From: Opitutia bacterium | GTDB taxonomy: Bacteria; Verrucomicrobiota; Verrucomicrobiia; Opitutales; Opitutaceae | NCBI GenBank assembly: GCA_947474365.1 | Contig: CANJIU010000003.1 | Location: forward strand, 1 to 64,000 | Direction of reading: 5' to 3' | Length of the DNA: 64,000 nt | In this document: piece after piece, positions 1 to 64,000 of the stretch | Layout of the letters: the number at the start of each line of letters is the position of its first letter | Position numbering within the stretch: the stretch's first letter is position 1 | Notes under the pieces: generated by a model | Seen by the model: only the letters and a program-made list of their open reading frames with translations | Database searches by the model: none | What the model was told of the DNA's origin: nothing | Position numbers and translations under genes: made by a program

Positions 1-272
1 CGGGCCGCCAAACCAACGGACCGAATTATAGAACCGGTTTTTGCCCTCATGCCGACGTTTTGACCCCGCATATCACCTTCGCCGCGCGTCGGTTTTCCTC
101 CTTTCTCCTATGAAGAATCGGTCGACTGTCGCTGAGGGACAGGCTCTACGTAGGCGAATGATCGTAAAAACACATAGTTTGCAGTTTTTCACTAGACTCG
201 TGAGGTTTTCTACCTAGTTTACACCCAGAAGAGACCCGTAGTCGTGCTCCGCACCAGAAATCATCCATCACC

Positions 273-2783
273 ATGAAAGCGCTTACCTCGTACTTGTCCC
301 GATTTTTTCACCCGGCGGCTATTGTCATTTTGGTGCAGGTTGGACTGTCACTCTTTTCTTCAGAGCTTCGTGCCGGCGCGACCATTCCCACACCGGTGGT
401 CGGTTACGACGCTACCATCGTGCAGATTCAAGGGCAGTTTCCCTTTCGGACGACCTATACCTTCAATCTTCAAGCTCCGTCGAATTTGACGGATTTGCTC
501 GCGGGCGGAACTGCTCAGATTTCGTTTGCGGTTTCCATGAATGGAAAGCCGTCGGGTGTTTCCGACCAAGTTGCCTTGGGTTATGTTACGATTGCCACTC
601 CGATCGTATCGTTTTCGGCCGGCGGACAGATTGTTCCGGTTACCGTGACGCTTGACGTTCCAAGTGACGCCGTCCCTGGTCCGTACGGATATAAAATCCT
701 CGCGCTGGGTTGGCCGGTTGACCCGGCTTTGGGCCTTACCAACATCGGCGAATTCATCAATGCCACCGTGACGGCCCCCTCGGCAGTCTATACTCCGCCG
801 GACGTGGTGATTGGAACGCCTCAGGATAACTGGACCACGTCAGTGAATCCCAACAGCTTCCCGGTGTCGGTACCCTTGACCTTTACCGCGACCTCGACTG
901 GCACGGGTGCCAGTCCGATTACCGACGCAAACGTCACCGTCGGTGGAAACCCGGTGACGTTGTCCTCTCTCTTTGGTATGTCGACGACGTCCGTGACGGG
1001 CTCGGGTAATATGTCGATTGCGGCTCCTGGAACCTACACGGTGGTGGCCACGGCAAACAATCGGGGTGGGCCGGGCGCTGACACAAACTCGTTCACCATT
1101 AACGTCACCGCTCCCCCTCCGACCGTGTCGATTACAGCACCGACCCCGGGGAGCACGTTCTCATACCGGGCCGGCGGAACTGCGGTCCCTGTCTCGTTCG
1201 TGTTCACGGCGAACAGTAATTATGGTGGCATCCGTGACTTGACCGCCAAGGTTGATGGCATTCCGGCGGCCTTTATCCCCACCGGAATTGGCTCTCTGAC
1301 CGCCTCCGGGACGATTGGGCTCTCCTACTCCGCGGCAGGTACGCACACACTCGAAGTGACGACCACGGACGACTACGGCACAGCGATCGCCACGTCCAAC
1401 TTCACCGTCGTGGTGGTAACGCCGACTCCGGCGATCACCATCACGGCACCGACCGACACGCAGATTTTCGACATCGCGGCCGGCCAGACTACCACGAGCG
1501 TTCCCTATCGTTTTGTCACGACTTCTAACAACGGTTTTGTGGTCGATTCCGTCAGTGCGATGTTGGGCACGACACCGGTTTCCGGGATCACGACGACCGG
1601 TCTCTCGACCGCGACCGCCACCAGCACGGGAACGCTTACCGGACTTACGGCCGGCACGTACACGCTCTCCGCCATGGGAGTGAGCGCGGGTATCAATGTC
1701 TCCACGTCGGTGCGATTTACGGTGCGGTCCGTGGCGATCCTGCCGAGCGTCGTGATTAACACCCCCCCGGCGGGTTCGACCTACGTGCGGCTGACGACCG
1801 GTCCGGCGTTGAGTATCCCTCTCACCTTTACCGGCACGAGCAACACTCCGGGTGGCGTCATCACGCAGTTGACCGCCTCGCTCGGTACCACCGCCCTTTC
1901 GGTTGCCACGACGAATCTTAACACCGCGGTTGCGCAGGGTTCCGCAACCCTTTCGGTGACGAATGCCGGTACGTACACGATCAGCGTGACGGCGCTCGAT
2001 GCGTACGGCACGGCGAGTGCGACACGGAGTTTCACGGTGACGGTCGAGCAGGCTAAGACGATTTCAGGGAATACGTTTTTCGATATCAATTTTGACGGCC
2101 TAAAGACTGGCAGTGACTACGGTCTCAGCGGCGTTACGGTTAAGCTGCTCAACGCATCGAATCAGGTCGTGGCAACGACCGTCAGCAATGCGTGTGGCGA
2201 TTACTCCTTCGCGAACCTCACGTCGGGCACCTACACGGTTTCGGCCACGGCCGCCGCGGGTCTCAAAGCGACGTCGCTGAACGAACGCACGGTCACGGTG
2301 GGGAGTGCCAACGTCTGTGTCCCGAACATCGGCTTTGGGCTCGATTTCAACGCCATTCGCACGATGACGGCGAACGGGTTTACCATCGGTTATTGGAAGA
2401 ACAATCTCGACAAGGCGATTTCAGGTAAGACCGCTGGCATTCAGGTTCCCGCTGGCACGTTGTCTTCGTACACGACCAAGATTGGTGCCTTCGCCCTGCC
2501 GTTGTACGACGGCATCACCCAGAAGACGGCTTCCTCCATCATGGGCTCAACGAGTTCTGCTCCGGTTGATCTCCTCTCGAAGCAATTGGTCGGCTCCGAG
2601 TACAATTATCAAAACGCCGCTTACCTGAATGGAAACAAGACACTTACTTTCGCGTTTCTCTATTGGGGTGAATATGTGAAGACAAATTCCACCCAGTACT
2701 CGAGCACCTATCTCATTTGGGCCAAAGACTGGTTCGACGCTTACAACAACAGCCACGGCGGTGTGGTTGCCGGCCCGCAGTAA
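273..2783 (+). CDS. Secreted Ig-like repeat protein with SdrD-B-like and GYWKN-type C-terminal domains
   Basis: This is an 836-residue exported protein. Residues 1-35 form a long signal peptide with a hydrophobic core (AAIVILVQVGLSLF). About four Ig-like modules of roughly 100 residues follow (about 175-590), each opening with a phrase like VSITAPTPGSTF. Residues about 595-690 resemble an SdrD B-like/Cna-B domain (GNTFFDINFDGLKTGSDYGLSGVTVKLL). The last 140 residues carry a GYWKNN motif, which recurs at the C-termini of many bacterial surface proteins. The role is presumably structural or adhesive; no catalytic motif is visible. The start has no clear Shine-Dalgarno, but it is the only ATG that leaves an intact signal peptide. 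A strong terminator follows 25 bp downstream, so the gene appears to be transcribed alone. The family calls rest on motif recognition only. Confidence 0.8.
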   Translation: MKALTSYLSRFFHPAAIVILVQVGLSLFSSELRAGATIPTPVVGYDATIVQIQGQFPFRTTYTFNLQAPSNLTDLLAGGTAQISFAVSMNGKPSGVSDQVALGYVTIATPIVSFSAGGQIVPVTVTLDVPSDAVPGPYGYKILALGWPVDPALGLTNIGEFINATVTAPSAVYTPPDVVIGTPQDNWTTSVNPNSFPVSVPLTFTATSTGTGASPITDANVTVGGNPVTLSSLFGMSTTSVTGSGNMSIAAPGTYTVVATANNRGGPGADTNSFTINVTAPPPTVSITAPTPGSTFSYRAGGTAVPVSFVFTANSNYGGIRDLTAKVDGIPAAFIPTGIGSLTASGTIGLSYSAAGTHTLEVTTTDDYGTAIATSNFTVVVVTPTPAITITAPTDTQIFDIAAGQTTTSVPYRFVTTSNNGFVVDSVSAMLGTTPVSGITTTGLSTATATSTGTLTGLTAGTYTLSAMGVSAGINVSTSVRFTVRSVAILPSVVINTPPAGSTYVRLTTGPALSIPLTFTGTSNTPGGVITQLTASLGTTALSVATTNLNTAVAQGSATLSVTNAGTYTISVTALDAYGTASATRSFTVTVEQAKTISGNTFFDINFDGLKTGSDYGLSGVTVKLLNASNQVVATTVSNACGDYSFANLTSGTYTVSATAAAGLKATSLNERTVTVGSANVCVPNIGFGLDFNAIRTMTANGFTIGYWKNNLDKAISGKTAGIQVPAGTLSSYTTKIGAFALPLYDGITQKTASSIMGSTSSAPVDLLSKQLVGSEYNYQNAAYLNGNKTLTFAFLYWGEYVKTNSTQYSSTYLIWAKDWFDAYNNSHGGVVAGPQ

Positions 2784-2806
2784 TTTTTTCTGACAGATAC
2801 GCCGCA

Positions 2807-2839
2807 AAAGGCCGGGCGCGCAATCGCCCGGCCTTTTTT
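2807..2839 (+). terminator. Rho-independent terminator after the first surface-protein gene
   Basis: An 11-bp GC-rich stem (AAGGCCGGGCG pairing with CGCCCGGCCTT) with a short loop runs straight into a T tract. It lies about 25 bp after the stop codon at 2783. Confidence 0.9.
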
Positions 2840-2943
2840 CTGTCCCGGCGCTGCGGAGTTGCGGGTTTATGGCGGTGATAATGGGCAATTGGCCTACGAG
2901 CCCTTCTCGGGTCCTCCTCACGAGGTCCTCGGGTGGTTGTCAA

Positions 2944-2987
2944 ATCACCCACAGATTACCCACACATCACCCGCACATCTCCCGCAG
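2944..2987. repeat. 11-bp tandem repeat array A (4 units)
   Basis: Four consecutive 11-bp units read ATCACCCACAG, ATTACCCACAC, ATCACCCGCAC and ATCTCCCGCAG. The period is not a multiple of three, so this is unlikely to be a degenerate coding repeat. Confidence 0.8.
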
Positions 2988-3076
2988 GCGGTCTTTACCA
3001 GCCGGTTGGAGCTGCCAAGAACGGCATCAGCCCGGCCTACCGGATCGGGGCCGTTTGACGCCCGAAGTCGGAAATT

Positions 3077-3105
3077 GTTCAACCTTTGGGTGCCGCTGGT
3101 TGAAC
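3077..3105. repeat. Perfect 8-bp inverted repeat
   Basis: GTTCAACC at 3077-3084 and GGTTGAAC at 3098-3105 are exact reverse complements around a 13-nt loop. There is no T tract, so a simple terminator is unlikely. It lies between the two 11-bp arrays. Confidence 0.6.
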
Positions 3106-3142
3106 GGATCGAAATCCGCGTTGTTTTGCACCCGGGCGCGCC

Positions 3143-3219
3143 GTCTCGGCCCCATGTCGGCTCCGTCTCCGCTCCATCTCGCCTCCATCTCCCGTCCGTC
3201 TCCGGTGGCTCTGGGCGCC
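3143..3219. repeat. 11-bp tandem repeat array B (about 7 degenerate units)
   Basis: Successive 11-mers are GTCTCGGCCCC, ATGTCGGCTCC, GTCTCCGCTCC, ATCTCGCCTCC, ATCTCCCGTCC and GTCTCCGGTGG, then a more degraded unit. The phase is constant and the consensus is close to (G/A)TCTCNGCTCC. The period equals that of array A, but the unit sequence differs. Confidence 0.75.
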
Positions 3220-3268
3220 ATCGGAGACCCGCTCCAACTCCTGGGAAGCTCCGCACTGACCGGTGTTG

Positions 3269-6200
3269 CTACTCCTGCATCAGGTCGGCCGCAAGGGCGT
3301 GACTCGGGTCGCGCTGCAGGATTTTCTTCAACAATATTCGTGCCCTGGTCGTCTGTCCGAGCCCGAGCCTTGCCTGGGCCTGCAGGAACAGGGCCGTCGT
3401 TTCCTGCCGGTATTGAAGGTCATCGTTGAACAGCAGCATCGTCGGCAGGGAGGTGGCGAAGTAATCGACCACGGCCTCCGCAGTTTGGAGTCGTTGCGCG
3501 TAGTTAAGCAGATCGCGCAGGAGTTTCCGGGCGCGGGCCACCTGTCCCAGTTCACGAGCGGACAGGGCCGAGTAATAGGTCATCTCGGAAAAAGCGCGGA
3601 CGCTCATCCCCTGGAAATCTCCCTTGAAATTCGCCGCGTTGCGCCAGTGTTGCCTGGCCTCCGCGCGCCGGCCCAGCCCCGCCAGCGCCACCCCGAGCCA
3701 GTAGTGGACGTCGCTTTGATTCGCGAGCAGGTGCCGCGCCTCGCTGAGAGTGCGCGGTGCGGTGAGCGCGCGTTCAAAGTGGCCGACGGCGCCCGCTATG
3801 TCCTGCCGGGCCAGCGCATCGCGGCCGAGTGCCAGCTGCGTCCGGACGTGTTGTCCGAGCGGTCCGCCTTCGCCACCCTCCCAGGGCTGAAACGTCCGTC
3901 CAGCCAGCAGCCGCTCCGCCTCGGTGTGGCGCCGGGTCTGGTTCAGCAGCGCACACTGCTCCACGCTGAGGTCGTCGCGTTGCCCGACCAGCTGAGAATG
4001 TTTTTCCAGCTCGCGCAGGCGTGTGGCCGGCGACGTGCCGAGCCGTTTCCAGAGTTGGTCGCGCTCGAAGAGCAGCCGCGTATCCGTCGGATTCGCGAGG
4101 AAGGCGCGGTCGTAGGCGGCCCGCGCCTTGGCGGCGTCACGAGCGATATTGAAATATCCGATACCGAGGTTGCGCCAGACGATCGAGAACCTCGGCGCGA
4201 GCTCGGCGGATTTCTCCCAGCACCGAATCGCCTCCGGGAAACGCCTCCGGTCGTAGTAGAGATTGCCCAGATAATACGGGGCGCGGGCGTCGTGCGGGCG
4301 GGCGCGGATGACCGCTTCGAGGACCGCGATTTCCTGAAGCCGCGCGGGAAAACAATAGTCCGGCGCTGCGGCGCCGCCGGCCACGAAGTGCCTCTGCGCC
4401 GCCCGCCGGTCGCCGCGTTTCTCCTGCAGCCAACCCAGTGTATAGGACACCAGCGGCGCAGCGCCCCAGCTCTGATCGGGCAGGTCGGCGGGCTGGGCCG
4501 ACGCGCCCTCCAGCAGTCCGACGGCCTCTTCGTAAAGACCCGCGTGTGCGTAGTCGTGCGCGAGATCGAGCGCCGTCTGCAAGTCGCAGTACAGGGGCTG
4601 ACCGTCCAGGTGCTGCGCCCACGCGTCCAACGGATCGAGCGCCCGCGTTTCCGCGAGGATTTTCGCGGCCGCGTCGTCACGGCCCAGTTTCCGCCACACG
4701 ATGACGAGGAGATTGCGGGCGCGGAGGTTGTCGGTGTTCAGTCGCAGCGAACGGTCAAGATGGTCCGCCGCTGCGGGCCAGTCGGTCTTCTTCGTGTCCA
4801 ATTCGGCCAGGGCGTGGTAACCGGCCGACTGCCAGGCCTGGTTCCAGACTGCTTTGTAGAAGGCATCGTACGCCTCGTCGTCGCGTCCGAGTGCGCTCAG
4901 GCACAAGCCGAGATGGTAGTAGGCCTCGCCGTCGGCGGGATTGGCGTTCCGCTGTGTGAGCCGCGCGATGGCGCGGCGGAGAAACGCTTCTGCCTGGGCA
5001 AATTCTCCACGCCGATAATGCCACGCGCCGAGGGCTTGATTGCACCGGGCGTCGCCGGCGTCGCGGCGGAGCGCCTCGCGCCAGTAGGCCGTCGGGCAAC
5101 GGGTGGCATGGCGGTACTGTTCGAGATGCAGCCCGGTGAGATACAGCTCGTCGGCACTCGCAAGGTCGCGGGGCGCCGGTGGTTCGGTGGCGGGAGATGG
5201 GACCTTGCCCGGCGGGTGCGTCCTTGGCTGGTAGGAGATGATTTCCGCGCCCTCCCGGTCGGTGACCGTGAGCCGCAGGTCCGTTTCCGCCCGGCCGCGC
5301 GGCAGCCGGATCGTCCTGACCAACGGCACGCCGGGAAGCAGGTCGCAGCGGATTGAATACAGCGGCCTGTCCGCGACCGTGAGGCGGACCCGGGCACCAG
5401 GAATCGCGGCGGTGACCGCGATACCGAGTCGAATCTTGTTTCCCAGCGCCTTCAGGCTGACCGCCGCGGCCAGATTCGCGTGCTGGGCCGGACCGATTTT
5501 TTGAATCGGATACCAGTACTGGCTCCACGACTTGGTCTCGCCCGGCTGGAGAAAACTGAAGTCGGGCTGGTTGTCGGTGTAGACGCCCGCCATGATTTCG
5601 ATGTAGGGGGCAAACTCGCCGCGGGCGTCAGGGTCGGTCAGGTTGCGATCCCAGGCGTAGCCGAATTCATGATTGCCCCAGGTCCACTGCTTCTTGCCCG
5701 GGGAAATGTGATGATTCGCGAGATGAACGATGCCCGCCTCAGCCTGGTAGTCGTAGCCGCCGGAAAAATCCCCGCGGCTCCCCATCGCCATGTAGGACGT
5801 GGGCACGGGAATGTTGGCATAGAACGACAGATCGTTGGGCGCGTAGTCGGGAACATTCGGTTCCCTCTTTGAACTCGGGGATTTGTTCCGGGCGTGAGCC
5901 GGGACGAATTGGGTCGGCACTTCCGAAGGCGGAATTCCCTTTCGTCCGCGTTGGCCGTAGTCGACGCCGTAATAGGTGCCGGTCGCCAGCGGATACGCGC
6001 TCATCGAGCGGCGCGCATGATCGGCGACGTAACGAACATCCGGCGGGAAGAAGCTCTGGTAGGCCTCATGCACGCGCGTGGCGACATTGGCCCACCAGAG
6101 AAACGTCTGTGGCAGCGGCGTGCGATTGTAGGCGCGGACCCGCAGCTCCACGTAGGCCTTGCCGGGATGCAGACAGACGCCGTGCATGCCCTTCAGGCGT

Positions 6201-6673
6201 GACAGCGGATCGTGGTCGCCGCACCACACCGTGCGCGAACCGCCGGGGCCTTGCTCAATTTCATACTCGACCGGCAGGAATGTCGCTGGGCGATGATGCT
6301 GCGGCCAGTTGAACTCGATGCCGCCGGACGCCCACGGTCCGGCGAGACCGACGAGGGCCGGCTTGATCACCGTCTGGTTGTAAATCAGATCGTAGCCGTT
6401 GGTCTTGTCCTGGATCGCGTGAATCCGGCCGCCAATTTCCGGGAGGACGAGCACGCGCAGAAATTCGTTCTCGATCCAGATGGCCTTCCAACTCCGGTCC
6501 ACCGGTGATTCCGCGATGCGATCCGTGAAGGGGAGGGGATAGACCTTGCCGCTGCTCCCCTGATACACCCGCTGGTCGAGGAACATTGGGTTCTTGTCTG
6601 GCGCCGCCGGCAGATACGTCGGTAACGTGAGCGTGGTGACCTCGACGCGGACTGGGGAGGATGGCGGCATCAT
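3269..6673 (-). CDS. DUF5107 domain protein with long C-terminal TPR superhelix
   Basis: This 1,134-residue protein has no signal peptide and is probably cytoplasmic. Residues about 30-330 look like the DUF5107 domain, a galactose-mutarotase-like beta-sandwich (WKAIWIENEFLRVLVLPEIGGRIHAI, then GGIEFNWPQHHRP). From about residue 510 to the end there are successive TPR-type helical hairpins, for example YYHLGLCLSALGRDDEAYDAF and YYLGNLYYDRRRFPEAIRCW. DUF5107/TPR proteins usually sit beside glycoside hydrolases or sugar transporters, so a role in carbohydrate sensing or processing is inferred; no enzyme activity is established. It starts 40 bp downstream of the stop of a truncated upstream gene on the same strand, which suggests an operon. 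The + strand open frames across it are antisense artefacts of the high GC content. Confidence 0.85.
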   Translation of the reverse strand: MMPPSSPVRVEVTTLTLPTYLPAAPDKNPMFLDQRVYQGSSGKVYPLPFTDRIAESPVDRSWKAIWIENEFLRVLVLPEIGGRIHAIQDKTNGYDLIYNQTVIKPALVGLAGPWASGGIEFNWPQHHRPATFLPVEYEIEQGPGGSRTVWCGDHDPLSRLKGMHGVCLHPGKAYVELRVRAYNRTPLPQTFLWWANVATRVHEAYQSFFPPDVRYVADHARRSMSAYPLATGTYYGVDYGQRGRKGIPPSEVPTQFVPAHARNKSPSSKREPNVPDYAPNDLSFYANIPVPTSYMAMGSRGDFSGGYDYQAEAGIVHLANHHISPGKKQWTWGNHEFGYAWDRNLTDPDARGEFAPYIEIMAGVYTDNQPDFSFLQPGETKSWSQYWYPIQKIGPAQHANLAAAVSLKALGNKIRLGIAVTAAIPGARVRLTVADRPLYSIRCDLLPGVPLVRTIRLPRGRAETDLRLTVTDREGAEIISYQPRTHPPGKVPSPATEPPAPRDLASADELYLTGLHLEQYRHATRCPTAYWREALRRDAGDARCNQALGAWHYRRGEFAQAEAFLRRAIARLTQRNANPADGEAYYHLGLCLSALGRDDEAYDAFYKAVWNQAWQSAGYHALAELDTKKTDWPAAADHLDRSLRLNTDNLRARNLLVIVWRKLGRDDAAAKILAETRALDPLDAWAQHLDGQPLYCDLQTALDLAHDYAHAGLYEEAVGLLEGASAQPADLPDQSWGAAPLVSYTLGWLQEKRGDRRAAQRHFVAGGAAAPDYCFPARLQEIAVLEAVIRARPHDARAPYYLGNLYYDRRRFPEAIRCWEKSAELAPRFSIVWRNLGIGYFNIARDAAKARAAYDRAFLANPTDTRLLFERDQLWKRLGTSPATRLRELEKHSQLVGQRDDLSVEQCALLNQTRRHTEAERLLAGRTFQPWEGGEGGPLGQHVRTQLALGRDALARQDIAGAVGHFERALTAPRTLSEARHLLANQSDVHYWLGVALAGLGRRAEARQHWRNAANFKGDFQGMSVRAFSEMTYYSALSARELGQVARARKLLRDLLNYAQRLQTAEAVVDYFATSLPTMLLFNDDLQYRQETTALFLQAQARLGLGQTTRARILLKKILQRDPSHALAADLMQE

Positions 6674-6712
6674 GGTATTCGTTGCGCTTTTCCAGTTAGA
6701 TTCCGTCTGGCA

Positions 6713-7018
6713 TCAGAGTAGGCGGGTGCGCTCTGCCGTTGAGCTTCGCGGGCGGTAGTAGCGGCTCACTGGATCCTGGACCGCATCTGCGCCGATGTAA
6801 CCGTAGTGATGGCGCAGCAAACGCTCCGGTTGCGCGGGAACGAAGGTCGGCTCACCGAGAAATTCGGCGGGCTGGCGGGGAAACACGAGCTCGCGCGGAA
6901 AGGGCGCGACATCGCCGGGGTCGTGACTGTTCAGCAGCACCCGCAATTGGCCGTCGTTTTCCGCATAGAAATAAATGTCCGCTTCCCAGCCGCGAAAGCT
7001 GATGTAGAGCTTCGGCCC
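6713..7018 (-). pseudogene. C-terminal fragment (about 101 codons) of an unidentified gene, cut at the 7018 junction
   Basis: On the minus strand the frame reads PKLYISFRGWEADIYFYAEN and continues through QLRVLLNSHDPGDVAPFPREL to a TGA at 6713-6715. Its amphipathic, aromatic-rich composition and C-ending codons match real genes of this window. Upstream of about 7018 the same frame turns into arginine/histidine-rich low-complexity protein that is plainly antisense to the giant repeat gene. Only the 3' end of the original gene is therefore present. I do not recognise the family. It precedes the DUF5107 gene by 40 bp on the same strand, and enzymes of carbohydrate metabolism would be typical there. 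It is either a genuine deletion remnant or half of an assembly chimera. Confidence 0.65.
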
Positions 7019-7030
7019 TGGGTGGCGGTG
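7005..7030. other. Abrupt junction between a truncated minus-strand gene and a truncated plus-strand giant gene
   Basis: Left of about 7018 the coding signal is on the minus strand; right of about 7022 it is on the plus strand, beginning inside an MBG-type module (VAVVIALGNLTQGYTGQAVS). Neither gene has its own 5' end here. A G/T-rich stretch (GGTGGCGGTGGTG, 7021-7033) lies at the breakpoint. Confidence 0.7.
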
Positions 7031-8860
7031 GTGATCGCGCTGGGGAACCTGACGCAGGGCTACACCGGACAAGCGGTGTCGCCGGAGTTGAAAACGAGCG
7101 TGGTGGATGTGGGGCTGACGCTCACCTTCAACGGGTCGGCGGTGAAGCCGGTGTTGCCGGGCAGTTACACGGTTTTGGCGGTGCCGAGCGATGGGAACTA
7201 CACGGGCAGTGCGACCGGGACGCTGGTGATCCAGCGGGCCGAGCAGTATGTGACGATCCGGCCGCTGGATTTGAAGGTGCCCCCGAAGTACGCGGGCGGG
7301 CCGGTGGCGGTGGTGGCGGTTTCGAATCAGGGGCTGCCGGTGACGCTGAGCCTGGATGCGGGCAGTGCGGCGAAGTTGAATGCGGCCAACGAATTGGTTG
7401 AGATCGGGCAAACGGGCACGATCACGCTGCGGGCGAACCAGGCCGGGACCGCGGATGTGGTGGCGGCGGAGGAAGTGGTGCTGACGCTGGACGTGGAGAA
7501 GGTGCCGCAAGGGGTGAACTTTGCCCTGCAGGCGGCCGCATTGTACGGGACGCCGCCGATTCCGCTGGAGGCGACGGCGAGTTCGGGCCTGGCGGTGGGC
7601 TTCCGGGTGGTGCGCGGACCGGCGAGTGTGATCGGGAACAATCTGGTGGTGAATGGCGCGGGGTTGGTATGGGTGCAGGCGATACAGGTGGGCGAAGGGG
7701 TCTACAACCCGGCCCCGGTGGTGACGCAGGCCCTGCGGGTGGGCGCGGTGGCGCAAACGGTTCAATTTGCGGCGCTCGGGCGGGTGACGTACGGTGACGC
7801 GCCGGTGAGTCTGGTCGCGACCGCGAGTTCCGGGCTGCCGGTCGGCTACACGGTGGTGCGTGGGCCGGGGGTGGTGAAGGACGGGGTGCTGACGGTGACC
7901 GGGGCGGGGGAAGTGGTGGTGCGGGCGGGGCAGCCCGGCGATGGGAACACGCTGGCGGCGGCGGAGGTGGAGCAGACGTTGGTGGTGGGGACGAAGCCGG
8001 TGACGGTGGCGGTGCGGCCGGCGAGCCGGGGCTACGGCCAGGCGAATCCAATTTTTACCTACGATTACACCGGGCTGGTCCCGGGCGACACGGCGGCGGC
8101 GATTACGGCGCCGAGTGCGGTGACGAGCGCCACGCCGACGAGCGGGCCGGGGGTGTACCCGGTGACGCCGAGCGGGGGCAGTGCCGCGAATTACACGCTG
8201 ATCCTGGTGGAGGGGGTGCTGACGGTGGAGCGGGCGGAGCAGACCTTGACGTTCCCGCCGCTGCCCAATCAGGCGTTGGGCAACGGTCCGTTTACACTGG
8301 GAGCGGTGGCCAGTTCGGGATTGGCGCCGGTGTACAGCATCGTGAGCGGCCCGGCGACGGTGGCGGACAACCAGGTGACGATGAGTGGTGCCGGCGTGGT
8401 GGTGGTAAAGGCGAGCCAGCCGGGCGACGCGAACTACCGACCGGCGGCGGACGTGACGAGCAGCTTTACGGTGGCCAGTACGATTGGGGTGGTGGGCGTG
8501 ACCGCGCAGCAGGCGAGCGGAGCGTACCGGGTCGGGGAGGTGCTGCAGATCCAGGTGAGTTTTTCCGGAGTGGTGAGCGTGACGGGCCTGCCGCAGTTGG
8601 CGTTGAATACGACGCCCGCCCGCAGTGCGGTCTACGAAGCCGGGTCCGGCACGGACACCCTCTCGTTTCGCTACGTGGTGCAAGCGGGGGACACCGCGGC
8701 GTTGGTGGACTACACCGGGGTGAATGCGCTCACGATCACAGGGGCGGCGATCCGCAACGCCACGGGGACGACCAGCGCGGTGTTGAGCCTGCCGGTGCCC
8801 GGTGGTCCGGGTTCGCTGGCGCAGGCGAGGCAGCTGGTGGTGGATACGGCGGGGCCGACG
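7022..8860 (+). repeat. Intragenic super-repeat, copy 1
   Basis: This roughly 600-codon block holds an MBG module, several ATASSGL-type Ig modules, a YGQANPIF-type MBG_2/YDG domain and a domain starting SGAYRVGEVLQIQVSFSGVV. The same modules recur in the same order at 12706-14520. The protein sequence is clearly homologous but diverged, for example LTFPPLPNQALGNGPF against LSFPALPSQALGNAPF. Confidence 0.75.
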
Positions 8861-11800
8861 TTGCTCCGGTTGGGTTCTTCGACGCCGGATGGCAGTTACA
8901 GGGCCGGGGCCGCGATTGCCCTGCGGGCGACGATGAGCGAAGCGGTCCGGGTCGGCGGCACGATGACGGTGACCTTGGATACCGGGGCGATCGTGACCTT
9001 GACGGCAGCGGTGACGGGCGCGCAGCTGAGCGGGACGTACACGGTGCGGCCCGGGGATAACAGCCCGGACCTGACGGTGGTCAGCTACACGCTGGGCACC
9101 GTGACCGACTTGGCGGGCAACGCGGCGGTCGGTGCCTCGCTGCCGGGCGGAGCGGACAACCTGGGTGGATCAAAGGCATTGGTGATTGCCACCCAGGCGC
9201 CCGGGATCCCGGGAGCGCCAGTGGTGACACCGGTGGGCGGCACCATCGTGGCAAACACGTTGAATTTAACGACGACCAACCTGCGGGTGACGGCGAGCAT
9301 CACGGCCGGGTCGGCGAGTGGCGGCAGCGCGAGCTTGCGGCTGGGCACGCAGGTGTTGGCCGGCGTCAGTGTAATTGCCCCGACGGACACCGAAGTCAGT
9401 TTTGATCTGGGGACGACGACCGCCAATGCCCTCCAGGCTGCCGTGCCGGTGGGCGGCCCCCTCACCGTCGTCCTTCGCGACGCCGCGGGCAACGAATCCC
9501 CCGCCAGCCCTGCGACCACCCTCACCGCCGACTACCTCGCTCCCTCCCTCTCCGTCACCGCCGACCGCGTCGCTCTCGTCGGCGGCTCGGCGCCAATTTC
9601 CTTTGTGTTCAGCAAGCCCGTGACCGGTTTCAGCACGGCTGGCATCACGGTCACCGGTGGTTCGTTGTCGGGGCTGAGCGGGATAGGCGCGACCTACACT
9701 GCGACGTTTACGCCGGACCCGGGACCCGGAGGGAATGCGACGATTGCGGTCGGCGCCGGTGCTGGCATGGACGCGTCCGGCAATCCGAGCGGTGCGAGTC
9801 TACCAGTAATTCTAAAAACAGATCCCGCGGCGCCGGTGGTCGTCGTCAGCGTGACTGCAACCACCCCAGATGGGGCTTACCGGGCGGGAGCGGAGATTAC
9901 GATTGAAGTGACGCTTTCAAATGTGGTGACAGTGAGCGGCACTCCGGTGCTGGCGTTGGACTTCTTGCCTCCGCGCGCGGCGACCTATGTGGGTGGCTCC
10001 GGTACACGGGTGCTGAAATTCCGCTATGTCGTGCAACCGGGCGACCGCGCGGATGACCTCGACTATGCGACGACGGACGCGTTGAGCCTAAACGGGGGGG
10101 CGGTGCTGAACCTTTCGGGTAGTCCGGCCAATCTGACTCTGCCGCCGCGCAGTGGTGCGGGTTCTTTGGCGGTGAACAAGAATCTGCGGATCGATACGAT
10201 AGCGCCTCAGGTCAAGGTGACCAGCGACCGCTTGTTGCTCAAGGCCGGGCAGACGGCACAGTTGACCTTCACTCTTACGGAAACCTCGGCGGATTTTGCG
10301 GTCGGGGATGTGACCGTGACCAACGGCAGCTTGAGCGGTTTTGCGGGCAGTGGGGTCAGTTATACGGCGACCTTCACTCCGGCGTCGGACGTGAGCGCCG
10401 TGGCGTTGGTTCAGGTGGCGGCCGGAACGTTTACCGATGCAGCGGGCAACGCCAATCTTGCGGCGGACCTTAGTTTGGGGAACGACGTGCGCTTTGAATG
10501 GGCACGTACGTGGGGTGGAAACGGACGCGATGAAGCGCTGGCGACGGTGGTCGATGCGGATGGCAACGTCTATTCGGCTGGGCGCTTCACGGGTGTGGTG
10601 GATTTCGATCCCGGTGCCGGGGTGGTAGCGCGTACTTCCGCGGGTGATGCGGACGGCTTTGTGACCAAGTTCGATCGGCAGGGTAATTTTGTCTGGGTGC
10701 GCACGTGGGGTGGCACTGGCACCGACGAAGTGAGGGCACTGGCCCTGGATCCCGCTGGGGGTATTTGTCTGGCCGGCTCCTTTAGTGGAACGATGAATCT
10801 GGACCCGGGCGCGACGAGCGCGAGCGTGACCGCGAACGGTTTGAACGATATCTTCATCGTTAAGCTGAATGGTGCTGGTCAATACCAGTGGGGCGTGGGG
10901 CTGGGTGGCGCCGGTGCCGACGAAGCGCGGGCCGTCGCAGTGGATGCCGTCGGTTCGGTCTATGTCGGCGGCGTCTTCAGTGGGCAGGTGGACTTCGATC
11001 CCAGCGTGGGCACGCGGACGTTGGGAGCCGCGGGTGGCAACGATGGATTTGTACTCAAGCTAGGTCCTACGGGAGGATTTGTTTGGGCGTCGGCGTTGGG
11101 TGGAAATGGGGCGGATCAGGTCAATGCTCTGGCGGTCAATGCGACCGGCGAATTGTACGTGGCCGGCGCGTTTAGCGGCGCGGTGGATTTTAACCCCGGT
11201 CCTGACTTGGAGTTGCTGACAGCAGTGGGCGGCACCGACGGGTTTGTCGCCAAGTTCGACGGTAACAACGTCCTGCTTTGGGCGCATTCGATGGGTGGTG
11301 CCAGCGATGATAGCGTGAATGCCGTGGCGGTGGGTCGCCAGGGGGAGGTTACGCTGGCGGGCACTTTCCAAGGCGCCGTAGATTTCGATCCCGGTGTCGG
11401 GCAACGGTTGCTAACCGCCGCGGGTGCCACCGATGGTTTTGTGGTGCGGCTGGACCGGGACGGAAGGCACGTCTGGAGCCAGATGGTGGGTGGCCAGGGG
11501 ATCGACGGGGTTTACTCGCTGGCGCTGGATGAGCAGGGAGCGGCGTATGTGGGAGGGTCATTCTACGGCACGGTGGATTTGGATCCGGGCGTCGGCGTGC
11601 GGACCTTTGTAGCGATGGAAGCCGGAGAAGACGCGTTTGTGCTGAAGCTCAACGCGACGGGCGAACATGTGTGGTCGAAGACCATGGGTGGAGTAGCGGA
11701 TGAGCGGGTGCAGGGGTTGGCGGTGGACCTCGCGGGTGCCGTGTATGCGGCCGGCTACTTTGGCGGGGCGGCGGATCTCGATCCCGGTGCGGGTACGGCG

Positions 11801-14800
11801 CCGGTGGTGTCGGCGGGGGGAACGGACGCGTACGTGCTGAAGTTGACGACGGCGGGAGCGATTATTTTGGATACGCAGGCGCCGGGGGTGTCGGCGGTGA
11901 CGAGGCAGAGCCCGCAGGCCGGGGCGGTGGTGAACCGCAGTGTGGTGTACCGGGTGAAGTTTAGCCGCGAGGTGAGCGGGGTGGACGCATCGGACTTTGG
12001 GTTGACGACCGGAGGCGGGCTGAGCGGGAGCATCGCCGCGGTGACGCCGATGAGTGGGACGGACTACTTGGTGACGGTGCAAAATTTGACTGGCAGCGGC
12101 ACGCTGCGGCTGGATTTGAAGGCAGCTGGCACGGGGATCGTGGACCAGTCGGGCAATGCGCTGGCGGAGGGTTATACTTCGGGGGAAACTTACACGGTGA
12201 CCGCGGCAGCTCCCCGTCCGGTGATCGATAGCGCGGTGAGTGCCGAGGGCACGTACGGCAGCGCCTTCAGTTATGCGATTTCGGTGAGTGGTACGCCTTT
12301 CAGCTATACGGCGACCGGTTTGCCGGCCGGTCTGAGTGTGAGCAATTCGTCAGGCTTGGTGAGTGGTACGCCGCGCGAGGCGGGGGTGTTTGCGGTGAGC
12401 TTGGGTGCTTCCAATCTTCTTGGCGTGGGTGGTGGTGTGGTCGTGCTGAAAATCGCCAAAGCCCCGCTGACCGTGACGCCTGTGGATGTCATTCGGCCGT
12501 ATGGTCAGTCCAACCCCGTTTTTGCGGTGACTTATCAGGGTTTTGCGGGCGACGACACGGCGGCGGTATTGGGAATTGCGCCGACGGTGACGACCAAGGC
12601 GGGCACGCGCTCGGCGGCCGAGATTTATCCCTTGGTGGCGGCGGGCGGTGTGTCGGACAAATACGCCTTCAACTATGGAGTCGGGACGCTGACAGTGACG
12701 AAGGTGCCGGTGGTGATTACCCTGGGTGGTTTGACGCAAAATTATTCCGGCCAGGGTTTGAGTCCGGGGGTGACGACGAGTGTGGCGGATGTGGAGCTGA
12801 CGCTGACCTACAACGGATCGACGGTTAAACCGATTGTGCCCGGCATCTATGCCGTGGTGGTGGTACCGAGCGATCCGAACTACACCGGCAGCGTGACTGG
12901 CACTTTCGTGATTCAGCGGGCGGAGCAGTCGATCGTCCTTGCCCCTCTGCCTGTCACTCCACTCAAGGACCTCACGTCTGGATTGGTGATTGAGGCCTCG
13001 GCAAGTTCGAACCTGCCGGTAAGCCTCGCGCTAATGCCGGGCAGTGCGGCGAGTCTATCGGGCGACAACAAGCTGACGGGAATCGCCTCCACGGGCTCGG
13101 TGATCTTGCGAGCCACGCAAGCGGGCAATGTGAATTATCTGCCGGCGGACGACGTGGTCATGACGCTCGACGTGACGAAAAAGAACCAGTTCATCGATTT
13201 TCCGGAAATTGGTACGATCTCGGCTCGCCAGACCACCGTGGATTTACGGGCGACGGCGTCGTCCGGACTCGACGTAGGATTCGAAGTGGTGAGCGGACCG
13301 GCGACGATCGACGGGGCCAAGCTTACTTTTAGTGGTGTGGGCAAAGTAGTGCTCAAGGCGATCCAGGCGGGTGACACGGTGTTTAATGCGGCCTTGCCGG
13401 TGACCCGCGTCGTGACCCGCGCACTGGCGGAGCAGCGGCTCACCTTCCCGTTGGTCGCGGCGCTGACGTATGGCGACGAACCGATTGTGTTGGCGGCGAG
13501 CTCCGATGCAGGGCTGCCGGTGAGCTATTCCGTCGTGCGCGGGGCGGCGAAAGTAGAGGGCAGTCGGCTGACGATCACCGGAGCCGGGGAAGTTGTGGTG
13601 CGGGCAAGCCAGGCGGGCAGTGCGACGGTCGCGGCTGCGCCTTCCTTGGAGCAAAATATCGTGGTGGCCCAACGTAATCTTCAAGTGACCGCGCAGTCGT
13701 CGTCGCGGTCGTTCGGTGCACCCAACCCTTTGTTCGCAGTCACGTACCAGGGTTTTGTCAACGGTGACACGGTGGCGCAACTGGACACGGTTCCGGTCGT
13801 GGGAACCGACGCCAACGAAAATTCGGCTCCGGGCACCTATGTCTTGATGCCGGGCGGCGGTCGTTCCTCCAATTATCGTTTCGGGTTTACGCCGGGCACT
13901 TTGACGATTGTGCCGGCGGCGCAGACGTTGTCCTTTCCTGCATTACCCTCCCAAGCGCTCGGCAATGCTCCCTTCTCTCTGGGTGCGGTTGCGAGCTCCG
14001 GACTTTTGCCGGAATACTCCATCGTCAGAGGACCGGCGACCGTGGTGGGCAACGTTGTGACTTTGAACGCTGCTGGGATCGTCTTCGTCCAGGCGAGCCA
14101 GCCGGGAAATGCCAACTTTCTGCCGGCGACTCCGGTGGAGCGGTCGTTTGTCGTGTCCAACTCCATTGAGATTGTCAGCCTGACCTCGGGCATGCGGGAT
14201 GGAGCGTATCGGGCGGGGCAGACGATTACGATTGAGGTGAGCTTCTCCGGTGTGGTGGTCGTCACTGGGTCCCCTGCGTTGAGGTTGAATGTGGGCAATG
14301 GTGGCGTGGCTCGACAGACCGCTGGCTCCGGCTCCAGCACGCTGAGCTTCACTTATGTGGTTCAGACCGGTGAAAACGTGAGTAACCTTGATGTTGTCGA
14401 TTTTGTGCCGGGCGCCGGAACGATTAGTAGCGAGACGGGAACGACGGCTCCCTCTTTGGTTCTGCCGGTGGCCGGTGCCGAGGGCTCGCTCAGTGCAGTT
14501 CGGCACCTGCGCATTGATACCACCCCGCCGGCCGCTCCCACTCTTTCGGTGGCGAGCCCAACCAATCTCGTGCGTCCGCCACTCGGCGGCTTTGCCGAGG
14601 CGGGGGCGGTGGTCGAAGTTTACGAAGGAACCGTGTTGCTGGCGCGTGTGACGGCGGGGGCCAATGGCGCTTGGTCGGCGACTGGCGCGTCCGATCTGGT
14701 CGCGGGCACCCATGTCTTGACAGCCCGCGCGATCGATGCCGCGGGGAATATCAGTTTGGATACGGAGCCCCTTTCGGTCATTGTGGACACTTCGGTGCCC

Positions 14801-17800
14801 GCGGCTCCGGTCGTGCTGACAGCAGGTGCGACCAATGTCGTCCGCCCGGTGATTCTTGGCTCCGGTACAGTGGGGTTGTCGGTGCGAATTTCGGACGGCG
14901 CTGACGTCCTGGGTACAGTGGTCGTGGGGACCGATGGCACTTGGCAGTTAACGCTGGGGCGCGACTTGGCGGTGGGAGTGCACCGCCTGACGGCGGTCGC
15001 CACCAACGCTGCGGGCACGCGCAGCCCGGTCTCGGCCGAAACCTTGCTTACGGTCGACTTGATCGCGCCCGCCGCCCCGGAGATCTCCACCCGGGGCGTG
15101 TTGGCTGGCACGAGTGCCACGTTGCGGGGCACCGCTGAACCGGAGAGTACGGTGAGCGTGTTTGATGGGGCGGTTTTATTGGGCAGCGTGAAGACAGCTG
15201 CCACGGGTGATTGGGTGTTTCGGCCCACAGTGTTGATGGCCTCCGGGCTTCGTTCGATTTCGGCGACGGCGCGGGATGCGGCGGGCAACCTTAGTCTGAC
15301 GTCAGTGCCGGTCGTGCTTGAAATCGACTCGTATGCGCCCGATGCGCCCACCATCAGCACGAAGGGTTGGTTCAATACGTCCAAGCCAGTCATTGCTGGC
15401 AAAGCCGAGCCGTTGTCGACGGTGCGGGTCTTTAACGGTCTCAGTTTTCTCGGTACCGTGGTGGCTTCTTTGGCCGGAGACTGGGCCCTGACTCCGGCGA
15501 ATGCGTTGGCGGATGGCTCGCATCGTATTAACGCCCTGGCGGTTGATCCGGCGGGCAACGTGAGCAGTTTCTCGGCGGAGAACATCATCTCCATCGACGC
15601 GACGGCGCCGTTTGCTCCGGTCTTTGAGACTGCGGTGTTTGCTCAAGCCACGCCCGTGGTGCGCGGGACCTCCGAGCCTGGCAGCACGGTGCAGCTGAGC
15701 ATCGCCGGAATCCTGATCGGCACTGGCGTGGCTGACAGCGGTGGCTTCTGGCAGTTCAAACTTTTCGTCGCCCTCGCCGAGGGGGTGAATTTGGTTTCAG
15801 GGAGCGCGATCGATTCAGCCGGCAATCGGAGTCCGGCTTCCGCCCCGGTGGCGATCACATTCAACCCGGCCGCCCCGACGGTCCCGGCTTTTGCTGCCTC
15901 GTTCCTCGTCGTGAACACGACCACGCCGCTGATTGAGGGCACAGGCGCTGCGGGCAATACGATTCTGCTCTCTGATGGGAGTGCCCCCTTGGCCGAAGTG
16001 TTGGTGGGTGCCAATGGCAAGTGGAGCTACCGATCGCTCGTTCCTATGAGTGAGGGCGTCCATCTGCTGACAGCCCGGGCGCGTAGTGAAGGCTTGACCA
16101 GTGCGTCCTCCGGGACCTTGGAACTTCAGATCGATACCCGTCCTCCGTCCGTGCCGACGATCTCGGTACAAAGCCCGAGTCGCCGCGTTACGCCCACCCT
16201 GACCGGCTTCGGTGAAGCGGGCGCGACGGTAAAGATTTTTGACGGCGCCACGTCTTTCGGCGCCACGACCGCATTGTCCAACGGGGCGTGGACCTTTACC
16301 CCGCAGAAGGCTTTCACCGAAGGTGAACATCGTCTCACGGTGCAGGCGATAGATGTCGTGGGAAATGAAAGCGCCCGTTCGGCTGAGACCCTTTTGGTGA
16401 TCGATTTGACGGCCCCGGAGGCCCCCGTACCCGCTGCCACCACGGTGTTCAACTCCGCCCAACCGTCGCTTTTCGGCAAGGGCGAGGCGTTTGCCAAGAT
16501 TCAACTCTCCGAATCCGGCGTGGTCGTGGGTGAAGCGTTTGCTGACAGCTTTGGTGATTGGCTCCTCCGCCCATTGGGCGTGCTCTCGGAAGGTACGCAT
16601 GTGCTCTCCTATGCGGCGACCGATTTGGCGGGGAACGTCGGGCCGCCGGTCACGCGGACGATTCTGATCGACCTGACTGCACCGATCCGACCCGCCCTCA
16701 TCGCGCCTGGCGATCTGCGTACTCTGACGCCGACGTTGCGCGGTACGGCCGAGGCGGGCAGTGCGGTCAGTATTTCCGTCGGCAATGTGGTGATCGGCTC
16801 CGGGGTCGCCCTCGTCGATGGCACGTGGAGCGTGACGGTCGGGCAAGGACTGGTCGAGGGCGAGCAAACCGCCACGGTCGCGGCTGTTGATGCGGCGGGC
16901 AATCGCAGCGTCGTCTCTGTGGGCGTGAAGCTGGTGGTTGACCTGACGCCGCCGGCCGCGCCGCAAATCGTCGTGAGCGGTACCTTTAACGTACCGCGTC
17001 CGACCATCTCAGGCACTGCGGAAGCGCTCACCACCGTGCGCGTGCAGGAAGGGAACACGGTGCTCGGCACGGCGCTGACCGACGAGGCCGGGCAATGGAG
17101 CTTGGCGCCGGTCGCGCCGTTCAATCGCGGGCTTCATGCCTTGACCGCGTTCGCCTTGGATGCGGCGGGCAATGAAAGCCCGGCCAGCGCGCCCGCCTCG
17201 TTGACAATCGTCTTGGCGGGGCCGTCGCCTCCGGTGATCACCACTGTCGGCCCCTTCAATCTTGTGCGGCCTGTCATCGCCGGCACCGCTGAAACGAACA
17301 CTCGGGTGAGCCTTTTTGAGGGGGCAACCCTGCTGGGCACCGCCGCAACCACCGTGGGTGGCACCTGGTCGGTTTCGCTCGAAGCGGCGTTGGCCGAGGG
17401 CGTACACGGCTTGACGGCCGTCGCGACGGACTTGGGGGACAACAGTGTGGGGCAGCCATCTGCACTGGTGGCGCTCGCGATTGACCTCACGCCGCCGGCT
17501 CTCCCGGTGATCGCACCCATCGCTGCCACCGTAAAAACGCGGCCCGTGATCGCCGGCACGGCGGAAGCGGCCGCAACAGTTGTCCTGCAGGACGGCGCGA
17601 CGGTGATTGCTCGCATCAAAGTCGGCGGGAACGGTTCGTGGAGTTTCACCCCGGAAACGGCCCTCGCGGAGGGGACACACTTGCTCACCGCGATGACGCT
17701 GGACCCTGCCGGCAACGCCAGTCCGATTTCGGCAGTCGTGCCGCTCATCATCGATACGATCGCGCCTCCGGCGGCGACGTTTCGCGCGGTGCCGAGCCCA

Positions 17801-20800
17801 ACCAAGATTGTGCCGACCCAATTTGCTGGCACGGCTGAAGCCAACGCGACCGTCAAGATCTCAAACGGGACCCAATTGCTCGGCACGACCACGGCCAATG
17901 CGGCGGGCGAATGGAGTCTGACGCTTGGGACGAGTTGGATCGATGGTTCCTACACCCTGAAGGCGACGGCCACTGATGCGGCTGGAAACACCGGACCGGC
18001 CGGTCTGGTGACCTTTGTGGTTGATGCCGCCCCTCCCTCGTTGCCGACGGTGGAACCACTGGTGACGACCTCTCCGACACCCATCCTCCGCGGTACGTAC
18101 GATTCCGCCGACACAGCGGTTCTCACTGTGAACGTGGCGGGTAAAACCTACTCCAGTGCGACGGGCGCCGTCGTACTGATCCCCGCCGAGGCGCGTTGGC
18201 AACTGGCGGTAGCGCTGGTGGACTCCTTGCGTGAAGGCACCTATCCGGTGACGGTGGTTGCGCTTGATCTGGCGGGCAACACTGCGACGGACACCTCGGA
18301 CGACGAGCTCGTGGTGGGCTTGAATAAGTCAGCGACGACCGCGAACACGCTGCCGCAGCCGACCTCCGCCACGGCCTTGCAGATTCGATTGACCAGCACC
18401 GCGACCATCACCCGCGATTTGGCGAACATCTTCACCGATCCGTTGGGTCGGATCCTGCGATTCTATCTTTTGGAACAGAAAAACGTGGTGGCGACGCTGA
18501 CCGGTAACCAATTGCGTTTGGTTTTCCCGAGCGATTTGAGCAGCCTCGCGTCGGTCAAGATCCGGGTAAACTTCGACCCGGCCAATCCGACGAGTGGCCC
18601 GACGTATGCGTTGAACTTCGTGATGGATGCCAATGATAACGGCATCGCTGATTCGCTCGAGGCCGCCCTGGGTGATGCCAACGGCGACGGCCAACCCGAT
18701 GTCTCCCAAACCGGCGTCGCGACCTTTGTTGCTCCCTCGACCGGAGGCGTCTCGGGCAACGGCTCCGGGGCCGGCGTGATGTCGATCGTTGTGGGCGATC
18801 GCAATCCGGGTGACGTACGGGCCGACCGCAATGGCGTGGTCGTCGATCCCCAGGGCAGCATCAAGAATGTGAGCGCCTTGTCGGTTTCAGAATTTTCCTC
18901 AACTCCTGTCACATGGACCCCGGTATCGCCGGTGATTCAATTCGAAATCGCCAATGCGAAGCTCCAAGCGGATGGCGCGGTGGTGGTCATTGTTTCCCTG
19001 CCGACCAATGCCAATCCGCCAAAGCATATCTACAAGTTCGGTTACGAATTCGCGAACGCAACGCAGAAGACTTTCTTTCTCTTTGACTGGGATGGCCGTA
19101 CCGGTGGCCAATTGATCGATACGAATAACGACGGTAAACCCGACGTCGTGCGACTGATTTATCGCGACGGCGAGCGCGGTGACGACGACCTGCTCGCCAA
19201 CGGCATCATCGTAGATCCGATCGTGATGGGTGCGGATCTCGATGTTGCACCAAAACCGGTGTTTACCATCGCCAGTGGTGGCTACCGGGGGGCACAGCCG
19301 ACCTTGGCCGGGACTGCCCAGGCCCTGTCGACCGTCAAGATCTACGATGGCTTGGGCTATCTGGGCGCGACCGTGACCACGGTGGCCGGAACGTGGAGTT
19401 TCCTTCCGCCGACGGCGTTGAGCGAGGGTCTCCATACTTTCAATGCCACCGCCACCCTGCCCCCGGGCCAGGCCAGCGAAGCGGCGTCTGTGCAATTGCT
19501 CCTCGACAGCCTCGCGCCGGCGGCCCCGGTGTTACTCGATGGCACGATCGTGGGCGCGAGTACGCGCATCCGCGGGACGGCTGAAGCCAGCGCTACCGTC
19601 ACAGTTTACTCGGGCGGCGTTGAACTGGGCAAGGTTGTCGCGCTGGCAAACGGCACGTGGAGCTATGTGGCGCCGTTCACCTTTGGCGTCTTTACGCTGA
19701 CAGCGACCGCGGTGGATGCCGTGGGCAACGTGAGTCCGCTCTCGAGTGCCCTGGTGATTCGTTCGGTGAACGAAGCGCCGGGCGCGTCGGCGAGCACGAT
19801 GGCGACGATTGCGGAAGACGTGCCGGACGGGAGCAATACCGGTACGCTGGTGTCGGCGCTGGTGGCGAACTTTACGGATGTGGAAAGTGGGTCGGTCAAG
19901 GGGCTGGCGGTGGCGGGCGTGGATACGACCAATGGCAGGTGGTATTATTCGACGGATGCGGGAACGACCTGGCTGACGCTGAGTGGCGTCAGCACGAGCG
20001 CGGCGCGACTGCTCAAGGGCGACGACGCGAACTACAAGGTGCGGTTTGTGCCCAATCTGAATTTCAACGGGACGGCGACGATGACCTACCGGGCGTGGGA
20101 TCAAACGAGTGGGACTGCAGGGGCTACGGCGGACGTCACGACGAACGGCGGCAGCACGGCCTACTCAAGCGCGACGGCCACGGCCACGATCACCGTGACC
20201 GCGGTGAACGACGCGCCGACGTTGGCGACGCCGGCCGGGTTGAGCTACCTGGATACGGTGGCGATGGATACGTTTGCGAACGGAACGGGCGCCCTGATGG
20301 GAGCGGATGTGGATGAGGGGACAACGCTGACGTACGGAATCGCGAGCGTGACGGCCGTGGGTGGTATTGCGACCCGAGTCGGCACGTATGGCACCTTGGC
20401 CGTGACGACTGCGACTGGAGCCTACACGTTTACGCCGAACTCGGCGGTGATCAACGCGCTGACCGTGAGCACCAGCGAGACCTTTACAGTGATGGTGAGC
20501 GACGGACTGGAGATGACGACGGCAACCTTGGCCGTGAACCTGACGGCGGTGAACGACGCGCCGACCTTGACGACCGTAAACACGTTGAGCGGCGGAACGG
20601 AAAACGTCCCGTTGACGATCAGCTACGCGGTGCTGGCTGCGGCGGCGGACGAGGCGGACGTGGAGGGCGACCTGTTGAGTTTCCGGATTGAAGCGGTGAG
20701 TTCGGGCAGGTTGGAAAAGGGCAGCGACGGATCGTGGACGGTGGTGACTCCGGGCACGACGTTGGTGGGTGCAGGGGAAACGCTGCGCTGGACACCGGCG

Positions 20801-22939
20801 CTGAATGCGAACGGAACGTTGAATGCGTTTACGATTAAGGCGTGGGACGGGGCTCTGGCGTCGACGAGCGCGGTGCAGGTGAAAGTGGCGGTCGCGGCCG
20901 TTAGCACACCACCGGTGCCTCCTATCGTGCCGCCTACAGTTCCACCTACGGTACCGCCTACGGTGCCACCGACGGTCGTGACGGTGGAGGTTACTCTCGG
21001 TGGCCTTAACCAAGTTTTTGACAGCGAGGCGAAGCCTGTGTCGGTGGTAACAAATCCCGTCGGGCTGGTCGTCGCGGTCACCTACGACGGCTCAACGGTC
21101 GCCCCCGCCGCCGTCGGCGTTTATTCAGTCGTCGCGGTGGTCACGTCCACCGGCTACACCGGTCGTGCCGCCGGTACGTTAACAATTGCGGCCCCGCCGC
21201 CGCCGCCGGATCTCTCGGTGGCCCAGAGCATCGCCTTTGCGCCAACAACTAGGGCGGCGGCTGGCACGGCGCTCACCCTCAGGGCGACGGCTTCGAGTGG
21301 TTTGCTGGTGACGCTGAGCCTCGTAAGCGGACCGGCTAAACTGACCGGTGACGTGCTCACCTTGTTGGACATCGGCACCGTGGTGGTGCGGGCTTCCCAG
21401 GCCGGCAACGCTGCCTACAAAGCGGTGACGCTCGACCGCACGCTGCAAGTCACCGCTGCGATCCAGCAAGGCTACTTTGGTCCGGTAACGAATTCTACTG
21501 GCGTAGGGCGCGCGGGGGATCTGGCGCTGACGTTGGCGCCTGGCGGCGCGAGCGCAAAGTTGCTGCTCGTCCTGCCGGATTCCGGTGTGCAGGGCGTGTT
21601 CGATGTTACCCCTGACCTCCTTGGAAGCTTTACGGTGGAATTACCCGTCTCGAACCCGGTGGTCGCGGTGGCACGGCCCAGCGACCCCGCGCGCGACGAA
21701 TCGACGTTCATTTCGCGGGCGGCAAATTTGAATTCGGTGGCCCAGCTGAGCGGCACCGTGCGCGACGGACGGTTCAGTGGCACGATCGAGGCGCTTGGTT
21801 TGTCGTTCAACATCGTGGTCTTGCCCTCCGAAGGTGCGGCGGCGGCCGTCGCTGGCTTTTACCGCGCTGATATTTTGGGTGCGTCGGGCGGTACGGTTTA
21901 TAGCGCGGTCGGTTCCCAGGGGCAGGTCCTTGTACTTGTCACTACGGCGGAATTTACGGCGGGCGCGGTGACGGTGGTCGACGCGCAGTTGGGCTTCTCC
22001 GCCGCACTCGCGACCCCGACCGGGGCGACGACGGTGCTTGGTGTTCTCGATTTGGGCAATGGTGCGATCTCCGGCTCCCTGCGTCTGGCTGGTGGAGTCG
22101 AGACAACGTTTGCGGGCCTCGGGGAGCAGGTGGCGGCAGCTGTTCGCCTGGTCAATCTGTCGTCGCGCGCCCGGGTTGGGGCCGGCGAGCAGACTCTGAT
22201 CAGCGGCTTCATCATTGGCGGGGCCTCACCGCAGTCGGTTTTGATTCGCGGCATCGGCCCCGCGCTGACGGATTTCGGGGTCAACGGCGCACTGGCGAGT
22301 CCCCGCTTGCGGTTGTTCCGTGACGGAACGGTGTTGGCGGAAAACACCGGTTGGTCAAAATCCGGAGTCGGGGTGACTGAACTTTCCGCTGCGTTTGCCC
22401 GATTGGGTGCCTTTGCCCTGCCGGTCAATTCCTCGGATGCGGCCTTGCTGGTCACGCTACCCCCCGGGGCATACACCCTCCATGTGGACGGGGGTGACGG
22501 TGTCGCTTTGGCGGAAATTTACGATGCGGCTGCGGGCGATCAGGCTCGGCTTCTCAATGTTTCAACCCGTGGATATGTGGGCGTTGGTTCCAATGCCATG
22601 TTCGGTGGCTTCGTAGTGGCGGGTAACTTACCCCAGCGTGTTTTGGTGCGTGCCATCGGCCCCGGGCTGAAGGGCTTCGGCGTCGATGGAGTCTTGGCGG
22701 ACCCGCGGCTCACCGTTTACCGGGGGCCTGCCGCGGTGGCAGAAAATGACAACTGGGGCGGCCTGGATGCTGCCGCCGTGCTCGCTGCTCAACTCGCTGT
22801 CGGCGCCTTCCCGCTGCCGGCAGGCAGCAAGGACGCGGTGTTGTTGCTCACCTTGGCGCCCGGGGCTTATACGGCTCAAGTCACCGGTGCGGGTGTGGGT
22901 GAGGGCGTCGCTTTGATTGAAATCTATCAACTTCCTTAA
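7022..22939 (+). CDS. Giant multidomain repeat surface protein, 5'-truncated
   Basis: About 5,305 residues are visible. The frame is open back to 6806, but those 72 codons are antisense to another gene and give no signal peptide, so the true N-terminus is missing. Modules in order: MBG/Ig-like block (7022-8480); further Ig-like domains; seven SBBP-type propeller repeats (10495-11870); a putative-Ig domain and MBG domain; a second copy of the first block (12706-14520); fourteen consecutive Ig-like domains of about 90 residues (14527-18310); a thrombospondin-3-like Asp-rich calcium motif (18625-18715, DANDNGIADS and DANGDGQPD); a choice-of-anchor-U-like domain (DGERGDDDL, to about 19235); two more Ig-like domains; cadherin/VCBS-like domains (19770-20915); a PPTV linker; another MBG domain; an unassigned domain (21470-22130); and a duplicated C-terminal module. 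The likely role is a very large adhesin or matrix protein, exported if intact. The next gene begins within 10 bp of the stop. Confidence 0.75.
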   Translation: MAVVIALGNLTQGYTGQAVSPELKTSVVDVGLTLTFNGSAVKPVLPGSYTVLAVPSDGNYTGSATGTLVIQRAEQYVTIRPLDLKVPPKYAGGPVAVVAVSNQGLPVTLSLDAGSAAKLNAANELVEIGQTGTITLRANQAGTADVVAAEEVVLTLDVEKVPQGVNFALQAAALYGTPPIPLEATASSGLAVGFRVVRGPASVIGNNLVVNGAGLVWVQAIQVGEGVYNPAPVVTQALRVGAVAQTVQFAALGRVTYGDAPVSLVATASSGLPVGYTVVRGPGVVKDGVLTVTGAGEVVVRAGQPGDGNTLAAAEVEQTLVVGTKPVTVAVRPASRGYGQANPIFTYDYTGLVPGDTAAAITAPSAVTSATPTSGPGVYPVTPSGGSAANYTLILVEGVLTVERAEQTLTFPPLPNQALGNGPFTLGAVASSGLAPVYSIVSGPATVADNQVTMSGAGVVVVKASQPGDANYRPAADVTSSFTVASTIGVVGVTAQQASGAYRVGEVLQIQVSFSGVVSVTGLPQLALNTTPARSAVYEAGSGTDTLSFRYVVQAGDTAALVDYTGVNALTITGAAIRNATGTTSAVLSLPVPGGPGSLAQARQLVVDTAGPTLLRLGSSTPDGSYRAGAAIALRATMSEAVRVGGTMTVTLDTGAIVTLTAAVTGAQLSGTYTVRPGDNSPDLTVVSYTLGTVTDLAGNAAVGASLPGGADNLGGSKALVIATQAPGIPGAPVVTPVGGTIVANTLNLTTTNLRVTASITAGSASGGSASLRLGTQVLAGVSVIAPTDTEVSFDLGTTTANALQAAVPVGGPLTVVLRDAAGNESPASPATTLTADYLAPSLSVTADRVALVGGSAPISFVFSKPVTGFSTAGITVTGGSLSGLSGIGATYTATFTPDPGPGGNATIAVGAGAGMDASGNPSGASLPVILKTDPAAPVVVVSVTATTPDGAYRAGAEITIEVTLSNVVTVSGTPVLALDFLPPRAATYVGGSGTRVLKFRYVVQPGDRADDLDYATTDALSLNGGAVLNLSGSPANLTLPPRSGAGSLAVNKNLRIDTIAPQVKVTSDRLLLKAGQTAQLTFTLTETSADFAVGDVTVTNGSLSGFAGSGVSYTATFTPASDVSAVALVQVAAGTFTDAAGNANLAADLSLGNDVRFEWARTWGGNGRDEALATVVDADGNVYSAGRFTGVVDFDPGAGVVARTSAGDADGFVTKFDRQGNFVWVRTWGGTGTDEVRALALDPAGGICLAGSFSGTMNLDPGATSASVTANGLNDIFIVKLNGAGQYQWGVGLGGAGADEARAVAVDAVGSVYVGGVFSGQVDFDPSVGTRTLGAAGGNDGFVLKLGPTGGFVWASALGGNGADQVNALAVNATGELYVAGAFSGAVDFNPGPDLELLTAVGGTDGFVAKFDGNNVLLWAHSMGGASDDSVNAVAVGRQGEVTLAGTFQGAVDFDPGVGQRLLTAAGATDGFVVRLDRDGRHVWSQMVGGQGIDGVYSLALDEQGAAYVGGSFYGTVDLDPGVGVRTFVAMEAGEDAFVLKLNATGEHVWSKTMGGVADERVQGLAVDLAGAVYAAGYFGGAADLDPGAGTAPVVSAGGTDAYVLKLTTAGAIILDTQAPGVSAVTRQSPQAGAVVNRSVVYRVKFSREVSGVDASDFGLTTGGGLSGSIAAVTPMSGTDYLVTVQNLTGSGTLRLDLKAAGTGIVDQSGNALAEGYTSGETYTVTAAAPRPVIDSAVSAEGTYGSAFSYAISVSGTPFSYTATGLPAGLSVSNSSGLVSGTPREAGVFAVSLGASNLLGVGGGVVVLKIAKAPLTVTPVDVIRPYGQSNPVFAVTYQGFAGDDTAAVLGIAPTVTTKAGTRSAAEIYPLVAAGGVSDKYAFNYGVGTLTVTKVPVVITLGGLTQNYSGQGLSPGVTTSVADVELTLTYNGSTVKPIVPGIYAVVVVPSDPNYTGSVTGTFVIQRAEQSIVLAPLPVTPLKDLTSGLVIEASASSNLPVSLALMPGSAASLSGDNKLTGIASTGSVILRATQAGNVNYLPADDVVMTLDVTKKNQFIDFPEIGTISARQTTVDLRATASSGLDVGFEVVSGPATIDGAKLTFSGVGKVVLKAIQAGDTVFNAALPVTRVVTRALAEQRLTFPLVAALTYGDEPIVLAASSDAGLPVSYSVVRGAAKVEGSRLTITGAGEVVVRASQAGSATVAAAPSLEQNIVVAQRNLQVTAQSSSRSFGAPNPLFAVTYQGFVNGDTVAQLDTVPVVGTDANENSAPGTYVLMPGGGRSSNYRFGFTPGTLTIVPAAQTLSFPALPSQALGNAPFSLGAVASSGLLPEYSIVRGPATVVGNVVTLNAAGIVFVQASQPGNANFLPATPVERSFVVSNSIEIVSLTSGMRDGAYRAGQTITIEVSFSGVVVVTGSPALRLNVGNGGVARQTAGSGSSTLSFTYVVQTGENVSNLDVVDFVPGAGTISSETGTTAPSLVLPVAGAEGSLSAVRHLRIDTTPPAAPTLSVASPTNLVRPPLGGFAEAGAVVEVYEGTVLLARVTAGANGAWSATGASDLVAGTHVLTARAIDAAGNISLDTEPLSVIVDTSVPAAPVVLTAGATNVVRPVILGSGTVGLSVRISDGADVLGTVVVGTDGTWQLTLGRDLAVGVHRLTAVATNAAGTRSPVSAETLLTVDLIAPAAPEISTRGVLAGTSATLRGTAEPESTVSVFDGAVLLGSVKTAATGDWVFRPTVLMASGLRSISATARDAAGNLSLTSVPVVLEIDSYAPDAPTISTKGWFNTSKPVIAGKAEPLSTVRVFNGLSFLGTVVASLAGDWALTPANALADGSHRINALAVDPAGNVSSFSAENIISIDATAPFAPVFETAVFAQATPVVRGTSEPGSTVQLSIAGILIGTGVADSGGFWQFKLFVALAEGVNLVSGSAIDSAGNRSPASAPVAITFNPAAPTVPAFAASFLVVNTTTPLIEGTGAAGNTILLSDGSAPLAEVLVGANGKWSYRSLVPMSEGVHLLTARARSEGLTSASSGTLELQIDTRPPSVPTISVQSPSRRVTPTLTGFGEAGATVKIFDGATSFGATTALSNGAWTFTPQKAFTEGEHRLTVQAIDVVGNESARSAETLLVIDLTAPEAPVPAATTVFNSAQPSLFGKGEAFAKIQLSESGVVVGEAFADSFGDWLLRPLGVLSEGTHVLSYAATDLAGNVGPPVTRTILIDLTAPIRPALIAPGDLRTLTPTLRGTAEAGSAVSISVGNVVIGSGVALVDGTWSVTVGQGLVEGEQTATVAAVDAAGNRSVVSVGVKLVVDLTPPAAPQIVVSGTFNVPRPTISGTAEALTTVRVQEGNTVLGTALTDEAGQWSLAPVAPFNRGLHALTAFALDAAGNESPASAPASLTIVLAGPSPPVITTVGPFNLVRPVIAGTAETNTRVSLFEGATLLGTAATTVGGTWSVSLEAALAEGVHGLTAVATDLGDNSVGQPSALVALAIDLTPPALPVIAPIAATVKTRPVIAGTAEAAATVVLQDGATVIARIKVGGNGSWSFTPETALAEGTHLLTAMTLDPAGNASPISAVVPLIIDTIAPPAATFRAVPSPTKIVPTQFAGTAEANATVKISNGTQLLGTTTANAAGEWSLTLGTSWIDGSYTLKATATDAAGNTGPAGLVTFVVDAAPPSLPTVEPLVTTSPTPILRGTYDSADTAVLTVNVAGKTYSSATGAVVLIPAEARWQLAVALVDSLREGTYPVTVVALDLAGNTATDTSDDELVVGLNKSATTANTLPQPTSATALQIRLTSTATITRDLANIFTDPLGRILRFYLLEQKNVVATLTGNQLRLVFPSDLSSLASVKIRVNFDPANPTSGPTYALNFVMDANDNGIADSLEAALGDANGDGQPDVSQTGVATFVAPSTGGVSGNGSGAGVMSIVVGDRNPGDVRADRNGVVVDPQGSIKNVSALSVSEFSSTPVTWTPVSPVIQFEIANAKLQADGAVVVIVSLPTNANPPKHIYKFGYEFANATQKTFFLFDWDGRTGGQLIDTNNDGKPDVVRLIYRDGERGDDDLLANGIIVDPIVMGADLDVAPKPVFTIASGGYRGAQPTLAGTAQALSTVKIYDGLGYLGATVTTVAGTWSFLPPTALSEGLHTFNATATLPPGQASEAASVQLLLDSLAPAAPVLLDGTIVGASTRIRGTAEASATVTVYSGGVELGKVVALANGTWSYVAPFTFGVFTLTATAVDAVGNVSPLSSALVIRSVNEAPGASASTMATIAEDVPDGSNTGTLVSALVANFTDVESGSVKGLAVAGVDTTNGRWYYSTDAGTTWLTLSGVSTSAARLLKGDDANYKVRFVPNLNFNGTATMTYRAWDQTSGTAGATADVTTNGGSTAYSSATATATITVTAVNDAPTLATPAGLSYLDTVAMDTFANGTGALMGADVDEGTTLTYGIASVTAVGGIATRVGTYGTLAVTTATGAYTFTPNSAVINALTVSTSETFTVMVSDGLEMTTATLAVNLTAVNDAPTLTTVNTLSGGTENVPLTISYAVLAAAADEADVEGDLLSFRIEAVSSGRLEKGSDGSWTVVTPGTTLVGAGETLRWTPALNANGTLNAFTIKAWDGALASTSAVQVKVAVAAVSTPPVPPIVPPTVPPTVPPTVPPTVVTVEVTLGGLNQVFDSEAKPVSVVTNPVGLVVAVTYDGSTVAPAAVGVYSVVAVVTSTGYTGRAAGTLTIAAPPPPPDLSVAQSIAFAPTTRAAAGTALTLRATASSGLLVTLSLVSGPAKLTGDVLTLLDIGTVVVRASQAGNAAYKAVTLDRTLQVTAAIQQGYFGPVTNSTGVGRAGDLALTLAPGGASAKLLLVLPDSGVQGVFDVTPDLLGSFTVELPVSNPVVAVARPSDPARDESTFISRAANLNSVAQLSGTVRDGRFSGTIEALGLSFNIVVLPSEGAAAAVAGFYRADILGASGGTVYSAVGSQGQVLVLVTTAEFTAGAVTVVDAQLGFSAALATPTGATTVLGVLDLGNGAISGSLRLAGGVETTFAGLGEQVAAAVRLVNLSSRARVGAGEQTLISGFIIGGASPQSVLIRGIGPALTDFGVNGALASPRLRLFRDGTVLAENTGWSKSGVGVTELSAAFARLGAFALPVNSSDAALLVTLPPGAYTLHVDGGDGVALAEIYDAAAGDQARLLNVSTRGYVGVGSNAMFGGFVVAGNLPQRVLVRAIGPGLKGFGVDGVLADPRLTVYRGPAAVAENDNWGGLDAAAVLAAQLAVGAFPLPAGSKDAVLLLTLAPGAYTAQVTGAGVGEGVALIEIYQLP
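10495..11870 (+). repeat. Seven SBBP-type beta-propeller repeats inside the giant protein
   Basis: Seven units of about 65 residues each contain a GG-x-x-x-D/E turn (WGGNGRDE, WGGTGTDE, LGGAGADE, LGGNGADQ, MGGASDDS, VGGQGIDG, MGGVADER). Most also have a VDFDPG-like strand and a DGFVxKL strand. Seven units are what a closed seven-bladed propeller needs. Confidence 0.85.
12706..14520 (+). repeat. Intragenic super-repeat, copy 2
   Basis: This second copy of the 7022-8860 block begins at VVITLGGLTQNYSGQGLS, compared with VVIALGNLTQGYTGQAVS in copy 1. Here an additional MBG-type domain (PYGQSNPVFAVTYQGF) precedes the block, at 12460-12700. Copy 1 lacks its equivalent because the sequence is cut at the 7018 junction. 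Confidence 0.75.
14527..18310 (+). repeat. Array of 14 consecutive bacterial Ig-like domains
   Basis: Fourteen units of about 265-275 bp each open with P-x-x-P followed by an I-x-GTAE-x-x-x-x-V core (GTAEPESTVSVFDG, GTAEALTTVRVQEG, GTAEAAATVVLQDG). Each closes with a G-H-L-T-A-x-A-x-D-A-A-G-N-type strand. Two more units lie at about 19250-19770. The pattern fits the stalk-forming Big_6-like Ig modules of giant adhesins. Confidence 0.8.
20907..20976 (+). repeat. Proline/threonine/valine linker repeat
   Basis: This in-frame 12-bp-period repeat encodes PPTVPPTVPPTVPPTV, an extended linker between the cadherin-like domains and the third MBG domain of the giant protein. Confidence 0.8.
22135..22936 (+). 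repeat. C-terminal module of the giant protein (two half-repeats)
   Basis: About 265 residues are built of two homologous halves, each starting LxNxSxRxxVGxG and running through LIRGIGPALTDFGVNGAL or LVRAIGPGLKGFGVDGVL to AEIYDA or IEIYQLP. The same module ends the next gene (24730-25517). The terminal position in two unrelated repeat proteins suggests a sorting or anchoring role. Confidence 0.75.
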
Positions 22940-22946
22940 AACCCCT

Positions 22947-25520
22947 GTGATCATTAAGTGGCTTCGTTTCTCAGTCATCGTTTGGTTGTTCCCAGTCGCC
23001 GTTTGGGCGCAGACCGTGAGCGTTGTTCCAAGTACGACGACCTACGTCCCCACGGGCGGCACGGTTTCCTTCACCGTCACCCTCACGTACACCGGGGCTA
23101 TCACAGCGGTGGGGTTTCAGATCGGATCGGTGCCCGCGGGTTGGTCGTTTGTTTCGGCTGGCGGGAGCAATCCCCCGGCGATCGTGCCGGCTCTCGGTTC
23201 GACCAGTGCCTTTGAGTTTGCCTACACCACGACTCCCGCCAGTCCGGCCACGTTTACCTTCACCGCGGCGTATCCGGCCGGCTTGGTCGGCAGCCAGATT
23301 TTTAGCTCCGTGAGCGGCAGTCTCCGCCCCGGTCCCGTTACGGTCAGCGGCACCAACGTCGTGCTCACCTCCTCGACCACGGTTGGGGCGCCGGCGATCA
23401 CGCGCCAGCCCAGCGGAGCGGCCTTGGCTGACGGGGATAACTACGTCCTGGCGGTCGAGGCGAGCGGTTCGGCCCCCTTGGCGTATCAATGGCGCAAGGA
23501 CGCGGTGGCGATCGTTGGCGCGACCACGGCGAGCTTGACCTTGACGGCGGTGAAGGCCGCCGACGCGGCCGGATACTCCGTCGTCGTGACCAATCCCCAG
23601 GGTTCCGTCACCAGTGTCGTGGCGGTGCTTTCGGTGGAGCCGGTGCCCATCGCGCCCACAATCACCAGTTCGGCTGTGGCGCAAAGCGCGTCTGCCGGCT
23701 CGGATGTGACCTTCTCCGTGGTGGCGGCGGGCACGGCGCCTTTTACCTACCAATGGTTGCGGGCCGGCCAGGCGCTGGCGGGTGCGACGGGAGCCACCCT
23801 CACGTTGCGGGCCGTGCAAAAAACCGACGAAGGAACCTACAGTGTCGAGGTGAGTAACAAGGCGGGCAGGGCCGTTTCCGCGGGAGCGGTGCTCACGGTG
23901 TCGTCCACTTCTGTCGCGCCGGTAATTGCTTCCCAGCCGATCGCCCAGTCCGCCCCGCTCGGTGGCAGCGTGACCTTTACGGTTGTCGCGGTTGGCACGG
24001 CACCGCTGAGTTACCAATGGCGGCGCGGTGGCCAAGTTCTCGCCGGCGCGACCGGCTCCACCCTCACTCTGACGAACGTGCAAAAAACCGACGAAAACTC
24101 CTACAGCGTCGCGGTGAGCAATGTCAGTGGCACCGTTCAGTCGGTGGGTGCGGCCTTCACGCTGTTATCCGGTTTTGCCGCCCCCACGATAACCACTCAG
24201 CCGGTCGCGCAGTCCGCACCGCTCGGCGGCAGCGTGACTTTCGCGGTGATCGCGAATGGGACGCCGCCGCTCGCCTACCAGTGGCTGCTTGGCGGGTTGG
24301 CCCTTGCCGGCGCGACCGGAGCGAGCCTGTCCGTGCCCAGCGTGCAAAATTCGCATTACGGAACTTACAGCGTCTTTGTCAGCAATCCCGCGGGCTCTGT
24401 CACTTCCGCCGGCGCGACGTTGTCGGGGTCGACCGCTCCAGTCGCACCCGAAATCACGACTCAGCCGCTGGCCAAGACCGTGGAGGTGGGTGGCACCGCA
24501 TCGTTTGCCGTCGTTGCGGTTGGCTCCGCGCCCCTTGTGTATCAGTGGAAAAAGGACGGACAGCCTTTGTCCGGTGCCTCGGCCGCTGGCGCTTCGCTCA
24601 CGCTGACCTCCGTCCAAAGCCAGAGCGCCGGCACCTATAGCGTTACGGTGACCAACGCTGCCGGCACGGTCACCTCCGCCGGCGCTGCCCTCCTGGTCTC
24701 GGCGCCGGTACCCCCGCCAGCTGCCTCGCGTCTCGCCAATCTTTCTGTTCGAAGCGTCGCCGGCTCCGGTGAGCAGACCCTGATTGTGGGTTTTGCCGTG
24801 GGCGGGACGGGCGTCAAGTCGGTGCTGCTCCGCGGGGTTGGTCCCGGTCTGACCCAGTTCGGGCTGCCCGGCGCATTGGGGGACCCACAGTTGCGCTTGT
24901 TTGATTCCACCTCGGTCCAGACCCACATCAATGAGGACTGGGGTGGTAGTGGGACCCTCGCAGCCGCTTTTTCAGGCGTCGGCGCCTTCGCGTTACCGGC
25001 CACCTCCAAGGACGCCGCCCTTCTCGTCCCGCTCGGTGGTGGCGCTTACACGGCACAGATTTCTGGCAACGGTGGCACGGGCATCGCGTTGGTGGAGGTG
25101 TACGACTCCGATGTCGGTGGATCCGCCGCACGGCTCACCAACCTTTCCGCCCGAACGCAGGTCGGCACGGGGGACGACATTCTCGTTGTCGGCTTTGTGG
25201 TCACTGGCACCGGTCCCACGACACTGCTCCTGCGCGCGGTGGGCCCTGGCCTGGTCCAGTTCGGTCTTGGGGGAGCGCTGGCGGATCCGCGGCTCCAACT
25301 TTTCAACGCGGCCGGGGTCCTCGTGGTCGGTAACGACGATTGGGGTGGTGGGGCTTCGCTCTCTGCCGCCTTCAGCCAGGTCGGTGCCTTTGCTTTGCCG
25401 CCCACGTCGAAGGATGCCGTCCTGCTCAGCACTTTGCCGGCGGGGGCTTATACCGTGCAAATTTCAGGAGCAAACGCCACGCGTGGCATCGCTTTGGTGG
25501 AAGTTTATGAGCTACCCTAG
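22947..25520 (+). CDS. Secreted protein with five Ig-like domains and the shared C-terminal module
   Basis: About 857 residues from a GTG start at 22947; a TTG at 22917, overlapping the giant gene, is an alternative start adding ten residues. The signal peptide is MIIKWLRFSVIVWLFPVAVWAQ, probably cut after AWA-Q-like residues. A beta-rich domain of about 125 residues follows (VSFTVTLTYTGAITAVGF to SLRPGPVTVSG). Next come five I-set-like Ig domains of about 88 residues, each with PLxYQWxxxGxxLxGATxxSLTL and GTYSVxVSN strands. The C-terminal 265 residues are the two-part module also seen at the end of the giant protein, ending VEVYELP. The first 7 bp after the giant gene's stop lead straight into this gene, so co-transcription is likely. 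A structural or adhesive surface role is inferred. Confidence 0.8.
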   Translation: MIIKWLRFSVIVWLFPVAVWAQTVSVVPSTTTYVPTGGTVSFTVTLTYTGAITAVGFQIGSVPAGWSFVSAGGSNPPAIVPALGSTSAFEFAYTTTPASPATFTFTAAYPAGLVGSQIFSSVSGSLRPGPVTVSGTNVVLTSSTTVGAPAITRQPSGAALADGDNYVLAVEASGSAPLAYQWRKDAVAIVGATTASLTLTAVKAADAAGYSVVVTNPQGSVTSVVAVLSVEPVPIAPTITSSAVAQSASAGSDVTFSVVAAGTAPFTYQWLRAGQALAGATGATLTLRAVQKTDEGTYSVEVSNKAGRAVSAGAVLTVSSTSVAPVIASQPIAQSAPLGGSVTFTVVAVGTAPLSYQWRRGGQVLAGATGSTLTLTNVQKTDENSYSVAVSNVSGTVQSVGAAFTLLSGFAAPTITTQPVAQSAPLGGSVTFAVIANGTPPLAYQWLLGGLALAGATGASLSVPSVQNSHYGTYSVFVSNPAGSVTSAGATLSGSTAPVAPEITTQPLAKTVEVGGTASFAVVAVGSAPLVYQWKKDGQPLSGASAAGASLTLTSVQSQSAGTYSVTVTNAAGTVTSAGAALLVSAPVPPPAASRLANLSVRSVAGSGEQTLIVGFAVGGTGVKSVLLRGVGPGLTQFGLPGALGDPQLRLFDSTSVQTHINEDWGGSGTLAAAFSGVGAFALPATSKDAALLVPLGGGAYTAQISGNGGTGIALVEVYDSDVGGSAARLTNLSARTQVGTGDDILVVGFVVTGTGPTTLLLRAVGPGLVQFGLGGALADPRLQLFNAAGVLVVGNDDWGGGASLSAAFSQVGAFALPPTSKDAVLLSTLPAGAYTVQISGANATRGIALVEVYELP
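24730..25517 (+). repeat. C-terminal module, second protein (two half-repeats)
   Basis: The two halves begin LANLSVRSVAGSGEQTLIVG and LTNLSARTQVGTGDDILVVG. Both contain LLRxVGPGLxQFGLxGAL and GAFALPxTSKDAxLL. The module is homologous to 22135-22936. Confidence 0.75.
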
Positions 25521-25911
25521 CCGCTTGTCGTATTCAGCGAAACGATTCAGGCGAAGGGCTGCGCATCGTTTGCCGGCTTTGAAGTATGAAAGTAAGACCC
25601 CGATGCTCACGCCATGTCTGGCGGGCGAGCGAAGCGGTGCGGGTAAATATTGGCCCGGTGGAGGAGCCGCAGGCACGGTGGAGCCCGTTCTCGGACCAAT
25701 GGCCGGCGGCGCCCGTGGGGTGGTGATGTGGTCGCAGTTTTTGCCGCCCGCTCCGGCGCGCAACCGAGTGTGCGATCCGATGGATCCCGCGTCGGGTGTT
25801 GCCGATATGGTCGAACGATCCAACAATCAGAATGGTATGCTCCGTGGTGGTTCAGTTCAGGTGCAGACCGGTGTTGAGGACGGCGTTATGCCGGGCCGGT
25901 AAATTTCACCG
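25521..25911. other. Gene-free stretch between two surface-protein genes
   Basis: No recognisable gene, terminator or repeat was found. A plus-strand frame stays open to 25902, but it is the continuation of a shadow frame of the upstream gene and shows no domain or signal peptide. A degenerate coding remnant cannot be excluded. Confidence 0.4.
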
Positions 25912-26931
25912 ATGGCATCTATAAAAAACACTTTCCGCCTGGTGCTGGCCTGCATTCTGATCAGTTCCCTGGCGTCAGCACAGACGGCGACCTTGGGTTC
26001 GGCGACCGGTATCTATGACGCGAAGGGTGGTGTCCTCACCCTCACGGCGACCGTGATCTATCCGGCCACGGCCAACACGGTTGGCGGCGTGGTGGTCGCC
26101 GCCGGTGGCTCGGGCTACAGCGGACTGCCCACGGTGACTTTTTCCGGAGGCGGCGGAGCGGGTGCGACCGCCACTGCCGAGGTGACCGGTGGTGCTGTGA
26201 CCGCCGTGAGAATCGTGAATCCGGGCGCTGGATACACAAGTCCGCCGGTGGTGATTTTCTCGGGTGGTGGCGGGACTGGCGTCACGGCCAATGCCGTGGC
26301 GATCCTGCCGCAGGCGATCGGCTTTTTGGTCAAGCTGCCGAGCGGTTGGGGCTTTGCGAGCCAGGCGCTCCCGGTCGGCGCCGCCGCCGTGACTTCACCC
26401 GCGGTCGGAGACTCGACCTTGGAATGGGGTTTTCTCTCGTTCCCGGCGGAGCGATTGCGCTGGACCTTTGACGTCTCCTACCCGCCTGGCCTGAGCGCCA
26501 GCCAGGTCGTCACGGTCGATGCGACGCAATCGGCCTATCGTCCCGGCCCGCTGTCCATTTCGGCGCCGGCCCTTGTGCTCGTTTTAGGCCGGCATAGCGC
26601 CGACTCCAATGGCGATGGTAAGATCGATCTAGCCGAACTGACCCGCGTGATTCAACTTTACAACACACGCAACGGGACCGTGCGTACTGGGCGCTATTTG
26701 GTTCAAGCCTCAGGGTCCGAGGATGGATTCAGCATCGACGGCACAACGCCAAACATCGCAACCGTCTCGCTCGCGCGTTATCATACGGCGGACTCGGACA
26801 AGAATGGTAAGATTACTCTGGTTGAACTGACACGGGTGATTGAACTGTACAGTGTGCGGAGCGGCGCGACCCGGACCGGCGCCTATCTGCCGCAGGACGG
26901 TACGGAGGATGGATTCGCCCCGGCGCCGTAA
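25912..26931 (+). CDS. Secreted protein with split N-terminal domain and two dockerin/EF-hand-like C-terminal motifs
   Basis: This is a 339-residue protein. Residues 1-23 form a signal peptide (LVLACILISSLASAQ). Residues about 24-57 and 136-222 together resemble the N-terminal domain of the upstream protein: VLTLTATVIYPATANTVG, then AIGFLVKLPSGWGFAS, ending AYRPGPLSISAP. They are separated by about 78 residues of two glycine-rich repeats (GGSGYSGLPTVTFSGGGG and GAGYTSPPVVIFSGGGG). Residues about 228-273 and 291-335 are two calcium-loop motifs (ADSNGDGKIDLAELTRVI and ADSDKNGKITLVELTRVI), each followed by RTGxY and EDGF. These resemble type I dockerin halves or EF-hands. It is probably a calcium-binding extracellular protein in the same locus as the giant. 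The function is unknown. Confidence 0.75.
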   Translation: MASIKNTFRLVLACILISSLASAQTATLGSATGIYDAKGGVLTLTATVIYPATANTVGGVVVAAGGSGYSGLPTVTFSGGGGAGATATAEVTGGAVTAVRIVNPGAGYTSPPVVIFSGGGGTGVTANAVAILPQAIGFLVKLPSGWGFASQALPVGAAAVTSPAVGDSTLEWGFLSFPAERLRWTFDVSYPPGLSASQVVTVDATQSAYRPGPLSISAPALVLVLGRHSADSNGDGKIDLAELTRVIQLYNTRNGTVRTGRYLVQASGSEDGFSIDGTTPNIATVSLARYHTADSDKNGKITLVELTRVIELYSVRSGATRTGAYLPQDGTEDGFAPAP

Positions 26932-27260
26932 GGAGGTGCCGATTTTGAATCCGAATCGCATCGGCAGGCCGGGCTTGCCTCGTAAAATGGATCCTAACCC
27001 AAGTTCGTCAGTTGGAGGGGCGCGGAAAAAAATTTCAGAGGTGAGCCGATGGCGGCGGGGCTTTGCTTCAGAGGAGGATTTTGGCCGGAGCGTGGTCAAC
27101 GACGATCAGAGGCCATGCGTTCCGTGAACGTGGCATGCTTGATTGTCAGCAGACCGGAGTTTGTGGCCCTCACGGCAACGCCCTCCCCGTCAACCAACCC
27201 CTGCCAGCGAAATGGGCAGGGGTTGCGCTTTTTCTACCGTCTTACCTCTGAGAAACGGAG
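26932..27260. other. Intergenic region before the tRNA
   Basis: No credible gene was found. A strong hairpin with a T tract (27196-27233) is the only structure seen. Short plus-strand open frames here lack homology-like features and run into the tRNA. Confidence 0.5.
27196..27233 (+). terminator. Rho-independent terminator-like hairpin
   Basis: A 10-bp perfect stem (AACCCCTGCC with GGCAGGGGTT) and 9-nt loop are followed by GCGCTTTTT. The T tract is on the plus strand. It is 265 bp past the upstream gene, so it may end a longer transcript or an unrecognised small RNA. Confidence 0.65.
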
Positions 27261-27343
27261 TGCCCGGGGCGGGGCTCGAACCCGCACGGCCTTGCGGCCA
27301 AGGGATTTTAAGTCCCTAGTGTCTACCATTTCACCACCCGGGC
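27261..27343 (-). tRNA. tRNA-Leu (anticodon UAA)
   Basis: Read on the minus strand, the acceptor GCCCGGG pairs with CCCGGGC. The anticodon stem AGGGA/TCCCT encloses CTTAAAA with anticodon TAA. A long variable arm (GGCCGCAAGGCC) marks a class II tRNA. The T arm is GCGGG-TTCGAGC-CCCGC. The discriminator base is A and CCA is not encoded. Confidence 0.95.
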
Positions 27344-27557
27344 TTTGACTGAGGGAAGGAAAACGCACGCGGGCGGGTAATTCCAAGACAAACTCACCTA
27401 ATTACCGTTTCACTGGAGATCCGCCTTCCACGGTTCGCTCGTACTCCAGCAAAGGCACGCGGTAAACGGCGTGTGGTACCGGCGGGCTCGAATTTCGGAA
27501 ACTCGACTTACGGGATTCACCTTGCCCGAAATTCTGACCGTCACCACGGTGCGCCAA

Positions 27558-28145
27558 GTGAAAATCGGATTTCTTGGCGGGAGTTTTGACCCCGTCCACT
27601 TTGGCCACTTGCTGGCGGCTCAGGATGCATTCGAGCAGTACAAGCTCGATCGCCTTATTCTGGTGCCGGCGGCACAGGCGCCGTTGAAGCCCAATGACGT
27701 CCAGTCGTCCGCCGAGGATCGTTTGGCGATGCTCCGCGCGGCCGTCGAGTGGGACCGACGCTTTGAGATTTCCGATCTGGAACTGCGGCGTGGTGGAGTC
27801 AGTTATACGATCGACTCTGCCCGGCATTTTCGCGCGCTCTATCCGAACGACGAACTGTACTGGGTGATTGGAGGCGACCAACTCCCCAAGCTGCATCTTT
27901 GGAAGGATATCGGCGAACTCGCCCAGTTGGTTGAGTTCATCTTCCTGGAACGTCCAGGCTATCCCAACAAACCTCGGCCGGATATACCGGGATTGCGGCT
28001 CCACCGTTGCGACGGCCACCTTCTTGCAATCAGTTCAACCGAATTGCGCGAACGGACCCGCCGTAACCTCTCTCTCGATTACTTTGTTCCGCATAAGGCC
28101 ATTGTTTTCATCAGAGAACACGCTTTATATCGCGAATCGAAATGA
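27558..28145 (+). CDS. nadD: Nicotinate-nucleotide adenylyltransferase
   Basis: The enzyme transfers AMP from ATP to nicotinate mononucleotide, making deamido-NAD in cytoplasmic NAD synthesis. The nucleotidyltransferase signature GGSFDPVHFGH lies at residues about 6-16, and the C-terminal ISSTELRER motif is present. The length of about 195 residues from the GTG at 27558 fits the family. The frame is open from 27471, but the extra N-terminal residues are not family-like; a GTG at 27549 is also possible. The stop overlaps the start of rsfS by 4 nt (ATGA). This coupling of nadD to rsfS is a widely conserved arrangement. Confidence 0.93.
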   Translation: MKIGFLGGSFDPVHFGHLLAAQDAFEQYKLDRLILVPAAQAPLKPNDVQSSAEDRLAMLRAAVEWDRRFEISDLELRRGGVSYTIDSARHFRALYPNDELYWVIGGDQLPKLHLWKDIGELAQLVEFIFLERPGYPNKPRPDIPGLRLHRCDGHLLAISSTELRERTRRNLSLDYFVPHKAIVFIREHALYRESK

Positions 28146-28591
28146 AACCCAAAAAGATCGTACCACTCGAACTCGTGAAACTGTGCTGTCGGGCCCTCGA
28201 CGAAAAGAAGGCTGGAGAACTCACGATCCTCGATGTGTCGGAGCAGTCATCGATTACCGATTTTCTGGTCTTGGCGACAGCGACTTCGGAACCGCACCTT
28301 CGCGCTCTCCGGGTCGAACTCGAAAAGGCCCTCGATGCGAACAAGGTGCATTTGGTCGGGATGGAAACCTCCCAGGAAAGCGGCTGGACGGTCGTCGATG
28401 CCTTTGATGTGATGATTCATCTTTTTCTTCCGGAAACGCGCGAGCGATTCGGATTGGAACGTCTGTGGCGGGATGCAACGGAAATTTCACTCGCCCGAGT
28501 CCTTGCTCCGACGTTGAAGGTGGCCAAGGCAAGAGTGGCGCGAGCAAAGCCTCCGGCTAAATCCCGCCCGAAGAAGTCGGTCTCCAAATGA
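28142..28591 (+). CDS. rsfS: Ribosomal silencing factor RsfS
   Basis: RsfS binds ribosomal protein uL14 and blocks joining of the ribosomal subunits when nutrients are scarce. Family sequence is visible in DEKKAGELTILDVSEQSSITD, in FLVLATATSEPHLRAL and in GWTVVDAFDVMIHLFLPETRERFGLERLW. The protein has 149 residues, including a basic 30-residue C-terminal tail rich in Lys, Arg and Pro beyond the usual domain end. It overlaps nadD by 4 nt, which suggests translational coupling. Confidence 0.93.
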   Translation: MKPKKIVPLELVKLCCRALDEKKAGELTILDVSEQSSITDFLVLATATSEPHLRALRVELEKALDANKVHLVGMETSQESGWTVVDAFDVMIHLFLPETRERFGLERLWRDATEISLARVLAPTLKVAKARVARAKPPAKSRPKKSVSK

Positions 28592-28767
28592 CAGGAAAAA
28601 GCGCCTCGGGTGGTTTTTTGATGGGTAATTTACACTACGTAGTCAGTATGTCCCATACGTGATTGCCTGAAATTTACTAATTGCTCCCACCCGGTTGGGG
28701 CGCCATCGTTCCGTTTTACTGCTCATCCTTGAGCGCTAATCATACTAATAAATAGATAAAACTGCCC

Positions 28768-29121
28768 ATGAACAAGTCACACTCCGCCCAAAAGGGCTTC
28801 ACCCTCGTTGAAATCATGATCGTCGTCGTCATCATCGGCCTCTTGGCTGCGATGGCGATTCCGGCGTTCCAAAAGGTCCGCGTCGCTTCTCAGGACAAAG
28901 CCGTTTTGAACAACGCCCGTCAGATGGCCGCTGCCGCTGACCAATACTACTTGGAAAACGGTGCGACGTACGCCATTTCGACCAGTCTTGTGGGTGCCAC
29001 AAATTACGTTAAGGCGCTTAACACGGTTGCCAGCGAATCGTATCCTGCTGGTTACACCCAGGGTGTTACGATTACGATTGCTGGCGTCGCCAATGCCCGT
29101 ACGATCACCTACGCTCCCTGA
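28768..29121 (+). CDS. Type IV pilin-like major pilin/pseudopilin, copy 1
   Basis: This is a 117-residue prepilin. A ten-residue leader ends in KG, followed by FTLVEIMIVVVIIGLLAAMA with the conserved Glu at mature position 5. The hydrophobic N-terminal helix would anchor and then assemble the subunit after cleavage by prepilin peptidase. The soluble domain is short (about 85 residues) and has no cysteines. It begins NARQMAAAADQYYLENGATY and ends GVANARTITYAP. A strong terminator follows 24 bp downstream and a paralogue follows that. No pilus assembly genes are in the window. No Shine-Dalgarno is visible; the ATG is fixed by the leader length. Confidence 0.88.
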   Translation: MNKSHSAQKGFTLVEIMIVVVIIGLLAAMAIPAFQKVRVASQDKAVLNNARQMAAAADQYYLENGATYAISTSLVGATNYVKALNTVASESYPAGYTQGVTITIAGVANARTITYAP

Positions 29122-29145
29122 TTTTGGGACTGCATGAAGCTTTCG

Positions 29146-29176
29146 AACCGCCCGCAGTAGCGGGCGGTTTTTTTTT
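29146..29176 (+). terminator. Rho-independent terminator after pilin copy 1
   Basis: A 9-bp stem AACCGCCCG/CGGGCGGTT with loop CAGTAG is followed by eight or more T residues. Confidence 0.92.
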
Positions 29177-29332
29177 GCCAACCCGCGTGTGGGTGCAGTC
29201 GCGAATTTGGGATGAGTAGTGTCCGCCTTGTTTGCGACGCGAGATTACTGGATTTTCGCTCGTGTAATTTTACCCGCTGCCGCACGTTTGGGTTCGATCA
29301 AAAAGAAGGCTGTGCGGTCTCCATCCCACCCC

Positions 29333-29686
29333 ATGAAATCATTCACCCAATATCGCGACGCCTTCACGCTGGTTGAAATCATGATCGTGGTTGTCATCAT
29401 CGGATTGCTGGCCTCGATTGCGATTCCGGCATTCCAAAAAGTTCGCGTTCAGTCTCAGGACAAGGCGGTGATGAACAATGCACGGCAAATGGCCGCGGCA
29501 GCCGACCAGTATTTCCTAGAGTTTGGCGGTTCGTCCGCCGCTCTCAACAACCTTATTGGTGCGACGAATTATGTGAAGTCGATCAATTCTGTTGCTGGCG
29601 AAAGCTATCCGGATTTCTACACCCAAGGGGTGACCATCACAATCACTGGTGTCGCTTCGGCGCGTACGATCACGTATTCTCCGTGA
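29333..29686 (+). CDS. Type IV pilin-like pilin/pseudopilin, copy 2
   Basis: This 117-residue paralogue is the same length as copy 1. The soluble parts align almost without gaps (NARQMAAAADQYFLEFGG and GESYPDFYTQGVTITITGVA). The ATG at 29333 was chosen because it gives a ten-residue leader; the frame is open from 29219, but the extra residues are not leader-like. The residue before the mature Phe is Ala (RDAFTLVE) rather than the usual Gly. The Glu at mature position 5 is conserved. It has its own terminator, so the two pilins appear to be separate transcripts. Confidence 0.87.
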   Translation: MKSFTQYRDAFTLVEIMIVVVIIGLLASIAIPAFQKVRVQSQDKAVMNNARQMAAAADQYFLEFGGSSAALNNLIGATNYVKSINSVAGESYPDFYTQGVTITITGVASARTITYSP

Positions 29687-29718
29687 TGGGCTCGTCCTGA
29701 CGGTATTGTCGTGCTCCT

Positions 29719-29746
29719 GCCGCTCGATTTTCGGGCGGCTTTTTTT
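29719..29746 (+). terminator. Rho-independent terminator after pilin copy 2
   Basis: GCCGCTCG pairs with CGGGCGGC (one G-T pair) around a 5-nt loop and is followed by seven T residues. Confidence 0.88.
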
Positions 29747-29820
29747 GCAGTTCCCAAGTCTGGCGGCTCTCATCCAGCTTTCTTTTTCCGGGCTGTCATC
29801 CAATCTCGCAGGCCGTCCGT

Positions 29821-31686
29821 ATGAATTCCCTGTCCTCCGCCACCCTGCTTGCTGATCGCCGGTGCTGGTTGCTGATGCTATCGGCTGCGCTCGCGGGCGT
29901 CCTGGGGTTTTTCGCCGTACCGGATTCGCTCGCCATCGGTTTTGTTTCCCGTGCGGGTTTCTGGTTTGTTTTGGCCGGTTTTGCCGTATGGGTGTGGTCG
30001 CTCGGCTCCTCGTTTGTTCCCGGCCTGCGGAACTGGCGGTGGCGAGAGTCCGATTGGACGTCGGTTGCCGTGGTCTTGCTGGCGGGGGTGTTGCTGCTCG
30101 CGCACGAACGGTTTGGTTTCAAAATTGTCATGGACGAGGTGATGCTGCTCGGCACCTCGATGGGCATGCATTTTGACAAGGCGGCCCTCACGCCCCTGAG
30201 GGGAAATGACATTCAGGGCGCATTCATGATTATCGAGGGCATCGTGGACAAGCGGCCGTTGTTTTTTCCGTTTCTCGTCTCGTTGTTGCATGATCTTTTC
30301 GGATACCGGCCGGCCAACGCCTTTGTGCTCAATGGTGCGCTGACGTTTGTCTTTCTCGGGATGGTCTGTGCCACGGGACGGATGCTCGCCGGCCGCGTGG
30401 CGGGTTGGATCGGGGTGGCGCTTTTTGCCGGTCTTCCCTTGTTGGGCCAGAACTGCACCGGCGGAGGGTTTGAGCTGCTGAACCTGGTGATGATGCTGGG
30501 TACGGTGATGCTCGGTGCTCGTTATATCGGGAAGCGCGACGACGCGGCGTTAATCGCATTTGTCTACTCCGGGTTGTTGCTGGTGCAGGTGCGTTACGAG
30601 TCGGGAATTTTTATGCTACCGGTCGCCGTGGTAATTTTCTGGGTGTGGTGGCAGGAGGGCCGGGTGCAATTGCCTTGGGCGGTCATCTTCGCCCCGCTCC
30701 TCATGGTTCATCACCCGCTGCAACAGCGCATCTTCGACATCCGCTCGTCTTCCTGGGAAATGGCCAGCCGACCTGGTCTCACCTCGCCCTTTTCCATCGG
30801 CTACGTCCCCGACAATTTGGGGCATGCGATGAAATTTTTCTTTGGCAACGCGGCTGATCAGCCCAACTCGTGGGTCCTGTCTGCGTTCGGCTGCGTTGCC
30901 ATTCCCTTTTTTGCGCTGTTGGTGCTGAAGCGCCTTCGCCTCCTTAAGGCTGAGCCCGCCATTTCCGTGGCATTGACCGTTTTCAGCGTCGGATTCGCGC
31001 TGCAGTTTGTCCTGATGATGTGTTATGCATGGGGATTCGACGAGGTGGTGACGCGACGGCTAAGTCTGCCGACGCATCTCGGCATGGTGCTGGCGGTGCT
31101 GTCCGTCCTGCCGCAATTTGCCAATCCGCTCGTTCACCGGGTGCTGCTTGCTGTTGCGAGTGTGGGCCTGATCGCCCGCAGCGTGCCGTCGATGGCGGCA
31201 CATGCCTACAGTCAGGAATATACTCCGGGCCGCGAAACCGCGTGGCGGCGAGACTTCATGGCCGCCCAGCCGCGCCCTGATTACCTGATGATCGACAACG
31301 ATTCCACCCTCTGGGTGACTCATCTGGTTTCCTCCACTCCGACCGTCGTGGCAACGAAGCGAGCCGGCGACATCGCGTTTCACATGCGCAACCGGACGTT
31401 TTCCGGAGTCTTCGTTTTCCAGCGGTATGAAATCGACGCCGAGACGGGCAAGATGACCCTGCGGAAGGGCGACGACTTGGGGCCGGCGTTTGTACTGGAG
31501 CCGGTCGTGGAGGAACGACTGCAGTTGCTCACTCTGTCTCGAATCAGCCGGGTGAAGGAGATTAGATTGGAGGCCGGGAATGTCAGTACGCCGGATCCCG
31601 AGGATCATCTGGTGCCGAAGAGCCGGGCAGCCATCGAGGAGGCGCGGCGACTTTTCATGGAGAGTTACATGAAACAGCTGCCCTGA
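29821..31686 (+). CDS. Multi-membrane GT39/PMT-like glycosyltransferase, paralogue 1
   Basis: A 621-residue integral membrane protein with about 12 hydrophobic segments spread over residues 15-450 and a soluble C-terminal part of about 170 residues. After the first segments there is a conserved-looking acidic pair (FKIVMDEVMLLGTSMGMH), in the loop where GT-C enzymes of the GT39/ArnT type keep their catalytic Asp. This is followed by DKRPLFFPFLVSLLHDLFG. The family is inferred from topology and this motif. It would move a sugar from a polyprenyl-phosphate donor onto a lipid or protein acceptor outside the membrane. The next gene is a full-length paralogue of the same size. Confidence 0.7.
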   Translation: MNSLSSATLLADRRCWLLMLSAALAGVLGFFAVPDSLAIGFVSRAGFWFVLAGFAVWVWSLGSSFVPGLRNWRWRESDWTSVAVVLLAGVLLLAHERFGFKIVMDEVMLLGTSMGMHFDKAALTPLRGNDIQGAFMIIEGIVDKRPLFFPFLVSLLHDLFGYRPANAFVLNGALTFVFLGMVCATGRMLAGRVAGWIGVALFAGLPLLGQNCTGGGFELLNLVMMLGTVMLGARYIGKRDDAALIAFVYSGLLLVQVRYESGIFMLPVAVVIFWVWWQEGRVQLPWAVIFAPLLMVHHPLQQRIFDIRSSSWEMASRPGLTSPFSIGYVPDNLGHAMKFFFGNAADQPNSWVLSAFGCVAIPFFALLVLKRLRLLKAEPAISVALTVFSVGFALQFVLMMCYAWGFDEVVTRRLSLPTHLGMVLAVLSVLPQFANPLVHRVLLAVASVGLIARSVPSMAAHAYSQEYTPGRETAWRRDFMAAQPRPDYLMIDNDSTLWVTHLVSSTPTVVATKRAGDIAFHMRNRTFSGVFVFQRYEIDAETGKMTLRKGDDLGPAFVLEPVVEERLQLLTLSRISRVKEIRLEAGNVSTPDPEDHLVPKSRAAIEEARRLFMESYMKQLP

Positions 31687-31705
31687 GTTGCTCGCCGTCC
31701 GAATC

Positions 31706-33553
31706 GTGAAAGTCCGTCCTTTTACCGCTTTGTTCCAGTCCGCCGCGGAGCGCCCCCGTCTGCTCGTGTTTGCGGCGTGTGCGATCGCCGCGGTCGTAAT
31801 CGGTTTCGTCGCGGTGCCGCCGGAGGTGGCGGAAAAACTCATCAGCGCGGGCGGATACTATTACGTCGCTGGAACCTTTGCCGCATTTTTGTTCTACGGC
31901 TGGCGCGTGGCCCGGGTCAGGCGGGAGGTGTGGCGCAGTTGGCTGCGTCGGCCCGGGTGGGTGGGGCTGGCGCTGCTCGGCGCGACGCTTTTTTCCGTCT
32001 GGGCGGACGAATTCAAACACAAGGTGCTCTTTGATGAATACGTGCTGCAGGGCACGGCCTGGCACATGCACGCGACCAAGGAAATAGGTGTGCCGATGCG
32101 GGCGTATGATATTTCTGGCACGTGGCTCGCCATCGACGTGTTTCTGGACAAGCGGCCCTATTTTTTCACGTTTCTCCTCTCGCTGGTTCATGATCTCACC
32201 GGCTTCCGGCTGATCAATGTCTTTGCTCTCAACGTGGCCCTTGCGGCGCTTTGCCTAGGGCTGACTTACTGGCTGGGACGGGCCATAACGGGCCGGAGGG
32301 GGCCGGCTGTGCTCGCGGTGGCACTGCTGGTGACGATGCCGTTGTTCGGCCAGAATGCCACCGGGGCCGGGATGGAAATGCACAATCTCGCGATGATTGC
32401 GGTAGTGATGGCCAGCTCGATTTTGTATCTGCGTGCGCCTGACCGTGACCGGTTGGCGCTGCTGGTTCTCGCCACCGTGCTGCTCGCGCAGAGCCGCTAC
32501 GAATCGGTGCTTTTTGTCGGACCGGTCGCGGTGATCATCGTGCTGGGCTGGTTGCGCCGCGGTTCATTGCTCCTGCCGTGGCCGGCCGTCGCCGCGCCGC
32601 TGTTGCTGGTACCGTATGCGTGGCACGACCGTGTCGTCGACACGAAGAAAGTGCTCTGGCAGTTGCGAGAGGGGGAGACGTCGCGCTTTGGCCTCGGCTA
32701 TCTGTCGGGAAATCTCGAGGGGGCGTGGAATTTCTTTTTCAGCACGTCGCCCGCCCAACCCAATTCCCTGTGGCTCACCCTGCTGGGTCTGGCCGGCGCG
32801 CTTTGGGCGTTCGTCAGCCTCGTGCGTAGCTGGCGCGAGCGAAAAGCCGGGGGTCTTCCGCTTGGATCGCCGGCGGTCGTGGTCGGGCTGTGCGCCCTGG
32901 CGATCGTGGCCAACGTCGTGCTCCTGATGTTTTACTACTGGAGCCGGTTCGACGAACCGATCGCGGCGCGGTTTGCGCTTCCTTCGTGCCTGCTGCTCGC
33001 GCTGATCGTGGGCTGGTTCGTGCACTCGCTCGACGCTCGTCGCCTGCCCGCCACGCGGGTGGCGGCTTTGGGAATCGGGGTGTGGTTCTTCGTGGTCGCG
33101 GCCCCGGCGTATTCGCGCCGCATTTACACGTCGCAGAATCTGGTGATGCGCGAACTGGAATGGGAAATCGAGCGCGTGAAGGCCCGCCGCGGGCCCGTCC
33201 TCCTCATCACGCAGAAGGCGACGATGCCTTTCCTTCTCCAGCACATCTCGACTGTCAACACGGCGTCGGCCCGGATGCGTGTCGACCAGATTGCGTGGCA
33301 TATGCGGGCGGGCACCTTTCGCGAGGTGCTCGTATCCCAGGTGATCCGCCCGACATCGGCGCAGGGTGATTGCGGTGTGGAACCGGACGAGCTTTTGCCC
33401 GATGGTTTCCGCCTGCAGCTGATTGAACAGAAGCGTTTTGGGGCCCGCTGGATTCGCATCAGCCGTTTGGTTGAAATTGTGCCGCCACCGCAGCTGGCCG
33501 CCGCCGGCACCGCGCAATCCTCACGGGCGGGCCTTGACGGTGCGTTCGATTAG
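31706..33553 (+). CDS. Multi-membrane GT39/PMT-like glycosyltransferase, paralogue 2
   Basis: About 615 residues from a GTG at 31706; a TTG at 31688, 1 bp after the upstream stop, is the alternative start. It is homologous along its length to the preceding gene: KVLFDEYVLQGTAWHMH matches MDEVMLLGTSMGMH, and DKRPYFFTFLLSLVHDLTGF matches DKRPLFFPFLVSLLHDLFGY. It has about 12 membrane segments and a soluble C-terminal domain. The acidic loop pair (DE) is kept. The last 33 bp overlap the 3' end of the convergent gene on the minus strand. It was presumably produced by tandem duplication with substantial divergence. Confidence 0.7.
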   Translation: MKVRPFTALFQSAAERPRLLVFAACAIAAVVIGFVAVPPEVAEKLISAGGYYYVAGTFAAFLFYGWRVARVRREVWRSWLRRPGWVGLALLGATLFSVWADEFKHKVLFDEYVLQGTAWHMHATKEIGVPMRAYDISGTWLAIDVFLDKRPYFFTFLLSLVHDLTGFRLINVFALNVALAALCLGLTYWLGRAITGRRGPAVLAVALLVTMPLFGQNATGAGMEMHNLAMIAVVMASSILYLRAPDRDRLALLVLATVLLAQSRYESVLFVGPVAVIIVLGWLRRGSLLLPWPAVAAPLLLVPYAWHDRVVDTKKVLWQLREGETSRFGLGYLSGNLEGAWNFFFSTSPAQPNSLWLTLLGLAGALWAFVSLVRSWRERKAGGLPLGSPAVVVGLCALAIVANVVLLMFYYWSRFDEPIAARFALPSCLLLALIVGWFVHSLDARRLPATRVAALGIGVWFFVVAAPAYSRRIYTSQNLVMRELEWEIERVKARRGPVLLITQKATMPFLLQHISTVNTASARMRVDQIAWHMRAGTFREVLVSQVIRPTSAQGDCGVEPDELLPDGFRLQLIEQKRFGARWIRISRLVEIVPPPQLAAAGTAQSSRAGLDGAFD

Positions 33554-35524
33554 CTCGCTCCAACGGCTGAGCGGACCGTTCGTCGCCGCGTCGATCTCTT
33601 CTTTGGAAAGCCGGTAGACATGGATTGAATAGCCAATTTGGGCTTCGGGCGCGCGCACGCGCAGGTAGTGGCAGAGGCGGGCGAACCGCAGCTGATCATG
33701 TCGGGTGGTGGCCTTTTGCCATTGGGCGGGCGTTACGTCGCGCTCCAGCTCCAATCGGCGCTGTGGTTCTCGCGAATAGGCTTCGAGCAGCGGCTCGAGC
33801 TTCCGAAGTTCCTGATATTCCTTTTCCTGCGCCAATGTCCATGGACCGCGGATCGAACTGTAGACGTGGGAAAGGCACGTGGCGCTGAGGGCGTAAACAC
33901 CCGCTTCGAGGCGCACGTACGGCGGGATGATTTTGAAGCCATTGATGAACGGCAGTCGTCGCGCGTGGATGCCATAGTAGGCGGGTTCGCCCAGCCCGAA
34001 ATAGGAAATAAAGACGGGCACGTCTCCCGCGTTTCGCTCGAGCCATTTTTTCAGGCCGGGCAGATCTTGTCCCCAGTCCAGCGAACTGTCGACGAGGTGT
34101 CGGTGGCCGTTGGCCGGGCCGCCGCCGAGGGCGTTGAAGTACGCGAGGAAGTGGGGTGCAATCCGGGCGGCCTCCACGGTTTGAGCCGTGAGCAGGACGA
34201 TCACCGCAGCACGGCCGGGTCGCGAGGTGCTGAACCATTTTCCGAGCACGCCCGCGGCAATGAACAACACGGGATACGTGGGCAGGATGTGGCGGTGCCC
34301 GATGTTGAGATGACTGGTGAGCGAAAACGCCCAGTAGACGGCGAACAGGACGACGAGCGGTGCGACGAGGTAGAGATCGGCCCGGACACGCGCCGGAGCC
34401 CGTCGCCAACGGTGCGCGACGAGCAATCCTGAGAGTAACGACGCGGCGAGGAGCGCCAGGGTCGTCTTCAGGGCAAAGGTCCACGGGAAAAAGCTCACCC
34501 ATCCGGTCGTGCTGTACTCGCCGTTGAGAAAGGCGGATCGCACTTGGGCCGTCTCGACCACATAGGCGGAGCCGTAGAGAAACGACTCGGGCAGGGCGTG
34601 GGCCGTCTGTAGCCAGCGGATGAATTTTCCAATCGCTCCGATGTTCGAATCGAGGACCTCCCAGGGGCGAACGAAGTGGGCCGCCGGGGGAAGGGACGGG
34701 TTGAACGCCGCATAGGTGAAGCCGTAAAACGACCAGATCACGAGGGCCGCCACCGCCCCGTGGGCCAGGGCGGAAAGCGCGGCGGCGCCGACCTTGCCGG
34801 CCCGGGTGGTGAAGCGGCGGCCGAACAGGACGAGTGGCTCCGGGTTCGCGGCGCGGACGAACGCCATCACGACCATCATCGGAATCAGCAGCACCGCGGA
34901 GTGTTTGGCAACGCAGGCCAGCCCAAACGTCAACGCGCTCAGCGTCCACCCGCCCGCGCCCCCGCGATGCAGGTGCCGCCACCAAGCGCCGCAACTGGCG
35001 AGAAAGAAGAACGTCATGCACATGTCCGACGTTGCGAGGACGCCGTGCGCCAGAAACGTCGGGCACATTGCGAACAGGCCCAGCGACACGAAACCTCCTG
35101 TGGTGCCGAAAAGCCGTCGCGACCAGCAGAACACCAGGACACCTGTGCCGAGGCTGAAGATCCCGATCATCGCGCGGGCGGCCATCAGCAGCGGAAAATG
35201 ATCATGCCCCGTCTCGTAGAAAAACTGGTGGCCCACGACCTGGACCTCCGACGTGCGCCAATACGGGTTGCCCTCAAGCTGCGGGAACGGAGGCCGGACG
35301 ATCGCCGCGGGAATCGCGGCCCAGCGCTGTGGCAGAATGCCGTTTTCGGGGTGCATCCGGTAGTCCCCGAGATGCCAGTAGGCGTACCCGGCGGTGAGGT
35401 GCAGCACCTCGTCGGCCGTGACGCTCTTGGTCGAGACCGCCCAGATCGCGAGCGCACCGTGCACGGCCAGCACCGCCGCCACGGTGAGCGGGACGAGGAA
35501 ATTCGGCCTCAGGCGCGCCCACAT
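33521..35524 (-). CDS. GT39/PMT-like membrane glycosyltransferase (operon member)
   Basis: A 667-residue protein with a first membrane segment at about residues 12-30. A loop with the acidic pair follows (KSVTADEVLHLTAGYAYWHLGDYRMHPENG), then many hydrophobic segments up to about residue 430. The soluble end has DSSLDWGQDLPGLKKWL and YFGLGEPAYYGI. The DE loop and topology fit GT-C family 39-like enzymes acting on the outer face of the inner membrane. It starts 6 bp after the aminotransferase gene and is the last member of a five-gene minus-strand operon. It is closely related to the gene at 38953-40881. The 3' end overlaps the convergent neighbour by 33 bp. Confidence 0.75.
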   Translation of the reverse strand: MWARLRPNFLVPLTVAAVLAVHGALAIWAVSTKSVTADEVLHLTAGYAYWHLGDYRMHPENGILPQRWAAIPAAIVRPPFPQLEGNPYWRTSEVQVVGHQFFYETGHDHFPLLMAARAMIGIFSLGTGVLVFCWSRRLFGTTGGFVSLGLFAMCPTFLAHGVLATSDMCMTFFFLASCGAWWRHLHRGGAGGWTLSALTFGLACVAKHSAVLLIPMMVVMAFVRAANPEPLVLFGRRFTTRAGKVGAAALSALAHGAVAALVIWSFYGFTYAAFNPSLPPAAHFVRPWEVLDSNIGAIGKFIRWLQTAHALPESFLYGSAYVVETAQVRSAFLNGEYSTTGWVSFFPWTFALKTTLALLAASLLSGLLVAHRWRRAPARVRADLYLVAPLVVLFAVYWAFSLTSHLNIGHRHILPTYPVLFIAAGVLGKWFSTSRPGRAAVIVLLTAQTVEAARIAPHFLAYFNALGGGPANGHRHLVDSSLDWGQDLPGLKKWLERNAGDVPVFISYFGLGEPAYYGIHARRLPFINGFKIIPPYVRLEAGVYALSATCLSHVYSSIRGPWTLAQEKEYQELRKLEPLLEAYSREPQRRLELERDVTPAQWQKATTRHDQLRFARLCHYLRVRAPEAQIGYSIHVYRLSKEEIDAATNGPLSRWSELIERTVKARP

Positions 35525-35530
35525 CGCCGG

Positions 35531-36667
35531 TCAGGTAGCCAATGCCGCCCGCAGGCGGTCCGCGACGGCGGCGACGTGGTCCTGGGTCATTTCGGGAAAC
35601 ATCGGGAGCGACAGGACGGAGCGCGCGGCCTGCTCTGCGCAGGGGAAGGCCCCGACGCCCAGACGGAGTCCGGCGTAGGCTTTTTGGAGATGAATTGGGA
35701 TCGGGTAGTGCACGACGGTCTGCACGCCGCGCTCGGCGAGGGCCCGGGCAATGAGGTCGCGTTCGCGTTCAACGATGCGAACCACGAAGAGATGGTAGAC
35801 GTGTCGGCCGCACCACGGTGCCTCGGCCGGCAGGGCAATTCCGGGGCAGTCCCGCAGCGCGGCGCGATACCAGCCGGCGGCGATGCGGCGGCGCTCGTTC
35901 CACGTCGCGAGGTGGCGGAGCTTCACGTTGAGCACGGCCGCCTGGATCGTGTCGAGCCGTGAGTTGTAGCCCTGGATTTCGTGATGGTATTTCACGATCG
36001 CGCCCCAGTTTCGGAGCAGGCGAAGCTGACGCGCGAGCGCCTCGTCGTTGGTGGTCACGGCCCCGCCGTCGCCGAACGCGCCGAGATTTTTCCCGGGATA
36101 GAAACTGAAGGCGGCCGCGGTTCCGAGCGAGCCGCAGGTGCGACCGTCGGCGAGGGTGGCACCGTGCGCCTGCGCCGCATCCTCGATCAGGGCTAGTCCG
36201 TGCTTTTGCGCGAGCGACTGTAGTGCCGGCAGGTTCGCCGGCTGTCCGTACAGGTGCACCGGCATGATCGCGCGCGTGCGCGGGGTGATGGCGGCGGCGA
36301 CGGCGGCCGGGTCGATCAGGTAATGCCCGGGTTCGCAATCGACCAGGACCGGTTTGGCACCCGCGTACGAAATCGCCTCGGCGGTCGCGATGAAGCTGTT
36401 CGCTACCGTGATGACTTCGTCGCCGGCGCCGATGCCGAGGGCGCGGAGGATGAATTGCAGGGCGTCGGTGCCCGAGCCCACCCCGACGGCCTGCGACGTC
36501 CCGCAAAATCCGGCCCAGGCCTGCTCGAACACGGTGACTTCGGGGCCGAGAATGAACTGGCCGTGCCGCAGCACCTCTGCGATGGCGGGATCGAGTTCGG
36601 TCCGCAGGTTTCGAACCTGCAGCGGGAGATCTTGAAACGGGACGGACGAGGGATGACCGGCGGTCAT
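35531..36667 (-). CDS. DegT/DnrJ/EryC1/StrS-family sugar aminotransferase
   Basis: This 378-residue PLP enzyme moves an amino group, usually from glutamate, onto a keto nucleotide-sugar. Visible landmarks are [39 protein letters not shown], the PLP-phosphate-binding and Asp region [10 protein letters not shown], and the Schiff-base lysine in [32 protein letters not shown] is also typical. In this operon, with an oxidoreductase and a hexapeptide acetyltransferase, it most resembles WbpE-type 3-aminotransferases; the exact sugar is not determined by sequence. The start codon overlaps the GT2 stop by 4 nt. Confidence 0.9.
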
Positions 36668-37383
36668 GGATTGCGAGGGTGCGGTTCACGGCGCCAGATG
36701 CGCCACAGGGAAATCAATCCGGTGAGGGTGCGCCACATGACACGCGGGCGCGAGGCGGAAGACACTCCGCCGAGTCGGGCCTTCATGTCGACTTCGACCT
36801 CGACGATGAGGGCCCCGAGGTCGCGCAGACGGACGAGCACCTCGGTGAGCATCGGAATGCCACGTTGCGTGAGCGTGATCCGGAGGAACCAGGTGCGTCG
36901 ATAGGCGTGGATCCAGTTCACGTCACGCAGCCGCAGCCCGAATAGCCCTGCCACGATTTGCGGATAGAGCCACGAGTTGAAGCGCATGAGCGGATTGTAG
37001 CCGAGCCGCTGGCGGCGGACACCGACGATCACGTCAGCGCGGCCGAAATGATCCGCATAGGGGGCAAGGCTGAGGGCGGTCGCCGGCATGTCGGCAGGCC
37101 AGAGCATCAGGTACTCGCCGGTCGCGCGCGCGGCGCCGGTCCGAAAAGCCCCGCCAATACCCTGATTGGCCTGGTGGTGGGCAACAACGCCGGCAAACTC
37201 CCGCGCGAGTGTGTCGGCGATTTCCCCCGTCCGATCACGACTGCCGTCGTTGACGATGATGATTTCCGCGGCCAGCCGGAGTTCGTCGAGACTGTGGCGC
37301 AAATCCCGGATCGCTCCGGCGAGGAGAACTTCCTCGTTGAATGCCGGGACCACGACGCTGAGAGCGACGGGCACTGCCTTCAT
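36664..37383 (-). CDS. Family 2 glycosyltransferase (dolichyl-phosphate-mannose-synthase-like)
   Basis: A 239-residue GT2 enzyme with N-terminal [18 protein letters not shown], the first acidic motif [17 protein letters not shown], and the DXD-equivalent [10 protein letters not shown]. It lacks the long C-terminal membrane hairpins of GtrB-type enzymes, although the C-terminal part is fairly hydrophobic. It would transfer a sugar from a nucleotide donor, probably onto polyprenyl phosphate, supplying the neighbouring GT39-like enzymes. It overlaps both neighbours by 4 nt. The donor sugar is unknown. Confidence 0.85.
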
Positions 37384-37850
37384 GCTTTGCGGGGTAATAC
37401 GCGTGCGGGAACGCCGGCCACGATTTCACCCGGCGCCACGTCGTGCAGTACCACCGCGCCGGCGCCCACGGTTGCTCCCGCCCCGATCTTCACTCCGCCC
37501 ATAATCAGGGCACCGGAGCCGAGCGTCGCTCCCGTGCAGACGAGCGTGCGCTCCATCTTCCAGGTGCCACGGAGCGTGGCGGAGACCGAGGGGTGACGGT
37601 CGTTGATGAACATCACCCCGTGCCCGACGAATACCTCCGCCTCCAGGGTTACGCCGGAGCAGATGAACGTGTGACTCTGAATCCGACAGCGCGGACCCAC
37701 CGTCACATCGCGCTGGATTTCGACAAACGCACCGATCATGCACTCGTCGCCGATGGTGCAACCGTAGAGGTTGAGGAAGGCGCCGAGCCGGACGTCGCGA
37801 CCGAGCACGACATCGTCCGCGATGCGTTGCAGCGACGAAGCGGGGATCAT
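37380..37850 (-). CDS. Left-handed beta-helix N-acetyltransferase (WbpD-like)
   Basis: A 156-residue hexapeptide-repeat protein. The repeats run from GDECMIGAFVEIQRDVTVGPRC through GATLGSGALIMGGVKIGAGATVGAGAVV and end at [28 protein letters not shown] is the loop that carries the active-site His and Asn in related sugar acetyltransferases such as WbpD. It likely acetylates the 3-amino group made by the aminotransferase in the same operon, using acetyl-CoA. It overlaps both neighbours by 4 nt. It is slightly shorter than typical WbpD proteins. Confidence 0.85.
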   Translation of the reverse strand: MIPASSLQRIADDVVLGRDVRLGAFLNLYGCTIGDECMIGAFVEIQRDVTVGPRCRIQSHTFICSGVTLEAEVFVGHGVMFINDRHPSVSATLRGTWKMERTLVCTGATLGSGALIMGGVKIGAGATVGAGAVVLHDVAPGEIVAGVPARVLPRKA

Positions 37851-38902
37851 GCGGACGGAATGCTGACGGCGAGGCCGTTTTGCTGCAAGGACGAGCGCGC
37901 GGCCTCAAGGACTTCGACCACGGAGGTTCCAAATTCTCCGCTCGCCACCGGCGTGCGTCGGGACCGTAGGCAATCGATGAACTCCTGATCCTGACGGAGC
38001 AGAGGTTCGTAGAGCTTGACCTTGGGGATCATGATCGCGCCATCGCGGAGGATCATCTGGAATTCGCCGAAGGTGGAATAATGGTCGGCCGTCACGCCCT
38101 TGTCGTAGTAACGGATGGGCTCAAGGTTGTTCATGTCGTCCCACACCGCCATTTTGTGGTCGCCGACAATGGTGAGCTGGCGGACCTTGCGCGGATTGAG
38201 CCAGGAAGTGTGGACGTGGCAGATGACGCCCTTGGGATAATGCAGCGTGAGAAACCCGATGTCCTCGACGCGCTCCTGCAGGAAAAATCCGCCGGTGGCA
38301 GAGACCGACGACGGTGTGGCGCCGAGCAGGTAGCTGAAAATTGAAATGTCGTGACTGGCGAGATCGTGGATTGCGCCGACATCGCGGCGCACGGGGCCGA
38401 GATTGGTGCGGACGGCGTCCATGTAGTAGATCCGGCCGAGTTCGCCGCGGTCGAGGTCGACCTTGAGATGTTGGACGGACGGGTTGTAGAGGAACACATG
38501 TCCGACCATGAGCACGCGGCGTCGGGCGGCGGCCAGATCGCACAGCTCGCGGCATTCGGCGGTCGTTGCGGCGAGCGGTTTCTCACAGAGCACATCCTTG
38601 CCCGCCTCCAGTGCCTGTTTGACGAGACTAAAATGGGTCTGGACGGGCGTCGCAATGACGACGGCGTCAATGTCCGCTGCGAGGGTGATGGCCGTGGGAT
38701 CGCCCGTGAGTTCGAGATCGCGAAACTGCCGGCGGGCGAGCGCGAGCCGGGAGGACGTGGTGTCGCACACGCGCACGACTTCACAACCTTCGATTGCACC
38801 CATGCTACGGACATGGTTGGGACCCCATTGCCCGAAACCAATTACGCCAACGCGGATCGTGGTTGAAGCGGTATTCACCGCCGGGGAGCGTCGCGGTTGC
38901 AC
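37847..38902 (-). CDS. Gfo/Idh/MocA-family sugar-nucleotide oxidoreductase (WbpB-like)
   Basis: A 351-residue NAD(P)-dependent oxidoreductase. It has an N-terminal Rossmann motif VGVIGFGQWGPNHVRSM, the family VIATPVQTHFSLV and the EKP catalytic-lysine motif (DVLCEKPLAATTAE). These are followed by the alpha/beta C-terminal domain. It is the first gene of a five-gene operon. With the acetyltransferase and aminotransferase it matches the WbpB-WbpD-WbpE trio, in which it would oxidise the C3 hydroxyl of a UDP-N-acetyl sugar. Which sugar is used here is inferred, not shown. Confidence 0.85.
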   Translation of the reverse strand: MQPRRSPAVNTASTTIRVGVIGFGQWGPNHVRSMGAIEGCEVVRVCDTTSSRLALARRQFRDLELTGDPTAITLAADIDAVVIATPVQTHFSLVKQALEAGKDVLCEKPLAATTAECRELCDLAAARRRVLMVGHVFLYNPSVQHLKVDLDRGELGRIYYMDAVRTNLGPVRRDVGAIHDLASHDISIFSYLLGATPSSVSATGGFFLQERVEDIGFLTLHYPKGVICHVHTSWLNPRKVRQLTIVGDHKMAVWDDMNNLEPIRYYDKGVTADHYSTFGEFQMILRDGAIMIPKVKLYEPLLRQDQEFIDCLRSRRTPVASGEFGTSVVEVLEAARSSLQQNGLAVSIPSA

Positions 38903-38952
38903 AGCGTCGCGTCCAGTGTGAAGTCCCCGGCGGTGGCGGGATTACACCTTTT

Positions 38953-40881
38953 TTAGGGTGTGCGGATGCGATGAATCGCGGTCACTGGCCCGTCAAGTGC
39001 CGCCGTTAAATCAGCGGCCGAAAGCCGGTAGATCAGGATCGAATATCCCGCCGTTCCATCCGGGGTGCGCCTTTGGAGAAATTTGCACAGTCGGGCGAAA
39101 CGCAGTCGATCGTAGGGTGCGTAGTCCGTGTCTGTCGTGACTTGGCGACGGAAATTTTGGTAGGCCGTTTCGTGTACCGCTGTCCACGGTCCGCGAGCGG
39201 GTGTATAAACCTCTGCGAGTACCGTCGCGCTGATGGCGTAGAGTCCCGGCGTGAGATCGTACGGTGAGAGCGGAGGCCGGACGATATAGGTGGGGGTAGG
39301 CAGGAAGCGCGTCGGCCGCACGCCGTAGTGGGGAGGCCACGCACTCCCGAAGTAGCCCAGATAGAGTTCCTCGCCGGGCCGCCGGTTGGCCGTCAGCCAC
39401 TGTTGGAGGGACGGAAGGTCTTGGCCCCAGTCGAGGGAGCTGTCGACGAAGAGTCGATGGGCGTTACTGGGGCCGCCGGCCAGTTGGTTGAATCCGGCAA
39501 GATAATGCGGACGAATCGAAAACGAGGCTACCGCCATGGCCGCCGCGAGGAAGGCGCCCAGCCACGCGGAACCGCGACGAATCGTCAGCAGGCCGACCGC
39601 GACAAAAAGCACCGGATAGACGGCGAGGATGTGCCGGTCTCCAATGTTAAGATTGCTGCGCAGCGCGACGACCCAAACGACAAATGCGCTGACGAAGAGC
39701 GGGGCAACGCGTTGCGCTTCGGCGCGGCGAAGATCAGGTGATTCCTGGCGCAGCCTGGACAGCCATAGGAAGAGCGCGGCAGCGAGGCCGACCAGAAACG
39801 GGAGCGGGGTCTTGAGCAGGAACAAGGTTGGAAAGAACTGCCACCAACCATGCAAGCTGTGTTCCCCGGCAAAAAATGCCGGTCGTGCCGCCTCGCCGGC
39901 CAGCACATTGGTCAGGCCGTAAACCCACGCTTCCGGCATCCAATGCCAGCCGAGGACCGCCTCAACGATTCCCCTTTTCCAGGCGAGTGTGCCCAGCATC
40001 TCCTGCCAGCTCCACGCAAACTTGGTCAACTCCGGGGTCCCGGGACCTTGAGCGCCGAAGCGAAAGTCGAAGAAGGCCCAGATGATGAGGACGCCGGCGG
40101 CCGCCTGAAATACTCCAAGCCCGATGTTCTGGCCCACCCGGCGCAGACGGGCGGTGGTGCCGGCCTCCGCACCGAGGTGCAGCCAGGCATCCGCGACGGA
40201 AAGGATCGCGTAGATCGGGGCGATCAGGATGCCGTTGAATTTAGCCACCAGCGCAAGGCCGCTCATCGCTCCGGCCAGCAGGCCGGACGGAAGATCGCGG
40301 CGGGCGAGGTGACGCCAGAAAAACCACGGTGCCAGGGTGAGCGTGGTCGCGGCCGCCAGATCGGACGTCGCGAGACCCGCGTGCGCGAGGAACTGTGGGC
40401 TCAGCGAGAAAAACGCGAGGGACAGCAACCCGCCGGCGCGACCGTGCCACGCCCGGGCCACGAGGAAGATGAAGAGGCCGAGGGCGACTCCGAAGAGGGC
40501 GTTCAGGCTGCGCGCGGCGAGGACGAGCCAGTCGGTGAGATTGCCCTGCGTGTAGAAAAAATCCCAGGCGATCTGCCAGTAGATCGAATGACGCCACTGA
40601 TGTTCGTCCATCGGAAAACGCGCGTGCCCGGCGAGCGCGGGGAGGCCGAAAATCCGCTGCGGCAGCACGCCGTTTTCCGGATGCATGCGGAAGTCGCCGA
40701 AGCGATCGAACGCGTAGCCCGCCGTGATGTGCGGCAGTTCGTCCGAGGTATGGCTCTTGTCGATCGCGGCGCTGACGGCCAGCCACCAGAACAGAGCCAG
40801 CAAGGCGGTTGCGACCGCCGTCGTCGCCACATCACGCCTGTCGCGTGAAAAAGGGATGAAGCGGCGGGCGGGAGTGGCCAT
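38953..40881 (-). CDS. GT39/PMT-like membrane glycosyltransferase
   Basis: A 642-residue protein from an ATG at 40881. The frame stays open to 41466, but that part is antisense to the methyltransferase gene. The first membrane segment (about residues 17-35) is followed by the acidic loop KSHTSDELPHITAGYAFDRF, then GDFRMHPENGVLPQR. These match the gene at 33521-35524 closely. Many hydrophobic segments follow, and the soluble tail repeats the sibling's DSSLDWGQDLPSLQQWL and YLGYFGSAWPPHYGV. It is probably a GT-C enzyme using a lipid-linked sugar. It is divergent from the methyltransferase and 50 bp beyond the start of the acetamido-sugar operon. An ATG at 40908 is also possible. Confidence 0.75.
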   Translation of the reverse strand: MATPARRFIPFSRDRRDVATTAVATALLALFWWLAVSAAIDKSHTSDELPHITAGYAFDRFGDFRMHPENGVLPQRIFGLPALAGHARFPMDEHQWRHSIYWQIAWDFFYTQGNLTDWLVLAARSLNALFGVALGLFIFLVARAWHGRAGGLLSLAFFSLSPQFLAHAGLATSDLAAATTLTLAPWFFWRHLARRDLPSGLLAGAMSGLALVAKFNGILIAPIYAILSVADAWLHLGAEAGTTARLRRVGQNIGLGVFQAAAGVLIIWAFFDFRFGAQGPGTPELTKFAWSWQEMLGTLAWKRGIVEAVLGWHWMPEAWVYGLTNVLAGEAARPAFFAGEHSLHGWWQFFPTLFLLKTPLPFLVGLAAALFLWLSRLRQESPDLRRAEAQRVAPLFVSAFVVWVVALRSNLNIGDRHILAVYPVLFVAVGLLTIRRGSAWLGAFLAAAMAVASFSIRPHYLAGFNQLAGGPSNAHRLFVDSSLDWGQDLPSLQQWLTANRRPGEELYLGYFGSAWPPHYGVRPTRFLPTPTYIVRPPLSPYDLTPGLYAISATVLAEVYTPARGPWTAVHETAYQNFRRQVTTDTDYAPYDRLRFARLCKFLQRRTPDGTAGYSILIYRLSAADLTAALDGPVTAIHRIRTP

Positions 40882-40947
40882 CGCGGGACAAAAACATGGA
40901 CTCACCATCGGCAGTCGCTGACGCTCCCACAAGCCCGAACCCAATCC

Positions 40948-41694
40948 ATGGATGCAGCCGAATACGACAACCTCGAACGCGTCGAACGCGAGCACTGGTA
41001 CTATTCGGGCAAACGGCGGCTTGTGCGGAAGTGGATCGCGCGCGCGAGGCCGCCGCAGCCGACAGATTTGCTGCTCGATTGCGGAGCGGGCACGGGGCTT
41101 TTCGCCGAGGAGATGGCGGCGCTGTGCCGGGTCTTGGTGCTCGACGACCACGAGGAGTCGCTGCGCCTGTTGCGCCGGCGTTTCCGGGCGGACCAGGTAT
41201 TGCATCTCTCGGGCGACTCCGTGCCCCTCGCAGCGGGGGCGCTCGACTATGTCACGGCCCTCGATGTGCTCGAGCATGTGCCCGACGACGGGGCGGTGGT
41301 CCGGGAGTTTGCGCGGTTGTTGCGGCCGGGCGGCCTCGCGGTGGTGACGGTGCCGGCGAGCCAGGCGTTGTGGAGCGAGTGGGATGTCGTGCTCCATCAC
41401 CACCGGCGCTATGATCGGGAACGATTGCGTGGACTCTTTCCCGCCGGCTCGTGGGAGATCGTGCACGCCAACTACACCAACGTACTCGTGTATCCGGGAG
41501 TCTGGTTCGTGCGAAAAGTGCGCGAGTTGCGCCGGCGGCTGGGTTTGGGCTATCCGACGGTCCGCACCGAGGATCGGATGCCACCGCGTTGGATCAATGC
41601 CCTGCTCCGGGCGTCCTTCGTCCGTCTCGCGTTCACCCGCGTGCCGTTTCCCTTCGGGGTAAGTTTGGTGTTGGTGGCACGGCGGCGCGGCTGA
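40948..41694 (+). CDS. Class I SAM-dependent methyltransferase
   Basis: A 248-residue protein with SAM-binding motif I (LLLDCGAGTGLFAEEMAAL), an acidic motif II (VLVLDDHEESLRLL) and the post-motif YVTALDVLEHVPDDGAVV followed by LLRPGGLAVVTVPA. This is the methyltransferase 11/23 pattern. The C-terminal region (FVRKVRELRRRLGLGY, VRLAFTRVPFPFGVSLVLVAR) is basic and hydrophobic and could contact membrane. The substrate is unknown; the setting suggests a glycan or lipid intermediate. It is convergent with, and only 1 bp from, the next gene. Confidence 0.85.
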   Translation: MDAAEYDNLERVEREHWYYSGKRRLVRKWIARARPPQPTDLLLDCGAGTGLFAEEMAALCRVLVLDDHEESLRLLRRRFRADQVLHLSGDSVPLAAGALDYVTALDVLEHVPDDGAVVREFARLLRPGGLAVVTVPASQALWSEWDVVLHHHRRYDRERLRGLFPAGSWEIVHANYTNVLVYPGVWFVRKVRELRRRLGLGYPTVRTEDRMPPRWINALLRASFVRLAFTRVPFPFGVSLVLVARRRG

Positions 41695-41695
41695 A

Positions 41696-43942
41696 CTAGA
41701 GTTTCAACCGCGCCAGGGCGACCTCGGAACCGTCGGGGCCGCGCAAGGTGATCAGGCCGCCCGCCATCGGCGGAGGTTGCGCGAAGCGGTCGAAATGGAT
41801 CAGGACGGTCGCGGGTCCGGAGAGGCGCAGCGGCCAGCCGATGGAGTGGGCGGGGCCGGATGGTGCGCCGCGCAGGTCGGTCGGCATGATTTCGAGCCGG
41901 GAGTTGCGGGCATCGAACCGGAGCGGCGGGTTGCCGGGCGCCCGCGGCGAGGTGAGTTCGATCCGATCAACGTCGCGACCGGCGGGCAGGAGCAGGCGCA
42001 GCCGAAGAGCGGTGTTGTCATTGCCGGGGGTGTCGCTCGCGACGAGCATCTCCCCCAGCAGGAGCGGATCGATCCTCCGTCCGTTGCGGACCTGAAATTC
42101 AAAGTCGTCGAGAATGAAGGCGGGGGAGAAATTCTTCGCGATGTAGTCGTGCAGTTCGCCGGCCGGGGCGAAGCTCCGCCGGGTGAGATAATTGATGTGA
42201 TCCCTCTGCTTGATGATGCAGACCCGCGGATGCGCTTCGAGGGCGCGGATGATGGCCTGCTGCCGGGTCGAATTCAGGAGCGAGAACCAGTGGGTGACGT
42301 TGGCCAGGGTCGGAGTGGGAAGCCCGGTCCAAAGATTCAGGCTGAACATGCCGGGCTCGGAGAAAAGCATGTCGCCGTGCGCCGTGGCGTTGGTGGCGAG
42401 GAGGCGGAACAGCGCGGTGGCCTCCGTCGGGAGCCGGAGGAATTCTGCTCCCGGCAACGCCAGGTCGCTGCCGTCACGATAACGGTCGGCCGCCTTCACG
42501 AACCGGTAGCCGATGGCTAAGGCGAGGGCGGCTCCGGCAACATATCCGACGGGCAGCGCCGCCCGTCCGACCTGGTGTTTCAGCCGGGGAAATCGCGTCG
42601 CCAGCCAGATGGCGGCGTCGTGCGCGCCGATCGCGGCGAGCGGCACGGCGAGAAAGGTCGACCACGCGACCTGGCTGCCCGCGACGGGGAAGGCGTGCAA
42701 AAATTGTCCGAGGGCCAGCAAGCCGACCCAGGTGCGCGCCGCCCGGCGGCCGGCGGTTTCCCCCGGCAACGCCCAGAGAAATACCCACAGGCACGGTGCC
42801 CCGTAGCCAAAGACAATCCGATCCGGACTGGCGTTGGGATATTGCAGGACTGCAAACGTCGCGCCCCCGGCGGCCATCAAACGGAGCAACGCCACCACGG
42901 TATCGACTGCCGTCACACCGCGCCGCCGCAGCTGGATGGCGGTGATGCACGTCGCGAGCGACGCCATCGCGAGGACCGGCGTGCCCGTGGCCCACGTGTA
43001 GCTGAGGTTGAACGCGGCCGGTTGTTTCAGCGGCGCGATCAAAATACCGTTGAGCAATTCCAGCAGCGTCGTGCCGCGCGCCAGCACGATTCCAATCACG
43101 ACCGTCGTTACGGCCAGGCCGCCGACGAGGCAGGAACAGAGGGTCCGCCACCCGGCGCGTGGTGCCGCCTTGGGCGCGATGACCAGGATGGCGGCTCCTC
43201 CGGAGCAGGCGAAGACGAGTGCAAACGTCTGCACCCAGTCGATGCCGAGCATGGGCCGCATCAGGACGAGCGGTACGAGCACGCAGCCGGCCAGGAGCCA
43301 GCCGGGTGCCATCCGGCGCACGCGGTCGTTTTCGTGATGCAGGAAAATCCACGCCAGCGCAGAAAGGACGACGAATCCACCAACGTTGATTTTCGTCAGG
43401 GTGAGGGCCGCGGCGACCGCACCCACGGCAAATCCCCAGGCGGGCGTGTGACCACGGGCGAGCCAGCGATGACCCAGCGCCGCGGCCGCCGCGACCGCGA
43501 TCGCGATGATTCCCCCGGGGTGCGACGGTTCGCTCACCATGATCCACAGGTAGGGAAAAATGCCGGCGAGGACGGCGAGGGTGAGCGTGAAACTCCGCGT
43601 GGCCTCACGGACCAGCATCGCGCAACCCACGGCGCATCCGGTCCACGCGGCCAGGGTCAGCAGACGGCCCGCCTCGTGCGTGAACGGCAGGCCCAGCGCA
43701 TGCAGCACGTAATACAGCACGAATGGAAACGGTCCGTATTGGGAATAGACCCCGCGGTAAAGCCCGCCGTGCTCGGCGAAATTGCGCAACGAGATCAACA
43801 CGTAGCCCTCGTCGTCGTAATACATGAACGCACTGAACATCGACCGTCCCGCCGCCAGGGCGAGCGCGGCCGTGGCGCACGTGAGGATGAGCGTGCGCCA
43901 CCAACCTTGGTTCGCGGGGAGGGTGGCGTCAGTCCCGCGCAA
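41696..43942 (-). CDS. Large polytopic membrane glycosyltransferase-like protein
   Basis: A 748-residue protein with about 12-13 hydrophobic segments in residues 15-480. An acidic loop after the first one (MYYDDEGYVLISLRNFAEHGG) is followed by YSQYGPFPFVLYYVLHALGL. The last 250 residues are soluble, with a lectin-like or Ig-like beta character (IELTSPRAPGNPPLRFDARN). The loop and topology suggest a GT-C/GT39-type enzyme. It overlaps the start of the downstream-facing GT2 gene's end by 14 nt, and the two form a two-gene minus-strand unit (GT2 first). Specificity is unknown. Confidence 0.65.
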   Translation of the reverse strand: MRGTDATLPANQGWWRTLILTCATAALALAAGRSMFSAFMYYDDEGYVLISLRNFAEHGGLYRGVYSQYGPFPFVLYYVLHALGLPFTHEAGRLLTLAAWTGCAVGCAMLVREATRSFTLTLAVLAGIFPYLWIMVSEPSHPGGIIAIAVAAAAALGHRWLARGHTPAWGFAVGAVAAALTLTKINVGGFVVLSALAWIFLHHENDRVRRMAPGWLLAGCVLVPLVLMRPMLGIDWVQTFALVFACSGGAAILVIAPKAAPRAGWRTLCSCLVGGLAVTTVVIGIVLARGTTLLELLNGILIAPLKQPAAFNLSYTWATGTPVLAMASLATCITAIQLRRRGVTAVDTVVALLRLMAAGGATFAVLQYPNASPDRIVFGYGAPCLWVFLWALPGETAGRRAARTWVGLLALGQFLHAFPVAGSQVAWSTFLAVPLAAIGAHDAAIWLATRFPRLKHQVGRAALPVGYVAGAALALAIGYRFVKAADRYRDGSDLALPGAEFLRLPTEATALFRLLATNATAHGDMLFSEPGMFSLNLWTGLPTPTLANVTHWFSLLNSTRQQAIIRALEAHPRVCIIKQRDHINYLTRRSFAPAGELHDYIAKNFSPAFILDDFEFQVRNGRRIDPLLLGEMLVASDTPGNDNTALRLRLLLPAGRDVDRIELTSPRAPGNPPLRFDARNSRLEIMPTDLRGAPSGPAHSIGWPLRLSGPATVLIHFDRFAQPPPMAGGLITLRGPDGSEVALARLKL

Positions 43943-44906
43943 GGGTGGGGGAGGGCCGCGGTGCGCTGGGCGCCCGGTGTTTCAGCACGTAGAGCGGACG
44001 TTGTTTCACCTCGTCATACATCCGGCCGAGATATTCCCCGAGCACACCGATCCCGACGAGTTGCACGCCGCCGAGGAAGAGCACGAGCGTCACGAGCGTG
44101 GTGAAGCCCTGTTGCGAATTCTCAAAGCCAAGCAGACGCCAGAGAATGAAGAAAAGGCCGCCGGCAAATCCCATGAAGGCGACAAACACGCCGGCGTAAG
44201 TGAGCATTCGCAAAGGCAGGTGCGAGAAACTGAAGACTCCGTCGAGGGCGTAGCGCACCAGCCGGCGAAAAGTCTGCTGGGGTTTGCCCGCCGCCCGCTC
44301 CTGACGGTCGTAGAGGACGTCCGCCGTCGGGAATCCGATCCACGCGCGCAGGCCCGGAAAAAAACGATGCCGTTCTGGCAGGGTATTGTACGTCTCGACC
44401 GCCGCCCGACCGAGGAGGCCAAATGTGCCGGTGTTGGGCTCGATCGGATAGTCGGAAAGCCGGCCAAACACGCGGTGAAACAAATCAAAGCCCATCCGGC
44501 GCAGGCCAGTCTCGCGTCGCGATCGCCGCGACGCACGCACCACCTCGGCCCCTCCGCGCCACGCCGCGACCAGAGCCGGAATCACCTCCGGTGGGTCCTG
44601 CAGGTCTGCATCCATCGTTACCACGGCATCGGCTTCGCTGGCGTGGGCCAGCCCGGCGGACAACGCCGCCTGAAATCCGAAGTTTCGCGAGAGCTCGATC
44701 GCCTCAAATCGCGGGTCGCGGGCGGACTGTGCCCGCAGGAGCTCAGCCGAGCGATCCCGGCTGCCGTCATCGACCAGCACGGCTCTCCACCGATAGTCCG
44801 GATTCGCCGCAAACAGCGCGCTCAGCCGCGCAAAGAGCTCCGGCAGGACCGCCTCCTCGTTGAAGACGGGGATGGCGACGGCGATGGTCGGTGGGGAGTC
44901 AGGCAT
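43929..44906 (-). CDS. GT2 polyprenyl-phosphate glycosyltransferase (GtrB/ArnC/DPM-like)
   Basis: A 325-residue protein from ATG 44906; the frame is open to 45038, but the added residues are not family-like. N-terminal IAVAIPVFNEEAVLPELF, then VLVDDGSRDRSAELL, LSRNFGFQAALSAGL and the catalytic DADLQDPPEVI are textbook GtrB/ArnC features. Two C-terminal membrane helices (LTYAGVFVAFMGFAGGLFFIL and LVTLVLFLGGVQLVGIGVLGEYLGR) anchor it. It would make a polyprenyl-phosphate-linked sugar for the GT39-like enzyme encoded next, which it overlaps by 14 nt. Confidence 0.92.
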   Translation of the reverse strand: MPDSPPTIAVAIPVFNEEAVLPELFARLSALFAANPDYRWRAVLVDDGSRDRSAELLRAQSARDPRFEAIELSRNFGFQAALSAGLAHASEADAVVTMDADLQDPPEVIPALVAAWRGGAEVVRASRRSRRETGLRRMGFDLFHRVFGRLSDYPIEPNTGTFGLLGRAAVETYNTLPERHRFFPGLRAWIGFPTADVLYDRQERAAGKPQQTFRRLVRYALDGVFSFSHLPLRMLTYAGVFVAFMGFAGGLFFILWRLLGFENSQQGFTTLVTLVLFLGGVQLVGIGVLGEYLGRMYDEVKQRPLYVLKHRAPSAPRPSPTLARD

Positions 44907-45029
44907 GGACGCGGCCGAATCATGGAAACCTTGCGCGTTAGGGCGAGCACAAGCGTGCGCCGGGGCGAGACCCCAGGGGTGCCAAGGTTGACAGGGAACC
45001 CTGCGGCGGCGTGCTGTCACAGATGATTC

Positions 45030-45482
45030 ATGAAACACTCATCGTGGCGGCAACCCAGGTTGGTTTTTCTCGCGTTCACCGCAGTCTGGTTCGCCGGATC
45101 CGGATGTTCGACGTCGCCCATGTCGCGCATCGACGCCAATCGGAGCGTATATGAGTCGTGGCCGGTCGAAGTTCAGTCGGCCGTGCTCGAAGGTCGGGTG
45201 GAAAAGGGCATGACGCCGGAAATGGTGCGCGTGGCGCTGGGTGAACCCACCCGTGTCGAACCCCGTTCCGGATACGATCCGGGCGAGGAGCTTTGGATCT
45301 ACGTGAAGAAGGGCGACTCCAAGATGCCGCTGCCCAACATCGGTGTCGGCACCAACATCGGGGGCGTTGGTGTTTCCACATCCACGGGCCGGCGGGGCGG
45401 CGGCCGGTCACGCGGCGGATCGGGCACGCCTGAGGAGACCCAGGTCGTTTTTCAAAAAGGCGTGGTGATGCGCGTGAATTGA
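45030..45482 (+). CDS. Small secreted lipoprotein, SmpA/BamE-like fold possible
   Basis: A 150-residue protein with signal peptide LVFLAFTAVWFAGSGC; the Cys is followed by STSP, making a non-canonical lipobox (Gly at -3). Residues about 55-85 (GRVEKGMTPEMVRVALGEPTRVEPRSG) resemble the helix-turn of SmpA/OmlA-type outer-membrane lipoproteins. A glycine/arginine-rich segment follows (about 107-130). A cell-envelope role is inferred only. It is divergent from the GT2 gene and convergent with the LacI regulator. Confidence 0.7.
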   Translation: MKHSSWRQPRLVFLAFTAVWFAGSGCSTSPMSRIDANRSVYESWPVEVQSAVLEGRVEKGMTPEMVRVALGEPTRVEPRSGYDPGEELWIYVKKGDSKMPLPNIGVGTNIGGVGVSTSTGRRGGGRSRGGSGTPEETQVVFQKGVVMRVN

Positions 45483-45504
45483 ACCGCGGCGGGAAGCCCT
45501 TCGC

Positions 45505-46545
45505 TCACTCCTTCGATTTCACCACGGTGCGGCCTTCGTGCCACGTGCCGTCGATGTGCGTGCCTTGGGAGAGGACGTGGGGCCCGCGGTGATTCCGGTG
45601 CAGCAGGCTGTGGAGCACGTCCACGGCGGTGGCCCCCATGACGTCGCGGTGCTGCAAAATACCGCTCGCGCCCGGAGCGTCATCGACGACGTTGAGGCTG
45701 GCGTAGCCGAGGTCGCGGGGAACGCGGAGCTTCAGCCCCGCCGCGGCGGGAAGGACGTCGTCGCAGCGGCTGATAATCGCGTCGGGCCGGTGTTGTTGCA
45801 GCCAGTCCCGAATTGAACCCAGTGGGCAGGATCCGGCGATCACGAGGGTCGGAATGGAGCCGCAGTCCCGGGCGTGTCTTGTCTGCTCGAAGGCGTGCGC
45901 CGCCTCCCATTGGTGTGCGACGCGTTCGGCGAGACCGGCTTCGATCACCAGCCCGATGCGGCGGTAGCCGTGCGCCCGCAGCCGGTCCCACGCCAGGCGC
46001 AGATCAGCGTAATAGTTGGGCACGATGTGATGGAAGTGCGCATAGCGAAAGGGCCTCTCAATCGTCACCACGGAAAACTCCGCCCAGTCGATCTCGAAGG
46101 GTGCATTCGGATCTTCGAAGGGGGCGAGAATGATGCCGCGGATGCCGCGGGCGGTGAGAACCCGGCTGAAGCGCGCCGGCGTCATGTGATCTTCCCGCGC
46201 CCAGAGATGTTGCAACTCGTAGCCGTAGGCGCGCGCGCGCGCGGCGGCGCCGGCGAGCAGACGCTGCGCGCCGGCCCGCTGAATCCATTCGTTGCGGCTG
46301 GGCCAGTTGGAAATGAGCGCGATGACGGAAAAATCCCGTCGCACCCGGAGCTGCTGCCGATGGGCGGCCAGGGCACTGCCTGCGGAATTCGGCGTGTAGC
46401 CGAGACGCTGCGCGGCGCGTTTGACGCGCGCGATCGTGACCGCGGGCAGTGAAACGTGATCGCGCAACGCCATCGATACGGCCGCCACGCTGAGGCCGGT
46501 GTGCTGGGCGACATCCTTGAGGGTGATGTGGGAGGGCGGAATCAC
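45505..46545 (-). CDS. LacI-family transcriptional regulator
   Basis: A 346-residue DNA-binding regulator. The N-terminal HTH is ITLKDVAQHTGLSVAAVSMALRD, followed by the hinge-helix region RLGYTPNSAGSALAAHR and a periplasmic-binding-protein-like ligand domain (FSVIALISNWPSRNEW to LHRNHRGPHVLSQGTHIDGTWHEGR). The start is GTG at 46545. It is divergent from the sulfatase/transporter operon beginning at 46643, so it probably controls that operon in response to a sugar. A 14-bp partial palindrome overlaps its start region. Confidence 0.92.
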   Translation of the reverse strand: MIPPSHITLKDVAQHTGLSVAAVSMALRDHVSLPAVTIARVKRAAQRLGYTPNSAGSALAAHRQQLRVRRDFSVIALISNWPSRNEWIQRAGAQRLLAGAAARARAYGYELQHLWAREDHMTPARFSRVLTARGIRGIILAPFEDPNAPFEIDWAEFSVVTIERPFRYAHFHHIVPNYYADLRLAWDRLRAHGYRRIGLVIEAGLAERVAHQWEAAHAFEQTRHARDCGSIPTLVIAGSCPLGSIRDWLQQHRPDAIISRCDDVLPAAAGLKLRVPRDLGYASLNVVDDAPGASGILQHRDVMGATAVDVLHSLLHRNHRGPHVLSQGTHIDGTWHEGRTVVKSKE

Positions 46546-46558
46546 TTAAACGATTCAG
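46545..46558. promoter_or_regulatory. Candidate LacI-family operator (imperfect palindrome with central CG)
   Basis: CTTAAACGATTCAG is symmetrical at 10 of 14 positions around a central CG, the layout typical of LacI-family sites. It lies in the 97-bp divergent region, touching the regulator's GTG start. This is inferred from symmetry alone. Confidence 0.3.
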
Positions 46559-46642
46559 TACCGTCTGCATTGTGCCGGGGCGGCGGCGTGGTCAATCCTG
46601 CGGACATGTCCCTGGCGACGAACTTGACCATCCCCGTGAGCC

Positions 46643-48025
46643 ATGCCCGACGCTGACCTGACGAACCGTGCCCGTCGTCCCAACGTCCTCATCGTCATCG
46701 CTGACGATCATCGGGCGGATGCGATCCGCGCGCTCGGCCATGCGACCGTCATGACGCCAGTGCTCGACCGGTTGGTGGGTCGCGGGACGGCCTTCACGCG
46801 GGCGACCATCGCGGGCAGCCTGATGCCCGCGGTCTGCGCGCCGTCGCGGGCCTGCCTGCTGACGGGGCGGGGCGTCTTTCGGGCCGATGCCGATCCGGAC
46901 TTGGATTACGGCCCGGAGTTTGAGGTGCGGATCCCGGCGGACGCCTGCACCCTGCCGGAGCGTTTCTGGGCGGAGGGCTACGAGACGTTTTTCACCGGCA
47001 AGTGGCACAATGACGTGCCGGCGCTCCTGCGCTCGTTCGAGCACGGGCGTTCGATCTTTCACGGTGGCATGTGCGACCACGACGCCGTGCCGGTGCGCGA
47101 CCTCGACGAGATTCGCCGCGGCGCGCCGCCCCGAGTGGGCGCAGGATTTTCTTCCGAGATCTTTTGTGGGGAGGCGGAGCGCTTTGTGCGTACGCGCACG
47201 CCCGATCGGCCATTCTTCGCGTTTGTCGCGCTGACGTCGCCCCACGATCCACGGACCCCGCCGCCGGCCTTTCGGGCGATTTACGATTCGGAGAAAATTC
47301 CGCTGCCGAAAAACTTCCAGGGAACCCACCCCTTCGACAACGGTGAGCTCAGCGTGCGCGACGAATTGCTGGCGTCACGCCCACTCTCGCCCGCAGTCGT
47401 GCGCGAGCATCTGGCGGACTATTACGGCATGATCTCGCATCACGATGCATGCATCGGAAGCATCTACGAGGCGCTGCGCGAGACGGGACAGGAGGACAAC
47501 ACGCTGGTGGTTTATGTGTCCGACCACGGGCTCGCCCTCGGCAGCCACGGCCTGCTCGGGAAACAAAATCTCTATGAACCCAGTGTGCGCGTGCCGTTGA
47601 TTCTGGCCGGTCCGGGAGTGCCCGCGGGGCGGCGGTGCGCGAGCTTGATCCACGCTTACGATCTTTACCCTACGCTTTGCGAACTCGCCGGGGTGGCGGC
47701 GCCGTCTGGACTCGAAAGCCGCAGTCTGGTCCCGGCCCTCGCCGGGAATGGGGCCGGACGTGGCACGGTCTGTACGGTTTACATGGACTGTCAGCGGATG
47801 GTGACCGACGGCCGCTGGAAATTGATCGTCTATCGGGTCTCTGGAACGGAGCGTTGCCAGTTGTTCGATTTGGAGGCGGACCCGGATGAGATGAACGATC
47901 TCGCCGCGTCACCGGTGCACGGCGGAGAAGTGGCACGGTTGCGTGAACGCCTGGTCCACTGGCAGGCGGCGGTGGGCGATCGCTGGATGCCGTTGGCGGA
48001 TGCGGGGGTGGGGGAAGTCCGATGA
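46643..48025 (+). CDS. Sulfatase without signal peptide (S1-type)
   Basis: A 460-residue type I sulfatase that would hydrolyse a sulfate ester using a formylglycine made from Cys65 in the CAPSRACLLTGR motif (C-x-P-S-R). The metal-binding pair is at Asp21-Asp22 (IVIADDHRADAI), and further metal/active-site residues are likely in VVYVSDHGLALGSHG and KWHND. The N-terminus (MPDADLTNRARRPNVLIVIA) is polar with no signal peptide, unlike the other three sulfatases in the window. The stop overlaps the transporter's start by 4 nt. It is probably a cytoplasmic enzyme acting on an imported sulfated sugar; iduronate-2-sulfatase-like enzymes are the nearest look-alikes. Confidence 0.88.
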   Translation: MPDADLTNRARRPNVLIVIADDHRADAIRALGHATVMTPVLDRLVGRGTAFTRATIAGSLMPAVCAPSRACLLTGRGVFRADADPDLDYGPEFEVRIPADACTLPERFWAEGYETFFTGKWHNDVPALLRSFEHGRSIFHGGMCDHDAVPVRDLDEIRRGAPPRVGAGFSSEIFCGEAERFVRTRTPDRPFFAFVALTSPHDPRTPPPAFRAIYDSEKIPLPKNFQGTHPFDNGELSVRDELLASRPLSPAVVREHLADYYGMISHHDACIGSIYEALRETGQEDNTLVVYVSDHGLALGSHGLLGKQNLYEPSVRVPLILAGPGVPAGRRCASLIHAYDLYPTLCELAGVAAPSGLESRSLVPALAGNGAGRGTVCTVYMDCQRMVTDGRWKLIVYRVSGTERCQLFDLEADPDEMNDLAASPVHGGEVARLRERLVHWQAAVGDRWMPLADAGVGEVR

Positions 48026-49638
48026 CTGGGATGCGGATCACCGCGATTGATGCCGCGGTCGTGGCCGGATATTTCGTGCTCACGATAGCTTTCGGGATTT
48101 GGAGCGGCCGGAAGAAGATCCGCAACGCGGAGCAACTCTTCCTCGCGGATCGGGAGGCGTCATGGCCGCTGGTGGGCACCTCACTCTTTGCGGCGAACAT
48201 CTCGAGCCAGCAATTTGTCGGGCAGGCCGGCCTGGCGTTTACAATTGGGCTGGCGGCTGGTGCGTTCCAGCTGGTCGGGGCGCTCTGTTTCACGCTGCTC
48301 GCGGTGTTTTTCGTCGACGTCTATCTCGGGCTGAAACTCAGCACGTCGCCGGAGTTTTTTGAGCGGCGCTTCGGCACGGGCTCCCGGCTGTTTGTCGCGG
48401 CGATCAACGTCGTGATGATCCTCGCGGCCAATCTCACCGCGGCGCTCTACGCCGGGGCGACGGTGTTAACCGACCTGCTGGGCTGGAACCTCCCGCTGCA
48501 GTTCACGTTGGCCGTGGTCACGATCGCGGCTGGGGCGGGCGCTTGCGCGATCTTCGGCGGATTGCGTTCGGTGCTGTGGTTCGATCTGGTGCAGGCGACG
48601 GTACTGGTGTTCGGCGGCCTGCTGACGCTCGTCTGCACCGTGGTCAAGGCCGGCGGACCGGCGGCGCTGGGCGGGTTGGTTGACGTGCACGGCACGAGCA
48701 AGTGGTCGGTGATCCAACCGTGGTCGCACCCGTTTGGCTGGCTGCCGCTCGCCACGGGCGCGGTGATCTTGGGCGTGCACGGGCATTGCACGGACCACGA
48801 CTACGTGCAGCGGGCGTTGGCGGCGAAAAGCCTGTTTCATTCGAAAATGGGCGCACTGTTCGCCGCCTTTCTGAAGGTGCTCGCGCTCTTCGTCATTGCG
48901 GCACCGGGTGTCGTCGCGGTGAAGCTGCTGCCGGCCGCGACGGCGCCGGACCGCGTCTATACGCAGCTGGTCACGGGTTTTGTCCCCGTCGGCCTCACGG
49001 GACTCGTGCTCGCGGGTCTCCTCGCGGCGATACTCGGGTCGATGGCATCCGGGTTATCGGCAGTCTCGTCGCTGCTCACGTTCGATTTTGTCCTAAAATT
49101 CCGGCCCGCGATGGCGGACGGTCGCCGCGTGCTCCTCGGTCGCGGCATCATGGTGGTCGTGCTCGTGGTGTGCGTGCTGTGCGCGCCGCTGATCGGGCGT
49201 TACCAGGGGCTCTATGCCTATCTCGTGAAAGTGTGGTCGTTGCTGGCCCCGCCCGTCTTCGTGTGCGTCGTCGCGGGCGTGTTCACGCGTCGCGCCTCAA
49301 ACGCCGGGGCGGTCGCGACGCTGGCGACCGGCACGGTGCTTGGGGCTGCGGCCTTCGTGGTGCTCGACCGCCCGTCCTGGGTGGAGCTGCTGCCCGTTTA
49401 CCTGCGCAGTTCGCTCAACCTGTGCTTTGTGATCACGCTGGTCTGCACAGCCGTGATGATGGCCGTCAGCGTGAGTCGGAGGGTCGACACTGACGACGGG
49501 AGGTACGTGCGCGACCGGGGAAGTGCGGTTCCCATGACGCTGGTTGAGCGGCGCATTTATCGCGTTACGCTTGGCGTGCTCGGCGTCGTGTGGCTGGCGG
49601 TTTTGGTGACGTTCTCGCCTTGGGGATTGGCGCGGTGA
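48022..49638 (+). CDS. Sodium:solute symporter (SSS family)
   Basis: A 538-residue protein with about 13-14 membrane helices. It begins AAVVAGYFVLTIAFGIWSGRK and carries the SSS-type motif SLFAANISSQQFVGQAGLAF, the region where sodium is bound in family members. Such transporters carry sugars, sugar acids or amino acids with sodium. The 4-nt overlap with the sulfatase indicates the pair is made together, pointing to a sulfated or desulfated sugar as the substrate. The C-terminal helix is preceded by a cytoplasmic loop (SRRVDTDDGRYVRDRGSAVP). Confidence 0.9.
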   Translation: MTGMRITAIDAAVVAGYFVLTIAFGIWSGRKKIRNAEQLFLADREASWPLVGTSLFAANISSQQFVGQAGLAFTIGLAAGAFQLVGALCFTLLAVFFVDVYLGLKLSTSPEFFERRFGTGSRLFVAAINVVMILAANLTAALYAGATVLTDLLGWNLPLQFTLAVVTIAAGAGACAIFGGLRSVLWFDLVQATVLVFGGLLTLVCTVVKAGGPAALGGLVDVHGTSKWSVIQPWSHPFGWLPLATGAVILGVHGHCTDHDYVQRALAAKSLFHSKMGALFAAFLKVLALFVIAAPGVVAVKLLPAATAPDRVYTQLVTGFVPVGLTGLVLAGLLAAILGSMASGLSAVSSLLTFDFVLKFRPAMADGRRVLLGRGIMVVVLVVCVLCAPLIGRYQGLYAYLVKVWSLLAPPVFVCVVAGVFTRRASNAGAVATLATGTVLGAAAFVVLDRPSWVELLPVYLRSSLNLCFVITLVCTAVMMAVSVSRRVDTDDGRYVRDRGSAVPMTLVERRIYRVTLGVLGVVWLAVLVTFSPWGLAR

Positions 49639-49730
49639 AAATGGCGTTGGCCGTGCATTCGGGACCAAGCGTTCGACTTGACCCTCACGTCGGCTCGTCA
49701 CCTCCTTGATGGCACGCCAAATCCGCTTCG

Positions 49731-50159
49731 ATGAAAAACTCGTTCACCCCAATTACTCTCGCCCTGGTTCTTCTGTCTGTGCCGATGCTGCCCGCGGCGG
49801 AAAAAAAGACCGCTTCGCCTGCCGCTGCCACGAGTCCGGCGTTGGCCGGCCGATATGCGGGCAAATGGAAGGGTGATGCAGAGGGGGCCGGAGACCTTCG
49901 CTTCAACCTGAAGCAGGAAGGGGCCAAGTGGGTGCTCGAGGCGGTCTTCACGTTCGAGGGATCTGATGTTCCCACCACGACCAAATCGGTCGAGGTGAAC
50001 GGTTCCGCGGTCACGTTTGTTTTCAGCTGGAAGGTTCAGGACGTCCCGGGCCAGAGCACGCTCACCGGAGAGTTGTCCGGCGACACGCTCAAGGGAAAAT
50101 ACGAAACGACCGGCGCCGACGGCAGCTCGACCGGCACGTGGAGCGTGACACGCGCCTGA
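49731..50159 (+). CDS. Small secreted beta-rich protein of unknown function
   Basis: A 142-residue protein with signal peptide LALVLLSVPMLPAAEKK. The mature part starts with a low-complexity Ala/Thr stretch, then GRYAGKWKGDAEGAGDLRF and repeated amphipathic beta strands (LTGELSGDTLKGKYETTGADGSSTGTW). This resembles small lipocalin-like or calycin-like domains found next to catabolic genes, but no family is recognised with confidence. It lies between the symporter and the DUF5009 gene on the same strand, about 90 bp from the former and 27 bp from the latter. Confidence 0.7.
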   Translation: MKNSFTPITLALVLLSVPMLPAAEKKTASPAAATSPALAGRYAGKWKGDAEGAGDLRFNLKQEGAKWVLEAVFTFEGSDVPTTTKSVEVNGSAVTFVFSWKVQDVPGQSTLTGELSGDTLKGKYETTGADGSSTGTWSVTRA

Positions 50160-50186
50160 CCCCGGCGGCGCTCGTCCGGTAATCCC

Positions 50187-51434
50187 ATGCGCGAAACAAC
50201 TGCTCCGGCCAGCGCCACCCCCGCCGTGACGACCGCGCCCGCCCGTCCGCCGCGGATCGTTTCCGTCGATGCGCTGCGTGGCTTCGACATGTTTTGGATC
50301 GTAGGGGGCGAGCATGTCGTGAAGGCCTTGGAGCCGCTTGGCGGTGGCGTGGCGGTCGCGGCGGTGACGACTCAGCTCTCGCATGTGCAATGGGAGGGCT
50401 TTCGTTTCTACGACCTGATCTTTCCGCTGTTCTTGTTCCTCGTCGGGGTGTCGATCGTGCTCTCGATGGATCGTACGATCGCGACCGAGGGCCGCGGTGG
50501 CGCACTCCTGCGTATCTTCCGCCGGAGCGCCCTGCTGTTTGCCGTGGGCGTGATCTATTATGGCGGAGTCTCAAAGCCGTGGCCGGACGTGCAGATCTCT
50601 GGGGTGCTGCCGCGGATTGCGCTGTGCTACCTTTTTGCTGCGACCCTCTACGTGCTGCTTCCGCGCCGCGGCATCGTGATTGCGGCGATGCTTTGTCTCT
50701 CGGTTTACTGGGCGCTCCTGACCTTTGTTCCGTTCCCCGATGTTTCGCTCGAAAAACCCAATGCCGGAAAGCGGACCAGTCAGACCTCGGCCGAGACGCC
50801 GGCGGCGATGCTCGCCAACGCGACCGGCACAGTGCGGGGCACGTTTGAAGAGGGTCACAATCTCACGCATTACGTCGACTTCCGCTATCTGCCCGGGAAG
50901 AAGCGCAACCTCTACTACACCAACGAGGGTCTGCTCAGCACGATTCCGGCGGTGGCCACCACGCTCTTCGGCATCATGGCGGGTTGGGTGCTGGTGAACG
51001 CACGGATGAGCGGGCAGCAAAAGGTAACCTGGCTGCTCTTGGGCGGCGCGGCGGCCGTCGCGCTCGGGTTGCTCTGGGGTTTGCAGTTTCCAATCATCAA
51101 ACGAATCTGGACCTCCTCGTACTGTCTGCTGGCGAGCGGATGCTCCGCGATGTTGCTCGGCGTCTTCTACCTGTTGGTCGATGTCTGGCGCTGGCAGAAG
51201 TGGTGCGTGCCCTTCCTCTGGATCGGAACCAACGCCCTCACGATCTATCTCGTCTTCAACCTGGTGGATTTCAACGCGGTGGCCGCGCGGTTCGTTGGCG
51301 GCGACGTGAAACACCTCCTCGACACGACCGTGGCCAAGGGTGCCGGCGGACTCGTGCTCGCCGCGGTGACGGTGCTCCTGCCGGTGTTGCTCGTGCGGTT
51401 TCTCTATCAACGGAAGATTTTCATCCGCCTATGA
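50187..51434 (+). CDS. DUF5009/HGSNAT-like membrane acyltransferase (NagX-like)
   Basis: A 415-residue protein with about 10-11 membrane helices. The signature IVSVDALRGFDMFWIVGGEH and the segment FYDLIFPLFLFLVGVSIVLSM are characteristic of the DUF5009 family. That family includes bacterial NagX proteins near amino-sugar genes and human heparan-alpha-glucosaminide N-acetyltransferase. The usual catalytic-type histidines lie in the loops (for example HVVKAL and TQLSHVQWEG). Acetylation of an amino sugar across the membrane is a family-based inference. The 4-nt overlap with the following sulfatase indicates coupling. Confidence 0.85.
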   Translation: MRETTAPASATPAVTTAPARPPRIVSVDALRGFDMFWIVGGEHVVKALEPLGGGVAVAAVTTQLSHVQWEGFRFYDLIFPLFLFLVGVSIVLSMDRTIATEGRGGALLRIFRRSALLFAVGVIYYGGVSKPWPDVQISGVLPRIALCYLFAATLYVLLPRRGIVIAAMLCLSVYWALLTFVPFPDVSLEKPNAGKRTSQTSAETPAAMLANATGTVRGTFEEGHNLTHYVDFRYLPGKKRNLYYTNEGLLSTIPAVATTLFGIMAGWVLVNARMSGQQKVTWLLLGGAAAVALGLLWGLQFPIIKRIWTSSYCLLASGCSAMLLGVFYLLVDVWRWQKWCVPFLWIGTNALTIYLVFNLVDFNAVAARFVGGDVKHLLDTTVAKGAGGLVLAAVTVLLPVLLVRFLYQRKIFIRL

Positions 51435-52852
51435 GACTGCTTTCGATTGCGGTGCTGTTCGTCGTCGGAGTCATGCCCGTCGCGGCAGCGCCCAACATTC
51501 TCTTCATTTTGGGTGACAACTGGCGCTATCCGCATGCCGGCGCACTTGGCGACCCGATGGCGCGCACGCCCGCGTTCGACCGCGTTGCGCGCGAGGGTGT
51601 CGTGTTTACGCACACGTTCAACCCGGTGCCGTCCTGCTCGCCGACGCGCTCCTGTCTGCTCACCGGAAAAATCGCCCACCAACTCGGCGAACGTGCCAGC
51701 CTGTGGAGCGCGTTTCCCAAGGACACTCCGATTGTGACCCAACTCCTGCGCGACGCGGGTTACGAGGTCGGCTTCAGTGGCAAGGGCTGGGCGCCCGGCA
51801 ACCACGAGATCTCCGGTTGGATGGAAAATCCCGTCGGACCGAAGTACGCGAATTTTTCCGAGTTTCACGCGAAGCACGATCGAGCGAAACCGTTCTTCTT
51901 CTGGGTCGGTAACACCGACACCGCGACCAAGGGAGGCAAGCTGCCGTATCTCGCCGAGGCCGAGGCCAAACTCAGCGCCTCCGCCCTCGTGGTGCCCCCC
52001 GAACTCCCCGACTGCCCCGAGGTTCGCAAGGACCTGCTCAATTACTACGGCGGGGTGATGAAGCTCGACGCCGAGGCGGCCCAGGCGATTGCCGTCCTCG
52101 AAAAGGCGGGCCAGCTCGACGACACAGTGATCGTTTACACGAGCGACAACGGCTGGCAGATGCCGCGTGGCCTGGCCAACTGCTACGACGCCGGGAGCCG
52201 CGTGCCGCTCGCGATTCGCTGGGGCAAGCACCTCGCCGCCGGACGACGGGTCGAGGAATTTGTCAACGTGGCCGACCTCGGTCCGACGTTTCTCGAACTC
52301 GCCGGGCTCACACTGCCGGCGGGCATGAGCATGCACAGCATCCGTAATCTGCTGCTGGGCCGGCCGGACCCGTTCCCGCGCGACGCCGTTTTTATCGAAC
52401 GGGAACGCCACGCCAACGTCCGCCGCGACAACCTCAGCTATCCGATCCGCGCCATCCGCACGAAGGATTTTCTCTATCTCCATAACCTCCGTCCGGATCG
52501 GTGGCCGGCGGGCGACCCTGACGTTTTCTTTCTCGCTGAGCGGCCCTACGGCGACGTCGACACGACGACCGTGAAGGATTTTCTGCTCGCCCGGCAGAAA
52601 GACCCGGCGTTGGCGAAATATATCGCGCTCATTTTCGGCAAACGGCCTGCGGAGGAACTCTACGATTTGCGGCAGGATCCGCATCAGCTCGTCAACGTTG
52701 CGGCGCTGCCGGCCTACGCCGACACGCTCAAACAGCTCCGCTCCCGCACGAACGATTGGATGAAGCGTACCCAGGATCCGCGCGTCGATCCGAACAACGA
52801 TGCCTGGGACAAGTTTCCGTACTACGGCAAGGCGTCGAAGGCGGGCAAATGA
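51431..52852 (+). CDS. Secreted sulfatase (S1-type)
   Basis: A 473-residue protein with signal peptide MRLLSIAVLFVVGVMPVAAA. The formylglycine motif is CSPTRSCLLTGK with Cys69. The metal-site segment reads ILGDNWRYPHAG: the usual Asp-Asp pair is Asp29-Asn30. VIVYTSDNGWQMPRG is the second metal motif and GFSGKGWAPG occupies the catalytic-Lys region. The ATG at 51431 overlaps the DUF5009 stop by 4 nt; the longer frame reaching back to 50984 is antisense-like. It presumably removes sulfate from an extracytoplasmic glycan before uptake. Confidence 0.88.
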   Translation: MRLLSIAVLFVVGVMPVAAAPNILFILGDNWRYPHAGALGDPMARTPAFDRVAREGVVFTHTFNPVPSCSPTRSCLLTGKIAHQLGERASLWSAFPKDTPIVTQLLRDAGYEVGFSGKGWAPGNHEISGWMENPVGPKYANFSEFHAKHDRAKPFFFWVGNTDTATKGGKLPYLAEAEAKLSASALVVPPELPDCPEVRKDLLNYYGGVMKLDAEAAQAIAVLEKAGQLDDTVIVYTSDNGWQMPRGLANCYDAGSRVPLAIRWGKHLAAGRRVEEFVNVADLGPTFLELAGLTLPAGMSMHSIRNLLLGRPDPFPRDAVFIERERHANVRRDNLSYPIRAIRTKDFLYLHNLRPDRWPAGDPDVFFLAERPYGDVDTTTVKDFLLARQKDPALAKYIALIFGKRPAEELYDLRQDPHQLVNVAALPAYADTLKQLRSRTNDWMKRTQDPRVDPNNDAWDKFPYYGKASKAGK

Positions 52853-52913
52853 GCCGCGGGTCTTCATCGCAGATCAGGCTTTTGCCGCGGTCCGGGTCCT
52901 GCCACCGTTGCCC

Positions 52914-53672
52914 ATGCAGCTGAATCTCACGGGGAAAAATGTCGCCGTCTTCGGTGGGGCGAATGGCATCGGCCGGGCGATCGCGGAGGGCTTTGTCGCC
53001 GAGGGTGCCTGTGTCCGCATCTTTGATCGGGCGGTGCATCCGACGATCACCACGACGCAGGGCGACGTGACATCATACGAGCAGGTGAAGGCTTTCGCCG
53101 CCGGGTTCGAGGCGATCGACCACGTTGTCTATTCGGTCGGAGTGGGCTCGGGGAAATTTGGCTTTCCCTTTTGGAATCTGGAGCCAGGTGACTGGGCTCG
53201 CGTGCTCGATATCAATCTGATCGGCGCGGTGAACGCCGCCCAGGCATTTTCGGCGCAGCTCATCGCGCGTAGTTCCGGGTCGATCCTCGTTCTCGTCTCG
53301 GTGGCCGGTCAGATCGGATCGCAGACCGATCCGCCCTATAGCGCGGCCAAGGCGGGGTTGATCAATTTCATGCAATGTGCCGCAAAGGATTTCGCGCCCC
53401 ACGGCATCCGAGTGAATGCGTTGTCGCCCGGCATGGTACAGACGGGCCTGAACGAGGCCGTGTGGGCTGCGAGCCAGAGTCAATTGCCGGAGGCGCAGCG
53501 TCGCAGCTACGCCGTTTGGGCAGAGGAGAAGATCCGCAAGGTGTCCCCGCTCGGGCGCTGGCAGACACCGGCGGAATACGCGGCGATGGCGGTCTTCCTT
53601 GCTTCGGACCACGCGAAAAATATCACCGGGCAGACGATCAACATCGACGGCGGCCAGGTCATGCACGCGTAG
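52914..53672 (+). CDS. Short-chain dehydrogenase/reductase
   Basis: A 252-residue classical SDR from ATG 52914. The NAD(P)-binding motif is VAVFGGANGIGRAIAEGF, followed by ITTTQGDVTSYEQV. The catalytic Ser is in LVSVAGQIGSQ and the Tyr/Lys pair in PPYSAAKAGLINF. The C-terminus is NITGQTINIDGGQVMHA, a typical dinucleotide-enzyme ending. It probably oxidises a sugar or sugar acid in the catabolic operon. The substrate cannot be read from sequence; L-fucose or L-rhamnose dehydrogenase-like roles are possible. The following gene lies 50 bp downstream. Confidence 0.88.
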   Translation: MQLNLTGKNVAVFGGANGIGRAIAEGFVAEGACVRIFDRAVHPTITTTQGDVTSYEQVKAFAAGFEAIDHVVYSVGVGSGKFGFPFWNLEPGDWARVLDINLIGAVNAAQAFSAQLIARSSGSILVLVSVAGQIGSQTDPPYSAAKAGLINFMQCAAKDFAPHGIRVNALSPGMVQTGLNEAVWAASQSQLPEAQRRSYAVWAEEKIRKVSPLGRWQTPAEYAAMAVFLASDHAKNITGQTINIDGGQVMHA

Positions 53673-53722
53673 CGCGAGTCGGAATCTCCCGGCTTCGCAT
53701 CCAGGTTTCATTTCCCCAAATC

Positions 53723-54715
53723 ATGAAAGTCATCATCACCGGCGGCGGCGGCTTCCTTGGCTCGCAGCTCTGTCAGAAACTTCTCCAGCGCGGCATGCTC
53801 ACCGGGCCGTTGGGCGCGCCGGAGCCGATTTCCGAAATTGTTTTGCTGGACGCGTTTTTCCACAAACCGGCCGCCGACGCGCGCGTGCGGCAGGTTAAGG
53901 GCGACATCAGCGACCGTGCCACCGTGTTTGCCACGGTCGGCGCTGAGGCGGCGACTGCGATCTTCCATCTCGCCTCGATGGTCAGTGGCGAGTGCGAGGA
54001 GCGCTTTGACGATGCGTTGCGCGTGAATCTCGACGGCGGACGCAATGTCTTCGAGGCGGCCCGCGCGGCGGCCGGCCGGCCTCGGGTGGTCTTTGCGAGC
54101 AGTATCGCGTGCTACGGCGGCGAGGCGATGGAGGATCCCAACACCGATCTCACGAAGCTGACGCCGCGCACCACGTACGGGATGACCAAGGCGATCTGCG
54201 AACTCCTGGTGAACGATCACTCGCGCAAGGGGCACTTCGACGGCCGTTCCGCGCGATTGCCCACGGTCATCATCCGACCGGGCAAGCCCAACGCCGCCGC
54301 GTCGAGTTGGGCGAGCGGCATGTTCCGCGAACCGTTGAACGGTGAGACCTGCGCGTTGCCGGTGCGCCGGGAGCAATGCCATCCGATGACCGGATACCGC
54401 ACCGTGATCGAGTCGTTGATCGCGTTGCACGAGGTGCCGGAAAATCGGCTCGGCGGTGATCGCGGTTACGTCCTCCCCGCCCATCGGGTGACGCCGCAAC
54501 TGGCCGAGTCAATTCTCCGCGAGGTTGCACAGGAGCGCGGCCTCAAGCTCGGCCCGATCGCGGATGCTTTTGACGCGCGCATCCAGGGTATCGTGAGCAA
54601 CTGGCCGGTCAGCGTGGATGGCGCGCGCGCCGCGGCCCTCGGTCTCCCGCACCCGCCGCCGCTCAAGGTGATCGTCGAGCAGTACCTCGAGGATTTCGGT
54701 CCGGGGACGCGATGA
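53723..54715 (+). CDS. denD: NAD-dependent epimerase/dehydrogenase, D-erythronate dehydrogenase-like
   Basis: A 330-residue extended SDR from ATG 53723. The Rossmann motif is MKVIITGGGGFLGSQLCQKLL and the active-site YxxxK is in TTYGMTKAICELL. The string TVIIRPGKPNAAASSWASGMFREPLNGE is characteristic of the D-erythronate dehydrogenase (DenD) family, which oxidises D-erythronate at C2 in a sugar-acid pathway ending in glycerone phosphate. The denD symbol is a family assignment; the other pathway genes (otnK, otnC-type) are not in the window. It closes the plus-strand catabolic cluster. Confidence 0.75.
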   Translation: MKVIITGGGGFLGSQLCQKLLQRGMLTGPLGAPEPISEIVLLDAFFHKPAADARVRQVKGDISDRATVFATVGAEAATAIFHLASMVSGECEERFDDALRVNLDGGRNVFEAARAAAGRPRVVFASSIACYGGEAMEDPNTDLTKLTPRTTYGMTKAICELLVNDHSRKGHFDGRSARLPTVIIRPGKPNAAASSWASGMFREPLNGETCALPVRREQCHPMTGYRTVIESLIALHEVPENRLGGDRGYVLPAHRVTPQLAESILREVAQERGLKLGPIADAFDARIQGIVSNWPVSVDGARAAALGLPHPPPLKVIVEQYLEDFGPGTR

Positions 54716-54737
54716 GCCGGTGCGGGGCCGGCGAAGG

Positions 54738-56144
54738 TTACCGTTCGTTTCCTTTCCTGTCCTGAGGGTCGTCGTCGGTCGGAAGGGATTTTTGCGCGGC
54801 CATCCACTCTTCGTGCAATTTGAGGAGGCGCTGAACGACCGCGGGGTTTTGCGCGGCGAGGTTGCGTGACTCGGAGATGTCGGTCGCGAGGTTGGCGAGG
54901 AACAGTTTCTTGTCCTCCGCCGTCAGCGTGGTTGTGGGCGCCTCGTTCACGTTGTTGATCAGTTTCCAGTCGCCTTCCCGGACCGCCCACTGGGCGCGGG
55001 CGCCGTTGCCGCCGACGAGCCAGTGGACGACCTGGTGGGGACTCGCGGCGGTCGCGGAGTGCAACACGGGCACGAGGCTCTTTCCGTCGATGCCGGGATC
55101 AAGGATCTTCACGCCGGTCAATTCCGCCACCGTGGGCAGCCAGTCGCAGGCGTGGGCGAGCTGTCCGCGCACTGCGCCGGCGGGGATTTTTCCCGGCCAG
55201 GAAATAATCCCGGGCAGACGGATGCCGCCCTCAAAGAGGCTGAATTTCTGTCCGCGGTATGGACCGGCGCTGCCGCCGCCGAAATGGGCGCGCTCCTCGG
55301 TGGAGTGACCGTTGTCCGATTGGAAGACGACGATCGTCTTTTCACGCAGCCCGAGATCGTCGACCTTCTTCAGCAAGACGCCGATGCGTTCGTCGCACGA
55401 GGAGAGGAACGCGGCGTAGAGGTTACGGGGATACGGGAGATCCTTGTAGCGCACGAGCCACTTCGGGTCGCCCTGGTACGGGTAGTGCGGCATGTTCAGC
55501 GCAAAATAGATGAAGAACGGCTTCCCGCGGTTTTGCGTTATGAACGCCGCCGCCTCCTCCAGCATCAGGTCCGCAAAGTGCCGGCCCGGGCGCTGGATTT
55601 CCCGACCGTTGAGATGGAGGTCATGGCGGTTGGGGCCCTGCCAGTAGAAGAAATGGGAAAAGTTGTCGATGCACCCGCCCATGTGGCCGAAGGAGTGATC
55701 GAAGCCCTGTGCGTTGGGCATCGTCTCGGGCCGGTAGCCCAGGTGCCACTTGCCGAAATGCCCCGTGGTGTAGCCGGCCGCCTTGAACATTTCCGCCATC
55801 GTGACCTGTGACGCCGGGAGTCCCTTTCCTCCCGGCTGGGAACTGGCGTTGCCGGTGAGGCCGGCGCGCAGCGGATATTTGCCGGTCAGGAGGCCGGCAC
55901 GTGACGGCGAACAAACCGGGGCGGCCGCGTAGAACTGCGTGAAGCGCACGCCGCGGGCCGCGAGGGCGTCGATGGCAGGCGTATCCAGGTCCTTGGCACC
56001 ATAGCAGCCGGCGTCTCCGGCGCCCTGATCATCGGTCAGCACGACGATGACGTTGGGCCGTGCTTCGGCGGCACGAATGGCGGTCGGCACCACCGAAACC
56101 AAGAGGCCGGCCAGTGAAAGGAGAAAAAAAGGGATATGTTTCAT
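54738..56144 (-). CDS. Secreted sulfatase (S1-type)
   Basis: A 468-residue protein with signal peptide KHIPFFLLSLAGLLVSVVPT and the metal pair VLTDDQGAGDAG at Asp38-Asp39. Catalytic Cys78 sits in VCSPSRAGLLTGK and the active-site histidine lies in GHFGKWHLGYR. The second metal motif is VVFQSDNGHSTEE. The frame is open to 57071, but the upstream part is antisense to the PSCyt1 gene. The gene is divergent from that gene. It is probably periplasmic or extracellular, removing sulfate from polysaccharide. Confidence 0.9.
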   Translation of the reverse strand: MKHIPFFLLSLAGLLVSVVPTAIRAAEARPNVIVVLTDDQGAGDAGCYGAKDLDTPAIDALAARGVRFTQFYAAAPVCSPSRAGLLTGKYPLRAGLTGNASSQPGGKGLPASQVTMAEMFKAAGYTTGHFGKWHLGYRPETMPNAQGFDHSFGHMGGCIDNFSHFFYWQGPNRHDLHLNGREIQRPGRHFADLMLEEAAAFITQNRGKPFFIYFALNMPHYPYQGDPKWLVRYKDLPYPRNLYAAFLSSCDERIGVLLKKVDDLGLREKTIVVFQSDNGHSTEERAHFGGGSAGPYRGQKFSLFEGGIRLPGIISWPGKIPAGAVRGQLAHACDWLPTVAELTGVKILDPGIDGKSLVPVLHSATAASPHQVVHWLVGGNGARAQWAVREGDWKLINNVNEAPTTTLTAEDKKLFLANLATDISESRNLAAQNPAVVQRLLKLHEEWMAAQKSLPTDDDPQDRKGNER

Positions 56145-56484
56145 CGGCAGAACGCGGAAGCAGTCGGGGCGTGAATGCGACGCAGGTTGAGCGGCCGGCC
56201 GGCCGGCGTCGAGTGTGCGGAGGCTCCTGCGGCGACGGGTGGCTCTCGGGTTCTTGGCCGCCGGAAAAGCGCATCGACGGTCGTCGTGATGTTTCTGGGG
56301 ACGCGACGCCCTCGTCGCGTGGATTGAAACCGCGACGAGGGCGTCGCGTCCCCAGGGTCCAAAGCTGCGCTGCACCCGCCGACCCTGTGCTCGGGATGGA
56401 CGACTTGCCCGTTGACGGCGGGTGGGCGGGTGGGTTCGCTCTCGCCCTCGTGGCGGTCTGGTTTTTCGCCGTGCCGCCTGCCTC
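56145..56484. other. Divergent intergenic region with a palindromic repeat
   Basis: This 340-bp stretch lies between the divergent sulfatase and PSCyt1/DUF1553 genes and contains the 24-bp perfect palindrome at 56296-56354. No gene was recognised in the rest; short open frames here read through the palindrome. Confidence 0.5.
56296..56354. repeat. Long palindrome: two perfect 24-bp arms
   Basis: The arms at 56296-56319 and 56331-56354 are exact reverse complements around an 11-nt loop (TGGATTGAAAC). The right arm plus the following AGGGTCCAAA (to 56363) is identical over 33 nt to 60601-60633, so it belongs to a dispersed repeat. There is no T tract; a REP-type element is more likely than a terminator. 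Confidence 0.8.
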
Positions 56485-59118
56485 ATGTTACCCCGACGCA
56501 TTCGATTGACGCTCCTCGCTGTGGCCTTGGCCTGCCGTGTCGCCGGCGCCGAGGCGCGTGAGCTCACGTTCGAACGCGATGTGCGGCCAATCTTAAAGGC
56601 GCACTGCACCCATTGCCATGGTGAGGAGGAGAAACCGAAGGGTGGCGTTGATCTGCGCCTGCGCCGGTTCATGGACCGGAAACTCGAGGACGGTGGACGC
56701 GTGCTGGTGCCGGGCCGCCCCGACGAGAGCGAGATGGTGCTGCTGATGCGCGAAGGCGAAATGCCGAAGAAGGGAAAGAAGGTTTCGCCGGAGGAACTCG
56801 CGGTGATCGAGCGCTGGATCGCACAGGGCGCGAAGGCGACGAACGCCGAGCCGGAGTCGCTTGCCCCGGGCATGTTCATCATCGACGAGGACCGCGCGTT
56901 CTGGTCGTTCCAGCCCATCACCCGCCCGGCTGTGCCGTCGACCGGTGGCAACCCGCGCGTCCGGACGCCGATCGATGCGTTTGTCCTCGCGAAGATGCGT
57001 GGGTCGCCGCTCGGGTTTGCACCGGAGTCCGATCGGCGGACGTTGATCCGGCGCGTCACGCTCGACCTCACGGGGCTGTTGCCGACGCCGGATGAGGTTG
57101 ACGCGTTTGTGGCTGACGCTGCTCCGGACGCCTACGAGAAGGTCGTGGATCGCCTCCTGGCTTCATCCGCCTACGGGGAGCGCTGGGCGCGCCACTGGCT
57201 CGACGTCGCGGGCTACGCCGACTCAAACGGCGTGACGGAGGCCGATTCGCCGCGGCCGCACGCGTGGCGTTATCGCGATTACGTCATCCGAGCCTTCAAC
57301 GACGACAAGCCGTGGAACGATTTCATCGTCGAGCAGCTGGCCGGGGATGAACTGGCTGGCACGACGCACGCCGAGGCGACGCAGGCCATCGCCGATCCAC
57401 GCAAACGCGAACTGCTCATCGCCACCGCCTTTCTGCGGCTGGGGCCTGACGGCACGGACGACGCCGCGCCTGACCCGAAGCTTGCGCGCAACCAGACCAT
57501 CGCCGAGGAAATGAAGATCGTGTCCTCGTCGCTGCTCGGGCTCACGGTCGGCTGCGCCCAGTGTCACGACCACCGGTACGATCCCATCTCGCACGCCGAT
57601 TACTACCGGCTGCGCGCGATCTTCGAGCCCGCATACAATTGGGAAAAGTGGCGCACGCCCTCGCAGCGCCACTACTCGCTCTACACGCCGGAGGAGCGGG
57701 CGAAAGCCGATGCGATTGAGAAACAGGCGCGCGAGATCGACGCGGAGGCGCGGGCGATAACGAAGACGTTGCTCGATGAGGTTTTTGAAAAGGAGATCGT
57801 GAAGCTGCCGGAGGACGAGCGTGAACCCTATCGCGCGGCACGAGCCACCGAGGAAAAGAAGCGCACGCCGGAGCAAAAGGCGCTGATCAAGAAATACCCG
57901 GCGGCCCTCGCGACCAAGTCGCTCGATCTCTACGACAAGGACGCGCAGAAAAAAGTGACGGACAAGTCCGCCGAGGCCACGAAGCTGCGCGCGACGAAGC
58001 CACCCGAGGCCATGATCATGGCGTTGACCGAAGTGAAGAGTGTCGTGCCCGCCACCCGGGTTTTCCATCGCGGTGATCACGAACAGCCAAAGCAAATCGT
58101 CGGGCCGGGTGAACTCACCGTGTTGGCGTCACCGGAAGTGGCGACCCTCGGTTCCGCGCCGTTGCCCACCGGCTCGACAGGACGTCGCCTGGCCTATGCG
58201 CAGTGGCTGGCGGGCGGAAAACATCCGCTCGTTGCCCGCGTGCTGGTGAACCGGTTTTGGCTCCATCATTTTGGGCGCGGCATCGTGAACACTCCGGGAG
58301 ATTTCGGCTTCGTCGGTGATCGGCCCACGCACCCGGAGCTGCTCGACTGGCTGGCGAGCGAGTTCATGAGCGGCGGCTGGAAACTGAAACCGTTGCACCG
58401 GCTCATGGTCACGAGCACCGTGTACCGGCAGTCGTCGCAGAGTGAGGCGTCGCTCGCGGCTGATCCGGAAAACAAGTTCTACGCGCGCTTCCTGCTCCAG
58501 CGCCTCGATGCCGAAGCCCTGCGCGATGCGATGCTCGACGCCGCCGGTTCGCTCAATCGCACCGCGTTTGGCGAGCCGGTCGAAATCGCGCGCGACCGTT
58601 CCGGCCGCATCGTGGTTGGGCGCGAGCAACTCAACACCAACCGCGACGTGACGAAGGTCCTCAGTCTCGGCTCCGATGATTTTCGCCGCTCGATCTACGT
58701 CAAAGTCCGCCGCACGCGTCCGCTCACCGTCCTCGACACCTTTGACGCGCCGACGATGCAGCCCAATTGTGAGGACCGCAACCGGACCACCGTCACGCCG
58801 CAATCGCTCCTGCTGATGAACGACACCTTCGTCCTCGATACGGCGCGCGCATTCGCCAGCCGTCTGCGCCGCGAGTCGCCCGACGATGCCCGCGGGCAGA
58901 TCGTGATGGCCTGGCGCATCCTCTACGGGTGCGGGCCGACGGAAGGCGACATCGCGCGCAGCCTCTCCTATCTGGCGGAACAGACCGAAGCGGTTCGCGC
59001 CTATTATGCCGGCGTCAAACCGGCGAAAGACGCGCCGCCGCCGGATCCCCCGCTTGATTCACTCGCGAGCCTTTGCCAGGTTCTCCTCGGTTCCAACCGC
59101 TTCCTCTACGTCGAATGA
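56485..59118 (+). CDS. PSCyt1/DUF1549/DUF1553 (PSD1) protein with cytochrome c motif
   Basis: An 877-residue exported protein typical of Planctomycetes and Verrucomicrobia. A short signal peptide (LTLLAVALACRVAGA) precedes a PSCyt1 domain with the haem motif CTHCH (Cys41, Cys44, His45). Residues about 170-380 match PSCyt2/DUF1549 (TPIDAFVLAKMRG, ASSAYGERWARHWLDVAGYADSNG) and contain a second CAQCHDHRYDP motif. The C-terminal third matches PSD1/DUF1553 (GRRLAYAQWLAGGKHPLVARVLVNRFWLHHFGRGI and DDFRRSIYVKVRRTRPLTVLDTFDAP). The function is undetermined, with a secreted redox-linked role in polysaccharide degradation suggested. The stop overlaps the DUF1501 start by 4 nt. Confidence 0.92.
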   Translation: MLPRRIRLTLLAVALACRVAGAEARELTFERDVRPILKAHCTHCHGEEEKPKGGVDLRLRRFMDRKLEDGGRVLVPGRPDESEMVLLMREGEMPKKGKKVSPEELAVIERWIAQGAKATNAEPESLAPGMFIIDEDRAFWSFQPITRPAVPSTGGNPRVRTPIDAFVLAKMRGSPLGFAPESDRRTLIRRVTLDLTGLLPTPDEVDAFVADAAPDAYEKVVDRLLASSAYGERWARHWLDVAGYADSNGVTEADSPRPHAWRYRDYVIRAFNDDKPWNDFIVEQLAGDELAGTTHAEATQAIADPRKRELLIATAFLRLGPDGTDDAAPDPKLARNQTIAEEMKIVSSSLLGLTVGCAQCHDHRYDPISHADYYRLRAIFEPAYNWEKWRTPSQRHYSLYTPEERAKADAIEKQAREIDAEARAITKTLLDEVFEKEIVKLPEDEREPYRAARATEEKKRTPEQKALIKKYPAALATKSLDLYDKDAQKKVTDKSAEATKLRATKPPEAMIMALTEVKSVVPATRVFHRGDHEQPKQIVGPGELTVLASPEVATLGSAPLPTGSTGRRLAYAQWLAGGKHPLVARVLVNRFWLHHFGRGIVNTPGDFGFVGDRPTHPELLDWLASEFMSGGWKLKPLHRLMVTSTVYRQSSQSEASLAADPENKFYARFLLQRLDAEALRDAMLDAAGSLNRTAFGEPVEIARDRSGRIVVGREQLNTNRDVTKVLSLGSDDFRRSIYVKVRRTRPLTVLDTFDAPTMQPNCEDRNRTTVTPQSLLLMNDTFVLDTARAFASRLRRESPDDARGQIVMAWRILYGCGPTEGDIARSLSYLAEQTEAVRAYYAGVKPAKDAPPPDPPLDSLASLCQVLLGSNRFLYVE

Positions 59119-60563
59119 GCCGCCCGCAACTCTGTTCCCGCCGGCATTTTCTCCAGGCGAACGGCTTTGGCCTTGGAACGCTCGCGCTCGCGTGGCTGCT
59201 GCGTCAGGACCGCCTGCTCGCAGGTCCGGTGAAGCCGCACGTCGACGGCGCACCGCGCTACGATTTGCGCCCGAAAGCGCCGCACTTCGCGCCGAAGGCC
59301 AAGGCGATGATCTCGCTCTTCATGATGGGCGGCCCGTCGCAGATGGATCTTTTCGATCCCAAGCCGATGCTGTCGAAGTACGACGGACAGACTTTTCCCG
59401 GAGAAATTAAGTACGACAACCTCGCGCAGGCGTCGGCGAAGGTCTTCGGCTCGCCCTGGAAATTTTCGCCGCAAGGCCAGTGCGGCATGGAGCTGAGCGA
59501 GCTGTTGCCGAAACTCGGCGAGGTGGCCGACGACATCACGCTCATACGGTCGATGCACTCCGGCGTGAACAACCACGCGCAGGCGCTCTATGCGATCAAT
59601 AACGGGCGGATTCTCCGCGGCCGGCCGGCGCTTGGCTCCTGGCTCACGTACGGCCTGGGCAGCGAGACGCAGGATTTGCCCGCGTACATGGTGCTCGCCC
59701 ATCCCGGCGGGTTGCCGACCTTCGATGCGGAGCACTACACCAACGGCTGGCTGCCCGCCCTCTATCAGGGAACGCTGATCCGTCCGACCGAGCCGCGCAT
59801 TCTCAACCTCGATCCGCCCGCCGCGCTCGCCGGCAAGGCGCAGGCGCGTCAGCTCGAACTGCTCAAGTCCTTCAACGAGGCCCATCTCGCCGAGCATCCC
59901 GGCGAACTCGATTTGCAGGCGCGCATCGCGAGCTACGAACTCGCCGCCAACATGCAGCACGCCGCCAAGGAGGCGCTGGATATTTCGAACGAGCCTGCGT
60001 CGATCAAAAAACTCTACGGCGTCGACGACCCAAAGACGCGTGACTACGCTACGCGCTGCCTCATCGCGCGTCGGTTGGTCGAGCGCGGCGTGCGTTTTGT
60101 CCAGGTCCTCAACTCCGGGCAGTCGTGGGATCATCACGGCTCGCTCATCAGCGCACTGCCGAAAAACTGCATCGCGGTCGACCAACCCAGCGCCGCGCTC
60201 GTCACCGATCTCAAGCAGCGCGGACTCCTCGACAGCACCGTCGTCCACTGGGGCGGCGAGATGGGCCGCCTCCCCGTGCTGCAAAACGACGCCGGCCGCG
60301 AGAAGTGGGGACGCGATCACAACACCTACGGATTTTCCCAATGGGTCGCCGGCGGCGGCTTCAAACGCGGTCACGTTTATGGTGAGACGGACGAGTGGGG
60401 CCAGCACGCGGTGAAGGACATCGTCAACCACTACGACTGGCACGCCACGCTGCTGCATTGCTTCGGCCTCGATCACACCCAGCTGACCTACACGCGCAAC
60501 GGCCTCAACGCGTCGCTCACCGACGGACAGGAAGCGCGCGTGGTCAACGGCATCCTCGCCTGA
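59115..60563 (+). CDS. DUF1501 protein with Tat signal
   Basis: A 482-residue protein with a twin-arginine-type leader (CSRRHFLQANGFGLGTLALAWLL), so probably exported folded. SLFMMGGPSQMDLFDPKPML is the DUF1501 opening, and HWGGEMGRLP, the GRDHNTYGFS segment and GETDEWGQHAVKD are near-invariant family blocks. The family has an alkaline-phosphatase/sulfatase-like fold, but no activity is established. It is almost always paired with a DUF1549/DUF1553 gene, as here with a 4-nt overlap. Confidence 0.92.
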   Translation: MSRPQLCSRRHFLQANGFGLGTLALAWLLRQDRLLAGPVKPHVDGAPRYDLRPKAPHFAPKAKAMISLFMMGGPSQMDLFDPKPMLSKYDGQTFPGEIKYDNLAQASAKVFGSPWKFSPQGQCGMELSELLPKLGEVADDITLIRSMHSGVNNHAQALYAINNGRILRGRPALGSWLTYGLGSETQDLPAYMVLAHPGGLPTFDAEHYTNGWLPALYQGTLIRPTEPRILNLDPPAALAGKAQARQLELLKSFNEAHLAEHPGELDLQARIASYELAANMQHAAKEALDISNEPASIKKLYGVDDPKTRDYATRCLIARRLVERGVRFVQVLNSGQSWDHHGSLISALPKNCIAVDQPSAALVTDLKQRGLLDSTVVHWGGEMGRLPVLQNDAGREKWGRDHNTYGFSQWVAGGGFKRGHVYGETDEWGQHAVKDIVNHYDWHATLLHCFGLDHTQLTYTRNGLNASLTDGQEARVVNGILA

Positions 60564-60576
60564 GGCTCTTGGAGCG

Positions 60577-60633
60577 GCGACGCCCCCGTCGCCGGCGAAA
60601 CGCGACGAGGGCGTCGCGTCCCCAGGGTCCAAA
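60577..60633. repeat. Second copy of the palindromic dispersed repeat
   Basis: GCGACGCCCCCGTCGC (60577-60592) and GCGACGAGGGCGTCGC (60602-60617) form a hairpin with one mismatch. The segment 60601-60633 is identical over 33 nt to 56331-56363. It starts about 13 nt after the DUF1501 stop. Confidence 0.8.
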
Positions 60634-60755
60634 TTTGAGATACGCCTTCAGGTCGCCACAGCTTGATTGAATTTCGTCTGCTTCCGTCGCAGAAATTCAG
60701 TCAGAAGCTGAGGCATCTACTCTGAAAATCGAGCTCGCAACTGCCTTCACCCGCC

Positions 60756-62135
60756 TCAGTGCACGAAGATCTCGCGCTCGGTGGCGTCCATTTCCGCCTC
60801 CCACGCTGCCAGCTTGCCCTTGAGTTGTTTCATCAGGTCAGGGTGCTGATACCCGAGATCCGTTCGCTCCCCGATGTCGGCCTCGAGATCGAAGAGTAGA
60901 TCCATCGTATTGCCGTCGTTGAGGTATTTCCACTTGCCCTGCCGGATCGCGTGCTGCTTCCGGTTGGAACGATCGATGCGCCAGTAAAATGTCCGCTCCC
61001 GGGCCGGCTGGCCCGTTAGCAACGGCACAAGGTCGATACCGTCGAGGGGTTTCGTCGTCGGCGGCGCGATCCCGGCTGCAGCGAGAAACGTCGCGTGCAA
61101 ATCCATCGTGATGCCCATTTGCGCGGTGACCTTGCCCGCAGGCAGCTTGCCCGGCCAGCGCATCAGGCAGGGCACGCGGATGCCGCCCTCCCAAAGCGTG
61201 GCCTTGTGATGAAAGAGCGGGACGTTGCGCGACCAGCGCTCGCCGCCGTTGTCGCTGGAGAAAACCACGAGGGTGTTTTTCGCGATGCCCTGGCGGTCGA
61301 GTTCGGCGAGAATCTGTCCGACGCCGTAATCGAGGCGCTCAAGCATCGCCTTGTAGACGGCGCGGCTGCCCTGCAGCATCGTTTCCTTGGTGACGAGCGG
61401 AGTGCCCGGGGTGTCGGGTGGCTGGAACGGCCCGTGTACGGCGAGATGCGGCACGTAGAGGAAGAACGGCTGCTTCGCGTGATCGCGCACGAATTTCACC
61501 GCCCGCTCATTAACGAGGTCGGTGAAATAGCCTTCGCGTTTTACCGGATTCATGCCCTCGCGCAGCACGGGCGTACCGTCAAAATAAACGTGCCGGTAGT
61601 AGTCGGCGTGTCCGGTGAGCACGCCGAAGTATTCGTCGAAGCCGCGCTTCGTCGGATTGTACTGGTCGCGATAGCCGAGGTGCCATTTGCCAAAAGCCCC
61701 GGTCGCGTAGCCTGCTGCCTTCATCCGATCGGCGATGGTCGTTTCGCCGATCGGGAGACCGAGGGCGTGGATGTCGGGCTCAGGAACCCAGGCGCCGTTC
61801 ACGCGGCGCGACTGTTCGACCTGATAGCCAAAGGCAAACTCGAGCCCGACGCGCTGCTGCCAGCGGCCAGTGACAAAGCCGCAGCGGGTGGGCGTGCACA
61901 CTGGCGCGTTGGCGTAGAAATCGGTGAACTTCACGCCCTCGGCCGCAAGGCGATCGATGTTCGGCGTCTTGATGTCCGGAGCGCCCATGCAGCCGAGGTC
62001 GCCGTAGCCCATGTCGTCGGCGAGAATGAAGACAATGTTGGGTCGCGCGCCGGTGGCGGCGAACGCCGACGAAGCGATCGACAATATCAGGGCCAGGGCG
62101 GGCAGGGTGGACGCGAAGAAAGGAGTGCGTTTCAT
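60756..62135 (-). CDS. Secreted arylsulfatase-like sulfatase (S1-type)
   Basis: A 459-residue protein with signal peptide FFASTLPALALILSIASSAFA. Its metal pair Asp40-Asp41 lies in FILADDMGYGDLGCMGA, and Cys80 lies in VCTPTRCGFVTGR (C-x-P-T-R). GAFGKWHLGYRDQY and LVVFSSDNGGERW supply the catalytic and metal motifs. It resembles arylsulfatase A / N-acetylgalactosamine-6-sulfatase look-alikes. It is convergent with the DUF1501 gene, and a PBP4-like gene follows upstream on the same strand. It likely desulfates extracellular glycans. Confidence 0.92.
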   Translation of the reverse strand: MKRTPFFASTLPALALILSIASSAFAATGARPNIVFILADDMGYGDLGCMGAPDIKTPNIDRLAAEGVKFTDFYANAPVCTPTRCGFVTGRWQQRVGLEFAFGYQVEQSRRVNGAWVPEPDIHALGLPIGETTIADRMKAAGYATGAFGKWHLGYRDQYNPTKRGFDEYFGVLTGHADYYRHVYFDGTPVLREGMNPVKREGYFTDLVNERAVKFVRDHAKQPFFLYVPHLAVHGPFQPPDTPGTPLVTKETMLQGSRAVYKAMLERLDYGVGQILAELDRQGIAKNTLVVFSSDNGGERWSRNVPLFHHKATLWEGGIRVPCLMRWPGKLPAGKVTAQMGITMDLHATFLAAAGIAPPTTKPLDGIDLVPLLTGQPARERTFYWRIDRSNRKQHAIRQGKWKYLNDGNTMDLLFDLEADIGERTDLGYQHPDLMKQLKGKLAAWEAEMDATEREIFVH

Positions 62136-62195
62136 AGGGGGCGGCCGGGACTACAGCATAGTCTCGCCCGCCGCGTCGAGCCCGCCGACGTCCGC

Positions 62196-63761
62196 TCAAA
62201 GCCCGTCGTAGATGATTTCGCACAGCCGGCCCAATGTGCGGCCTTCGCGGACCGTGTCGCTGCCTTTGTTCAGGTGCGTCAGGTTCACAAACATCGCGAA
62301 CGTCAGTTTCCGGCCCGTTGAGGTCGTCATGTATCCCGCCAGCGCCTTGCTCGTGAGGAGGAAGCGGCCGTTCATCGTGTTCTCCCACGACAGAGTGCCG
62401 GTCTTGGCGTGGACCTTGCCGCGCGCCGGACTGTTCGGGTCGACCACGCTGGCCAGCGTTCCGTCGACGCCGATCACCGGCAGCGCGGATTCGTATACCG
62501 CGAAATCGGGCCGAGTGGTCATGTAACGCAGGAGCTGCACCGTCGCCCGTGGCGTCGTATAATCGCTGCGCGCGCCGCCGGCACCGCCGCCGAATGAGAT
62601 CGTGTCCACGTCGATCCTTGCCCGAGCGAGGAAGTCATGCTGCAGGTGCAGTCCGTCGGCCAACGTGCGCCGGCCGTTTTTCGCTGCGACGAGCAACGGC
62701 AGCGTGCTGGCATGAAGGTTGTGGCTGACCTTGAGGATCAATTTGGCCTCCTCGCGAAACGGCGCCGAGGTCAGGTGCGCCACGCGCTCCGACGCCTGGT
62801 AGTTGTCCCGGGCGGGCAGCAGTTCGCCGCGATTTGCGGCGAGCGGCGAGGCATCGACGGCTACACCAGCGCGGCCGAGGGCCTCGATGAAAAGCGCCCG
62901 GGCAAACGCGGCCGCGTCGGGGACCTCCGCCACGCGCAAGAGAGGTTTGCTCCCGATGGCGACGCGGCCGCGCACGACGATTCGGCCGGGCGCAGGAGCC
63001 GTGATTTGGATCCGCGGATCCTGGCCGCTCACGCTGGTCTCCACCTTGGCGTCGACGGTGATGGCGCTCGTCTTCGGTCGCCAATCCACCGTGGCCGGAG
63101 CACCGGCGGCGCCCGGCGTAATCAGAAAATCGATCACGTTGTCGTTGACGACGATGGCGGTCAGCTGCGACGGGCCACTGCCGGTGCTCTCGGCCTTGTC
63201 GAAGAGCCGGTCGTCGATCAGCACGTCCCCTCGCAGGCGCTTGACGCCCGCCGCGGCGACTTGGCGGGCGAGGTCGTTCAGTCCGGCGAGCGGATCGGGC
63301 TCGGTCAGCTCGCCCAGCGTCGAGCCGTTGGCGTAGGTGTGGTCGACATCCTTGAAGACAATCCGGCCGTCGGCCCCCGCGCGCCCGCCGAGAGTGAGAT
63401 CACCCTGAGCCACGAGGATCAGGTCGCCGGTCAGTTCGCCGGTCGTACTCAGTTTTCCCCGACGGTAGACGGGCGTCTCGAAACGATGCTCCGAGCCGAA
63501 GGTGTCGAGGGCGCTCGCGACGGTGTAGAGCTTCGTGGTCGAGGCGGGCGCGAAGAGCTTGTCGGCGTTGTGTTCGTGGAGGACGACGCCGTTTTCCTGA
63601 TCGACGAGGAGCAGCCCCCAATGGGCGTGCTTGTAGTCCGGTCCGTCGATGACCTCGTTGAGCCGCGCGGCGAGCGTGGGTGTCGCGGCGGGGGACGGCC
63701 GGGAGAGAGCGAGGCTGGCCGACAGGATCAGGGCGACGTGAACAAAGCGGGTGGGATTCAT
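62196..63761 (-). CDS. dacB: D-alanyl-D-alanine carboxypeptidase/endopeptidase, PBP4 family
   Basis: A 521-residue peptidase S13 enzyme that trims peptidoglycan stem peptides in the periplasm. The signal peptide is FVHVALILSASLALSRPSPA. Catalytic Ser74 and Lys77 lie in APASTTKLYTVASAL, the SxN motif is in KVSHNLHASTL, and KTG is in VHAKTGTLSWENTM. The long insertion between SxxK and SxN is typical of class C PBPs. The ATG at 63761 was chosen; the frame runs to 63893 with no leader character. It opens about 130 bp from the start of a divergent exported protein. The symbol is a family assignment. Confidence 0.9.
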   Translation of the reverse strand: MNPTRFVHVALILSASLALSRPSPAATPTLAARLNEVIDGPDYKHAHWGLLLVDQENGVVLHEHNADKLFAPASTTKLYTVASALDTFGSEHRFETPVYRRGKLSTTGELTGDLILVAQGDLTLGGRAGADGRIVFKDVDHTYANGSTLGELTEPDPLAGLNDLARQVAAAGVKRLRGDVLIDDRLFDKAESTGSGPSQLTAIVVNDNVIDFLITPGAAGAPATVDWRPKTSAITVDAKVETSVSGQDPRIQITAPAPGRIVVRGRVAIGSKPLLRVAEVPDAAAFARALFIEALGRAGVAVDASPLAANRGELLPARDNYQASERVAHLTSAPFREEAKLILKVSHNLHASTLPLLVAAKNGRRTLADGLHLQHDFLARARIDVDTISFGGGAGGARSDYTTPRATVQLLRYMTTRPDFAVYESALPVIGVDGTLASVVDPNSPARGKVHAKTGTLSWENTMNGRFLLTSKALAGYMTTSTGRKLTFAMFVNLTHLNKGSDTVREGRTLGRLCEIIYDGL

Positions 63762-63891
63762 GGGGTGGATGATTGGCGTGGCCCGGACCGGACGAGGCAA
63801 GCCGGTTTCGTTTGGGCCAGTGGGCCATATTCCGTTGCGTCCAATCGTGGCCTTGCACCGCAGGACCTGAGCGCCATCAGTTTCTCCACCC

Positions 63892-64000
63892 ATGAACGTT
63901 CTTAACCCTTCCTTTCCGCCGGGGATTCGAAAAATCCCGGCGTTCGCCGCGTTGCTTGCGATGTTCGCGCTGGTTTTCGGAGCCTTGCAGGCGGCGCCCG
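63892..64000 (+). CDS. Start of an exported protein, cut by the window end
   Basis: ATG at 63892 opens a frame whose first 36 residues are a signal peptide (IRKIPAFAALLAMFALVFGALQAAP). Nothing beyond this is visible, so the product is unknown. It is divergent from the PBP4-like gene. Confidence 0.6.
   Translation, partial: MNVLNPSFPPGIRKIPAFAALLAMFALVFGALQAAP

Follow-up and report, generated by a model that had tools for sequence, protein, structure and literature searches.

Layout of the locus and its setting in the assembly

The window analysed here, that is, the whole stretch of 64,000 nucleotides, comprises bases 1-64000 of a 169,669-base contig (C3) from the source assembly G000. This assembly amounts to 10.35 Mb distributed over 275 contigs, with listed estimates of 97.64% completeness and 7.44% contamination. 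The window contains no N bases and an Rfam scan of positions 1-8000 gave nothing reaching gathering scores. Approximately 7.0 kb from the left end of the contig, a minus-strand frame homologous to the C-terminal half of LicD-like proteins meets a plus-strand frame that codes for a very long repeat-rich protein. The first-pass annotation had described this place as the fusion of two half-genes at one point, a description that is correct for the assembled sequence. The features on which the analysis is based are the following:

1..153, strand not assigned: multi-copy repeat at the left end of the contig, with copies at the extreme ends of C249, C110 and C68
3269..6673, minus strand: intact gene for a DUF5107-TPR protein of 1134 aa, lying 39 bases beyond the LicD stop
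6716..7030, minus strand: C-terminal 105 codons of a LicD-like (PF04991-type) gene, with its stop codon at 6713-6715 and its N-terminal half absent
6806..7021, plus strand: first 72 codons of a 5,377-aa open frame, complementary to the LicD tail and likely spurious
7022..7030, strand not assigned: junction GTGGCGGTG, read as H-R-H in the LicD frame and as V-A-V in the MBG frame
7022..22939, plus strand: 3′ part of a gene for a giant repeat-rich surface-type protein, whose own start appears to be absent
7034..7240, plus strand: first MBG_3 domain (PF18887) of the giant gene, residues 5-73
12467..12694, plus strand: MBG_2 domain (PF18676) just before the second MBG_3 domain (56.2 bits, cut-off 25)
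12716..12922, plus strand: second MBG_3 copy, as matched by Pfam
22917..25520, plus strand: gene for an Ig-domain protein, downstream of the giant gene

The repeat with which the contig begins is about 120-150 bp long. Close to the right end it carries a hairpin-like CTGTC-GCTGAGG-GACAG, and further matches to it exist in contigs C55 and C34. The sequence that follows it differs among the copies examined (window, C249, C110 and C68), and in C68 a leader-bearing protein frame begins directly after the repeat. It is possibly a REP-like element or the end of a mobile element, in which several contigs end. The genome is also rich in giant genes of the Ig/MBG/Big repeat type: a single 624-aa query gave 162 matches, among which open frames reach up to 6,960 codons, and such genes are found on contigs C3, C23, C25, C34, C68, C131, C168, C195 and others.

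A LicD remnant and a probably truncated giant gene

The minus-strand frame contains the peptide YFYAENDGQLRVLLN, which had already been picked out as protein-like and proved to be homologous to the tail of LicD-like proteins. No stop codons interrupt this tail. Homology to intact LicD-like proteins extends from ~6731 to 7030-7033 and then ends; the limit at ~7018 proposed earlier has to be moved to ~7030, where the LicD homology overlaps the MBG homology by 9 bases. A search of 142 genomes found matches to the tail in five genomes besides G000, with 59-63% identity and E values from 9e-38 to 3e-33. The protein collection added 67 LicD relatives among 82 candidates (44-72% identity, the closest at 71-72%), of which 63 have PF04991 marked and 60 measure 201-242 aa; intact members are 216 aa long in G066, 212 in G069, 209 in G062 and 216 in P0015. 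When the window frame was aligned with 12 relatives, the conserved positions of the tail turned out to be kept and similarity stopped abruptly upstream of R-H-P-G-P-K-L-Y. The LicD protein of G066, used as a query against G000, found a sole match, corresponding to its residues 110-206 and located at 6743-7033, and the N-terminal half was not found elsewhere in G000 at E up to 0.1 with all 13 candidates scored.

Profile scores agree with this picture. The full-length G066 protein reaches 43.4 bits against PF04991 (cut-off 22.6), and the stretch responsible for this match, residues 54-113, falls in the N-terminal half, whereas the 98-aa tail of the window scores 15.7 bits (profile positions 176-227), under the same cut-off. 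Compared with the LicD family (PF04991, in particular the subgroup of ~201-242 aa from the genus and family of the window), the window keeps the tail RH.GPKLY...W.AD.YF...PFP but is without the N-terminal half that bears the GTLLG..R and HD.D.DF motifs. These motifs, which have a catalytic role, are absent in the window and were not found in the rest of G000. At the level of the assembled sequence, the loss of the LicD start is demonstrated, and the remnant reads as a fragment of a family member and not as a working member. The association of LicD with the neighbouring DUF5107 gene is not a conserved one, because a LicD gene was near none of the 80 DUF5107 loci retained from the 593 found. With the LicD head, the sequence context for transcription upstream of the DUF5107 gene would have gone as well, including any promoter located upstream of LicD.

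On the plus strand, homology to MBG/Big-repeat proteins starts at ~7022 and no stops are found in the 5,305 codons that follow. The domains MBG_3, MBG_2, Big_12, Big_13, Big_6 and cadherin-like occur in series. The first-pass annotation had the coding sequence begin here in mid-domain; the position stands, but the first MBG_3 domain is essentially complete, covering positions 3-71 of the 72 of its profile. The same annotation had also pointed to a further copy of the module from 12706 onward, preceded by an extra domain, and indeed the second MBG_3 (from ~12707) follows an MBG_2. This order, MBG_2 and then MBG_3 at 12467-12922, is the arrangement that would be expected upstream of the junction. 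An MBG_2 above the Pfam cut-off directly precedes six of the eight other MBG_3 copies (copy 2 of the window, one copy each in G003, G012 and G025, and two in G007). As for the other two, the contig of G026 starts inside the preceding MBG_2 (15.4 bits, below cut-off), and copy 3 of the window is preceded by a proline-threonine linker with no MBG_2. Before the junction copy, there is no Pfam match in the interval 6782-7021.

The orthologue on contig C333 of G003 is collinear with residues 55-4258 of the giant protein (~4,200 residues) at 55% identity. However, the orthologue contigs of G003, G007 (C32) and G025 start only within the 5′ part of the gene, at residues 55, 805 and 801, respectively, so that no intact orthologous head was found. 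Another contig of G007, C121, does contain a head, which consists of a leader-like start followed by Ig, Big_12, He_PIG, MBG_2 and MBG_3 domains. It was considered as the 5′ half of the orthologue and rejected, because its identity to the gene on C32 of the same genome (37-44%) identifies it as a paralogue. The heads of G007:C121 and G012:C68 are therefore used only as a model for domain order and leader. Looking for intact versions of both half-genes in relatives, as had been proposed, was successful for LicD in several genomes and yielded nothing but paralogue heads for the giant gene. In both G007:C121 and G012:C68, the giant MBG gene follows immediately after a further large repeat gene of the same strand, with almost no gap in G007, which suggests co-transcription of surface-type proteins.

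Searches of G000 with the 624-aa head of G007:C121 recovered only the internal repeats of the giant gene and weaker matches to repeat domains (150 of 222 candidates scored). The best of them, one of these internal repeats, reached 146 bits with 44% identity over residues 240-502, and at E 1e-40 only G007, G012 and the internal repeat of G000 passed among 27 genomes of the genus. The gene located upstream of the G007 head has many homologues in G000, largely through its C-terminal region, and none of the seven such regions read by eye has a giant head beside it. In the protein collection, the best relative of the giant protein (P0178, 68.5%) has an alignment that starts as late as residue 169 of the fused frame.

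By its domain series the protein belongs with the MBG/Big-repeat giant surface proteins, while the N-terminal export leader of such proteins is missing as judged by hydrophobicity only. Compared with its giant MBG/Big-repeat counterparts within the genus (G003:C333, G007:C121 and G012:C68), it has a collinear domain order but is without a leader-like stretch and without an MBG_2 before the first MBG_3. From the lack of a leader-like stretch and of a good start, the missing MBG_2 and the existence of a long-headed paralogue, we infer that the giant gene lost its start and that it once had a leader and more domains upstream. The earlier claim that neither gene retains its 5′ end is accordingly of unequal standing, established for LicD and a matter of inference for the giant gene. 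Beyond the giant gene, the right arm looks native, because in three genomes the giant gene has a relative of the downstream Ig-domain gene as its neighbour: on the same strand in G025 (50-54% identity) and G007 (42-43%), on the opposite one in G003 (46%). Further to the right, at 27471-28591, a cytidylyltransferase-like gene, which we take to be NadD-like, shares 4 bases with an RsfS gene. The pair is an ordinary one of the core genome and ties the right arm to the chromosome.

The long frame starting at 6806

Nothing interrupts the plus-strand frame from 6806 to 22939, which would encode 5377 aa from a GTG; GTG and ATG codons stand in frame at 6806 and 6809. These features are what could be said for an intact gene in use, with a giant protein whose true start is 6806 or a point just past the junction. 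Against that reading, which we find scarcely credible, a conserved coding tail lies antisense to the first 72 codons. In all five LicD relatives examined, the codon-aligned antisense phase over the LicD tail contains no stops, so that the openness of the frame from 6806 needs no explanation; the window has two stops in that phase, at 6719 and 6740, and each of them falls to the left of 6806. The 20 bases in front of 6806 and of 6809 show no Shine-Dalgarno-like motif. The best 15-residue hydrophobicity mean within the first 120 residues is 1.37, compared with 2.05 and 2.26 in the paralogue heads, which is in line, by this measure only, with the previous remark that the giant protein has no signal peptide. 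Residues 1-36 have no homologues at E < 1e-3 among the best 120 of 261 proteins; nine alignments in that set begin at residues 37-62, with 27-41% identity, and look like extensions of the MBG matches. It would take a similar stretch of the imagination to suppose that the event made a live chimeric gene, producing a cytoplasmic repeat protein of >5,300 residues whose start codon and first 72 residues come from LicD antisense. The 5,377-residue gene, as software would draw it, is most likely not a true gene, and the advice of the first-pass annotation not to accept it holds.

The practical consequence is that an automatic gene call of 5,377 aa from 6806 would misplace the start, lead to the annotation of a giant surface protein lacking a leader, and overlook the LicD pseudogene on the minus strand. 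A scar or chimera with two broken genes is in itself ordinary, and the value of the case lies in this annotation warning.

Origin of the junction

The LicD homology (to 7030) and the MBG homology (from 7022) share the 9 bases GTGGCGGTG, a possible microhomology. Among the 67 LicD relatives, the corresponding residues are HRH in 36, RH in 52 and the last H in 66; the next residue outward is Ser in 63 of them and His in the window. On the MBG side, the eight other MBG_3 copies show V-P-V (three), A-P-V (two) or other residues (three). The pentamer CGGTG is common to the four LicD genes whose DNA was printed and to the second MBG copy, and is absent in the orthologues of G003 and G025. The identity between the parental sequences at the junction was probably 5 to 9 bases; it could be less, the parents being unseen. 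When breakpoints between the two arms were simulated (n=400,000), a shared run of at least 9 bases arose at a frequency of 7e-5, one of at least 5 at 0.0076, and a match at 8 of 9 bases at 0.0015. Among the matches listed, neither another sequence with this junction nor a copy of either gene from the same species was present.

The possibility that repeats misled the assembly, as the first-pass annotation had put forward, was rejected in that form, because the own-genome searches given next found no repeat of at least k-mer length at the join. By BLAST, the left flank has no second copy in its own genome (all 23 candidates scored), and the right flank matches only itself and a 32-base stretch at ~7570-7601 (40 of 89 candidates scored). 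Exact matches of at least 18 bases touching 6701-7400 numbered zero in the 464 kb of own sequence scanned. The composition of the left arm (rms z 1.34) lies at the edge of the range of the genome itself, which is 0.83-1.35 in 40 chunks, one of the 40 being as extreme; 18 chunks from nine same-family loci gave 1.14-2.46, and the giant gene, with 2.39 and 1.73, is outside its own genome's range.

The best explanation, which we hold to be on balance probable, is that the join is the scar of a real genomic deletion, predicted to have occurred between short matching sequences and to have removed the starts of both genes. The lost heads of LicD and of the giant gene would point at each other across the junction, and removing one intervening segment would take both, an orientation that fits a simple deletion. 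Deletion is favoured because neither head was found elsewhere in the 97.6%-complete, 10.3-Mb assembly (for the giant head, with 150 of 222 candidates scored). Given that neither remnant shows stops or decay, the event would be recent, or else an artefact, which intact remnants fit just as well. Several observations speak against deletion, namely, that the junction lies only 7 kb from a contig end in a 275-contig assembly with 7.4% contamination, that the head-bearing gene in G007 and its counterpart in G012 are paralogues and not orthologues, that V-P-V is found rather than V-A-V in three of the eight other MBG_3 copies, with G003 and G025 lacking CGGTG, that the listed matches include no second example of the junction and no copy of either gene from the same species, and that LicD is near none of the 80 DUF5107 loci.

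A junction that exists in no genome is the main competitor, tentative but to be taken seriously: a library chimera or an erroneous join in the assembly graph would have put a 7-kb piece with LicD and DUF5107 onto the giant-gene contig. Besides the proximity of the contig end, the fragmentation and the contamination, the region's poor assembly speaks in its favour, as seen from the orthologue contigs of G003, G007 and G025, which start inside the 5′ part of the gene, and so may the left arm's composition at the edge of the range of its own genome (only one of 40 own chunks being as extreme). Such an origin is countered by the lack of an assembler-length repeat at the junction, by the behaviour of the contigs of G000, which end in the 120-150-bp repeat instead of being joined through it, and by the failure to find either orphaned head in the bin. 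A short match at the join is likewise not expected from random joining, although amplification chimeras can use short matches too. The same junction would also result from a real inversion or translocation after which both heads persist in the genome with other partners. This we think improbable, since neither head was found in the 10.3-Mb assembly, even if unbinned contigs could contain them; in favour of such a rearrangement, no LicD gene was noticed by eye in the open-frame lists surrounding the giant genes of relatives, so that the two genes need not once have been close together. If the deletion scar favoured here is real, a single event likely disabled a gene for a putative surface-modifying enzyme and a gene for a surface protein together, and both are now most likely non-functional, LicD without its N-terminal half and the giant protein presumably without a Sec leader. 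It would also provide a well-delimited case showing how long repeat genes are lost.

Two known systems can be compared with the junction. Chimeric contigs are described as common in short-read metagenome assemblies, their frequency being a further point for an artefact; in one benchmark, SPAdes gave 2.63 per genome and megahit 22.15 (PMC11261854), and the assembler of the present sequence may be neither. The window resembles such chimeras in the abrupt switch between unrelated arms near a contig end, and differs from them in having no assembler-length repeat at the switch. The other comparison is with microhomology-associated (illegitimate) deletion scars of bacterial chromosomes, exemplified by spontaneous rearrangements in Salmonella, for which it is reported that long microhomology at the junction separated true events from ligation chimeras, that 12 of 15 tested deletions were confirmed and that the deduced microhomology cut-off for deletions was 8 bp (PMC3411829). 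Here, the parents are unseen and the junction is one of assembled sequence. As in the Salmonella deletion scars, unrelated sequences are joined at a few, maybe shared, bases, with no repeat of assembler length at the join.
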